This document shows, one piece after another, positions 1 through 64,000 of a stretch of 64,000 nucleotides of DNA (the stretch's first letter is position 1; each line of letters starts with the position of its first letter). The notes under the pieces are model-generated. The model made no database searches and had not been told where the DNA came from. It worked only from the letters and a program-made list of their open reading frames with translations. The position numbers were made by a program, and so were the translations under genes. This DNA comes from Agelas oroides (Eukaryota; Porifera; Demospongiae; Agelasida; Agelasidae). The stretch covers positions 10,700,543 to 10,764,542 of the forward strand of contig OX422183.1 of the NCBI GenBank assembly GCA_949130485.1, read 5' to 3'.

Positions 1-179
1 CTGATACGTACGTCTAGAGCTTGAAGTAGTACACTCATCTAGCTTCGAGCAGCAGCTAGCCTCAATGTGGTGACTGATACGTACGTCTAGAGCTGGAAGT
101 AGTACACTCATCTAGCTTCGAGCAGCAGCTAGCCTCAATGTGGTGACTGATACGTACGTCTAGAGTTTGAAGTAGTACA
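1..179. repeat. 73-bp tandem repeat, about 2.4 copies
   Basis: The unit starting CTGATACGTACGTCTAGAG recurs at 1, 74 and 147; the third copy breaks off near 179. The array may continue past the left edge. No coding signal was seen in it. Confidence 0.9.
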
Positions 180-1076
180 TGCATCCTCTCAGTCCTGCTG
201 TCAGCGATGATAACCAGTTGTAGAACACAGTGATAATTGTCTATACACATGCAATGGTTTATACATGTGTTTCCAGCCACAGCTACTATTCAATGGCAGG
301 GTTTTTTTTTTGCTCAGAGCTTACAATTATGCAGCTACTACAGTAATAGTCAGGGGTGGTGACTAGTCAAGGGTGATGTCTGATCGAAGAAATACAGAAA
401 TTCTGCTTACAGTAATGCCGACATCCCAAGTGACCCGCCTTTCATGGGTTGGGCCTCTATTTCCACGACAGACCCACTTACCCACTAACTGTCTTATAAA
501 ACATTATAAGATAGCCCACTAGCGGCTGCTGCTTGCAATACTTGCAGGCTAGTAAACACGCAGATTGGACTCCACAAACGCCCGTATCCAAGTACCGTAT
601 ATGTTAAAATTCTTGCAGGCTAATAGCGCCCTGTTTTAATGCGCATAGTGCTCATCATTTCAATTTCTTGAGTACAGGCCCTATTAGCGAAAAACGCCTG
701 AAAATGTAGAGAGTAAAACAGCAGGTATACATATGCCATATTATTGATGCAGTAGAACTGTCTACCTCCCCCCACCTCCCCAATGACCATGAGCAGCCTC
801 ATTCATGTGATAATTCAGTCTTTCAACATTTGGTAATGTGTGCGGTAGCCTCTGCCTTTGAAACTTGTAGATTCTGTTTCATGTACCACAGAAAGTTGTA
901 AAGTGACATTTCTTAAGCTACATACCTTGTTTACAGTGTAAACCATCTTGTAAGTATACTAACAACAACAAGGACCAATCAGGTTAGTGTAACACATAAT
1001 GCATGGTACCCAGGGATTTCGCAATAGCCACCTTTGTCCTCAGGCTCTGCCCTTGGAGTCAGGTGACCATAAATCT
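180..1076. other. Non-coding stretch, no recognised feature
   Basis: No exon with matching splice sites or recognisable protein similarity was found. A short poly-T run lies near 300. This is probably a late intron of the ABC transporter gene that runs leftward on the minus strand. Confidence 0.5.
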
Positions 1077-1562
1077 TAGCCTTGTTTCCAGGCCTCCCCC
1101 GTTTTTCTTCTAGGAAAGTAGGCGTAGTTTGTTCTTCAGTTTATGTTCAGTATAATACATGGAAGCGGAAGAGCGCAAAAACTGGGGAAGGCCTGGGAAC
1201 ACCTATCACATGAATGACGTCAGGTGGATGTGAGGTGGATGTAGGGGGGGAGAGGTCCTCATTCAAATACATGAAACAACGTACTGCACTTCATCATTGA
1301 GCGCTCTATTACCAGGCAAGACCCCAGACATTCACAAGATCGCAAGTACTCCACTTGACAGGTAAGAAACTCGCTATTGTGCCCGTACTTGTAGTGGGGC
1401 ACCCCCCCCCCCCCCCCCCCTTCTCTACCTCTCGTCCACCTGATGTTATTCACGTGATAGGTGTTCCCAAGCCTTCCCTGTTTTTCGCGCTCTTCCGCTT
1501 CCATGTATTATACTGAACGCAAACCGAAGAACGAAAACGGGGGAGGCCTGGAAACAAGGCTA
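1077..1562. mobile_element. Foldback (inverted-repeat) element
   Basis: The left arm begins TAGCCTTGTTTCCAGGCC at 1077 and continues through ACATGGAAGCGGAAGAGCGC (about 1158-1230). It is mirrored by the right arm from about 1436 to 1562, ending GGCCTGGAAACAAGGCTA. The centre is a ~200-bp loop with a poly-C run at 1400-1422. There is no transposase, so it is a non-autonomous foldback or MITE. Its ends match the TAGCCTCGTTCCCAGG hairpin family found across the window. Confidence 0.75.
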
Positions 1563-1976
1563 CATAAACCCCAGGCTACAGTACATTGTATCATCCACAG
1601 ATACTTACTGTGATGCGAGCAGAAAACGGGGGAGGCCTGGAAACAAGGCTACATAAATCCCAGGCTACAGTACATTGTATCATCCACAGATACTTACTGT
1701 GATGCGAGCAGAAAACGGGGGAGGCCTGGAAACAAGGCTACATAAACCCCAGGCTACAGTACATTGTATCATCCACAGATACTTACTGTGATGCGAGCAG
1801 AAAACGGGGGAGGCCTGGAAACAAGGCTACATAAACCCCAGGCTACAGTACACTGTATCATCCACAGATACTTACTGTGATGCGTGCAGAAAACGGGGGA
1901 GGCCTGGAAACAAGGCTACATAAATCCCAGGCTACAGTACATTGTATCATCCACAGATACTTACTGTGATGCGAGC
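1532..1976. repeat. 89-bp tandem repeat carrying copies of a splice donor
   Basis: An 89-bp unit (AAAACGGGGGAGGCCTGG ... ACTTACTGTGATGCGAGCAG) is repeated about five times. The last unit runs into the 3' end of ABC-transporter exon 9. Each unit therefore carries, on the minus strand, the last bases of that exon plus its donor (CATCACA|GTAAGTATC). Donor copies lie near 1601, 1690, 1779, 1868 and the real one at 1964. Confidence 0.9.
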
Positions 1977-4668
1977 AGAAGCCACTTTGCCTTCGTTGAT
2001 GCCAAGTAGGCCTTGGACTAAAAAGTGGATGGAAGTCAAGCGGAGTATCATCAGGAGGGAGAGGGTGGTAAATATCTGCTTGGGCGTCAGCTGTCCTCCC
2101 GTTTTTACGTAGGTGGTGAACAACATGAACATGACAGTCACAATACTGACAGTGAAGTAGGCATAGTTGCAGGCCCGAATGAGTGCTCCTCGGAAAATTA
2201 TTAGTGATTCTTTCCTAGAAGTGGAGGTTTAGTTCATCCAGATTATATACATGTATGGGGAAGATTGTGGGATGGAGGGATGGGAGGGAGAGAGGGAGGG
2301 AGAGAAAGAGGGATGGAGAGGGCAGAAGTTGGATAAAGGGGGTAGGAGATGTAGGGAAGAGGGAGGGAGAAGATATCTGAAGCCTTCCACATTTTTAGCC
2401 GCTCTTCCACTTGTAAATACAAACCAAAGAGCAAAAAATGGGGAACTTATGGGAACAAGGCTAATTGGCAGTCCTATATCAGTATGTACATGTATGCACC
2501 CTCCACTCTCCATCCAATGAAATACTTAGAAAATGATGTAATGTGGTATATAAGTATAATTATGCACCCTACCTTCTGAGCTTAGAAACAACCTTCCTAA
2601 AGGCATGCTCCCAGGCGTACATCTTGATCACCCTGATGCCGGAAATGACCTCGTTCATGACACGCACACGCTGGTCTGTCACTCGTGCCGACTTAAACCT
2701 GAGATGAGAGAAGAGCGGAGAGAGTGAGAAAGAATGATAAAGGAGAAGAGGAGGAGGGAAACAGAAGTAGGTGGGGAGAGTGAAGTGAAGAAGGAGGTGG
2801 GGGAGGGGCGAGGGGGTGGGAAGGAGAGAAGGGCAAAGTAAAAAAGATTGTGCTTGAAAAGAAGGGAGGAAGAGAAGGGAAGAAGGGGAAGGAGGAAGGT
2901 AAGAACGGTGAAGTGAAGGAGCAAGAAGGGAGAAGAAGGAGAAAGATGAAAGAGGAGAGAGAAGGAGGCTGAAAGAGGAGTGAGAAGGCTGAAAGAGGAG
3001 GGAGGAGGCTGAAAGAGGAGGGAGGAGGCTGAAAGAGGAGGGAGAAGGAGGAGGCTAAAAGAGGAGGCTGAAAGAGGAGGCTAAAAGAGGAGGCTAAAAG
3101 AGGAGGGAGAAGGAGGAGGGAGAAGGAGGAGGCTAAAAGAGGAGGCTAGAAGAGGAGGCTAAAAGAAGAGGGAGAAGGAGGAGGGAGAAGGAGGAGGCTA
3201 AAAGAGGAGGGAGAAGGGAAGAAATAAGAAAACTCATTACACAATTCTACATTATTGACGACCTGAGATGTGCAAACACTCTGGCAAAGCAAATCTGCAG
3301 GGGAATCTGCAGCAAAACAAAAGCAGTGGCCAGGAACGCAATCCACCCAACCTCCGCATACAACAAGTATGTGAAGACTACCAGGTGAACTGGGCCTATC
3401 CAGAGATAGTGGCCAAACAGGAAGGTCTGAGGGGGGGGAGAGAGGGGAGAAAAAGAGATGAAGGAAAGGAAGTGAGAAAAAAAATCAGTGAGTAGGCGAA
3501 GGGAGGAGAATAAGGGGAGAAAGGGAGAAGAGGGGGGGGGGGGGGGAGGGAGGAGAGAAGGAAAGGAGGAGGGAAGGAAGGGAGAAGGAAGGAGGGAAGG
3601 GAGGGAGGAAGAAAGGAAGGGAGGGAGGAGGGGAGGAGGAGAGGGAGGGAAGAGGGGAGAGAGGGAGAAAGAGGGGAAAGAGGGGAAGAGAGGGATCGAG
3701 GAGGAGGAGATGGATGGAGGAGGAAGGGAGGAGGGAAGGGAGCGAAGAAGGGGAGATGACAAGATGAAGGTTAGAGCACAATGAACTCAGCTGATGCTCC
3801 TCACCAAGTCCAACCTCTGCACATCATTGGAGGCAAGGTTGACCACATGACCAATAGAGATCTGACTAATGGTCACCTGACTCAGAGTCAGCACCTGTGA
3901 TGATGACAGAAAAGTTGTGTAAACTGTCAACTCTGCCTGGCCTACAGTGTCACAGAAAGGTCTCTTGAACTGCCTTTACAACCAGTTTCTCAATCAGGAG
4001 CCTAGGCTTCCGGGAATCGAAGGCTATCGGGAAATTAGCATATAAGTAATCTTGCCACATTCTCTCTTCCTCCCTCCTTTTTCCTTTCTCATCCTCCCCT
4101 CATTTTTCCCCTCTTCTTTACTTCTCCCTCCCTCCCTCCCTCCCTCACTTCTTGTTTGAGCAACCAGCTCCTACCTTCTGGTATATGGCAGCTGTTGCAG
4201 CAATCCTGGCAAGCATACCCATGTTCTTCCCAATGAGGAAACCATGGCCATGGACCACCACTACCAGCAGTGCTAACAGCACAAGACCTAAAGGAAAATA
4301 ACACTTTCACCAAATGGTTCATGAACTAGCCTAATTCCCAGGATCCTACTCAGCTTTCATCCACTGGTCTAACACAACAAATTACACCATAGGAAAATTA
4401 GTAGCCGTGGCGTCTGATACGGTATTTATATGAAGTTGGGACTCGGTCACTTGTCCTGATTAACCAGGTGTCGTTATCTCAGGGGTGTCTTTTAAAATGG
4501 GTTCCACTGTATCTATTTATCTATGTTCCAATCTGGTGGTGGAACAGGACTCTGCAACTCACCTGCGGCAAAGAGGTAGGCATCTCTAGTCTGTTCTGGT
4601 GTAGGCTCCTCAAAACTAAAGTAGTTGGTGAGATACCCCAGTATCACGGACTGACTTACCAACAATGC

Positions 4669-4705
<37 letters not shown>

Positions 4706-7464
4706 ATGTGTGTGTGTGTGCATGCACATTAATTAAAAGATTCTTGGAGACACACACTATGAAGGCATGTTCGAGAGTTCTCCCTTGCTGTAGGATGGCT
4801 AGAACTATGCATACCAGTGTTAGTATAATGTCCAGTTGTTGAGTCAATCAGCGGTGCCAGACAATCTTGTGTGAGAGGCATGCCAGCGTCCGCATTATCG
4901 AGTGAGTTGTGTACAGTCCAGGTACTAGAGGGACTGAAAAACCTGTCCGCTTTATGGAATAGCGAGGTGTCCGCACTTGGGAGTATTATTAAATAATGTA
5001 TTAATGGCGCTTCAATTGGACCACGTCAAGAGGCTGGGTAAGCGAGGTGACTGCTATTGGGAGGTGTTGGTTAAGGGAGGTTCCACTGTAGAGACACCCC
5101 CCACCTGACTGCCCTGTTAAGGGAGGTTCCACTGTAGAGACACCCCCCACCTGACTGCCCCGTTAAGGGAGGTTCCACTGTAGAGACACCCCGTACCTGA
5201 CTGCATTTCTAGTAATATAGCAGTCATAGGTCACTTGCTAGGAAGCTCGCATTTCTGAGAAATATTCAGATATTAAACTCTTGATGTTAGGTAACAACAT
5301 GTACCCAAGTAATTTTGTGGTCACAAACTTAATTCTCAGCCAAACGATAAATTACAGTATAGAGTGGGGGAGTACCCAACACCAGCTGGCACATCGATGT
5401 TCATCATGTGAAGATCTTCTGCACATACATAAAGTGTGAAGTTAAAATGTACCGTATTTCCTTGATTACTTCCCGCGGGTACTATTAATTTCAGACCGTA
5501 CTTACCCGCGGGTACAATACGAGGGCGGGAACAAAACGAGGGTGGGTTCAACTAACTTCAGCCTAGTCCGGCGTGCGCTCCAGTCGCGCGTGTGCCATCG
5601 AAATGCATGCGACTGACGTCTTTGTACGGCACAAATACTAGGTACGTACAGTGCAGTACAGTGCATGAGTACAGACCAGGTAGACAAGTGATCTGAATTG
5701 TCCTCGTTGCCAGCAATGAGTGTGGCTGCGTAACCGTGCGGGAACTATTCGAGGGCAGGGTTAATTTTGTTCAGCTCAAGCGAGTGCTCGCGTGTGCGGG
5801 GTCAATTCAAGGGCGGGAAGAAATCAAGGAAATACGGTAATGGGATATGGGGATGGGGCATTCATGGCTTAAATGGGTGGGGCATTTGTGACTTAAATGG
5901 TGGCACATTTCTGACTTAAATGGGTGGCACATTTATGGCCTAAATGGGTGGGGCAGTTATGACTTAAATGGGTGGGGCAGTTATGGCAAGGTGGGTATTG
6001 TTTTGGGAGATATATGCTCAAAAAAGCACTGGTCTTCAGGGGAGTACCCCTTCCAGTCATCGCATGACCACGGGTTTTGGTCCCTGTGGCCTACTGCGCA
6101 GGTGTTTAGATAACTGTATAAGTGAAACGTTCAGATACCGCGGGTTGCAGTTCCGTTTGAACGTCATGTGTATTGTGTGATCGAGGTTTCCCAGGAACTG
6201 TTTTTTAAGGGAGGACACATGCAAACATGGTGCTTTGCTTCCAAATCTCAACAGTTTGCGTGAGTCCTCCCTTGCTGACCATAGTTTCCAAGGAAACTCA
6301 TGGAATACGCAACATTCAAACGGAACTGCAGCAAGTGAAGTATACTGTTTCAATGATTACTTTCCATTTAATGGACAGTAAAATACCGTAAAATCAGGAT
6401 ATCAAGCACCGGTGCCTATTTTTGAAATTAGCAGCCAGAACGGGTGCTTATAATCGTGGGGTGCTTATATTCATGGGGTGCTAATAAACGCATGTGGTAG
6501 CGTACAGCTGTGTGGGAACGAATCAGCTGTAATACACTAGCAGAATGCGTTGCATTGTGGGGCGAGCCTGAGCCAGCAGTGGCATGAAGGAGAGAAGAGC
6601 AACAATCTGGTTGGTTATTGCTTTTGCACTTATGTAACCGAAGTAGGCGGCACGTTGCCGCTGTATTTGCACCCATCTGTCGTTGGTCTGATCTCTGGTA
6701 CCTCAGCAGTTAGCCTCGTTCCCAGGAGAGAAGACGAAGCTACTCAGCAGTAGTCTAGTCTTAGCCTCGTTCCCAGCCCCCGCCCAGCTTTCTGCAGCTT
6801 TTCTGTACTGCAAGCGACGGAAAGCTAGGTGGGGCCTGGGAACGAGGCTACAGTCTCGCGAGACTACCTCAGCAATCTATCTTTTGTCCTAGGCTTACCA
6901 GTCTGTGTTCTTTTTGTTCTGATGTTTCAGCAGCGCGGCGCGCTCTGTCACGTTCGATTCTACGTTTCCTTTTCTCCTCCGTTGTTTGCAGGGTCCTTCG
7001 CGGGTCACTTCGAGAACAAGACGGTGCCATATCGACAACCCCGAAGCTTCACTTCGAGAACACGATGGTTCCATATCAACTACCCTTAGATTTACGTTGG
7101 GCTGTGAGACTGCCGGGAAATAGCTACACGTGTATTTTCAAATTTTTCACAACGTGAGTATTGTTGGGGCTCGCTCAGGCTCGCCCCAATTATAGGCTTT
7201 GAAGCTCTCCAGCCATTTTTGGAATTCGGATACAAACACACACAAGACCTACCCTCATATTCCCCCTTAGGCTAACTGAGGTTTGTACAAGTGACTTTTT
7301 ACTGTAATGAGAAACTCCTGGAATGTGGTAATTAGACTCATTACCTTTTTAGGGAGATGGATTGTTGTTTGATTGTTGACTGTTCTTGGCTTTTTCATAT
7401 ACATGCATATATGTGTTAACTCTCATGCACACCCATATTCACACACACACACGCACGTATGCAC

Positions 7465-7504
<40 letters not shown>

Positions 7505-9150
7505 ATACACACAGGCACACCTCCGTGACTTGCAATACTGCCTGCACTAACAGCCTCCATGAGAGACACTTGGAAATGGCCACCAACAGCCGGGCATTCT
7601 GACCACGTTTCTTTCTCTGCTGCTCTACTGCCCAATACCTGGGAAAGAAACAACACACGTTGCACTACTGGATAGAAACTGAAACACATTGATAGAAACT
7701 GAATATTATTCCGTCACACACATTGTTTGCATCACCATGTTTGATGGTGAACTTCCACTGAGGGCGGGGCTCATACACACTTCATGCAGGTATCAGATAC
7801 TCATGCACCTGTGAAGCGTGCATGAGTCCCACACTTGACAGACGCTCTGTGATAGAGTGCTTCGAACACAGCAATGCAATAATACGCAAGAGAAATGGCA
7901 CATATGCCACATATCAATCAACTTTGCACAAGAGCGCATAAGAACGCGCGGCTATGTAACTCCAATAGAAGCCCACAGTCCGGTCAAATTATTGAACCAT
8001 ACTAAAAATAGAACACCCGGAACGTGCTTAGCAACAATGGCTTACGTCTACGCGCAGCTGCGCAGTACGTGTTACTATTTTTAGTACGGTTCAATAATTC
8101 CGACCGGTTTCAAATTTACGGAGTTACACGCTCTTCCTCTAGTGGCCGGTTCTTATGCGCTCTTGAATCAATCAATCAAAATTTTTATTTTTGTGTCACT
8201 TGTATACACAACCAGCCAGAAAAGGCTTATGAGACACAGTAGGAGAAAATATTAAATTACATGTATGGAAGAAAGGTAAGGATGTGAAATGGAGTGGCTA
8301 AGTGGTTATGTGAGCAGAATATACAATGAGCTATACAGATAATGGTTCTTGTAGAAAATGAGGGGGGTGGGGGTAAGAACATATGAAGACAGCACCATGC
8401 CACTTTGCACATCTCTATGCTGCTATTAACCTTTACACCCGATGGACATGAGAAGCAAGAGAAAAAATGGCGATTTTGTACTATGTTGATTCATTGCGTT
8501 ATATCTTGTCAACTACCTTGGTTGAAAACAAACCTGCTTTACTCGGGAAGTAGTCATACGAGTTGGCAGTGAAGTCCGAATAAGATACAGCGGTGGAAGC
8601 GCGGGTATTCGCTATGTATTGGAAAATGACTGGAAATCCGTGGCAAAACTTCCAGCGAAGGTACGTTTTCACTAGCTGTTGTTTAGATGATTAGCGAGAA
8701 CAAATTCGGTAGGACCAGTAGCGCGTGGGAAACCAGCTGTTCTGTGGCAGTACTAAGTACAACACGATCGAACGGTAAACTTCAAACGCGATTTCCGGGG
8801 AAAGCCCTATAGGACGGCCCAGCTAATTATGCTTTATTCGACTTCCTGTTGCACATACTAACTATATACTACGTAGCCGCGGGGTATAGAGCACTAACTG
8901 CTCGATAGTGGCCATGACGACTATAGTCGTCATTCGGAATTAACGTACATACCTATATTCATGACGACTATAGTCGTCATTCGGGTATAAAGGGTTAAGC
9001 ATTAACCTTTGACCTTTACTGAGTTATCATCTAGCTCACTTGTTGAACTTGTTCAGTAATTTTTCAGAGTCAGCCTCGCTGGGGTGAGCGTACAAGTCAG
9101 ACTGGTTGAGGCTACGACAGAGACCTAGCCAGAACAGTGGATCTACCCAG

Positions 9151-9193
<43 letters not shown>

Positions 9194-10283
9194 TTGAGAG
9201 TCTTCCTATTAAGGAGGGTGGCAGGGAACGTGTCCATTGCACTTTGAGTCAGTGAAAATAAGATATTTGGTTTTCTTTTCTTATGGAGGAGCTTGTTTGT
9301 GTGTGATATAGTATAAAGAATAAATGCTGTGTGCTAGATTGGTTTGTGTCAGAGTAGTGAGTAGTCTGTTTCACGGTTTTGTTCTGCTGGTCATCAGGGG
9401 AGTTCCCAGACTGATCATTGCACAATCACAGGTTTCGGCTCCTTTAAACTCCCGACCTGTGATCGGCTACAGAAAGGGAGGAGCCACTCCCATATGGAGT
9501 CCAGCTTACTCTGGCAGTTGATTGAGACATGCTGCATGTGGGCTTAGTACATGTAGGCTCACTACATGTGATCTTACACATGCTTCAAGTGGCTGATAAT
9601 ATTGACTATAAACCAGTGACCTAGAATCAAGAATACCTACCTATTTACGTTGAACTCTATACAGACTAGTAAAATTAAAGCATTAACAATGCTAGGATTG
9701 TATTTGTATAACTTATCTTTCCCGAAGGCAATGGATGCTACTAGATTCTTCTTTTTAGCTAGTCTCCCTCTTTTCTTCTACAAGTGACTGATTTTTCTCA
9801 TGATGTCATAGATGGGGTTTATGATAGTTGGCTGTTAATCACTACATGTTACTTACAAAGCTGTAAGGCTTATTTAATTTTGGGTACTGTTGTCATGTAA
9901 ACTGTGGTGGCTCGAACTCAGTGTGTGTGCGTGCGTGCATGTGTGTGTGTGTGTGTGTGTGTGCGCGTGAAGATGAATGACATTCATTTACTAATACAAT
10001 CTGGTCGCCCAGCCTCTGAACATCCTACTCATGAAGATAAACATCAAGTTGGTATAATTATTAACTCGTAATGTTGCAGTCGCTCTCACCAGAAGAAGAG
10101 ACGGGATAAGATGTTGTATTTGTGCCTCGATCTTGGGTCCTTGGGACGATGGATACTGGGGCCAACAACATGAGGAGAATCCATCCACTCCTCCTCCTCC
10201 TCCTCCTCCTCCTCCTCTTCCTTCTCATCTGGAAACCCCCCATTTGGGAGGTTGCTAGCTAAGGTTAAATTTCTGGAGACCAT
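1965..10283 (-). CDS. ABCC4-like: ABCC/MRP4-like ABC transporter, 5' half (nine exons)
   Basis: Minus-strand gene encoding the N-terminus and first membrane domain of a C-subfamily ABC exporter, a family that moves organic anions and conjugates across the plasma membrane. Exons that join in phase: 10090-10283, 9040-9150, 7521-7638, 4563-4671, 4175-4287, 3805-3894, 3263-3426, 2573-2698, 1965-2214. Family signatures in order: FFCWVDPLFWLG after exon 1, ILGYLTNYF in exon 4, GHVVNLASNDVQRLD in exon 6, RVMNEVISGIRVIKMYAWE in exon 8, and the helix segment ending exon 9. The start is taken at 10283; an upstream in-frame ATG at 10382 is possible. A GAG run gives a poly-Glu stretch in exon 1. No Walker A, signature or Walker B motifs are in the window, so the ATP-binding domains must lie left of base 1. 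The assignment to ABCC is strong; MRP4 rather than a sister paralog is a judgement. Confidence 0.88.
2701..3230. repeat. Polypurine/polypyrimidine tract in ABC-transporter intron
   Basis: More than 500 bases of almost pure purine on the + strand (GGAGGCTGAAAGA- and GGGAGAAGGA-type units, about 2940-3215). In the transcript it is a polypyrimidine tract between the exons at 3263-3426 and 2573-2698. Long poly-Glu/Lys or poly-Ser/Pro reading frames here are low-complexity artefacts. Confidence 0.9.
3427..3775. repeat. Second polypurine tract with a G-run
   Basis: GGGAGGGAGGA-type purine sequence with a run of about 16 G at 3531-3547. It fills the intron between the exons at 3805-3894 and 3263-3426. 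In the sense orientation it is a C/T tract ending directly at the exon 7 acceptor at 3427, which it may strengthen. Confidence 0.9.
4673..4722. repeat. (TG)n microsatellite beside a splice acceptor
   Basis: The TG run abuts the acceptor of the transporter exon at 4563-4671, so the minus-strand intron ends in CACACACAG. Other CA/TG runs at 7440-7515, 9154-9188, 9918-9964, 44745-44845 and 55660-55735 are similar but shorter. Confidence 0.85.
4723..5449. other. Transporter intron with a 45-bp triplicate
   Basis: Part of the 2.85-kb intron between exons 7521-7638 and 4563-4671. A 45-bp unit (GTTAAGGGAGGTTCCACTG ... CTGACTGCCC) occurs three times at about 5070-5205. No coding signal was seen. Confidence 0.7.
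5450..5839. mobile_element. MITE with TACCGTATTTCCTTGATT inverted ends
   Basis: The left end TACCGTATTTCCTTGATT is mirrored at the right by AATCAAGGAAATACGGTA. GCGGG- and CGAGGGC-type motifs are repeated inside each end. Length is ~390 bp with no open frame of note, so it is a non-autonomous DNA element inside the transporter intron. Confidence 0.85.
5850..5992. repeat. ~25-bp tandem repeat (GGGTGGGGCATTTATGACTTAAAT)
   Basis: About six imperfect copies of a unit containing ATGGGTGGGGCA and GACTTAA lie directly beside the MITE at 5450-5839. Non-coding. Confidence 0.8.
6145..6333. mobile_element. Short inverted-repeat element
   Basis: TTGCAGTTCCGTTTGAACGT on the left is mirrored by CATTCAAACGGAACTGCAG on the right. 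Further complementary blocks (AAGGGAGGACACATGCAAAC with GTTTGCGTGAGTCCTCCCTT) lie inside, giving an imperfect ~190-bp hairpin. Probably a MITE. Confidence 0.7.
6551..7190. mobile_element. Inverted-repeat element with ATTGTGGGGCGAGCCTGAGC ends
   Basis: The left end near 6552 (ATTGTGGGGCGAGCCTGAGC) is mirrored at 7170-7190 (GCTCAGGCTCGCCCCAAT). Solo ends of the same family occur at about 17165 and 42970. The hairpin at 6762-6850 is nested inside. No transposase was recognised. Confidence 0.6.
6762..6850. repeat. TAGCCTCGTTCCCAG hairpin family member
   Basis: TAGCCTCGTTCCCAGCCCC and its inverse GGGGCCTGGGAACGAGGCTA bound an ~89-bp hairpin. Relatives lie at 10605-10712, 14252-14328, 15981-16040, 29390-29466, 31119-31178, 35513-35575, 47222-47317, 49022-49070, 51466-51493 and 59543-59646. 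They share the terminal motif while the loops differ. Confidence 0.8.
7929..8165. mobile_element. MITE family 'CAAGAGCGCATAAGAACG', copy 1
   Basis: Inverted ends are CAAGAGCGCATAAGAACG and CGGTTCTTATGCGCTCTTG. The interior also pairs: AGTCCGGTCAAATTATTGAA with TTCAATAATTCCGACCGG. It is very similar along its whole length to the copy at 58304-58552. It has no coding capacity and lies in the transporter intron. Confidence 0.9.
8426..8998. mobile_element. piggyBac-like MITE (TTAA-flanked)
   Basis: TTAACCTTTACACCCGATGG at the left and CATTCGGGTATAAAGGGTTAA at the right form inverted ends bounded by TTAA, the target site of the piggyBac superfamily. The 20-bp perfect palindrome ATGACGACTATAGTCGTCAT occurs twice, at 8914-8933 and 8961-8980. 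There is no transposase ORF. The superfamily call rests on TTAA plus the CCYTTT-type start. Confidence 0.75.
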
Positions 10284-11108
10284 CTGACCACAATTGTGAG
10301 AATGACTGTGGGTGAAAGACAGATACTCAACAATGAATACCTGAGACAATACTGCAGATATCCGGCTGACGAAATTCCGCAAAGCACGTCACAAAAACCT
10401 CAAATCAATCTTGCTACTACTACAAGAGCGGAAAGTTATGCCTAGAGCAATGCATGCACGATCGTAACTTACGCTTGGCAACAGATGAACACCTTCCTAG
10501 ACTGGAATCGTTTGGCTTCTACCAGCTCACATACCTCTGGTCCTGGAGCTAGAGTCTGAGTCTAGACTCAATCTTTCGTCGAAGTGTTTCGTCAGACAGA
10601 AAAATAGCCTCGTTCCCAGGCCGTTCCCGCCTCCAGTTTTTGTTCGCTTGCAAGTATGCCATTATTACACTGTAGCGACCAAAAACTGGACAGTTGGGAA
10701 GGACGAGGCTAACAGAAAAAGCTTTGACATTCAGGTCGTGGATCCAGCAAACTGATCCAAACCGAGTACAGTCCACCCACGCCTACAGACAAGGACATCA
10801 GGCATGTCAGGCATAGAAGTTACCCACTGCACTGCACAGGAATGACTGCATGAGTGACAGTGTGTAGAGTAGGCTTGGGTCACTAACTTGTAAAGCCACA
10901 TGAAATATGGTGGAATGCCGGCATTATGATTTCTTGAACAACTACATGCAGGATACTGTATAAATGGTGTTACAGTATTCCATTCTTTGGCCAGTGAGTT
11001 GTCATTGTGTGTATGCATTGGTTTGTTGGTTTTATATTGATCATCAGTCTAGAAATGCACAAAATGACAGCATAATCAGACCAAGTGAGCATATTAAACC
11101 ATAGATAG
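10284..11108. other. Upstream region of the transporter gene
   Basis: Probable 5' flank or 5' UTR of the minus-strand transporter. It holds a TAGCCTCGTTCCCAGG hairpin at 10605-10712, with its two arms around GTTTTTG/CAAAAAC. No other gene was recognised and no clear promoter motif can be claimed. Confidence 0.4.
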
Positions 11109-11406
11109 TCAAGGGGTAGTCACTTATATGTTGCCTGTTGAAGTGTTTGCGACCGCGATCAAAATTTTTGATTGGCAAAAAGTGTGCTTGATCGCTTGAT
11201 CGTTCCCTTCTGAGGCTCTTGATTGCTTGATTTTCAAGGGTCAAAGATCAAATTGCAACCGCCCATTCTTGATCCGTTGATTTTAGCAGCTCGGAGGCCA
11301 CCTTGATCCCTTGATCGACCCCCAAAAAGGGCTTTGATCACTCGATTCAATTTTGATCCCAGTCACAAATGCTTCTACACGGGACATATAAGTGACTACC
11401 CCTTGA
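11109..11406. mobile_element. MITE with perfect 21-bp inverted ends
   Basis: TCAAGGGGTAGTCACTTATA at 11109 is mirrored perfectly to 11406 (21 of 21 bases). The 298-bp body is rich in TTGATC/GATCAA blocks of either orientation. No ORF and no obvious target-site duplication were seen. Confidence 0.9.
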
Positions 11407-12183
11407 TGGTAGAGTGACATCTATGGCATAACTCAGGGGAAAATTTGGAATAATGTCCACAAGCCTATCACCAATATCAATCACATTTTCGCTTATGGAG
11501 TATAAAATTTCATTGCTATGCTGTCGCAGGTGTAATTTTCTAGGGTAATGAGGTTGACATGTGGATTGCCTGTTGTGACCTGTTAGATCTGGTAACTGGG
11601 GTTGTAAGGTGATCTTGCTTGGCAATTATCTTATGAGAGTTGACACCGTGACATCAAGCTGACCTGGTGACAGTTGATCTGATGACAGTTGAGAATTGAT
11701 CTCGTGAGAAGGAGCCATGAGGAGACATGGGGTAATTGACATATGACTATGATATGTGTACATAATACAATATTGCACATCAGTATAAAAAATAGTTGAC
11801 CAAATGTCTCCAAACAAAAAACAATCTTGCTACCAGTCCGTTCCTCTTAATAAGTTTCTTGATACTTTGAACATGAGGTATTTATTTACCCCCTTTTTTT
11901 GTAACAACAATTTTCTTTCCTGTGAGGAACAAGGAGATAAACTAGTGAGAGTGACCCAGACAGTCTGGGGAATTTGTCGTATGCAGCAATGTACCTGAAC
12001 ATCAGGTAGCTGTTAGTAAACACAATCAATCACGTCAATATCTGGGTCAAACATTACTTTGTGTATTTTGGAGGATGTGCACATGCCATACCTACAGCTG
12101 TCCAGCTGATTTCCAGATACATTACCTCATGTGAATGCTATTGTGTAGCTAATCACACTCATGCATGACTGCCCACATGCATA

Positions 12184-12341
<158 letters not shown>

Positions 12342-12346
12342 CCTAC

Positions 12347-15300
12347 TCTCATATTCTCCCTTCAACTTGTCTGCTAGCTTTCTATAGCCAATCTCTTTCA
12401 AGCTCTCCACAAGAATATCTGGTGTGTGATCACCCGGCATTCCTAGCCATTGGATGAGGACTTCACGAAGGTACCGCCTTACATCGTGGCCACCAGCTTC
12501 AACTTCAAACTCCCTGATCGTGCCTGGTGAGATACTCAACTGTATTCCAACAGCATGGTACTGTGCTGCAACTTGTCTCAACTCTTGCATAACAAGTTTT
12601 AGTTTCTTGGGGCTGTTGAGGTCTGGGGCCGACAGCAGGTCTGTAAAACGAGTTGGGTACATGTACATACCTTTACAGTGACTGAAAGGGCACATCCACC
12701 ACTTCTGCACATCAAGTACATGACATTGTGTATAATGGCATTAAAAGGTCTAGAGATTTCAATACACTCATTCAACAACTACTACAGTGGAACCCCTCTA
12801 TAGCTGACACCATCAGGAATGAATGAGGTGTTCCTAAATCATGCAGGGGCTTCTGGTACATTTCTGGTAGGTGTGGTATGCATAATTGGGCTGTTCAGCA
12901 CAATGCAGCCAGGTTTTTAGAGCTTTCCCTTGCTATACATACTTATATACACTATGTATACACTGGCAGAGAAGGCAAACCAGAAGGCTAGTACTATGAG
13001 TAACAGCACTAATGTCAAGCTGTTAACTCAAGCAGCAATGTGGGCAATCTTGCGAAAAAGGTTGATGAGTGTCTGCTAATCTGGCTTGTTAAGTACTGTT
13101 TGTGTACAATAGGGAATGCAAAAAGTTTCTGTTATACAGAGTAGTGGGATGTCTGCTATTCAGGGGTTGCTGAAGTGAATGAAAGAACAGGAAGGACTTT
13201 CAGAAAGTGTTCATTATATCACTATTGAGGGGTGTCCACTAAGCAGGGTTCCACTGTTGCTATATAGGACCAGCTGAGATTCTGAGAGCTTTGATAGCTG
13301 ATCATTCAAAATATGCAGAAGAGAATTTGGCCATTACTAATGCAAAGCTCCTCCAATTTGATGACCAATATAGACTCTTTGTCACAATATTATATATATG
13401 CTTAAAAAGTGGGTGAAACTGCATGTATTAATTATTAGTGTAATTTTATTTTATGTTCTAACTCCACCAATGACAAACCTTCGGGTAACTCATTTGCTTG
13501 GCGTCTGTGCCCCACTGCTTCAAGGACTTCCTTGACGACTTCCCCTGTGGGTGGCCTTGTTGAGTTTTCGAGCCAGTGATCTACAACTTTTTGGAGGCAT
13601 GCCTGCGCCTTGCCGTCTTCCCCAGTGAATAGAGCACCAATTGCCCTCAACTCTTCCATTGGAACCTCCAGTTCTATCCCCAATGTCTTCCAGTTTGCTG
13701 CCACTGGCTTTAAATCATTTATCAAGCAGCGAAGCTCTGCATGTAAGAAGTAATATATATATCCAATCCTACTATACGTAACTATATCAAGAGTTTCTAA
13801 AGGTATTTATCATAAAACTTGTTGCTTGTTGAATGTCTACATGTAGTAGCTAGGATGGTATATGGAAAGCCTGGGTAACAATAGGGGAAGTTTGTGTGTA
13901 TGACTCTTTGTTTGCAAAGTGCAAAACCTACCAACACAATCCTGTGCTTCATCAGCTCCTAGTGCATGGAACAAGCAAAAAGTGTGTTAGCAGTTGAAAG
14001 GTTCTCTGTTTACTTCAATACAGGACATGTACCTGGTACTGACACAAATCATGGAGTGGAACAAAACTAGAGGTGACACACAGCTATATAGCTGTGAACT
14101 ATTAGTGTCCATTATTCATTGCTGATGTCCAGCAACCAAACTCTGGGAAAGGTGTGGCTGATGATGGCATGCATGGAATGCATGGTTGCATTACCAGTTG
14201 ATCTGTTTTAACAACATAGTATTTTGTATTGTTTGTGGTCTCTGCATGTGGTAGCCTCATTCCCAGGCTCTCCCTTTACCCTAATGTTTGTATTTTTCAT
14301 TGGTGGCAAGGGCCTTGGAACAAGGCTACTCTGTGACTTCAAATAAAACTTTTACCCATATAATTATAGTTTAGTATAAACACCCAGCAACCAAACCAAT
14401 GTTAGCCTCATATTCCTTTTCCCCTAGGAACAATGCCTGTGATTAAATTTGATTGATCTGTTTCAGCTAACAACAAAGTTAACCATTTCCCATCTTACAA
14501 TTATTTTGACTTCAATTGGATCTTCTATCTCTATGTTGATCTATGATTGTCACACTTACACAGACATTCTCAAAGTGAATGCATTATAAGTATGTTCAAA
14601 GTCTGTATATGCCTGGTCTCTGTCATATCTGAGTTGTTGACCGTATCAAGCGGTGGAGAATATTACTGGAAACATGGAGAATAGAGCTACTTTGGTCTCT
14701 ATCAGGACATATATATCTTTTGATGTTAGGAACAATGCCTGTGATTAAATTTGGTTGATGTGTTTCAGCTAACAACACAGTTTAAGCAATGCTATTGCAA
14801 AAACACAGTTTAAGCAATGCTATTGCAAAAACACAGTTTGAGCAATGCTATCGCAAAAACACAGTTTGAGCAATGCTATCGCAAGTACACAGTTTGAGCA
14901 ATGCTATCGCAAGTACACAGTTTGAGCAATGCTATCGCAAAAACACAGTTTGAGCAATGCTATCGCAAAAACACAGTTTGAGCAATGCTATCGCAAAAAC
15001 ACAGTTTGAGCAATGCTATCGCAAAAACACAGTTTGAGCAATGCTATCGCAAGTACACAGTTTGAGCAATGCTATCGCAAAAACACAGTTTGAGCAATGC
15101 TATCGCAAAAACACAGTTTGAGCAATGCTATCGCAAGTACACAGTTTGAGCAATGCTATCGCAAAAACACAGTTTGAGCAATGCTATCGCAAAAACACAG
15201 TTTGAGCAATGCTATCGCAAAAACACAGTTTGAGCAATGCTATCGCAAAAACACAGTTTGAGCAATGCTATCGCAAAAACACAGTTTGAGCAATGCTATC

Positions 15301-16188
15301 GCAAAAACACAGTTTGAGCAATGCTATCGCAAAAACACAGTTTGAGCAATGCTATCGCAAAAACACAGTTTGAGCAATGCTATCGCAAAAACACAGTTTG
15401 AGCAATGCTATCGCAAAAACACAGTTTGAGCAATGCTATCGCAAAAACACAGTTTGAGCAATGCTATCGCAAAAACACAGTTTGAGCAATGCTATCGCAA
15501 AAACACAGTTTGAGCAATGCTATCGCAAAAACACAGTTTGAGCAATGCTATCGCATAAATAACTAAGGAAGGCTTCTAAATTACTGTACGTTCCACATTG
15601 TCAAAAGAATGCGTCTGTCTTGGTACAGCTAATGTAATCTACACTCAACTATAAGAATATTATTTGATCATGCCAGCCTTAAGCTACTCACTATCTATTT
15701 GTGCATCATTGAGGTCCGTTTTCTCTTGTTGTTCCACCTGCTGTTGGTCTGAAACACAAGATAGTATCTAGTTAGTTTTATTTGTGTACATGCACCGTAT
15801 GCACTACTAGTTAAGTGAATATATATACTCTACAGCACATGCAACTAATACACTGTACTTTATCTCACTACCACATGTAAAAATAGCTGATTCTATATTT
15901 TAGTCTCCCATACAATCCTAGAAACAGCTATACTAGCCACATGTATTGCTTCAGTACAAAACATTGCATGCATGTATATGTAGCCTCGTTCTTAGGTCTT
16001 CCAACTAAGGCTCTCCGCCTACACAGGAGAGTGAGGCTAGTATGTATGCACATGCTTATCTAATCTTCTGAGTTTCTGAAATGTGTACGCACAGAAGCGA
16101 TTAGTGTTGCCTACTTGTACACTCTACCATGGCAATCAAAAATTATGTATACCAACAGTGCCTCTACCTGACCTTGACTTGCGGCCAT
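12347..16188 (-). CDS. Death-domain adaptor-like gene, copy A1
   Basis: Exons on the minus strand: 16168-16188 (MAASQ-type start), 15692-15748 (Gln-rich, QQQVEQQEKTDLND), 13932-13958 (27-nt linker), 13435-13736 (death-domain-like, ends at TAA), 12347-12640 (second death-domain-like exon). Apart from the start exon, the joins keep phase 1. The domains show the six-helix death-fold pattern with conserved Trp (VAANWKTLGIEL; VLIQWLGMPGD; VDHWLENS). Such domains bind each other in apoptosis or NF-kB signalling; no enzyme domain is present, so an adaptor role is inferred. The 12347-12640 exon follows the stop, so it is an alternative terminal exon or part of a separate gene starting near 12710. The start exon to its consensus donor is 21 nt, which breaks phase; use of a weak GTCAGG donor (16 nt) would restore it. 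Confidence 0.7.
14781..15556. repeat. 28-bp tandem array, ~28 copies, in a death-gene intron
   Basis: The unit is ACACAGTTTGAGCAATGCTATCGCAAAA, with variants ending CAAGT and two older units with TTTAAGC/TATTGC at the left edge. It lies between the Gln-rich exon and the 27-nt exon. The copy at 29919-30694 has the same length and the same order of variants. Confidence 0.95.
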
Positions 16189-17665
16189 CTCAGGAACACC
16201 TATCCAACCAAAGAGATACGGTTATGGTGGCCACTGCACCAGCATATTATGCATTACATATACACATGGCTCATTCGCTGAAGGCTTCTCATAGAACGCA
16301 GAAGTGGCATGCAGAAATTATGACTACCACTATATCAGCATAACAACTTCCCTCTGAGCTGCTTCAAGTAAGAATAGTGTAGCTACACTCCAAAAAGATG
16401 GGTTATTCTAACCACTGAGTGGTTTATCCTGGTTCCAGACAAGCTGATGAGGAGACAGTGCTTATGAGAAGTTTATTTTGGTATGAGAGGCTAATTGCTT
16501 AAGCTGAGGAAGGGGTTACATCTGCTTGCATTAAAGAGCCAATCATGCATGATCTCGCAGATATAGTAACCACAGAACATATGTCACCAAAAGCATCTGC
16601 AGTGCCTCCCTCACAGAGGTTCTGAGGGATTGTCAGTTGTAAGGTATGATTTGGGCTCAGGTTGAGCCTCATGCACACTGATATACTACAACTCGTACAC
16701 CCAGTGCACGCCAACCACCCTGTTTATCCCACACCCCACAAAACAAACCGTACATACCTGTCAACGTTTAGTAGATTATTTCTAGATTCTTTGAGTTGCA
16801 GCGTACTTACTGTGAATTTGCCAAGGGTAAATAGTCTACTACACTTTCTGATTGTGATGTAGCAGTTGTAACCAGATCTTCGTGGATCTGTACTTGATAG
16901 TTAAGTAAAGATTATACCAATGACAGGCTGTGTGCTGAGGCTACAACACCGCCACACTTTCTAATAACTAGCTGCTCAGGGAGAACACTGAAATGACAGC
17001 TATTCTTTGCATCCTGCAAACAACTCCTTTCAGAAGCTGTCTCATGTAGCTAAGACTTGCACATGAAGCAGCCTTAGTAGACAGTAACTGGCAAACCCTG
17101 ATGCAAAAGCTACATGCATGATCTGCCAAGTACAGTGACAAGCTATGAGTCAACAGTGTGCTGCTTGCTCGGGCTCACCCCACAATGATGAAACATCTCC
17201 CTAGTTATTTATATATTTACCATGCATACATAATACACCTATTCTCTGCAAGCACTATATAGGATGCATGTGTACCTGCTTTGGATCAAGCTCTTTTACT
17301 TGCAGTGTAGTTTCTTGCACTGTTACTGCTACACTCACTGGCTATTGGCTACAGCAAAAATTCAGGGCTGACCTCAGATATCATGAATATGATTGTGTTG
17401 ACCAATCGGGAAGCTGCTGTAGTACATCCCATCTTCATTACCATATTTGGTATGTACCATGCAAATATATACTTGAAACAATCAATGAACCACTGCGTTA
17501 TTGTTATCGTTTTGAACGCACACACCTTCAAAATACCACATAATACTATTTTCACTTTCAGACTGAGCCCAAGCCCAAAGCTCAGGTTTGTTTACTTAAC
17601 AGCCATAAATCCCTGCCTTCCCTGGCCACCTATGCTGTAAATATATCCCACCTGATTGGTCCTTT

Positions 17666-20069
17666 CACAGAAAAAAGAAAGTGTGCTAATCTGACACAAA
17701 AAGTGTGTCAAAAGTGATGTCTCCAGTTTTGACACACCTACACGCATGTCAAATTTTTAGGTGTGTCAAAACTACACATGTGCTAACTGGACAGTGTGCC
17801 AAATTAGTAGTGTGCTATTCAGCAAGTGTGCTAAATAACAAGTGTGTTATTCTACCAATGTGTCAAAATTGGTGTGCAAAATTAGCAGTGTGTCAACTGA
17901 CATGCAGCTGACCCCTCACTTAGTGGGTGGAGCTTTTACATGGAATTTCCAATGAAACACTTGACTGTAAGCAAAATATAATTGTGACATACACTGAGTT
18001 GAAAACATGAATATACTAAAACAAGCAAACAATAGTTATGCTATAACTTACGTTACAGCATTTTATACAAATACGTATGTGATTGAAGTACTACATTGTA
18101 TAAAAATGTGTCAATATACTCTATACATACAAAAATGGCATTCAACTATGCATATAATATACATTTTATGTACCTATCAATCAGTTAGTTGAGTTCAATT
18201 GTTAACATCCATCTGTGAAAGAATAGCACATGCAATAATTATTCATATACTAGTCAGGTCATGCGATAGAGGAACTGCAATCATTCTATTATTCCATTAT
18301 ACAAGTCATGTGGGGCATCTTGGAGGACAAAACAGTAGTGATTATCATACTAGCGCATTGAACTTCCCGCCCTAGCAATGCTCCTACCAGTAGCATTCAT
18401 TTCTCACAGAGGAGTGTTAAATGTCTTCACTAACCCTTTGCATAGTCTAAAGTTGAAGTTAAACGCCCGAAACAGGTCTGTAGAAATGTAATTTTTGTAT
18501 AATTGCTTTCCTTCAATTGCCTTCCAACATGGCAGCATGTGTACTGAAAATATTTCGAAAGTGTGGCAGCTATCATTTCAAATGCAATTCCTCTACCGGG
18601 GTATGTGAAGAAATCACACAGTCAGCATCTCAGAAAGGCTCATCTTGTTTGTTGTTATTCATGCATACATGGAAATCCCTGAACGTAATCACCAGGGATA
18701 AGGCTAGATGTATTAAACATTGTAACCACTCACTTGGCTATGAGCCTCTTCAAGCAGCTGGGGCCTCTGTAGTCAGTTGGTGTAGTGAGGAGAAGTAAAC
18801 AGGCCTGGAAGGTATAGTGGAAGATGGTCATGATACAAACTAGGTTTGCAAATTTAAGAGTACAAAAACGCAAGCACTGGACAATTCCCAACCAGAAGAG
18901 TCATCCACTCAGCAGGTACATTTCAGAAAATACAAGGCCTTGTGTACAACTTATGTTCTCCGCACCTCATTAAGAAATGTACTATGGCTCCCCCCACCCC
19001 CAATCCAGTGCAGAACAAATTAAGGAGGAAGACCTAAATGCAAATTCAGACAACTGCAGTTGTAATAAGTATATAGTACAAGCTTACTTACCAGCAGTTT
19101 AAACCACTTGCAGGGCAGCGTGGAGATTGAACCTTGGTGGCCTGGGTACTTCTGAACAATGAGGCATTAATAGCCTGGAGACAAAGGTCCTGTGTATGGA
19201 TATACAAGTGATGTGAATTAATCATCTGGGGCTTTTAAATAAAAGCTTTTGTTCTCCCTATCTCGTACCTTTCCTCTCTGTGCATATACAGCCTCCAGAA
19301 CCTCCATTCAGAACATGTCTTTGGGAAGGCCGCAGACTCACTCTGTGTACCTATCACCACCACGATCTCTCAGACAAGATCAGTATAGAGGAAGACTAAC
19401 TGGTCTAGCTAGTCTGGTAGTTGGTGGAAGGATGTGAAGGGAACAAGCAGGGAGGTATAAGGTAGAAAGAAAGAAATGACACATTCAACAATATTTCTTT
19501 AGCGACTTTACTACTGCAGTACAACTCTATAGCTAGCTATATGTTTCCTTACGCGGAAATAGCTACTTTAGCTATTTTATATGTAGTAAAAAAAAAGTAC
19601 ATTTATAAATTCATTGACTTTCAGCCACTTCTTACCACGGTGGTGTGAAGTCTCAGCGATGTAACCGCTCCGCACTCCTTGTCACCGAAAGACATTCGCT
19701 CCCGTGGGACATCGAACATGTAAGCCCTCTCCTCCACTAAGCTCAGGTACCATTTTGTTGCTGGCGGAATTTTCACGAACGGATCATATCAAAGAAGACG
19801 AACTTGAAGTGTACGATCGAAGTGAGAAAATGCGAAATGGCGCGTGCCATGTTGCGCACGCGTACAAGGACTGAGCCACGCCCCTGTCATTATTAGCCCC
19901 ACCCTGTTTGCGAGGCTGGCTCCTGTACTTCTACGTATAAGTTTCTGTAACAAAACAGACTCTACATACACGCTACTACCTGTCATGCTGGTTGTTCTCT
20001 CTATACTAAAGCTACAGGAGTTGGAAAAGTTATTGCATGATCATGTATGCTCATGTATGTAATATGAAT
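17666..20069. other. Left part of the 9-kb spacer between the duplicated blocks
   Basis: The first ~240 bases (17666-17900) are crowded with GTGTGCTA and GTGTGTCAAA motifs. The rest is AT-rich with no recognisable gene. A CpG-richer patch at about 19630-19920 stands out. A minus-strand frame there (containing WYLSLVEERAYMFDVPRER, about 19640-19775) reads like protein but has a stop just upstream and no clear start, so it is not called. Confidence 0.6.
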
Positions 20070-23000
20070 CAGGCCTGAAACAGCTACTACTTGACCAAAC
20101 TATACAAAATGGGTATCAAACAGTTCCATTTGATGTGTACCTTCATAATCTGATGTTTGTTTTCATTTTGGTATGAGTGGTTCAAAAATACTCTAGGTAC
20201 AGTTGTGATTTTACCACTTGTACATAACGGTTACTTGTAACTAACAACTTCAGGCCCGAAACAGCTAATACTTGACCAAACTATACCAAATGGGTATCAA
20301 ACAGTTCCATTTGGTGTGTACATTCATAATCTGATGTTTGTTTTCATTTTGGAGTAAGTGTTCTGAAAATTGTGTGGGTACGATTGTGGTTTTACCAACG
20401 TATCAGTTAGTTGTAACTAACAATTTCAGGCCCGAAACAGCTAATACTTGACCAAACTATACAAAATGGGTATCAAACAGTTCCATTTGATGTGTACCTT
20501 CATAATCTGATGTTTGTTTTCATTTTGGTATGAGTGGTTCAAAAATACTCTAGGTACAGTTGTGATTTTACCACTTGTACATAACGGTTACTTGTAACTA
20601 ACAATTTCAGGCCCGAAACAGCTAATACTTGACCAAACTATACCAAATGGGTATCAAACAGTCCCATTTGGTGTGTACATTCATAATCTGATGTTTGTTT
20701 TCATTTTGGAGTAAGTGTTCTGAAAATTGTCTGGGTACGGTTGTGGTTTTACCACTTGTACATATCGGTTAGTTGTAACTAACAATATCATCCATGAAAC
20801 AGACAATACTTGACCAAACCAGACAGAATGGGTATCAAATAGTTCCATTTGATGTGTACATTCATAATCTGATGTTTGTTTTCATTTTGGGGTAAGTTGT
20901 CTGAAAATTGTGTGGGTACGATTGTGGTTTTACCAACGTATCGGTTAGTTGTAACTAACAATTTCAGGCCCGAAACAGCTAATACTTGACCAAACTATAC
21001 AAAATGGGTATCAAACAGTTCCATTTGATGTGTACCTTCATAATCTGATGTTTGTTTTCATTTTGGTATGAGTGGTTCAAAAATACTCTAGGTACAGTTG
21101 TGATTTTACCACTTGTACATAACGGTTACTTGTAACTAACAATTTCAGGCCCGAAACAGCTAATACTTGACCAAACTATACCAAATGGGTATCAAACAGT
21201 CCCATTTGGTGTGTACATTCATAATCTGATGTTTGTTTTCATTTTGGAGTAAGTGTTCTGAAAATTGTCTGGGTACGGTTGTGGTTTTACCACTTGTACA
21301 TATCGGTTAGTTGTAACTAACAATATCATCCATGAAACAGACAATACTTGACCAAACCAGACAGAATGGGTATCAAATAGTTCCATTTGATGTGTACATT
21401 CATAATCTGATGTTTGTTTTCATTTTGGGGTAAGTTGTCTGAAAATTGTGTGGGTACGATTGTGGTTTTACCAACGTATCGGTTAGTTGTAACTAACAAT
21501 TTCAGGCCCGAAACAGCTAATACTTGACCAAACTATACAAAATGGGTATCAAACAGTTCCATTTGATGTGTACATTCATAATCTGATGTTTGTTTTCATT
21601 TTGGTATGAGTGGTTCAAAAAGAGTGTAGGTGCGGTTGTGATTTTACCACTTGTACATATCGGTTACTTGTAACTAACAATTTCAGGCCCGAAACAGCTA
21701 ACACTTGACCAAACTATACAAAATGGGTATCAAACAGTTCCATTTGATGTGTACATTCATAATCTGATGTTTGTTTTCATTTTGGAGTAAGTGTTCTGAA
21801 AATTGTCTGGGTGCGGTTGTAGTTTTACCACTTGAACATATCGGTTACTTGCAACTAACAATATCATCCATGAAACAGACAATACTTGACCAAACCAGAC
21901 AAAATGGGTATCAAATAGTTCCATTTGATGTGTACATTCATAATCTGATGTTTGTTTTCATTTTGGGGTAAGTTGTCTGAAAATTGTGTGGGTACGATTG
22001 TGGTTTTACCAACGTATCGGTTAGTAGTAACTAACAATTTCAGGCCCGAAACAGCTAATACTTGACCAAACTATACAAAATGGGTATCAAACAGTTCCAT
22101 TTGATGTGTACATTCATAATCTGATGTTTGTTTTCATTTTGGTATGAGTGGTTCAAAAAGAGTCTTGGTGCGGTTGTGGTTTTACCACTTGTACATATCG
22201 GTTACTTGTAACTAACAATTTCAGGCCCGAAACAGCTAACACTTGACCAAACTATACAAAATGGGTATCAAACAATTCCATTTGGTGTATACATTCATAA
22301 TCTGATGTTTGTTTGCATTTTGGAGTAAGTGTTCTGAAAATTGTCTGGGTACGGTTGTGGTTAACCACTTGTACATATCGGTTAGTTGTAACTAACAATA
22401 TCATCCATGAAACAGACAATACTTGACCAAACCAGACAGAATGGGTATCAAATAGTTCCATTTGATGTGTACATTCATAATCTGATGTTTGTTTTCATTT
22501 TGGGATAAGTTGTCTGAAAATTGTGTGGGTACGATTGTGGTTTTACCAACGTATCGGTTAGTTGTAACTAACAATTTCACGCCCGAAACAGCTAATACTT
22601 GACCAAACTATACAAAATGGGTATCAAACAGTTCCATTTGATGTGTACATTCATAATCTGATGTTTGTTTTCATTTTGGTATGAGTGGTTCAAAAAGAGT
22701 CTTGGTGCGGTTGTGGTTTTACCACTTGTACATATCGGTTACTTGTAACTAACAATTTCAGGCCCGAAACAGCTAACACTTGACCAAACTATACAAAATG
22801 GGTATCAAACAATTCCATTTGGTGTATACATTCATAATCTGATGTTTGTTTGCATTTTGGAGTAAGTGTTCTGAAAATTGTCTGGGTACGGTTGTGGTTA
22901 ACCACTTGTACATATCGGTTAGTTGTAACTAACAATATCATCAATGAAACAGACAATACTTGACCAAACCAGACAGAATGGGTATCAAACAGTCCCATTT

Positions 23001-26000
23001 GGTGTGTACATTCATAATCTGATGTTTGTTTCCATTTTGGAGTAAGTGTTCTGAAAATTGTGTGGGTACGATTGTGGTTTTACCAACGTATCGGTTAGTT
23101 GTAACTAACAATTTCAGGCCCGAAACAGCTAATACTTGACCAAACTATACAAAATGTGTATCAAACAGTTCCATTTGATGTGTACATTCATAATCTGATG
23201 TTTGTTTTCATTTTGGTATGAGTGGTTCAAAAAGAGTGTAGGTGCGGTTGTGATTTTACCACTTGTACATATCGGTTAGTTGTAACTAACAATATCATCC
23301 ATGAAACAGACAATACTTGACCAAACCAGACAAAATGGGTATCAAACAGTTCCATTTGGTGTGTACATTCATAATCTGATGTTTGTTTCCATTTTGGAGT
23401 AAGTGTTCTGAAAATTGTGTGGGTACGATTGTGGTTTTACCAAGGTATCGGTTAGTTGTAACTAACAATTTCAGGCCCGAAACAGCTAATACTTGACCAA
23501 ACTATACAAAATGGGTATCAAACAGTTCCATTTGATGTGTACATTCATAATCTGATGTTTGTTTTCATTTTGGTATGAGTGGTTCAAAAAGAGTCTTGGT
23601 GCGGTTGCGGTTTTACCACTTGTACATATCGGTTACTTGTAACTAACAATTTCAGGCCCGAAACAGCTAATACTTGACCAAACTATACAAAATGGGTATC
23701 AAACAGTTCCATTTGATGTGTACATTCATAATCTGATGTTTGTTTTCATTTTGGTATGAGTGGTTCAAAAAGAGTCTTGGTGCGGTTGTGGTTTTACCAC
23801 TTGTACATATCGGTTACTTGTAACTAACAATTTCAGGTCCGAAACAGCTAATACTTGACCAAACTATACAAAATGGGTATCAAACAATTCCATTTGGTGT
23901 ATACATGCATAATCTGATGTTTGTTTGCATTTTGGAGTAAGTGTTCTGAAAATTGTCTGGGTACGGTTGTGGTTTTACCACTTGTACATATCGGTTAGTT
24001 GTAACTAACAATATCATCCATGAAACAGACAATACTTGACCAAACCAGACAGAATGGGTATCAAACACTTCCATTTGGTGTGTACATTCATAATCTGATG
24101 TTTGTTTTCATTTTGGAGTAAGTGTTCTGAAAATTGTGTGGGTACGATTGTGGTTTTACCAACGTATCGGTTAGTTGTAACTAACAATTTCAGGCCCGAA
24201 ATAGCTAATATTTGACCAAACTATACAAAATGGGTATCAAACAGTTCCATTTGATGTGTACATTCATAATCTGATGTTTGTTTTCATTTTGGTATGAGTG
24301 GTTCAAAAAGAGTCTTGGTGCGGTTGTGGTTTTACCACTTGTACATATCGGTTACTTGTAACTAACAATTTCAGGCCCGAAACAGCTAACACTTGACCAA
24401 ACTATACAAAATGGGTATCAAACAGTTCCATTTTATGTGTACATTCATAATCTGATGTTTGTTTTCATTTTGGTATGAGTGGTTCAAAAAGAGTCTTGGT
24501 GCGGTTGTGGTTTTACCACTTGTACATATCGGTTACTTGTAACTAACAATTTCAGGCCCGAAACAGCTAATACTTGACCAAACTATACAAAATGGGTATC
24601 AAACAATTCCATTTGGTGTATACATTCATAATCTGATGTTTGTTTGCATTTTGGAGTAAGTGTTCTGAAAATTGTCTGGGTACGGTTGTGGTTTTACCAC
24701 TTGCACATATCGGTTAGTTGTAACTAACAATATCATCCATGAAACAGACAATACTTGACCAAACCAGACAGAATGGGTATCAAACAGTTCCATTTGGTGT
24801 GTACATTCATAAACTGATGCTTTTTTTCATTTTGGAGTAAGTGTTCTGAAAATTGTGTGGGTACGATTGTGGTTTAACCAACGTATCGGTTAGTTGTAAC
24901 TAACAATTTCAGGCCCGAAACAGCTAATACTTGACCAAACTATACAAAATGGGTATCAAACAGTTCCTTTGATGTGTACATTCATAATCTGATGTTTGTT
25001 TTCATTTTGGTATGAGTGGTTCAAAAAGAGTGTAGGTGCGGTTGTGATTTTACCACTTGTACATATCGGTTACTTGTAACTAACAATTTCAGGCCCGAAA
25101 CAGCTAATACTTGACCAAACTATACCAAATGGGTATCAAACAGTTCCATTTGGTGTGTACATTCATAATCTGATGTTTGTTTTCATTTTGGAGTAAGTTT
25201 TCTGAAAATTGTCTGGGTGTGGTTGTGGTTTTACCACTTGTACATATCGGTTAGTTGCATGTAACTAACAATATCATCCATGAAACAGACAATACTTGAC
25301 CAAACCAGACAAAATGGGTATCAAACAGTTCCATTTGGTGTGTACATTCATAAACTGATGTTTTTTTTCATTTTGGAGTAAGTGTTTTGAAAATTGTGTG
25401 GGTACGATTGTAGTTTTACCAACGTATCGGTTAGTTGTAACTAACAATTTCAGGCCCGAAACAGCTAATACTTGACCAAACTATATAAAATGGGTATCAA
25501 ACAGTTCCATTTGATGTGTACATCCATAATCTGATGTTTGTTTTCATTTTGGTATGAGTGGTTCAAAAAGAGTGTAGGTGCGGTTGTGATTTTACCACTT
25601 GTACATATCGGTTACTTGTAACTAACAATTTCAGGCCCGAAACAGCTAACACTTGACCAAACTATACAAAATGGGTATCAAACAGTTCCATTTGATGTGT
25701 ACATTCATAATCTGATGTTTGTTTGCATTTTGGAGTAAGTGTTCTGAAAATTGTCTGGGTACGGTTGTGGTTAACCACTTGTACATATCGGTTAGTTGTA
25801 ACTAACAATATCATCCATGAAACAGATAATACTTGACCAAACCAGACAAAATGGGTATCAAACAGTTCCATTTGGTGTGTACATTCATAATCTGATGTTT
25901 GTTTTCATTTTGGAGTAAGTGTTCTGAAAATTGTGTGGGTACGATTGTGGTTTTATCAACGTATCGGTTACTTGTAACTAACAATTTCAGGTCCGAAACA

Positions 26001-26240
26001 GCTAATACTTGACCAAACTATACAAAATGCGTATCAAACAGTTCCATTTGGTGTGTACATTCATAATCTGATGTTTGTTTTCATTTTGGTACGAGTGGTT
26101 CAAAAAGAGTCTAGGTACGGTTGTGATTTTACCACTTGTACATATTGGTTACTTGTAACTAACAATTTCAGGCCCAAAACAGCTAATACTTGACCAAACT
26201 ATACAAAATGGGTATCAAACAGTTCCATTTGGTGTGTACA
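20070..26240. repeat. Satellite array of ~181-bp monomers, about 34 copies
   Basis: Monomers start with CAGGCCCGAAACAGCTAATAC or the variant CATCCATGAAACAGACAATAC and contain CATTCATAATCTGATGTTTG and GTAACTAACAAT. At the left, monomer types follow a ~541-bp three-monomer order (compare 20427, 20967 and 21507). Further right the order is looser. No coding function: the repeating ~69-residue minus-strand frames are shadows of the monomer. Confidence 0.95.
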
Positions 26241-26659
26241 ATCACAATCAATCACATATTATACCAATATTTCCATTGCATGACAAGCATCTGAGTCTGA
26301 TCATATACACAAACTATCACAAGTGTGTCCCATGCAGTTGTTGTGTTAGTGTGCTGATCATGATGAGAAACTAGCACACGTGGTGTGTCATACAGTTTTG
26401 GTGATGAGGAACTAGCACATGTAGTGTGTCATACAGTTTTGGTGATGAGGAACTAGCACATGTGGTGTGTCAAACCGAGGGTGCTAATAGGGAAATTAGT
26501 GCTTGCATGTGTTAATATGTTATGTAGCACAGCAGAACATGCCATTTTAGCACACTCCAGTGCTGGATTTGACCGTTTAGTGTGTTAAAGATATACAATA
26601 GCACACTCTGTGCTTATTTGGCACACCAGTTTCACCCAAATAGCACACCAGTTTTTTTT
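26241..26659. other. Right end of the spacer, with inverted GTGTGCTA motifs
   Basis: TAGCACAC, AACTAGCACA and GTGTGTCATACAG motifs recur. The terminal TAGCACACCAG plus poly-T at 26641-26660 is the inverse of the poly-A plus GTGTGCTAA start at 17666-17690. This suggests that 17666-26659 is, or was, one element with inverted ends. Confidence 0.6.
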
Positions 26660-27319
26660 TCGCAGGTGTAATTTTCTAGGGTAATGAGGTTGACATGTGG
26701 ATTGCCTGTTGTGACCTGTTAGATCTGGTAACTGGGGTTGTAAGGTGATCTTGCTTGGCAATTATCTTATGAGAGTTGACACCGTGACATCAAGCTGACC
26801 TGGTGACAGTTGATCTGATGACAGTTGAGAATTGATCTCGTGAGAAGGAGCCATGAGGAGACATGGGGTAATTGACATATGACTATGATATGTGTACATA
26901 ATACAATATTGCACATCAGTATAAAAAATAGTTGACCAAATGTCTCCAAACAAAAAACAATCTTGCTACCAGTCCGTTCCTCTTAATAAGTTTCTTGATA
27001 CTTTGAACATGAGGTATTTATTTACCCCCTTTTTTTGTAACAACAATTTTCTTTCCTGTGAGGAACAAGGAGATAAACTAGTGAGAGTGACCCAGACAGT
27101 CTGGGGAATTTGTCGTATGCAGCAATGTACCTGAACATCAGGTAGCTGTTAGTAAACACAATCAATCACGTCAATATCTGGGTCAAACATTACTTTGTGT
27201 ATTTTGGAGGATGTGCACATGCCATACCTACAGCTGTCCAGCTGATTTCCAGATACATTACCTCATGTGAATGCTATTGTGTAGCTAATCACACTCATGC
27301 ATGACTGCCCACATGCATA

Positions 27320-27479
<160 letters not shown>

Positions 27480-27484
27480 CCTAC

Positions 27485-30400
27485 TCTCATATTCTCCCTT
27501 CAACTTGTCTGCTAGCTTTCTATAGCCAATCTCTTTCAAGCTCTCCACAAGAATATCTGGTGTGTGATCACCCGGCATTCCTAGCCATTGGATGAGGACT
27601 TCACGAAGGTACCGCCTTACATCGTGGCCACCAGCTTCAACTTCAAACTCCCTGATCGTGCCTGGTGAGATACTCAACTGTATTCCAACAGCATGGTACT
27701 GTGCTGCAACTTGTCTCAACTCTTGCATAACAAGTTTTAGTTTCTTGGGGCTGTTGAGGTCTGGGGCCGACAGCAGGTCTGTAAAACGAGTTGGGTACAT
27801 GTACATACCTTTACAGTGACTGAAAGGGCACATCCACCACTTCTGCACATCAAGTACATGACATTGTGTATAATGGCATTAAAAGGTCTAGAGATTTCAA
27901 TACACTCATTCAACAACTACTACAGTGGAACCCCTCTATAGCTGACACCATCAGGAATGAATGAGGTGTTCCTAAATCATGCAGGGGCTTCTGGTACATT
28001 TCTGGTAGGTGTGGTATGCATAATTGGGCTGTTCAGCACAATGCAGCCAGGTTTTTAGAGCTTTCCCTTGCTATACATACTTATATACACTATGTATACA
28101 CTGGCAGAGAAGGCAAACCAGAAGGCTAGTACTATGAGTAACAGCACTAATGTCAAGCTGTTAACTCAAGCAGCAATGTGGGCAATCTTGCGAAAAAGGT
28201 TGATGAGTGTCTGCTAATCTGGCTTGTTAAGTACTGTTTGTGTACAATAGGGAATGCAAAAAGTTTCTGTTATACAGAGTAGTGGGATGTCTGCTATTCA
28301 GGGGTTGCTGAAGTGAATGAAAGAACAGGAAGGACTTTCAGAAAGTGTTCATTATATCACTATTGAGGGGTGTCCACTAAGCAGGGTTCCACTGTTGCTA
28401 TATAGGACCAGCTGAGATTCTGAGAGCTTTGATAGCTGATCATTCAAAATATGCAGAAGAGAATTTGGCCATTACTAATGCAAAGCTCCTCCAATTTGAT
28501 GACCAATATAGACTCTTTGTCACAATATTATATATATGCTTAAAAAGTGGGTGAAACTGCATGTATTAATTATTAGTGTAATTTTATTTTATGTTCTAAC
28601 TCCACCAATGACAAACCTTCGGGTAACTCATTTGCTTGGCGTCTGTGCCCCACTGCTTCAAGGACTTCCTTGACGACTTCCCCTGTGGGTGGCCTTGTTG
28701 AGTTTTCGAGCCAGTGATCTACAACTTTTTGGAGGCATGCCTGCGCCTTGCCGTCTTCCCCAGTGAATAGAGCACCAATTGCCCTCAACTCTTCCATTGG
28801 AACCTCCAGTTCTATCCCCAATGTCTTCCAGTTTGCTGCCACTGGCTTTAAATCATTTATCAAGCAGCGAAGCTCTGCATGTAAGAAGTAATATATATAT
28901 CCAATCCTACTATACGTAACTATATCAAGAGTTTCTAAAGGTATTTATCATAAAACTTGTTGCTTGTTGAATGTCTACATGTAGTAGCTAGGATGGTATA
29001 TGGAAAGCCTGGGTAACAATAGGGGAAGTTTGTGTGTATGACTCTTTGTTTGCAAAGTGCAAAACCTACCAACACAATCCTGTGCTTCATCAGCTCCTAG
29101 TGCATGGAACAAGCAAAAAGTGTGTTAGCAGTTGAAAGGTTCTCTGTTTACTTCAATACAGGACATGTACCTGGTACTGACACAAATCATGGAGTGGAAC
29201 AAAACTAGAGGTGACACACAGCTATATAGCTGTGAACTATTAGTGTCCATTATTCATTGCTGATGTCCAGCAACCAAACTCTGGGAAAGGTGTGGCTGAT
29301 GATGGCATGCATGGAATGCATGGTTGCATTACCAGTTGATCTGTTTTAACAACATAGTATTTTGTATTGTTTGTGGTCTCTGCATGTGGTAGCCTCATTC
29401 CCAGGCTCTCCCTTTACCCTAATGTTTGTATTTTTCATTGGTGGCAAGGGCCTTGGAACAAGGCTACTCTGTGACTTCAAATAAAACTTTTACCCATATA
29501 ATTATAGTTTAGTATAAACACCCAGCAACCAAACCAATGTTAGCCTCATATTCCTTTTCCCCTAGGAACAATGCCTGTGATTAAATTTGATTGATCTGTT
29601 TCAGCTAACAACAAAGTTAACCATTTCCCATCTTACAATTATTTTGACTTCAATTGGATCTTCTATCTCTATGTTGATCTATGATTGTCACACTTACACA
29701 GACATTCTCAAAGTGAATGCATTATAAGTATGTTCAAAGTCTGTATATGCCTGGTCTCTGTCATATCTGAGTTGTTGACCGTATCAAGCGGTGGAGAATA
29801 TTACTGGAAACATGGAGAATAGAGCTACTTTGGTCTCTATCAGGACATATATATCTTTTGATGTTAGGAACAATGCCTGTGATTAAATTTGGTTGATGTG
29901 TTTCAGCTAACAACACAGTTTAAGCAATGCTATTGCAAAAACACAGTTTAAGCAATGCTATTGCAAAAACACAGTTTGAGCAATGCTATCGCAAAAACAC
30001 AGTTTGAGCAATGCTATCGCAAGTACACAGTTTGAGCAATGCTATCGCAAGTACACAGTTTGAGCAATGCTATCGCAAAAACACAGTTTGAGCAATGCTA
30101 TCGCAAAAACACAGTTTGAGCAATGCTATCGCAAAAACACAGTTTGAGCAATGCTATCGCAAAAACACAGTTTGAGCAATGCTATCGCAAGTACACAGTT
30201 TGAGCAATGCTATCGCAAAAACACAGTTTGAGCAATGCTATCGCAAAAACACAGTTTGAGCAATGCTATCGCAAGTACACAGTTTGAGCAATGCTATCGC
30301 AAAAACACAGTTTGAGCAATGCTATCGCAAAAACACAGTTTGAGCAATGCTATCGCAAAAACACAGTTTGAGCAATGCTATCGCAAAAACACAGTTTGAG

Positions 30401-31326
30401 CAATGCTATCGCAAAAACACAGTTTGAGCAATGCTATCGCAAAAACACAGTTTGAGCAATGCTATCGCAAAAACACAGTTTGAGCAATGCTATCGCAAAA
30501 ACACAGTTTGAGCAATGCTATCGCAAAAACACAGTTTGAGCAATGCTATCGCAAAAACACAGTTTGAGCAATGCTATCGCAAAAACACAGTTTGAGCAAT
30601 GCTATCGCAAAAACACAGTTTGAGCAATGCTATCGCAAAAACACAGTTTGAGCAATGCTATCGCAAAAACACAGTTTGAGCAATGCTATCGCATAAATAA
30701 CTAAGGAAGGCTTCTAAATTACTGTACGTTCCACATTGTCAAAAGAATGCGTCTGTCTTGGTACAGCTAATGTAATCTACACTCAACTATAAGAATATTA
30801 TTTGATCATGCCAGCCTTAAGCTACTCACTATCTATTTGTGCATCATTGAGGTCCGTTTTCTCTTGTTGTTCCACCTGCTGTTGGTCTGAAACACAAGAT
30901 AGTATCTAGTTAGTTTTATTTGTGTACATGCACCGTATGCACTACTAGTTAAGTGAATATATATACTCTACAGCACATGCAACTAATACACTGTACTTTA
31001 TCTCACTACCACATGTAAAAATAGCTGATTCTATATTTTAGTCTCCCATACAATCCTAGAAACAGCTATACTAGCCACATGTATTGCTTCAGTACAAAAC
31101 ATTGCATGCATGTATATGTAGCCTCGTTCTTAGGTCTTCCAACTAAGGCTCTCCGCCTACACAGGAGAGTGAGGCTAGTATGTATGCACATGCTTATCTA
31201 ATCTTCTGAGTTTCTGAAATGTGTACGCACAGAAGCGATTAGTGTTGCCTACTTGTACACTCTACCATGGCAATCAAAAATTATGTATACCAACAGTGCC
31301 TCTACCTGACCTTGACTTGCGGCCAT
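27485..31326 (-). CDS. Death-domain adaptor-like gene, copy A2
   Basis: Same exons as copy A1 shifted by 15138: 31306-31326, 30830-30886, 29070-29096, 28573-28874 (ends TAA), 27485-27778. All coding frames compared give the same protein as copy A1. It shares the phase problem of the start exon and the out-of-order second death-domain exon. Its role is inferred as for copy A1; nothing in the sequence shows which copy is expressed. Confidence 0.7.
29919..30694. repeat. 28-bp tandem array, copy in A2
   Basis: Same unit, copy number and order of CAAGT/CAAAA variants as the array at 14781-15556. Confidence 0.95.
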
Positions 31327-32803
31327 CTCAGGAACACCTATCCAACCAAAGAGATACGGTTATGGTGGCCACTGCACCAGCATATTATGCATTACATATA
31401 CACATGGCTCATTCGCTGAAGGCTTCTCATAGAACGCAGAAGTGGCATGCAGAAATTATGACTACCACTATATCAGCATAACAACTTCCCTCTGAGCTGC
31501 TTCAAGTAAGAATAGTGTAGCTACACTCCAAAAAGATGGGTTATTCTAACCACTGAGTGGTTTATCCTGGTTCCAGACAAGCTGATGAGGAGACAGTGCT
31601 TATGAGAAGTTTATTTTGGTATGAGAGGCTAATTGCTTAAGCTGAGGAAGGGGTTACATCTGCTTGCATTAAAGAGCCAATCATGCATGATCTCGCAGAT
31701 ATAGTAACCACAGAACATATGTCACCAAAAGCATCTGCAGTGCCTCCCTCACAGAGGTTCTGAGGGATTGTCAGTTGTAAGGTATGATTTGGGCTCAGGT
31801 TGAGCCTCATGCACACTGATATACTACAACTCGTACACCCAGTGCACGCCAACCACCCTGTTTATCCCACACCCCACAAAACAAACCGTACATACCTGTC
31901 AACGTTTAGTAGATTATTTCTAGATTCTTTGAGTTGCAGCGTACTTACTGTGAATTTGCCAAGGGTAAATAGTCTACTACACTTTCTGATTGTGATGTAG
32001 CAGTTGTAACCAGATCTTCGTGGATCTGTACTTGATAGTTAAGTAAAGATTATACCAATGACAGGCTGTGTGCTGAGGCTACAACACCGCCACACTTTCT
32101 AATAACTAGCTGCTCAGGGAGAACACTGAAATGACAGCTATTCTTTGCATCCTGCAAACAACTCCTTTCAGAAGCTGTCTCATGTAGCTAAGACTTGCAC
32201 ATGAAGCAGCCTTAGTAGACAGTAACTGGCAAACCCTGATGCAAAAGCTACATGCATGATCTGCCAAGTACAGTGACAAGCTATGAGTCAACAGTGTGCT
32301 GCTTGCTCGGGCTCACCCCACAATGATGAAACATCTCCCTAGTTATTTATATATTTACCATGCATACATAATACACCTATTCTCTGCAAGCACTATATAG
32401 GATGCATGTGTACCTGCTTTGGATCAAGCTCTTTTACTTGCAGTGTAGTTTCTTGCACTGTTACTGCTACACTCACTGGCTATTGGCTACAGCAAAAATT
32501 CAGGGCTGACCTCAGATATCATGAATATGATTGTGTTGACCAATCGGGAAGCTGCTGTAGTACATCCCATCTTCATTACCATATTTGGTATGTACCATGC
32601 AAATATATACTTGAAACAATCAATGAACCACTGCGTTATTGTTATCGTTTTGAACGCACACACCTTCAAAATACCACATAATACTATTTTCACTTTCAGA
32701 CTGAGCCCAAGCCCAAAGCTCAGGTTTGTTTACTTAACAGCCATAAATCCCTGCCTTCCCTGGCCACCTATGCTGTAAATATATCCCACCTGATTGGTCC
32801 TTT

Positions 32804-33229
32804 GTTGTTACTATTGTAAACGTCGTTTACAGTAACTTACACACAACTGTATATAAAAACTGTACTATAGTATGGCAATGTAGTTTAGTGTAGTATAAAT
32901 ACATGGACAGGGAATTATGAGCCATATGTTTCCTTGTAGCCCTCAGGGAGGGAAAATATCACAGTTAAACCTTACCTAACTGCTGTATAGGCAAAACTAT
33001 ACTAGGTGGGACATATATAACCATACTGTGTGAAGACGTATTCTCTGCAGTATATTTCTCATCTCACTCTCTCACCTGCAATCCTCATAGCTAAAGGTGT
33101 GAGTGTTTTGACATTGCTATACAAATAGTTTAAAACAGTGTGGCATTGAACTACCATCAAAAAATACTAGGGATAAAATACGACTGCATTCATTATAAAC
33201 AGTTTATGTTTGTACTACCTTCAAAATAG
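32804..33229. other. Gap between death-domain genes A2 and B
   Basis: Contains a small palindromic piece, GTAAACGTCGTTTAC, near 32816, and AT-rich sequence. No gene was seen. Confidence 0.5.
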
Positions 33230-34880
33230 CTAACGTTGTGGCATTTTTTTGCTTAGTTTTTTGTAGATTTCGTTCAGCAGCTGTTTTTCGTCAATGCGTC
33301 TTGACTCCAGAGCCTCTGCAACTTTCTCCCAAGTGTAAGCTGATGTCATTCCATTATGCCACTGGTCAAACACTTGAGTGAAGCATCCCCTTAGCCATTG
33401 TGACTCGCTAGCTTGCATTGCCTCCAAATCTGCTGGTCTCACTCCTACGAATCTCCCAAATTGCTTCCACTTGCTTGGTATTTCAGCCCCAACATATTCA
33501 CACAAATCTCGAATGTTAGGCTTGCCGAATGTTTGAAAATCTGCAGAGCAATGGATGAAATTTAAGTGATATTGTTTGGTTTGTGACTAAAGTGAAGCTC
33601 TTGCACATACCTTCCGGAGTAAGATCTTTACTTGGAGCTGCAGTGGAAATGTATGAAGAGTCAGGTTACACTTCAATGCTCACTTTTTGTACCAACAGTG
33701 AAAATTTGATGTATATGCTGTACATTAGGTACATTAGGTATGGTATTATGCATCACATGGCATAATATTCTGAGTCAGTTGTGTGTACTTAATATGTATG
33801 TTCCATGTCATAATGGCAATTGTATCTGTAGTACCTATCTCATGTCTAACTGGTTAGTAACTTCAGAATACCATATATCTTAGACATGCATGGATTCAAT
33901 GCCACTTTTGTGTCATAATTTGCGCAGCAACTTTGCTAATTCTACATATATGTATGATTTCATGATATATAGTTATTGACCTTAGTAAGTAACTCAGGCT
34001 GGAGGAATAATGTTCACACAGTAACAAATATATAGCTATAAGATTTTTCTAAAATATACCTGCTTCTGTTTTTGCTGCAAGTTTCATATAGAGCTTTGTC
34101 TGCAGCCATTTTGCATCGACATCACTCGACTCCAGAGCCTCTGCAACTTTCTCCCAAGTGTAAGCTGATGTCATTCCGCTGTGCCACTTGTCAAACACTT
34201 GAATAAAGCCATTCGTCTCCCTTGGCCGGCCAGCTTTTATGGCTCTCAGATCCCCCCGTCTCACTCCTACAAATATCCCAAACTCCTCCCACATGTCTGG
34301 TATTTCAGTCCCAACATACTCACACAAGTCTCGGAGGTTAGGCTTGCCAAACCTTTGAAAATCTGCAGATCAGTGGACGGGGATATTGATCAGTGGTTAA
34401 ATTGCAAAGAGTATAAACTCACTCACCTTTTGAAGTAATATTTTCCCCTGTACCTGCAGTGAAAAGTGCACAAGAGCCAGATTTACAATCACCTGCACCA
34501 GTATACTGTAGACATTAGATGTTGTATGCAATTTTACAGTGTTGCAGTGTACAGTATGGTACTGTTTAACGCATATCATACGACACATTGGTATTAGTAC
34601 CCCACGAAGGAAAATGCATGCAATTAGAAACAGTTCACAGTTCATATTCCCCCCCTCATGGAAATGGCGCTGTCCCCATTAATTCAAACAATTTGTCTGC
34701 TTATTACATCCTTCAGTCATCTGTTTGTCTTCAGGATCATGGAATAATCAATTTTTCAAATTTACACTCAACTATAAGCGCGTATATTATTTGATCATGC
34801 TAGCCACTCACTATCAATTTGTGCTTCATTGAGGTCTGTTGTCTCTTGTTGTTCCATCTGTTGTTCCATCTGTTGTTGGT
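33230..34880 (-). CDS. Death-domain gene B (two death-domain cassettes)
   Basis: Minus-strand exons, all joining in phase 1: 34812-34880 (Gln-rich, QQQMEQQMEQQETTDLNEAQ), 34427-34453 (27-nt linker TGENITSK), 34060-34362 (death-domain-like, CEYVGTEIPDMWEEFG ... AYTWEKVAEALES), 33611-33637 (27-nt linker PSKDLTPE), 33230-33540 (second death-domain-like exon, stop TAG at 33230-33232). The two domains share GMTSAYTWEKVAEALES, so one exon arose by duplication of the other. The Gln-rich exon is a paralog of the one in genes A1/A2. No catalytic domain was seen, so an adaptor role through death-domain contacts is inferred. The start exon lies upstream in the inverted repeat at 35605-35853. Confidence 0.75.
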
Positions 34881-35604
34881 CTGAAATAAAATATAGCTAG
34901 TACTGTAATCTCCAAAATTAGAGTCACCCTCAAAAATAGTTGCAAGACCACCCTCTTCTTTGAATGAATGTACAAATGGTCTTTTTCGCTCAAACGTACA
35001 CCCTAGCCCCATTCGTAAGTTTTGCAGTATCAAAAACTGGGGCCAGGGAAGGTCTGTGAGCATACATCAAACCATTTATATGCTGTAGAACATGCAGTTG
35101 TGTCAAACAAGCCATTGAAGAAAAACAGCGCTGTGAAAGTGGTGAGACTAACAAATGAAGGCAGGAGAGCCCTGATTAATAAAAGCTGTAGATTAATTGT
35201 GTGTGAGTTGGGGAAGGGGGGTTGGATTGAAATATCCTAACTCTCTCTCAAAAAAAAAAAAAAAACACTTTGAAGAGTTGCTGAGTTCATTACCCATGGA
35301 CGTATTTTAGAAGATTATGGCAGCTATACTATAGGTAGCTGTACCTATACCTGTACCATATGTACTACAAAAATATAATCTACTGATACTGCTTCCACTT
35401 TTGCCCATATACACTAACCATTTCTATGGTTTAGTAACCTATACATACAATCCTAGAGACAGCTACACTAGCCACATGTACAGTCGCCATTGTTTCAGTA
35501 CTAAAGTAGTATATATCCTTGTTCCCAGGCTCTCTCTCTACATATATAGCGGCGGGAGACTGGGAATGAGGCTAGTTTGTGTGCTCATGTTCATCTAATC
35601 CTCT
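34881..35604. other. First intron of death-domain gene B
   Basis: Holds a poly-A run at 35250-35265 and a TTGTTCCCAGG/CTGGGAATGAGGCTA hairpin at 35513-35575, matching the position of the hairpin in the same intron of gene A. No coding signal. Confidence 0.6.
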
Positions 35605-35853
35605 GTGAACCACTGAATGCATAAGCACCTATTCAGTTCAGAATTATTATCACAGTAGTATTGTATACTCTACCATGGCAACCAGGTGTACCAACGTGTA
35701 TCTACCAGCTGGTTGGATAGGTTTCCTGAGATGGCTGCACATCAAGATACAGGTAGATGCATGTTGGTACACCTGGTTGCCATGGTAGAGTATACAATAC
35801 TACTGTGATAATAGTTCTGAACTGAATAGGTGCTTATGCATTCAGTGGTTCAC
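35605..35853. repeat. 101-bp inverted repeat enclosing a flipped start exon
   Basis: Arms 35605-35705 and 35753-35853 match at 98 of 101 positions. The 47-bp loop contains, on the + strand, ATGGCTGCACATCAAGATACAG followed exactly at the arm border by GTAGATGC. This is the counterpart of gene A's start exon, which lies on the minus strand like the rest of gene A. In gene B it therefore points opposite to its own gene. Read on the minus strand, the loop also offers ATGTGCAGCCATCTC... ending in phase 1 at a GTAGAT donor. Confidence 0.9.
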
Positions 35854-37617
35854 TGCATCAGCAAATACTGTTATACCCATATTATCATTCATTTCCTGCA
35901 AAGCACTAGGATTTAGTATGTGTACCTGTTTCAGAGCTCTTATAATTGCGCTGTAGTCTTCTTATCTCACCCAAGCTCACTGGTTATTGGCAACACTGTT
36001 GTTAAGTACGCCCCACAAAACGATCGGCTGACATCAGTGGTATGACCTTGTAAAAATTGTGAATATTATTTGTTGACCACACCGGAAGCTACTAATCATT
36101 GCCATATTTGGTCATATGTGTGGTAATCTGCAATATTGTTTACACTGCAGTTTTGGAACCTGTTGCAGGCGTATACTGCATTGCTGAAGCACAAATCACA
36201 TGTACAAACACATGATCTGCCCTAGCAATGAGACACTTGTGACACATTCAGGTAGAAGTTTAGCCTCGTTCCACCCACGCATAAGAGACTTGAATGAAGT
36301 TAGTAAAAGTTGTAATTTGTATTCAAGCTGTTTTATGTAAAGTATTTCATCACTAGTATCTCATCACTAGTTATTCACTAATGACCAAGAACCAACTTTA
36401 ATTGGAGAAGACTGCATGATGGCAATATGCATGGTCTGCACACACAAGTACAAGTTCATGTTTCGCCAAAGCTACAGCTATAGATAGTATTGCACACCAC
36501 ACCCTTCACAGAGAGGAAGGGTCTGGTCATGCTGCAACTAACGAATTGTCGCTGAGGAACACAATTATTGAACAGCGCAGTTAGATAATAAGAGCTGACA
36601 TCCGCTAAACACGTTGTGATGGGGGGTTAATTATGTAGCCATGCATGCTACGTATGCACAGTCATACATTAAGCCATTATTATATAGCAGAAAGCAAACT
36701 GGTTTATCTAAGGCTACAATTCTTTAGTAATAATGCAACATCTAAGGGGGGAAAGAAAACTCTACCATGACACATACACAAACACAACATGGTATACTCA
36801 CTGGTGGTAGATGTGGATTCAGATACATTGACTGTCTCTTCCACTCTCCATCAGTGACCACAATACAGACAGTTGTAACTGACAGAAATTTCACCACTGC
36901 AGAGCACATACTTGCTGTATATGGACAAAATACACAGTAGCACAGTACATCAATACTGATGCAAGGCTGAGTCTTGGTATTCCCCACTCTATAATAACAA
37001 TACCAACAACTGGGCATTAGGACCATTCATAAAATATACGTATTACAGTTTAATGCAATCTTCTCCTCTTTAGTTGTGAGAACACCATCACAACCTTTAT
37101 AACTTTATGCGTTGGAGGCGATAGTAGGAACTCATGAACGGTGCCGTTTTGCCCCGAGAGGGAATACTGTTGTTTATTTACATGTTCTTCAATTTCACCC
37201 TAAAAAAGACAACTGAAGCATTCAGTTGAAGCATCAGCAGAATTTCAAGTTGGTAAAAGTGAACCTTGTTTCCATTTATGGATTCAGCTGCAGGGATTAC
37301 TAGTCAGATGCTCTTACTCTTAAGCCACACAGAGCAGGCAGAAGAGCAGATCGATGACAAGTTACATAATTCCCACAGAGACCTTAGAGTTCATATCATA
37401 CTGCCAACGGAAAAGATGCTGCCCAGGGCATGTGGTTTCTGCCATGGGACTGCAACAACAGGGTGCATTTTTCAATGTATGAGTCTTCAACCCTCATGCA
37501 CTCACGGAGGCCTTCAGATATTCCTGTTGCAGATCACTCCAATCTTGAATAAGGTGCAGTGATTGTGGGGAGAATAGGTATAAAAGGCAAGGCTTTGTGA
37601 TAGCTACTTCACTCAAA
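35854..37617. other. Promoter-side region of gene B and unassigned sequence
   Basis: About 35880-36150 is similar to the region upstream of gene A's start exon (17250-17460), so it is likely the 5' flank of gene B. A possible minus-strand exon at 36802-36896 has a good acceptor (CTCTGCAG), donor (GTGAGTAT) and an open 31-codon frame (VVKFLSVTTVCIVV...), but no family is recognised and no partner exon was found. A + strand frame at 37266-37562 has no recognisable similarity. Confidence 0.4.
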
Positions 37618-38875
37618 ACATGGAGTTTACTACAACACAGAGAGGAGCACGTTCATTGCTGTACCAAGTATGTGATCAACCGAAGGGGCTGAGATGGAAG
37701 AATATTCTGGAGATGTGGAAAGAGTCGAAGCTGTAGTGGGGGAGTGACAACATGTGGTAATATACACAAGAGACACTCACAATCACCTGCAGATGCTGCA
37801 GAACTGAAAGCAAGCAAGATTACTGCAGCACTTAAATGCAAGGCCAGGGAGAGTACCAACCTTCAAATTGATGGCTTTCATAAATGGCCAGCAATTCCCA
37901 CTTGCATATTGTGTGCTACCTGATATACCAGAGAATTTCTGAAGGAGAAGGTAGAAGAGCTGCACCTGGACTTATCCCCCAGTGTGGTGCTTTCAGATTT
38001 TGAGCTTGCCATCATCAGAGCTCCAGAGTTGATGCTTTCAGATTTTGAGCTTGCCATCATCCGAGCTCCAGACTTGGTGCTTTCAGGTTTTGAGCTTACC
38101 ATCATCAGAGCTCCAGAGTTGGTGCTTTCAGATTTTGAGCTTACCATCATCCGAGCTCCAGAGTTGGTGCTTTCGGATTTTGGGCTTACCATCATCAGAG
38201 CTCCAGAGTTGGTGCTTTCAGATTTTGGGCTTACCATCATCAGAGTTCCAGAGTTGGTGCCTTCAGATTTTGGGCTTACCATCATCAGAGTTCCAGAGTT
38301 GGTGCTTTCAGATTTTGAGCTTACCATCATCCAAGCTGCAGAGTTGGTGCTTTCAGGTTTTGAGCTTGCCATCATCCGAGCTGCAGAGCTGTCTTTCCCC
38401 ACTATTACCACATCTGCCAATGCCTCAACAGAGAGATTCAGAACTTAGGTTTCGGGTTGCCTACCAAGAAAATCAAAATCTAAGCTGCTTTGTAAGGAAG
38501 ACAGCAGCCCTGGTGTTTGTACCACAGAGGTATGTGAGACTGGCATGGGAGGCTGTAAAGGCTAACATGCCACAATTACCAACGTTGGAGGAATTCGTAA
38601 CACACTATGAGGAGACCTGCCTCGTAGGTAGCTTCCTCTACCTCTTTGGAATGTGAGTGAGAGTGGCTCCATAAGGACAAACAGTCGAAGATCGTTGGGA
38701 AGGCTCATCCTAATGTATTCGAGATTGTCGAAACATTTAAAGAAAAAACAGGCCTTAACAGAGGACCATGGCACAGCTTGCTGCTGAAGGTGCACCTTCC
38801 CATTGCGCCAGGAAGGTCGTTCAGGGAGACTGCAAGATTGATTAACTGAAGCAGAGGCTCTCATCAGACTCCATT
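37618..38875 (+). pseudogene. FLYWCH/MULE-type transposase, broken
   Basis: An N-terminal FLYWCH-like zinc-binding segment (EFTTTQRGARSLLY, then CGKSRSCSGGVTTCGN, IHKRH) is followed after a frameshift by the MULE transposase core: FPLAYCVLPDIPENF, LHLDLSPSVVLSDFELAII, then CFVRKTAALVFVPQRYVRLAWEAVKA and LEEFVTHYEETCLVGSF. The part carrying the first catalytic Asp appears deleted. The second catalytic region (DFE) is expanded into nine 45-bp repeats, and several frames are needed to read through, so it is inactive. The 3' end continues as the tail LSKHLKKKQALTE. MULE transposases cut and paste Mutator-like DNA elements. A 3' fragment of a related element lies at 45385-45745. Confidence 0.8.
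37985..38389 (+). repeat. Nine in-frame 45-bp repeats of the DFE motif
   Basis: The unit encodes VLSDFELTIIRAPEL (15 residues). All nine copies keep length and frame. Asp is changed to Gly in copies 3 and 9, and Glu to Gly in copies 5-7. Confidence 0.95.
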
Positions 38876-41640
38876 ATTCTAGAAGAATACTTGTCACGTG
38901 TATCTGACACACATATATTATCTGTATGACTTCCTAATTTCAGTGAGTAGGTGAATTAAATGACACAAATAGTAGGCGAAATGAGACTAACCTGAGTATA
39001 GGTAGTATATTTATACCACAGTGTGAGACAGTTAACTATAACTCAATTTTGTTTAAACTATTCTGATATATCTAATAGTAGGAGTATGTGACCCATATAT
39101 ATACACTGCAGTTCATCCAATGAAATACTTGGAAAGTGGCGTAATGTGTCAGGTCTAATAACATTACCAGATTTTTGCTCTTGTTCAACCCCCACTTGAA
39201 ATTTGGCTTTACGCTATAGGAGGACGTACCTGAGAAGGAAGGCATATACGTAGCAAATCCAGATGAGTCAATTCAGCTCCATTTGAAGCTCAGATTTTCA
39301 CGGAAACTAACTCAAGCGAAGATGCAACCTACTTTTTATAACATAATACCAACGATTTTGTGTTGCAGTTTCCTCTATATATACAGTTTTCCGTGTGGAG
39401 TTCCATCAACAGGAAACTGGTTAGTACTCTTTGAGGTACGTAGCTTCCTTGGGTGTCTGGAAATGGCTCTACAAATCAAAAAAGTACTGCTTAAACTTAA
39501 TGGTTTCCTGACAATTTGCAGTGCTAACAGTTTCCTTGAAATCACGGTCTGTCTGTGTGAAAATTAGACAACTTGAGGACACCTTTAACCACATAATTAC
39601 CCATGGGCCAGTGCTAACAGTTTCCTGTTCAGCTCGATTGAAATCAACAGTACACCAATCTGTGTGGTACTACCCTTGTTGTGCCCTTACCACTCTGAGA
39701 CACTGACACATTCAGAAAGGAAGCAACATACACATAAGCTAGCAGATTCTTGGGAATTGGAACTGCAATTCATCCAATGAAATACTTGGAAAATGACGTA
39801 ATGTCTAATACCAGATTTTTGCTCTTGTTCAACCCCCACCTTTAGTGCTAAAAATTTTATCTGTTAAACTGTTAACACTATAGGTGCCTGACTTCCTTTA
39901 TATGAAAATTCCTGATGTCTGGTAATGGCTCTAAAAGTGATCCATTTTTAGTTGAGGTCTCAGGAAGAAGCTGTTAGCTATATACACTGTATTTGAAGGT
40001 CTCAGTGTGAGTCTGGTATGAATGGTTCTTGTTAGATGATGAGTCCAAGGTGTCTAGCTACAAGCAGGTTCTAGAAATTAACTGTAGTATGCTGTAGCTT
40101 TCCTTCTGAAGGTTTTGAATGTCTGGTAATGCTGGCTCTACACAATAGTCAAATATTCATACAGGAAGCTGGTTACTGTTGATTAAACTGAACAGGAAAC
40201 TGTTAGGAAACTGTTAGTACTATAGGTGCCTAGCTTCCTGTTTGAAGGTTGGGTGTCTGGTAATGCCTCTACAAAGTGGTCCAATTTTCACACAGTTCAG
40301 TTAGGAAACTGCTAATCCTCACTAAAGTACATAGGTCCCTTTTTGAACTTCTCAGTGTAAGGTAGCTATATAGCAGTTAGACACTGAATCCAAGTATCTA
40401 CACAATCTAGAAACCCAATGGTTCTACAAGTAGTCAAAAGTTTACACAGGTAGCTACTGTTGATTTTATTGTGTTCAAGAAAACTACTAAGGGCTCAAGG
40501 GTTTTAAATAGTGTAGATCCCTAGGCAGATTTATACTTACCCATACACTGTCATGTGAAATCATATTCCAGGGAATGTGGGGGACCTGGGTCCCCATTTC
40601 CTCCCATTTCCTGGTAGTAACGGGGATCCTGCAATGAAAATAGGGACCTCCTCAATGACATGTAGGGAGTTGTTAACCAGGATATATTTGTGGTGAGACC
40701 ATAGGGTTATATCATTAGCACCTAAATGAAGAGGTTATCTGTTAGCTAGCTACCAACTTGAGCTCGGAAAATAACTTGCCGAGGTTTCGACTGAATGCTC
40801 CAGTCGTCATCAGGGCGAAAGTGAAGAAGTGTGAACAAACACTGTTATTTATAGCCATCCACTACTGAGGATACATACATTGGAGGTCAAAGGTCGGTGA
40901 GAATTGCTCCTCCCTCCCTGCCTCCCCATCATAGCGGTCCAGCAACCAGGGACTTCCAGTCCTTCATCTCAGTTGAAGCATTCCTCTGAGGATGTCATCT
41001 GGTGCAGTAGAACACTGTGAATGGTCTGATATAGCTGATCAGCATTTATGCAGGAGCCAACTGAGAAGCCACTGAAACATTAGCACCTAGTGTGACAGTT
41101 ATCAGCAAATAATACATTAGCACATATTAACTGTCACTAGCTAATTAAAAGATGCACAACAAAATGATAACCACCAGCTTTTGATGCTAGTTGCAAAACC
41201 TGCCTCCTCACAAGGCTAATGATTTGTAGCACATGGTAAAAGCATGAGAAACTGAGAGCACAGACTACAGATATAGATAGGTACTCCACACTAGTTTGTT
41301 CCCAACTAGCTGGCTAGCTTGCTCAATAGAGAGACTGCGACATAGATGGCATTCCAGCAAATGACACATTTGCCATTGCCATTGTTTGAAGTGATAGTGC
41401 AGTAATAGAATGACAGAATCAGTCTTGTTTGGACAGGGAGTTGGAATAACATTAGTCACAATTTAGAGTAGCAAAATGACTCAGTAAACAGGACCTAGCT
41501 GATTGCTATATTAGACCATACAAAAACTGATAGCTACAATGTTGTTGAGGTAGAGCTCCGAGCTGTGCCTGTCAGTGGCAAGATAGTTAACACATGCCCA
41601 GGAGACCCATGGTCGAAGCAAGGCTATTAATTAACTGTAC
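38876..41640. repeat. Spacer of receptor unit 1 (triplicated intergenic repeat)
   Basis: Contains blocks shared with 45745-46310 plus 47824-49020 and with 56640-59540: ATCCAATGAAATACTTGGAAA, GGAAGCTGGTTACTGTTGAT, CTAAGGGCTCAAGGGTTTT, TTAGCACATATTAACAGTCACTAGC and ATGACACATTTGCCATTGCC. It is non-coding and marks the upstream half of each tandem receptor unit. Confidence 0.8.
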
Positions 41641-41641
41641 A

Positions 41642-41650
41642 TTACCGTAA
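41642..41650 (+). promoter_or_regulatory. Altered TTACGTAA element upstream of R1
   Basis: TTACCGTAA stands where R2 and R3 have TTACGTAA. The extra C breaks the palindrome. Confidence 0.5.
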
Positions 41651-41916
41651 TCATAGCACGGAACACTAGACTTCCTTCTTGTGCCCAGACTCGGCCTGGA
41701 CCCATGGGTTGTCACAGCTACACACTGCATTCAAATGGTGTAATTTCTCACATTCCAATCCCCAGTGTTCATTATGCATCAACTGTGAGCAGCTTTGAAG
41801 ACAACAACTCAACGGCACTGGTAATTGTTACACTGAACTCAATGGGAATACGAACATTGGAAAACACATGTTCCAAGTCAGTTGTGTTGATGCACACTCC
41901 AGAGAGGTTAGACTAC

Positions 41917-42292
41917 CTTGCACTTGGTAAGAGGCAATGCGACTAAGTACATCGTCCCCAGGTATCATTGCTGTAACAGACTGCACCACTGAGCCATCAT
42001 TTTCCGGAGTTGCTGGTATGGTAAGATTTGACTGGAAACTACCAGAAATGCCCGCCACTGCCACTGGTTGTGTGAACCTAATTCCACGATTGTTGTTCAC
42101 GCCCAGGAGTAGTTCATTATCAACTTGCCAGAGAAGTGTATCTGCACCAGTCACGGAGCAATGAAAAGTGGTTTCCGATCCTTGGCTGGCATTAAAAGCA
42201 AGCGGAGTGGGAAGGGCACTGAGATTCTGAGCATACCCACCCTGCGCCCACAGCACTGCAACAAAAATCAGGTCCAGAGATAATCCAAGCAT
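41917..42292 (-). pseudogene. Receptor R1: inverted first (signal peptide + Ig) exon
   Basis: A complete 376-nt copy of the receptor's first exon (MLGLSLDLIFVAVLWAQGGY... to YQVQ, donor GTAGTC) lies on the minus strand, opposite to the rest of R1. A hydrophobic signal peptide is followed by an Ig-like domain with FHCSVTGADTLLWQVD. The second disulfide Cys has become Ser (VVQSVTAM instead of VVQCVAAM). A piece of the FN3 exon (about 41820-41905) follows it in inverted order after a deletion. Breakpoints lie near 41705-41820 and 42340, so no normal transcript can join it to the downstream R1 exons. Confidence 0.85.
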
Positions 42293-42344
42293 CTTCTCTG
42301 CGTTCATATCCAATGTACGGCCGGCATGTATTGTTCTCAGACAA

Positions 42345-45166
42345 GCTATGAACGTAGTGGGAGAGAGTAATGCAAGTATTGCAGTTTATGAGCCATGTGA
42401 CCCCACAACAGGTATAAATGAGAATATACTTAGGTCAATATATTTGGGGTTGATTAACTCTTGAGTTGTATTCACAGAGCCTGAAAGTGTCGATGGAAGT
42501 GATGTCAGAGGTAATATCTCATTTCAGGACCAAGAAAACCCAGTTGTAATGTTCAGTTTTCTGGAGGTAAGTTTGAGAATCCCCTTCACTGTCTACCAAC
42601 ATGTATGCTATGTGTATGCTAATTCTTTGCATGCAGGGCTCATCAGCTGGAAGTACTAACTGTTTCAATGTATACACAGTGGAGACCACCCCAATGTCTT
42701 CCATGGAGGCAGTTGTGCATGGACCGTTGATACCCACCATCACAGATGCATCAACGCTAATTGTTTCCATTGATTCTAACCTTATTCCTAATAATGTCTA
42801 TATTGCCACACTCATTACTGTCAATGTGCAGGGCAGTGTAAACTCTACTGGATTGATACCATTCAGTAAGTAACTTGAGATATTGCTGTGGTGAATGAAC
42901 TACCACATTGGAATGCCATCTTTTGCATTCTTGTAATCAAATCCCATTTACTTACTAACTAGAGAATGCAACGCATTGTGGCACGAGCCTGAGTGAGCGA
43001 TTGAAGTCTGTTGTAGGTTTTCTTCAACTGTTGAAGACGGTGCTCTTTCTTTGAGTTTGCGAAGAACGCGGCCATTTGCACAGCCACTACACTCTAGCAT
43101 GGCTCTACTTAGCTCTACTGGACTCTACTACACTCTACCATGGCTCTACTTAGCTCTACTGGACTCTACTACACTCTACCATGGCTCTACTTAGCTCTAC
43201 TGGACTCTACTGGACTCTACTACACTCTACCATGGCTCTACTTAGCTCTACTGGACTCTACTACACTCTACCATGGCTCTACTTAGCTCTACTGGACTCT
43301 ACTACACTCTACCATGGCTCTACTTAGCTCTACTGGATTCTACTATACTCTGTCATGGGTCTACTTAGCTCTACTGGACTCTACTACACTCTATCATGGC
43401 TCTACTTAGCTCTACTGGACTCTACTACACTCTACCATGTCTCTACTTAGCTCTATACTGGATTCTACTATACTCTATCATGGGTCTACTTCGCTCTTGC
43501 CAACCTCTGCTCTCTTTGCTCAGGTGTTTCTTCAGCTCTAGCTCTTGATCTACATTCTCTTTCTTGTGTTGTTTCTGCTTGATCCATCGTTTTGATTTGC
43601 TGTGTTGGTGTGGCACTGACTGCCACTCACACGGGGAACAGTCTACAGCCAGGAGTGTATGATGTTTCAGTGTTTGATTTGGAAAGTGATGGGGACATTG
43701 ATTTGCAACAAAGAGTGGTCATTACAGAACCTCCAACACTGACCCCCACTCCTGCACCTTCTCTGGCTCCAGGTAAGTTGCTAGAGTGGTGTGACGATTC
43801 ATGATATTGCGGGTGGAAGGTCAAACTTAGAATGGCAATCTGTATACCACAGCATGCAATAGTGTGCATGGTCAGGTGAATTTGTTGTATGAATATAAAT
43901 TTTAGGATGGTTGGTGCAGTTGTTCTTATTTTATAGGAATCACTTCAACTGTATCACCCCAACTACCATCAGGCCCTCCCACTTTTGGTGCTGAAGGCAG
44001 AGTCAGTATAACTGTGATCATCCCAGGTGAAGAAACATTTTTCAAGTCACTGTAAAAAATACATATTTTCCTGCCATCTCTATTGCACCAGCATGACACA
44101 TAAGCCCATTCAAAAATCGAACGGGCCTGGGAATGAGGCTAGACACATTACCAGAAGTCCAAGCAATGCTTCCTAACTAGTAAGTTTTCTTGCAAGTCCA
44201 TCAAGGAGCTTCTTTAGTTAAATCAGTCTCTTCTTTCAGAATAGCTACCTATTTGGCTACATTCCTGGCATTTTTTCCAAAATACCAAGACAACCCTGCA
44301 AGAGCAGCAGATGTGCAAGACAAACTTCTTTCAGATATAATTTGGCATCTCATGACATGTCATGCACGCACGTGTAACTGAGGATGACCTTGAAGTAACA
44401 AATACAATAAAGGCAAATAGCTATAGGATGAGAATGTCATATATCCTTTGCAACTTAATATTATTCATATTCTCTATGAGCTTTGTTGTGCTCTCCTTTC
44501 TTTAGTAGCAGTGGTTGGTGCAGTAATAGTTCTTGTTGCTCTGACAATCATTTTCTGCTTGTGCTTATACTTCCGAAGCAAGAGAAAAGGTAAACTGACA
44601 TTCTATCAATCAGCGCATTCTATCAATCACATGGCTGCATACATTCACTTATGTTTTCATTGTCCCATGAATTTAAAATAAGCATGAACTTCCACCTTGC
44701 ATCCCTCAATCACCAAACTGCATTTTATCACTGTGGTGTGTGTGTGTTTTGTATTTGTGTGTGTGTGTGTGTGTGTTTGCGTGTGCATGTGTGCAAGTAT
44801 ATTTGTATGTGTGCAAGTAGGTGTGTGTGTGTGTGTGTGTGTGTACCTCTGATAACACCATTATGGGATTTCATTTGCCCGTTCTAACTGGCCAAAGTAA
44901 ATTATTATTCTGCAGTGAATGCTGAACAAGCACCTTACTCTACAACAAACAATGAAGAATTGTATTACTCTACACCAAACTGTGATGGTTTGTATTACTC
45001 TACACCAAACCGTGAAGAAGCAGTGTATTACTCAAATGTCAAAGAATTGAATGCAATTGAGGTAACAAGGAATGATGCATGTGAAATGCCACCACAGCAT
45101 TCGTTTCAAATCAACATGGAGGAAAACCCTGCGTATGAAGTTGGTAGACCAAGAACTGTTAATTAG
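42345..45166 (+). pseudogene. Receptor R1: remaining exons (FN3 end to tail), broken
   Basis: Exons matching R2/R3: FN3 3' part 42345-42411, 42478-42566, 42637-42865, the 3' half of exon 5 (about 43610-43772), stalk 43937-44026, TM 44506-44589 (VVGAVIVLVALTIIFCLCLY), tail 44916-45166. The first half of exon 5 is gone, replaced by unrelated sequence and a 41-bp minisatellite, and the first exon is inverted. The tail is intact: three YYST/YYSN-type repeats, VYYSNV (ITIM-like), ENPAYEV (NPxY) and a stop. Not a working gene as assembled, but its exons could still serve in recombination with R2 and R3. Confidence 0.8.
43085..43490. repeat. ~41-bp minisatellite in R1
   Basis: The unit CTCTACTGGACTCTACTACACTCTACCATGGCTCTACTTAG occurs about nine times with small length changes. 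It occupies the place where R2 and R3 have intron 4 and the start of exon 5. Confidence 0.95.
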
Positions 45167-46311
45167 GTAGTAACTAGTAAGCTAATTTCTGTAACTTTTG
45201 AAAAATAATTTTGCAAAACATGAGTTTGTGTGGTTTGCAGACACCTTTCACTACAAATTTTAAATTTGACCAAGGAGAGGGTGTGTGTATGCATGGCATT
45301 GCTGTGGAGAAGAGGGTGTGCATTGCTATGGGGTGGGATGGGATGGAAGGTGAGTGTGTGTGGTGGAGGTATATAGTGTGGGCACTATGAGGAGACCTGG
45401 CTGGTGGGTACGTGGGTAGCTACCCTCTACATGTACCCATTTGGAATGTATTTGAGAGTGGCTACACAATGACAAGCAATCACGTTGAAGGGTGGTATAA
45501 TCCCTAAAGAAGAATGTTGGGAAGGCTCATCCTAATGTATTGAAGATTGTCAAAACATTTAAAGAAAGAACAGGCCTTAACAGTGGGGACCATAGGACAG
45601 CTTGCAGCTGGAGCTGCACCTCCCATCGTGCCAGGAAGGTTGTTCAGAGAGACTGAGGAGATTGATGAACTGAAGTGGAGGTTCTCATCAGACTCCATTA
45701 CTCTAGAAGAATACTTGTCACGTGTATCTGACACACACAAATGTATGACTTCCTTTATAGTGCATATTTCAGTGAGTAGGCAAAATGAGACTATTCTGGT
45801 ACATCATGCAAGTTTTGTGCAATAGTAGGAGTATATGACCATAACACTCTGCAGTTCATCCAATGAAACACTTGGAAAAGTGATGCAATGTTTCACTGGT
45901 AATGGCTCTACACAATAGTCAAATATTCATACAGGAAGCTGGTTACTGTTGATAAACTGTACAGGAAACTGTCAGTACTATACATGAAGGTGCCTAGCTT
46001 CCTGTTTGAAAGTTTGGTGTCTGGTAATGGCTCTACAAAGTGGTCCAATTTTCACACACATAGTTCAGTTAGGTTCCAGGAAACTGCTAATACTAGCTGA
46101 AGTACATAAGTCCCTTTTTGAAGTACTTAGTGTAAGGCTGGTATTGGTTCTTCATAGCAGTTAGACCAAAGATTCTACACAATATAGAAACCGATGGTTA
46201 GAGTCCAATGGTTCTACAAAGTAGTCAATTGTTTACACAGGTAGCTACTGTAGCAACATCTCAAACTACTGTACCCACTCTACAATAATAAGTGGTCCAT
46301 TTTTCGCATTT
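45167..46311. other. 3' flank of R1, MULE fragment and unit-2 repeats
   Basis: At 45385-45745 a decayed MULE 3' end is visible (HYEETW near the left; MSKHLKKEQALTVGTIGQL and EIDELKWRFSSDSITLEEYL further on), similar to 38600-38920. The rest is intergenic repeat shared with the other receptor units. Confidence 0.7.
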
Positions 46312-47823
46312 CAATGGCCGACTTGCATAATGACGTCACGTACGAGGGCTGGGGTAAAACTTCGACGGCGTGCCATAGAGAATGTATGGGGATTTTGTAT
46401 CCCACCTGATAAACACCGTTATAACTTGTGATCGATAGTAGCTGTTGCTGCTCTTTTCGCATGCATTGACCACAGCAGAATGTTCTATCCTCCGAATAGT
46501 TCCTATGCGCTTCGGACGTTGCGCAACGTTTCGGCTAGCATGCAAAGCTACGCACACGCTCAAGAGTCTCAATTACAATCGCTACAACTGCCCTCACAGC
46601 TACCTCAAGTTAGAGTCAGCGTCAGAGATAACTTACTTCACTTGAATAGATCCTGTAGAAGGCGCAGAACCCGCTGCCCCGCCCACATACATGCACACCT
46701 CCATGATTTAGCCATGGTTCAGCTACATTGTACCATGTCATATTTTGGAGATATAATAAGACTAAAATGGTAGTACGTACAGAACAACAGTATAACACTG
46801 ATAATGTAAGTTCAGTTGTGCTCCTTCTTGGACAGAAGCAGCTCTTTGAGGATTGTCTCTTGGGTCTGCACACTGCACAGTTCATGGTCACCTTCATCGG
46901 CATCTAAGGAGAGCATCAATTTATGGCCCTGTGAAAGCGTATGGAGGGGAATGTGTAAATTGAACATCACTCATAGTGATGTGTTTTACCCATGCATACG
47001 TTCTTTTGCCCTGAACAACAACAACAACAACAGACACTAACTACCAGAAAGACCTTGACATCTCTTGACCCTTTTGCCTCCGTCACGAATTCATATCAAT
47101 CATGTGAAAATCTCCCAGGCCTTCTCCGTGCTGCAAATAATCAGAACGTTGACTTGGAGAAGGTCTGGGAACAATGCTACATGTGATACCCTGCTGCAAA
47201 CCTTCAGCTACACAGTCTCAGTAGCCTCATTCCCATGCACGCCCACCCAGCTTTCTGTCCCTTACCACCATACAGCAAGCAACAGAAAGCCAGGTGGGGG
47301 CCTGAGAAAGAGGCTACACAGTCTACTTTCTGGTTACTCTCTCCAAGAAAAAGTTGCATACCCACATGAAGTACAAGAGTATCCCAGCAGCTGCAACTAA
47401 TTAAATCATACAAATTCAGCTGTAAATCTGGCTTATTCATGCCTTCCCACCCTCACCATTGCACAAAACAGAAATATTGTACACAATATATACAAAAAGG
47501 TGGCTTACAAATAGTTTCAAGACAGAGGTCTTAGCCGTTTTCCAGAAATAGCATATTGGTAGACATCATGAGCTGAACCATCGGCGGCTTTCCAGTCAAT
47601 TAACGCCGCGCACTGCACGCAATACGGCCATTGGACTCACTTATGAATACACCAACTCTTTGGGTAGCAAATATTAGCGCATGGAGACGATCGCTCTTTC
47701 CGCGAAGCAAACTGATGGATCTTCTCAACACGCGTTTGGAATTCCCCATACATTCTCTATGGCCAGCTGCTGAAGTTTTACCCCAGCCCTCGTACGTGAC
47801 GTCATTATGCAAGTCGGCCATTG
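46312..47823. mobile_element. 1.5-kb DNA element with ~85-bp inverted ends
   Basis: CAATGGCCGACTTGCATAATG at 46312 is mirrored at the right, ending CATTATGCAAGTCGGCCATTG at 47823. The similarity runs through TGACGTCACGTACGAGGGCTGGGGTAAAACTTC and CATAGAGAATGTATGGGG. CATT-type flanks are seen on both sides. It interrupts the intergenic repeat that is continuous in units 1 and 3. No transposase was recognised inside. It contains a TAGCCTCATTCCCATG hairpin at 47222-47317. Confidence 0.85.
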
Positions 47824-49224
47824 CATTGAACAGAAAACTGTTAGCACTATTGGTTTGAAAAGGCACCTAGCTTCCTGTTTGGGTCGTGTCTAATCATTGG
47901 ACTGGATTGTAGACTGGATTGCTGGACTGGATTACTGGATTTATCAGTTCACATGACCTCGGCTCCACCCAATCACATTAATAGCCTAATGTTGTTATAA
48001 TCATCCCACTGCGTAGTAGAGAATGTAGATGAGTGCACAATGCACAAGCCACATGGATGGATGTGTACCATGAGTTCATGGTGTGGAGATCATGTGGTAC
48101 ACACAATTTAAGTTCAAAGGTCAGTCCAGTGATCCAGTCCAGCAGTCCAGTCCAGTGATTAGATACGGCCTTCTGTTTGAGAAGTCTCAGTGTCTGGTGT
48201 TGGCTCTACAAAGTAGTCTAATTTTCACACAGGTTCCAGGAAACTGCAAACACTGGTTTCCTTTTTGAGGGTCTCAGTGTAAGGCTGGTTGGTAATGGCT
48301 CCACATAATAGTTAGACACTGAATCCAAGCTATCTACACAACCTAGAAACTGGCTCCACAAAGTCAAATTTTTAAATGAGTATCTAGCTACTGTTAATTT
48401 CACTGGTTCTGAGAAAAAACAACTAAGGGCTCAAGGGTTTTTAACTAGTGTGGATCCTTAGGCAAGCAGCTATGTAATTATTACCATGGCCTATTACTCT
48501 ACTATCTATATGACAACAGTAATTGTTAAAATGTAATCTTGCATCTGCAATCAGTGCAGTAGCTAGCAGGTCACTAGTTTCTATTAGTCTGGTTTGCAAA
48601 ACTGCAGATATATTTGTGGTGAGCTGGAGGCTATAGCAGGTCACCATTTATCATTAGTACCTGGTGTGACAGTTACCAGTAATAACATTATTTATTAGCA
48701 CATATTCACAGTCACTAGCTAATAATAACCACCAGGTTAGCTACAACACCTGGTGTTCTTGGCCTCCCTATAGCTAATGGTTTGTGGTACATAAGCTAAG
48801 AGCACAGACTATCACTGACTACAGACACAGATCTAGATACCCCATGACTGCAAACTTTGTGCCTAACTAGCCAGTTAGCTCAGTAGAGAGACTGTGACAT
48901 GGACAATGGCATTCCAGCAAATGACACATTTGCCATTGCCATTGCCATTGCCATTGTTTGAACTGGTAACTTGGTTAGTGAAAAACGGAATGACAGAATT
49001 GGGCCGGATTAGAGTAGCTATATGGCCTCGTACCCAGGCTCTCGGTGAGCCTGGGTAGCTAAGAGGCTAGGTGAAAAACGAATCAGTCAGACCTAGATGA
49101 TTGCTAGACCAGACCATACAAAAACTGATAGCTACAACGTTGTTGAAGTAGACCACAGAGGTGTGCCTGTCAGTGGCAATAGTAACAACTCACGCCCACA
49201 GTCGCGCGCGTCGAGACATGTACA
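47824..49224. repeat. Intergenic repeat of receptor unit 2
   Basis: Matches blocks of 40200-41500 and 58600-59540 (CTAAGGGCTCAAGGGTTTT, ATGACACATTTGCCATTGCC) with extra simple repeats (CCAGTCCAGTCCAGTG near 48130; GCCATT x4 near 48930). No gene was seen. Confidence 0.7.
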
Positions 49225-49232
49225 TTACGTAA
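49225..49232 (+). promoter_or_regulatory. TTACGTAA palindrome upstream of R2
   Basis: A perfect PAR-bZIP/NFIL3-type site 118 bp before the ATG, at the same place and in the same context (ACATTACGTAATCA) as in R3. A role is inferred from this conservation. Confidence 0.5.
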
Positions 49233-49349
49233 TCAGAGCGCCGAGCCTGGCATACGTTTCCTGCCGCCCCCCAGACTCAGCATAGAACCCATGGGTTGTG
49301 GTAATACTACTGCCGGCCGTCGATCGCACTGGATACGAACGCAGAAAAG

Positions 49350-52300
49350 ATGCTTAGATTATCTCTCAAACTGATTTTTGTTGCAGTGCTGTTGGCGCAG
49401 CGGGGATGTGCTCAGAGTGCCACTGCATCAATCACTCCGCTCGCCGTCAATGCCAGCCAAGGATCGGTAACCACTTTCCATTGCTCCGTAACTGGTGCAG
49501 TTGCACTTCTCTGGCGAGTTGATAATATTGTACTTTCGAGTATGAACAGATTAATAGATCGAGGAATCATGTTCTCAGAGTCAGTGGCAGAGAGCCCCGG
49601 TAGCTTCCAGTCAAATCTTACCATACCCGCAACTCCAGAAAATGATGGCTCCGTAGTGCAATGTCTTGCGGTGGTAGTGGTAGGGGCTAATATATTTAGT
49701 CTCAACGCCACTTACAGAGTACAAGGTATGAGTTAAGACATTCCTGTATATCTTCAGTATACCCATTATACAGTGGCAAATTGTCTTTCTGTGCAGGTAT
49801 ACTGGATCCCCCCATTAACTTGACTATTGTCAATCAGGATGCTTCTCGCAGCAGGCTGTTGTGGGGAGCTCCAGAGTCTCTGGACATAACAGACATTGAG
49901 CCAGACATCAGTAACTACAGAATCTGCACTAACCTCTCTGGAGTGTGCATCAACACAACCAAATTGGAACATGTCTTTCCCAATGTTCGTATTCCCATTG
50001 AGTTCAGTGTGACAGCCGTAAACATAGTGGGAGAGAGTAATGCATCTATCACAATTTATGAACCATGTGACCCCACAACAGGTAATGAGAATACATTAAA
50101 ATCAGTATAGTTTGAGTTGATTGACTTTTGAGTTGTATTCACAGAGCCTGAAAGTGTCAACGGAAGTGATGTCAGAAGTAATATCTCATTTCAAGCCCTA
50201 GAAAACCCAGTTGTAACATTCAGCTTCCCTGAGGTAAGTTTGCGAAACAATATATCCTCTTCACTGTCTACCAACATGCATGCTATATGATATGCTAATG
50301 TTTTGCATGCAGGTCTCATCAGCTGAAAGTACTAACTGTCTCAATGTATACACAGTGGAGACCACCCCAACGTCTTCCATGGAGGCAGTTGTGCATGGAC
50401 CATTGATACCCAGGGTCACAGGTGCATCGACACTTATTGTTTCCATCGACTCTAACCTTGTTCCTAACAATGTCTATACTGCCACACTCATTACTGTCAA
50501 TGTGCAGGGCAGTGTAAACTCCACTGGATTGATACGATTCAGTAAGTAAGTTGAGATATTGCTGTGATGAATGAACCACCACATGCTAGCTATACACATG
50601 CAACTATACCTACAGCAGGTAAACTGTGAGTGATATCTATATCTTAGCAATCCAATTTCAAACTACATGTAACTGTACACTGTAGGCTACTTCAACCCTT
50701 TTGTTAAATTAGTATCTCCTGTCACAGCCTATAGATCAGCATTTCTTGTGAGGTTTGTTGTTTTCTTTAAACATCAACATCTGTCCCTAGAAACGTTCTT
50801 TGGTTGCATGGTTGTGGTAAAAATGCCAGGAATATAGCCAAATAGGTCTTCTGAAAAAAGAGACTAGCTAATATAACTAAAGAGGAAGCTCTTCAATGGA
50901 ATTAGAAAACCTATTTGGTAGCATTCCTTGATCACAATGATGCAACTGAGACAACCTAAAAATGTGGTTGAAGTGTTTTATGGGTCAACATTACTATAAC
51001 ATGTATGTAAACAATTATTATTACAATTTCCTGGGCTAAGAAACCTGTTACACATTCAAAATCGGGATACAGAGAGTCAATTACAATAAAAGGAACAAAG
51101 TGTGGAATCATGCAAAGCTTCCATATAAGGCATATGCAGGAATGAAAACAGGAAAACAGAGCCATAAATGTAACATTTATACATGACAAGCTAGTTAGAA
51201 TTTAGTAGCTTTTCCATTTATTTATTGCACAAGTCACTTCATTGAATCTGACTGCATATTTTACGACTAGACCAGTGTTAGCCTACGATTATGGCCAGCA
51301 TGGGTGAGTTTCAATACATGCACAGCATATTTTCATTTATAAACACCCACAGCAACATTTCAGTGGCGTAGGAACCGTAGCGGCCGTAGCGGCTTTGGCC
51401 GCTACACTTTTTAGGGCGCAAATTAATATTCATAACCTGCTAAAGTTACTATAATAGCTAAAGCTAGCCTCGTTCCCTGGGAACGAGCCTAAGCTCAAGC
51501 AGCCTCTTCGTTGCACCAGTCTCATATGCAGTTACATGCGTACATTTCCGCTTAAAGTACACTACAAAGCAATCAAAATCTTCGCAGTGAGATGGCTTGG
51601 TACGAGGCTAGTGCACATTTTCACAGAGACCTACTACTACAAGCGACGAAAGCTGGGCGGTCTCCTGGGAACAACGACGAAGTCAGTACGTATAATCTTA
51701 CTGTTTTTCAAATATTTTACTGGACTGTTGGGAAGGTCTGAAAGCTTCTACCCTTGAAAAAAGGCTTTATTTTGCAGTCTAAAGGTGCACACTTTGAAAA
51801 AATTCGCCGCCGCGCTACGCGCGGCGAAATTGTTTTACATTTTTCCCGCCGCGCTTCGCGCGGTACAACATGGCCTCTACACTTCAAATTTGCTTCCTAC
51901 GCCTATGCATTTGATGTGCAAGAAGTGACTGTTTCTATTGGCCCTGGAAGTATCACTGTTGTGTGTAATTTTGCGGAGGGATCAGATGCGAGAGGCTGTC
52001 ACATTGTCATCAGTGAACAGAATTCTGGTGAAGAGGTGCAGAGAAATGCTACAAGGCAGTTGATGTCTGGGTCTGTATTGACACTGACTACTACTCACAC
52101 GGAGAACAGTCTACAGCCTGGAGTGTATGATGTTTCAGTGTTCGATTTGGAAAGTGATGGGGGCATCGATTCGCAAAGTATTATACACAGTCAAAGAGTG
52201 GACATTACACCTCCAACACCGACCCCCACTCCTGTACCTTCCCTACCTCCAGGTATAAGTATATATATATATATATATATATATACCGGTAGTGGTGTGA

Positions 52301-55300
52301 CGATTCATTCTATTGCTGGTGGAAGGTCAAACCTAGAATGGTGCATGTGCAATACCACAGCATACAATAGTGTGCATGGTCAGGTGAGTTACACCCCAAG
52401 ATGCAACTTAAAGGACCCGCGTAATATAATATAATATAACTAACTAATATAATACACAGGCCAGAGGAAGCGTTGGACATCCAATCTGAGTTGATATTCG
52501 TTAATGGCATGGTGCACTTACCCCAGGAATGAAACTTTGGTACACCGACAACTCTCCCTTCACCAACTACACCACTGTCACCCCTCACAGCGACTCCCGA
52601 AGCGCTTATGTGACGTCACACGTTCAATATACCTACGTATAAAATCATTGCGTGTATTGAGCGCGCTACTGTGCTTCGGGCTGATATTACGCGCGTAATG
52701 CGCGCGAGTATGAAGCATGCCTCGCTATTCACGATTTGATAAACAGTGATGTCTGGCTCCTCCCTTGAGGGTAAAGCTTTTTTAAGAAGCCACAAAACTC
52801 TAAGTCTTCCTACTTCAGCTAAATTTGCAGCACAAGACCCTGATCTATTAAGCCTTCTACTTCAGGTCTTGTAGCTAAGTAGCAGTGAACTTTTTCCCCT
52901 AAAGCCTACTAACAAAGATTTTACCTACGTATAGCACTGAACTCTAAAGTGTTCGAGCCAAGCCTTCCGTGAGCATCTTGGGGTGTGGTTACTTTGCTCG
53001 TATGAATATAAATTTTAGGTGGTTGGTGCAGTCGTTCTTATTAACCCTCGGCGCGCATGCGCGAGAGGGTTACAGTAGTTGTCCTGTGTGTCTGTGTGTG
53101 TCCGTTTTCTCTATTCTGCCTTCTCGCGCTTTTAGGCGTCCAACGAGAGGTATTAGCGGCTACAGCGCGGAAAATGCAGTAAAATTAAAAAGCCGTTTTC
53201 TCTAAAACTGCTTAGTTCAAAAGTTAGAAGCGTTATAAACTTACCGCGACTAAGTCAGCCATTTTCTTCACGTGCAATGTTTCTGTATACCTCTCCGTAA
53301 CACGTACGTAACGGTAATGTGTGATCATGTGAGTTGGAGCACGTGGTTTTTCCGTCTAACTCTAATAGACGTTTGTGACTGTCTTTTACGAGAGGTTCAG
53401 AAAGGTATGCTCACAGTGTAATACCGTAGATTAGGTCTATGCGTCTGAGAAAGGAATGCCCACAGTGTAATACCGTAGTGCACGTGAAGAGGTCAGTTTG
53501 TGACTGTGGCCGTGCCTTCGCATCGAAGAAAAGGAAAGCACAGTGTACTGCTGTTGGGGAGCCTGAGAACGCAATGAAACGTAGAAAAACCTTACTGTCT
53601 GAGGAAGAGTTATTAGTGACGAAAGAGAGAGACAAAGTCCCCAAAGTGAGTAAGAGAGCTTCTGAAACATGTGAGCAGACTTTGCACAGGCAAGAACAGA
53701 ACCAAACACATCTAGCTTGTGCCGAGGGTTCTGCACTTCAGTGCTGTTCATTAACCCTCGGCGCGCATGCGCAGCGAGGGTTACAGTACTTGGTCTGTGT
53801 GTGTGTGTGTCTGTCTGTGTGTCTGTTACTCAACATCTCACTTTTCACGTGTTTATTCGTGCCACAAACGATACTAACCTTCTTGGCGGCAGATGAAGGT
53901 CGAAAATTTTAAGCGATTTTCTCTGAAAATGCTTCGTTGCGAAGCTAGAGCATTTCCTGTATGTACGGCATGCGGCTACACGATAAGTCGGCCATTTTTT
54001 TACTCCGCGGAAAACGCGCATGCGTATGAATCTGGACCACGTGGCTAGCGGCGGAGAGACGTTCATTGCGGCGAGTTCGCCATTGGCGGTAAATATGCCT
54101 CCAACAAAGGTATGCCCGCAGTGTAAAGCTGCTGTGCTTGTAAGATGGAAGACATGTGAGCGCTGTGATCATGTCTTTCGATCCAAACGAAAAGCAGAGT
54201 GTAATTTGCGAGAGAAAGCTATGATAGTGCTAAAGATAAGTTGCACAAGGCCTGTGAAAGAGCGTCAGAAATTCGTGAGCGAACTTTGCATAGGCAGGAA
54301 GAAAACAGAATGTGCATGGCAAGCATGAGAGAGTCACGAGGCAGTGATTGATTCTAGTCAACACACAAGTAAAATCACATGCACTGCTGCGCTGAGGGTT
54401 TGGCACTTCAGTGCCTTTCATTTTTATAGGAATCACTTCAACTGTATCACCCCAACTACCATCAGGCCCTCCCACTTTTGGTGCTGAAGGCAGAGTCAGT
54501 ATAACTGTGATCATCCCAGGTGAAGAAACATTTTTCAAGTCACTGTAAAAAATACATATTTTCCTGCCATCTCTATTGCACCAGCATGACACATTATCAG
54601 AAGTCCAAGCAATGATTCTTAACTAGTAAGTTTTCTTGAAAGTCCATGCAGCAACACTGTAAAAACATTTGGTTTACTTCAACCATATTATGGTCATCTC
54701 AGTTGCATGCCTGTTGTGTACGTGACACTTTACAAACTTCAAGGGATGCTTCCAATTGATTGAAAGCTTAAGTGTAGTTGGGACGCTTCTCCTTTTTGTT
54801 AACTTAGGATCTTCTTGCAGAAAGGCTAACTATTTGACTACATTCCTGGATAACCATGCAACCAAGGAACTCCTCCAGGGGCGGATGTGTAGGATCTAAG
54901 AAACACCAAACCTTACCAGAAATGCTGATTTATAGGCTTTCTGCAAGATGATCCTAATCTAACAAAAGGGAGAAGCTTCTAAACTACACTTTGATTCAAA
55001 TTGTAAGCATCCCTTGATGATGTTCATAGCTAATGTTTCACTTACACAACAGGCATGCAACTGAGATGACCAAAATATGGTTGAAGTAACCCAAATGTTT
55101 TTAAAGTGAAGGAGCTTCTTTAGTTAAATCCGTCTCTTCTTTCAGAATACCTATTTGGCTATATTCCTGGCATTTTTTCCAAAATACCAAGACAACCCTG
55201 CGAGAGCAGCAAAGACAAACTTCTTTCAGATATAATTTGGCATCTCATGACATGTCATGCACACACGTGTAACTGAGGATGACTTTGAAGTAACAAAATA

Positions 55301-56088
55301 CAATAAAGGCAAATAGCTATAGGATGAGAATGTTACATATCCTTTGCAACTTAATATTATTCATGAAGTATTCTCTATGAGCTTTGTTGTCCTCTCCTTT
55401 CTTTAGTAACAGTGGTTGGTGCAGTAATAGTTCTTGTTGCTCTGACAGTCATTCTCAGCTTGTGCTTATACTTCCGAAGCAAGAGAAAAGGTAAACTGAC
55501 ATTCTGTCAATCAGTCAATCAGTGCTGTATATATCAGCCTACACAGCTGCATACCAGTATCATTCACTTATGTTTTGACTGTGACATTGTCCATGAATTT
55601 AAAATAAGCATGAACTTCCACCTTGTATCCCTCACCAAACTGCATTTTATCACTGTGGTGTGTGTGTGTTTTGTATTTGTGTGTGTGTTTGCGTGTGCAT
55701 GTGTGCAAGTAGGTATGTGTGTGTGTGTGTGTGTGTACACCTCTGATAGCACCATTATGGGATTTTCATTTACCCATTCTAACTGGCCAATGTAAATTAT
55801 TATTCTGCAGTGAATGCTGAACAAGCACCTTACTCTACAACAAACCATGAAGAACTGTACTACTCTACACCAAACAGTGAAGAACTGTACTACTCTACAG
55901 TGAACAGTGATGGTTTGTATTACTCTACACCGAACAGTGAAGAACTGTATTACTCAAATGTCAAAGAATTGAGTGCAATTGAGGTAACAAGGAATGATGC
56001 ATGTGAAATGCCACCACAGCATTCACTTCAAATCAACATGGAGGAAAATCCTGCATATGAAGTTGGTAGACCAAGAACTGTTAATTAG
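49350..56088 (+). CDS. Receptor R2: Ig/FN3 single-pass receptor with Tyr-rich tail
   Basis: Exons: 49350-49725 (signal peptide and Ig-like domain, FHCSVTG ... LLWRVD ... VVQCLA), 49797-50081 (FN3-like), 50145-50233, 50313-50541, exon 5 remnant 51909-52252, 54430-54519 (Ser/Pro stalk), 55407-55490 (TM, VVGAVIVLVALTVILSLCLY), 55811-56088 (tail, stop TAG). Phases agree except at exon 5, where a transposon (51361-51907) sits 8 bp after the acceptor. Splicing into it meets a stop after about 19 codons, which would give a secreted Ig-FN3 form. The tail has YYSTPN/YYSTVN repeats, L/VxYxxV ITIM-like sites and NPAY, so phosphotyrosine signalling is inferred. The ligand is unknown. The start is chosen by alignment with R3. 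A full-length membrane form needs a splice that bypasses the insertion. Confidence 0.75.
51361..51907. mobile_element. hAT-like element inserted in R2 exon 5
   Basis: Ends CAGTGGCGTAGGAACC and (inverse) CATAGGCGTAGGAAGC resemble hAT-type CAGTGGCGTAG termini. The flanks repeat CATTT. R3 shows the uninterrupted exon (CAACATTTGATGTGC). Inside are GCGC-rich small hairpins (GCCGCGCTACGCGCGGC) and pieces of the TAGCCTCGTTCCC family. It has no transposase. Confidence 0.85.
52253..53041. other. R2 intron 5, inserted non-coding sequence
   Basis: A (TA)n run at 52260-52284 follows the donor. From about 52400 the sequence departs from R1's intron and includes ATAATATAAT repeats and a CpG-rich patch (about 52590-52720) with GCGCGTAATGCGCGC. 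It rejoins the R1-like intron at about 53003 (GAATATAAATTTTAGG). Confidence 0.6.
53042..53750 (+). mobile_element. AACCCTCGGCGCGC element 1, with zinc-ribbon ORF
   Basis: Begins with a near-palindromic hairpin AACCCTCGGCGCGCATGCGC and ends GCCGAGGGTT followed by a GCACTTCAGTGC hairpin. An ORF starting at 53439 encodes KECPQCNTVVHVKRSVCDCG followed by a basic KKRK stretch, a small C4 zinc-ribbon-like protein with a coiled, charged C-terminal part. A second related element follows head to tail. Type of transposon unknown; a cargo or element-encoded DNA-binding protein is possible. Confidence 0.7.
53753..54418 (+). mobile_element. AACCCTCGGCGCGC element 2, with related zinc-ribbon ORF
   Basis: Same start hairpin and similar 3' end (GCTGAGGGTTTGGCACTTCAGTGCC). 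The ORF from 54095 encodes KVCPQCKAAVLVRWKTCERC then RSKRKAEC, clearly related to element 1 but diverged. R1 shows the site without both elements (GTTCTTATTTTATAGG). Confidence 0.7.
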
Positions 56089-57027
56089 GTAGTAACTAGT
56101 AAGTTATCTATGCTAATTTCTGTAACTTTTTGCAAAACATGAGTGTTTATGTGGTTTGCAGACACTTTTCACTACAACACCTTGCAAATTTTTAATTTGA
56201 CCACGGAGAGGGTGTGTGTATGCATGGTTGTGGTGAAGAGGAGGTGTGGAGGAGAGGGTGTGCCTTGCTATGGCATTTGAGATTGTGGGGGGGGGGGGGG
56301 GGGGGGTGAACGATTTGTGTACGTGTGTAAGCATGCACATGCTATAGGGGTCTATCCCCCAGGAAAATTTTGCAAATTAGATGCTCTGAGATTGCTTCTG
56401 AGGCCACTTTTGGCCCAAACCGGCACTACAATTATCATTGTTATCTGTACGTCTTCGCATGTATGACTCTAATTCGTATAGACGTCCACATGCCATTCAG
56501 TGGCTGTTGCTGAAGAGTCCAAACTTCTGAGTTTCCAGTGCTGAGATGAGGTGTGATGGAATTTTGATAAGATGCAAATTGTATTCAAAGCGATAACCGG
56601 AAGTTCTGGTCACGGCCCTTGGTGGGAAGGAAAGTGCGGCATGCGGCATGTGTGTATGACTTCCTAATCCTTTCATAGTGCATATTTCAGTGAGTAGGCA
56701 AAATGACACAAATAGTAGGTGAAATGAGACTAACCTGAGTACAGGTAGAATATGCAGTTAACTATAACTCGATTTTGTTCTGGTACATGCAAAACCTATC
56801 ATAATTGTAATAGTAGGAGTATATGACCCATATATATACACTCTGCAGTTCATCCAATGAAATACTTGTGTCAAGTCTAATAACATTATTTCTGGTACAG
56901 AGTGTTCTCATAATTGTACCACTTCTGCTCCTTTTTCTTTACCAGATTTTTGCTCTTGTTTCACCCCCACTTGAAATTTGGCTCTTGAGTGGTATGATTT
57001 TAAGCTATAGGAGGAGGAAAGGCATGT
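56089..57027. other. 3' flank of R2 and start of unit-3 repeats
   Basis: Contains a run of about 20 G at 56285-56306 and, from 56650, intergenic repeat shared with units 1 and 2. No gene was seen. Confidence 0.6.
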
Positions 57028-57305
57028 ACATATACCGTAATCTCTCAAAAATACGCCCATGGGCGATGAACTTAAGTGACTCCTCAAAGAAGGGGGTGGG
57101 CGTATTTTCGAGAGTTGTGATATTTCTCTCGAAAATACGCCCACCTCACACGCAGTTAGTCCAGCCCTTGTTACTTGCGCATGTGGTGATGCAAATGGTG
57201 TCTGCCTTAATTTGTTAGTCCCTCCTCTTGCACTGTGCTGTGCTTCTTGCTTAACATAACAGCTTATACTGTGGCACTAATGGGTGGGCGTACTTTCGAG
57301 AGAAA
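57028..57305. mobile_element. TACCGTAATCTCTC element
   Basis: Starts ATACCGTAATCTCTCAAAAATACGCCC and ends GGGCGTACTTTCGAGAGAAAA. The motif (T/A)CGAAAATACGCCCAC and its inverse occur four times. A non-autonomous inverted-repeat element; its TACCGTA end resembles that of the MITE at 5450-5839. Confidence 0.7.
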
Positions 57306-58303
57306 AGCACCTTTCAACAAACCAACAAACAACCTTTCTCCCTACAACTAGCTACCTACCCCACAAACCCTTCAAACACACCACCGTGTCGTTAACTACG
57401 GACCGACCCAGTACTGCTCACACCACAGCCTTCACTTACAAGACAACCCTTACCTGCCATGCCCAGCAGCTACAAAAGCCCACAACATACGCAACCCACT
57501 CCAACATGCCACACAGACTCAGCACTGATCTTGCACCCCACAGCTTGTACATATTAAACTAGCTAACCATGCCTGCCACACTCAACCGTAACAAAGTTAC
57601 AGCCACCCACAACACAACACACTCTCCATACACAACAACGTGCACTACACACCCAGTACTGCTCGTTCCACAGGCTTCCATGCCCAAGACAACCCTTCTG
57701 TGCACACAAGTAACAAACACAATGCATAGTCGGCAAAATGGCACAAGATGTAGGGATGGTGTAAAAGTATTGTGGTGTTGTTCCTATCTTGTTTGGTTGG
57801 TTTTTGAGGGTTCCATCCCTACATGTGCTTGTTTTCATTGAGAAAACTTTTTTGTGACTTTGTACTTTTAGTTGAGGTCTCAGGAAAAAGCTGTTAGCTA
57901 CACTGTTTAATTTTGAAGGTCTCAGTGTGAGTCTGGTATAAATGGCTCTTGTTAGATTATGAGTCCAAGGTATCTACAAGATGGGTTCTAAAAAATCAAC
58001 ATCCTGAAGGTCTCAAATGTCTATACACAATAGTCAAATATTCATACAGGAAGCTGGTTACTGTTGATTAAACTGAACAGGAAACTGTCAGTACTATACA
58101 TGAAGGTGCCTAGCTTCCTGTTTGAAAGTTTGGTGTCTGGTAATGGCTCTACAAAGTGGTCCAATTTTCACACAGTTCAGTTAGGAAACTGCTAATCCTC
58201 GCTAAAGTACATAGGTCCCATTTTGAACTTCTCAGTGTACGGCTGGTATATAGCAGTTAGACACTGAATCCAAGTAGCTATCTAGAAACCCAATGGTTAG
58301 AAC
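57306..58303. other. C/A-rich stretch and intergenic repeats
   Basis: 57306-57720 is rich in ACACA, CCACA and CAACC and gives long Thr/His frames in several readings, none of which looks like a known protein. From 57860 it is receptor-unit intergenic repeat. Confidence 0.5.
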
Positions 58304-58552
58304 CAAGAGTGCATAAGAACGGGCGGCTAGAGTAAGAGCATGCAACTCCAAAAGAAGCCCACAGTCCGGTCAAAATTATTGAACCGTGCTATAAATTGAA
58401 CACCCGGCACGTACTTAGCAACAACGGCTTATGTATACGCACAGCTGCGCAGTATGTGTTACTATTTTTAGTACGGTTCAATAATTCCGACCGGTTTCAA
58501 ATTTACGGAATTACACGCTCTTACTCTAGCTGCCCGTTCTTATGCGCTCTTG
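58304..58552. mobile_element. MITE family 'CAAGAGCGCATAAGAACG', copy 2, with target duplication
   Basis: Same ends and body as 7929-8165. It is flanked by TTAGAACC on both sides (58297-58304 and 58553-58560; the C at 58304 may belong to either). An 8-bp duplication fits the hAT superfamily. The sister units at about 40425 and 46200 lack the insertion. Confidence 0.9.
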
Positions 58553-59681
58553 TTAGAACCCAATGGTTCTACAAAGTAGTCAAATGTTTACACAGGTTGA
58601 TTTTATTGTGTTCAAGAAAACTACTAAGTGCTCAAGGGTTTTAAATAGTGTAGATCCCTAGGCAGATTTATGCTTACCCATGCAGTGTCATGTGAAATTG
58701 TATTCCAGGGAATATGGGTCATGTGAAATCATATTATGGGGGACCTTGGTCCCCATTTCCTCCCATTTCCTGGTAGTAATGGGGATCTTGCAATGAAATA
58801 TAGGACCTCCTCAATGACATGTAGGGAGTTGTTAACCAGGATATATTTGTGGTGAGACCATAGCGTTTTATCATTAGCACCTAAATGTAGAGAAGGTTAT
58901 CTGTTACCAACTTCAGCTCGGAAAATCACTTGCCGACATTTTGACTGAATAGCCATGCACTACTGAGGATATGCACATTGGAGGTCAAAGGTCGGTGAGA
59001 ATTGCTCCTCCCTTCCTGCCTCCTCATCACAGCGGTCCAGCAACCATGCAGGGACTTCCAGTCCTCCATCTCAGTGGAAGCACTCCTCTGAGGATGTCAT
59101 CTGGTGCAGTAAAACACTCTGAATGATCTGATATAGCAATCAGCATTTATGCAGGAGCCAACAGAGAAGCCACTGAAACATTAGCACCTAGTGTGACAGT
59201 TATCAGCAAATAACACATTAGCACATATTAACAGTCACTAGCTAATTAAAAGATGCCACAACAAAATGATAACAACCAGCTTTTGTTGCTAGTTACAAAA
59301 CCTGTCTCCCTAATGATTTGCAGCACATGGTAAAAGCATGCGAAACTGAGACTCCACAGACCATATCACTGAATACAGATATAGATACCCCACACTAGTT
59401 TGTGCCTAACCGAGCTGGCTAGCTTTGCTCGATAGAGATTCTGTGAGATGGATGATGGCATTCCAGCAAATGACACATTTGCCATTGCCATTGTTTGAAG
59501 TGATAGTGCAACAATAGTTAACCCACGCCCAGGAGGCCCTATAGTCTCGCAAGCCCGACCCACTTCCGTCGGGCTTGCGAGGCTAGTCTCGTGCCCAGAC
59601 CCAACCCTCTCGCGTGAGCTGGGTGGGGTCTGGGCACGAGACTATGCGAGGCATGGTCGAGGCAAGGCTATTAACTGCACA
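58553..59681. repeat. Intergenic repeat of receptor unit 3, with two stem-loops
   Basis: Matches 40440-41460. At 59543-59646 two adjoining hairpins (TAGTCTCGCAAGCCCGAC and GTCTCGTGCCCAGACCC with their inverses) sit upstream of the R3 promoter. Confidence 0.75.
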
Positions 59682-59689
59682 TTACGTAA
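59682..59689 (+). promoter_or_regulatory. TTACGTAA palindrome upstream of R3
   Basis: 112 bp before the ATG, matching the R2 site in sequence and distance. Confidence 0.5.
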
Positions 59690-59800
59690 TCATAGCGCGG
59701 AACACTGGACTTCCTGTCGTCTTGTGCCCAGACTCGGCCTGGACTCTGAGAACGATACATGCTGGCCGTCGATCGTACTGGGTATACGAACGCGGAGAAG

Positions 59801-62800
59801 ATGCTTGGATTATCTCTGGACCTGATTTTTGTTGTAGTGCTGTGGGCGCAGGGTGGATGTGCTCAGAATCTCAGTGCCTTTCTAACTCCGCTCGCTTTCA
59901 ATGCCAGCCAAGGATCGGAAACCACTTTTCATTGCTCCGTGACTGGTGCAGATACACTTCTCTGGCGAGTTGATAATGAAATAATCATGAGCCCCAGTAG
60001 CATGGAAAACAACCGCGGAATAAGGTTCACACAACCAGTGGCGGGCATTTTTGGTAGCTTCCAGTCAAATCTTACCATACCAGCAACTCCGGAAAATGAT
60101 GGCTCAGTGGTGCAGTGTGTTGCAGCAATGATACCTGGGAGTAATGTGCTTAGTAGCACTGCCTCTTACCGAGTGCAAGGTAGTGTTGTAGCTTTAATAC
60201 TAGTATTATCTCAGATACTCCCTGATGCTGGGACAATCTTTCTGTACAGGTTTATTGGATCCCCCCATTAACTTGACTATTGTCAATCAGGATGTTTCTC
60301 GCAGTAGGCTGTTGTGGGGAGCTCCAGAGTCTCTGGACATAACAGACATTGAGCCAGACATCAGTAACTACAGAATCTGCACTAACCTCTCTGGAGTGTG
60401 CATCAAAACAACTGAATTGGAACATGTCTTTCCCAATGTTCGTATTCCCATTGAGTTCAGTGTGACAGCCGTAAACATAGTGGGAGAGAGTAATGCATCT
60501 ATCACAATTTATGAACCATGTGACCCCACAACAGGTAATGAGAATACATTAAAATCAGTATAGTTTGAGTTGATTGACTTTTGAGTCGTATTCACAGAGC
60601 CTGAAAGTGTCAACGGAAGTGATGTCAGAAGTAATATCTCATTTCAAGCCCTAGAAAACCCAGTTGTAACATTCAGTTTTCTGGAGGTAAGTTTGAGCCC
60701 CTTCACTGTCTACCAACATGCATGCTATGTGTATGCTAATTCTTTGTGTACAGGTCTCATCAGCTGGAAGTACTAACTGTCTCAATGTATACACGGTGGA
60801 GACTACCCCAGTGTCTTCCATGGAGGCAGTCATGCATGGACCGTTGATACCCAGGGTCACAGATGCATCAACACTCATTGTTTCCATCGACTCTAACCTT
60901 GTTCCTAACAATGTCTATACTGCCACACTCATTACTGTCAATGTACAGGGCAGCGTAAACTCCACTGGATTGATACAATTCAGTAAGTAAGCTGAGATAT
61001 TGCTGTGGTGAATGAACCACCACATTGGAATGCCATCTTTTGCATTCTTGTAATCAAATCCCATTTACTTACTAACTACATTCCAAACTAAAAATACATG
61101 GCTTTATTGGATTTAGAGATTGTAGTGTGCTGTACGCATGTGGGAGAAAACACAGTTATTTTGTTACGAGCCTGAAGGATGTTAGCCTTCTGTTACCTAT
61201 ACTGTGGCATGCATACTGCACACACTCATGTAACACCTACAGCAACATTTGATGTGCAGGAAGTGACTGTTTCTATTGGCCCTGGAACTATCACTGTTGT
61301 GTGTAGTTTTGCAGAGGGATCAGATGCGAGAGGCTGTCACATTGTCATCAGTGAGCAAAATTCTGGTGAAGAGTTGTGCAGAAATGTTACAAGGCAGTTG
61401 ATGTCTGGGTCTGCCTTGGCACTGACTGCCACTCACACGGAGAATAATCTACAGCCTGGAGTTTATGACGTTTCAGTGTTTGATTTGGAAAGTGATGGGG
61501 GCATCGATTTGCAAAGTACTGTACACAGTCAAAGAGTGGACATTACAGAACCTCCAACACTAACCCCCACTCCTGTACCTTCCCTGCCTCCAGGTAAGTA
61601 GCTAGAGTGTGATAATCCTTTTCTCAGGCTGCTGGATCTCAAAAATCAAATTGAATCCGGGACGATGCATGTGAAAGTGGCCACAGATGCTTTATGAGTA
61701 TGATGTTATGTTGACATAGGGATCACCTCAACTGTGTCACCCCCACTACCATCACCCCCTCCAACTTTTGAAGATAGAGCTGGAGTCAATGCAGCTGTGA
61801 TTGTCCCAGGTGAGAAAACATCTTTCCTTGCATAGCCAACTGGATGAGATGTTATATATTTTCCTTCTTCCTTCTTCAGTGGCAGTGGTTTTTCCAGTAG
61901 TAGTGGTTCTTGTTCTGATAATCGTTGTTGTATGCATATATATCTATCAGCGTCAACAACCCAAAAGCAAAAGTAAGACACTAGCTCTATTGACAAGTTA
62001 CATGCTTGTATTACATACAATTCACTAATGTAGAATGATTTTGGAAGGCTCTTTTTGCAGGCTGCAGTAAAACGATTGTTTCATTTTCTATAGAATTACA
62101 ACATAGTGGCTCAGAAAATGGACTTGTTTCTACTGAGAGTGTAGATGGAAGGCAGACGTTCACACTGCAGACGTAAGTCTGAATAATAGTCAAACAATCA
62201 CTTTCCTAAAAATTATACCTGAAGTCTTTAACTGTATATTACAATAACTGAATATGAAACTAACACTTCATTTTCAATGTAAGTTTATATAAAGCTGATA
62301 TTGTATACACCCAAGAAACCACAGATATGATGTGAAACCTAAAACTATAGTTCTGTTTACAGTAGCTTTGGCCCTCTTACTATACTACTACATCCTAGTG
62401 CATGGATTTTAAATTTTATACCACAAACAAGGGCTTTTTGTTTTACCTAAAGTACAAAAGAATTGTCAACAGAAACACTTCCAGCTATGAGAGAAGGGTC
62501 ATGTGAATATGGAAGCTAAAATGAAAGTGAACTCAGTAATGCTGTAGAAAGTACAAAGGAGCAGATCATTTGTGTAAGTTTTCATTTCAGCTATTAGGTG
62601 GTACTCTTGAGCTGTGAGACCAGTGCTATGTAATTGTTGTACACAGCTAATCAAATGCAAACTCAGCAATGCACATGATATAAATTATTCATAACCACCA
62701 AAAAAAGTAGTCTGGCCAAAACCACACCAGTAGGATGATGCTGCCACTGTAGGTATAATAATGGCCAACAATTTAGGGAAATGCTAAGGGATATTTTGAC

Positions 62801-62982
62801 CCCCACTATACATCTGTTATCTACTCCCCAGGAAAAGCTCTACCCTTCAGCAACAAGATGTTGAGTTTATATTTTCTGCACCCAAGCATAGCAGTGAGGG
62901 ACTGACACAAGAACTTAGTCTCAGTCAGGATTCCATTGCCATGCAACCACTCCCAGCCCTTCCCACAGTAACCAAAGACCAG
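59801..62982 (+). CDS. Receptor R3: Ig/FN3 single-pass receptor, partial at right edge
   Basis: Exons that all join in phase: 59801-60179 (signal peptide, Ig-like: FHCSVTGADTLLWRVD, VVQCVAAM), 60250-60534 (FN3-like), 60598-60686, 60754-60982, 61243-61593 (domain with FAEGSDARGCHIVISEQ), 61720-61809 (Pro/Ser/Thr stalk), 61880-61972 (TM, VVFPVVVVLVLIIVVVCIYI), 62094-62172, 62832-62982 (cytoplasmic, Gln/Ser-rich, no YYST repeats). The FN3 exon is almost the same as R2's, the Ig exon is closest to R1's, and the tail is unlike either. No stop follows the last exon, so the gene continues, perhaps via 63896-63963. Several NxS/T sites in the ectodomain fit a glycosylated surface protein. Function is inferred from architecture only. 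Confidence 0.8.
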
Positions 62983-64000
62983 GTAACAGACTAAGTTTCC
63001 TGTCCCAGTATATAGCACAAATTGATATGTTTTCTGTGTACACATAGTGATGGTCTTGTATGGAATGTTGGTCACTTCATTTGGTTAACCACTTGAATAC
63101 CTAGCATCCTTTCAAGAAGGGAAGTTTTCAATCTAGAGTTACTCTGAAGACTTAGATGTGTCTTTTACTAGTGAAAGTATACAGGCAATGTGTTCTTGAC
63201 AGTTTATTTGCAGGTATCTTCTTACTGCATGCACCAAATATGGTGAAAAGGGTTTCAGATCATGTGTCACTTGATTTCACTTGTGATGTTGCTTCTTTTG
63301 TATGTTGTTAAGTGAGCAAATATTTTTGCTTCATTTGTGTGGCATGCAGTCCTATAAGTAGCTACTGGATGGTAAACACCTCTTTACACTCATCTAACTA
63401 TGCAGGTGTATAGTAGTCTGAAATCCAATACTTAATTAAAGTTCGGCAACTTTTAATACACTGATATTGTGAGCATGTAAAGCATGTAATTGATGAGGTG
63501 GGATAATTCCATATAGGGTGCACATCACATACTTAATCACCTGAAGAATCAAAAACATTCCACTTTTCTTGTATTGGTGTAGCCATCCATTTCAATCATG
63601 ATCCAGTAAGGGAATTAGGTCCCATTCCTCAGAATGTTATAAGAATCAATCTTTAGACATAATATTACTGTATGAGGCCAGCTGTATAGATACTGACATC
63701 ATTCAGCGCATCATTGGCAATTAGCACCATGACATTGTGAGCATGTAATATTAGATGGGCGTGTTAGGTGTAAGATTACGTACCCACTTAGGAAGTAAAA
63801 GTGTATGTATTGATATAGACATACAATCCTATTCTTTCAATCGTGAGTATGGAAATCAAGTCGATCACATGCCAGAAAATGTGTTTAACATCTAGGAACA
63901 CATCAAATACTACGAGCTGTTCACCAACAAGCATGGGAAAGTGTGCTGGATAGCAATGACAGGGGTCAGTATACCTCATGTATATACACTACAGTTTAGC
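62983..64000. other. R3 intron(s) and a possible further exon
   Basis: AT-rich, mostly without features. 63896-63963 has an acceptor (AACATCTAG), an open phase-0 frame (EHIKYYELFTNKHGKVCWIA) and a GTCAGT donor, so it may be the next R3 exon. No domain is recognised. Confidence 0.35.

Follow-up and report, generated by a model that had tools for sequence, protein, structure and literature searches.

A 102-bp hairpin with an inverted loop at the 5' end of a death-like-domain gene in the sponge Agelas oroides, probably left by a single template switch

Inverted repeats left by template switches, or inversions of the loop between such repeats, are on record from apes, yeast genes, RNA hairpins and plastids (PMC7954356; PMC8604942; PMC8794818; PMC12928735). 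In the four-point template switch mutations set out in PMC7954356, a nearby segment is copied backwards, an inverted repeat is left, and the collinear flank returns; according to that account, template switching implicitly yields nearby perfect inverted repeats, and intra-strand events are tied to a point 2 that precedes point 1. A point 2 ahead of point 1 would then point to an inter-strand switch. As described for hairpins in RNA genes, a forward inter-strand switch whose source spans the loop leaves the loop inverted (PMC8794818). Spacers reversed between inverted arms are reported from yeast coding genes, with consequences for the protein, as in SPO75 and YBZ1, where the flip gives two amino-acid forms (PMC8604942). 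Primate microinversions with flanking inverted repeats likewise reverse a short segment between repeats, and for many microinversions the authors prefer microhomology-mediated break-induced replication over template switching (PMC8755829). Small inversions in plastids place the loop of a stem-loop in flip-flop orientations (PMC12928735, citing earlier work), while recurrent nuclear microinversions in birds are described as unlinked to stem-loops (PMC3123225).

The locus described here, at the 5' end of a sponge gene that we call gene B, is like these cases in its backwards-copied segment, its inverted loop and a proposed point 2 ahead of point 1. Unlike the four-point events of PMC7954356, its copied fragment of about 147 nt lies over a candidate start exon, and its ancestral state is read from a paralogue and not from a sister species. 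Its arms of 102 bp and loop of 45 nt, known from one genome and in one orientation, contrast with the arms of 10-16 bp and spacers of 2-5 bp compared across many yeast strains (PMC8604942), with RNA-gene loops of typically 4 nt and sometimes 7-8 nt in structural RNAs (PMC8794818), with primate microinversions of 17-33 nt, many with short imperfect repeats (PMC8755829), and with organellar inversions of 5-50 bp between shorter arms, repeats of 11-24 bp (PMC12928735). Given these precedents, we regard the mechanism as one already known, and arm length together with position over a candidate start exon as what stands out.

The hairpin and the gene around it

The window analysed is a stretch of 64,000 nucleotides of the Agelas oroides genome. 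It carries gene B on the minus strand and, also on that strand, two copies of a related gene, here gene A. The features on which the argument turns are as follows.

35605..35706, plus strand: left arm, in its ancestral place and orientation, on the intron 1 side of gene B
35707..35751, minus strand: loop of 45 nt, inverted relative to gene A
35752..35853, minus strand: right arm, an inverted copy of the left arm, complementary at 99/102 positions
35851..35866, plus strand: putative switch-back point, where A-like upstream sequence seems to resume (a short match, supported by its position)
34812..34880, minus strand: exon 2 of gene B, entered and left in phase 1; its 69 nt exceed the gene A counterpart by 12 nt and contain two in-frame ATGs
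34427..34453, minus strand: gene B mini-exon, 27 nt, CTGCAG acceptor and GTGAGT donor
34060..34362, minus strand: gene B exon of 303 nt with the first death-like domain; a profile built with three relatives finds CRADD in the PDB (E 0.011)
33611..33637, minus strand: second gene B mini-exon, 27 nt, CTGCAG acceptor and GTATGT donor
33230..33540, minus strand: last exon of gene B, with the second death-like domain and the stop; PF00531 at E 0.0046, under the curated cut-off
15692..15748, minus strand: exon 2 of gene A copy 1, 57 nt, with no in-frame ATG

The preliminary description was right that an inverted repeat is present but slightly misjudged its size, giving arms of 101 bp with 98 matches around a 47-bp loop; the arms are 102 bp each, paired at 99 positions and mismatched at three (35644, 35696 and 35699), and the spacer is 45 nt. 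Folded as single-stranded RNA, the repeat reaches -184.1 kcal/mol, whereas shuffled sequences average -61.2 (z -28.4); none of 200 shuffles equalled its value, and it is therefore not due to chance. A scan that admitted inverted repeats from 40 bp in length and 85% in identity upwards, with spacers of at most 600, found four in the window, and the one at 35605-35853 is the only one above 95%. The window also holds a 106-bp pair at 88% identity (1131-1236 and 1427-1532) and a 78-bp pair at 92% (54655-54732 and 55031-55108). The same scan returned three inverted repeats in 157,191 bases from other loci, some of which overlap one another, and 36 in 81,578 bases from 26 loci that entered the sample through a dispersed repeat and are biased for that reason. 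One of the latter (L036) has a 114-bp pair at 99% identity whose spacer is 313 nt, as well as a perfect 45-bp pair set 3 nt apart; thus other near-perfect hairpins exist in this genome. Gene A copy 1 (15400-17600) has no comparable repeat, just two pairs of 24 and 21 nt at 75-76% identity and more than 1.1 kb apart.

When the inverted repeat was used as a query against the 259-Mb genome, in a search that skipped very common words and scored the best candidates alone, four matches were reported: two at its own locus and one, partial, in each copy of gene A. A MITE or other dispersed inverted-repeat element is not supported, since the reported matches are confined to these loci. Elsewhere in the window, 36485-36619 belongs to a dispersed repeat whose ends are inverted and which has 37 further places among the 40 candidates scored out of 657. 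Mitochondrial COX1 gives two matches on one contig (G000:C141:13976-14659 and 15891-16550) about 1.2 kb apart, as if split by an intron, and reads TGA as Trp; its protein has a demosponge-like appearance.

From its 69-nt exon 2 onward, gene B consists of two 27-nt mini-exons, one on either side of an exon of 303 nt, and a terminal exon whose end lies at 33230. The last four exons have CTGCAG acceptors, the four donors from exon 2 onward begin with GT, and all joins are in phase 1. Its two repeated domains are 61% identical. The Pfam Death model (PF00531) scores 17.5 bits against the exon at 33230-33586, below the curated cut-off of 22.6, and gives no match to the exon at 34049-34369; among four family members only one has a Death match at E <=0.05 (best 0.0032), and one gene A exon exceeds the cut-off at 25.7 bits. 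In a PDB profile search with the family, CRADD was found at E 0.011 and 0.012 and CT610 at 0.089. Because the Death match in gene B is absent or below the cut-off while the family profile leads to the death domain of CRADD, 'death-like' seems a fair name for the gene B domains. The death-like exons look constrained by the NG86 method, with dN of 0.23-0.24 and dS of 0.46-0.67 over three pairs, and with less contrast by YN00 (dN 0.27-0.28, dS 0.37-0.49); for exon 2, with 18 codons, NG86 and YN00 contradict each other and the ratio was not used. A protein begun at an exon 2 ATG would have 241 residues. The two in-frame ATGs of exon 2, which sit where gene A has GTG, suggest that gene B may not need the loop.

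Genes A and B have a common 5' module that comprises exon 2, the loop region and the blocks between them. In DNA searches with the 5' regions of both genes, no places other than gene B and the two copies of gene A were reported to carry it (in one search, among the 40 candidates scored out of 657, of which 37 were the dispersed repeat), and exon 2 peptide searches in the retrieved loci found nothing convincing outside the window. The nearest relative of the gene B death-like domains, a paralogue on C21, differs in its 5' part and has no counterpart of the loop region by blastn. Judged by eye and not with a predictor, it carries a signal-peptide-like exon and a transmembrane exon before the death-like domain. 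A copy of that signal-peptide-like exon (C21:6867378-6867663) lies upstream of gene B at 36758-37020, where gaps of 13, 1, 1 and 1 nt break its frame. It appears from these remains that gene B swapped a receptor-type start for an A-like 5' module.

The two gene A copies, with their flanks (11524-17665 and 26660-32803), span 6.1 kb at 99.97% identity, so that one of them may have arisen by duplication very recently or may be a duplicate created in assembly. Between them lies a satellite-like array (20069-26249) of about 34 units of 181 bp, and just downstream of exon 2 in each copy is a 28-bp tandem repeat of 28 copies (14774-15559 and 29912-30697).

Comparison with gene A and the proposed template switch

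Gene A is the only outgroup, available as two near-identical copies and as a paralogue rather than the same gene in a sister species. On the plus strand, the left flank of the hairpin (35564-35605) matches gene A 16029-16070 at 35/42 positions (E 6e-7), and the core of the left arm (35661-35684) matches 16115-16138, also forward (E 3e-4). The loop and the inner right arm (35710-35797) align with the minus strand of gene A (16210-16115) in one piece at 80% identity (E 5e-17 / 8e-18). The junction between loop and right arm would thus be old, and that between left arm and loop new. Beyond the right arm, 35851-35866 matches gene A 16232-16247 on the plus strand at 14/16 positions, with an E of 6.7 on its own, and this gene A stretch lies just upstream of the candidate start exon of gene A; farther upstream, blocks shared by A and B are weak (E 3e-4 and 0.001). 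The global alignment score of gene B against gene A is 79 for the unaltered sequence. Removing the right arm raises it to 95, re-inverting the loop raises it to 126, and the two changes together give 151, so that a template switch explains the locus better than a linear alignment in terms of raw alignment scores.

These alignments make it probable that one short template switch during DNA replication built both the hairpin and the inverted loop. The growing strand would have passed along the left arm as far as about 35706 (point 1), and would then have jumped ahead, on the opposite strand, to the far edge of the start-exon region (point 2). From there it would have copied backwards through the loop and then the arm as far as point 3. 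It would have rejoined its original template at point 4, a short way upstream of the former start exon, with a loss of about 20 nt as judged from gene A. On the ancestral sequence the switch points would be ordered 3-1-2-4, and the product would read left arm, inverted loop, inverted arm and normal upstream sequence, that is, a 102-bp hairpin with the former start-exon region reversed in its loop. The contiguous inverted copy and the left side in place are observed; the short match past the right arm suggests a return to A-like sequence, and we infer from these that there was one event and in which direction it ran. Short matches are present at both jumps, GTGGTTCAC against gene A GTGGCCAC at the outer one and GTATCT at the inner one; they would fit a microhomology-guided switch but are suggestive only. 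The state of gene B before the event is seen solely through gene A, which is about 80% identical in the better blocks, and the jump points are therefore uncertain by several bases. Template switching and microhomology-mediated break-induced replication cannot be told apart at this locus.

The preliminary description had offered a one-time snapback rearrangement as its fallback, and this is now the better reading, because a single template switch accounts for the inverted copy formed by loop and right arm, for the left side in place and for the A-like sequence that, from a short match, seems to resume. The same end product would result if the arm had first been duplicated in inverted form, leaving the loop as it was, and the loop had been turned around between the arms in a second event at a later time, which was fixed once. 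Spacer inversion between pre-existing arms is documented in the yeast work (PMC8604942), and the three arm mismatches leave room for elapsed time, but an extra event is required where a single switch already gives the inverted loop and both junctions, and we consider this order of events unlikely. A foldback artefact of sequencing or assembly is a different matter. Foldback chimeras can generate inverted copies, but the arms here differ at three sites, the loop is inverted instead of repeated and the collinear flank seems to resume, which together leave an artefact only a very slight chance. We keep the single switch as the preferred origin. The arms differ at 3/102 positions and genes A and B at about 17-20% in the better aligned blocks, and so genes A and B would have separated long before the rearrangement, unless homogenisation has since kept the arms alike.

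The candidate start exon in the loop

In the preliminary description the loop held a start exon usable in either orientation, and recombination between the arms would flip it and exchange one N-terminus (MAAH) for another (MCSH). Three candidate exons bear on this proposal.

35731..35752, plus strand: candidate ancestral start exon, ATGGCTGCACATCAAGATACAG followed by GTAGAT, 22 nt, phase 1; on the strand opposite to gene B and homologous to the gene A ATG (16188 / 31326)
35706..35742, minus strand: alternative start exon of the preliminary description, MCSHLRKPIQPA, 37 nt, phase 1; no independent support
16168..16188, minus strand: candidate start exon of gene A copy 1, 21 nt to GTAGAG in phase 0, or 16 nt to GTCAGG in phase 1

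A sequence check bears out the reading of the loop itself: the 22-nt exon on the plus strand and the 37-nt exon on the minus strand both end in phase 1 before GTAGAT and are in frame with exon 2 at 34812-34880. The claim that gene A preserves the ancestral phase-1 form was not confirmed, for in both copies the exon from the candidate ATG (16188 in copy 1, 31326 in copy 2) to the matching donor is 21 nt and in phase 0. Joined to exon 2 in copy 1, the 21-nt exon runs into a stop within exon 2, and an open reading requires another donor (16 nt, AAG then GTCAGG) or an acceptor shifted inward by 8 or 11 nt.

Across the window, 391 of 1728 46-mers that precede G|GT contain an open phase-1 ATG (23%), as do 32% of 20,000 random sequences drawn from the dinucleotide transitions of the loop, which are not exact shuffles; a usable reversed strand is thus unremarkable. 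Positions -3 and +4 are both G at the old start and both T at the reversed one. The right arm contains an upstream ATG (ACCATGG) whose frame closes at a TGA overlapping the present sense-strand ATG. In the A-B alignment, counted by eye, 17/22 columns of the exon are identical against 21/22 in the 22 columns upstream, and so the candidate exon gives no sign of coding constraint. The donors GTAGAT and GTAGAG are weak and by definition fail a stricter scan that demands G at donor position +5, which finds two other candidates in gene A and three in gene B.

On this evidence the loop may once have been a start exon, which gene B has since lost, or it may never have been coding. The latter, in which the loop is 5' flank or intron of both genes and gene B starts in exon 2 or an unrecognised exon, we hold to be quite plausible without favouring it. 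It would accommodate the out-of-frame gene A exon at the matching donor, the weak donors, the lower A-B agreement in the exon columns than upstream and the in-frame ATGs of gene B exon 2; against it, gene A, with its candidate start at ATGGCCGCAAG, has no in-frame ATG in exon 2 and so needs a start upstream, and both genes retain an ATGGC whose -3 and +4 positions are G. As a likely consequence of the switch, which we put at about even odds, gene B would have been deprived of its old start on the sense strand and would now begin at an exon 2 ATG or in another exon. The hairpin may or may not lie within the gene B transcript.

An exon that still flips, in the germ line or in the body, by recombination or template switching between the arms would be a further property added to any of these origins; a non-coding loop and a flipping one can each coexist with a template-switch origin, and the degrees of confidence given here are not all exclusive. 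The arms are long, close together and 97% identical, either orientation gives an open phase-1 exon ending at GTAGAT, and near-identical arms around a spacer are a known substrate for spacer inversion, with flips of such spacers in coding genes documented between yeast strains (PMC8604942). The one assembly examined has a single orientation, though, and the genome matches reported are the two at gene B and one in each copy of gene A. By chance, the reversed strand would be usable in 23-32% of cases, and the same donor at both sides follows from the arms being copies of each other. With T at both -3 and +4, the present sense-strand ATG is poorly placed as a start; the ACCATGG of the right arm lies upstream of it, and exon 2 offers in-frame ATGs. 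We accordingly think a flipping start exon highly improbable, and hold out equally little hope for the wider notion of a live hairpin, in which flipping of the loop within the population or the body would let a nuclear gene of an animal, with death-domain-like products, alternate two N-termini, or an in-place and a reversed start exon. A narrow search of part of the literature found no published account of an animal nuclear gene whose coding start exon is invertible. The locus looks like the result of a single mutation of a familiar type, and nothing so far points to a functioning switch.

The gene B hairpin is thus a fairly clear and fairly young case, in an early-branching animal, of one replication slip that would have produced a 102-bp hairpin and a reversed candidate start exon together. 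If the exon is real, a single slip can switch off or replace the start of a gene in one step. The gene B locus also offers a ready test of whether long arms allow an animal exon to flip once more.
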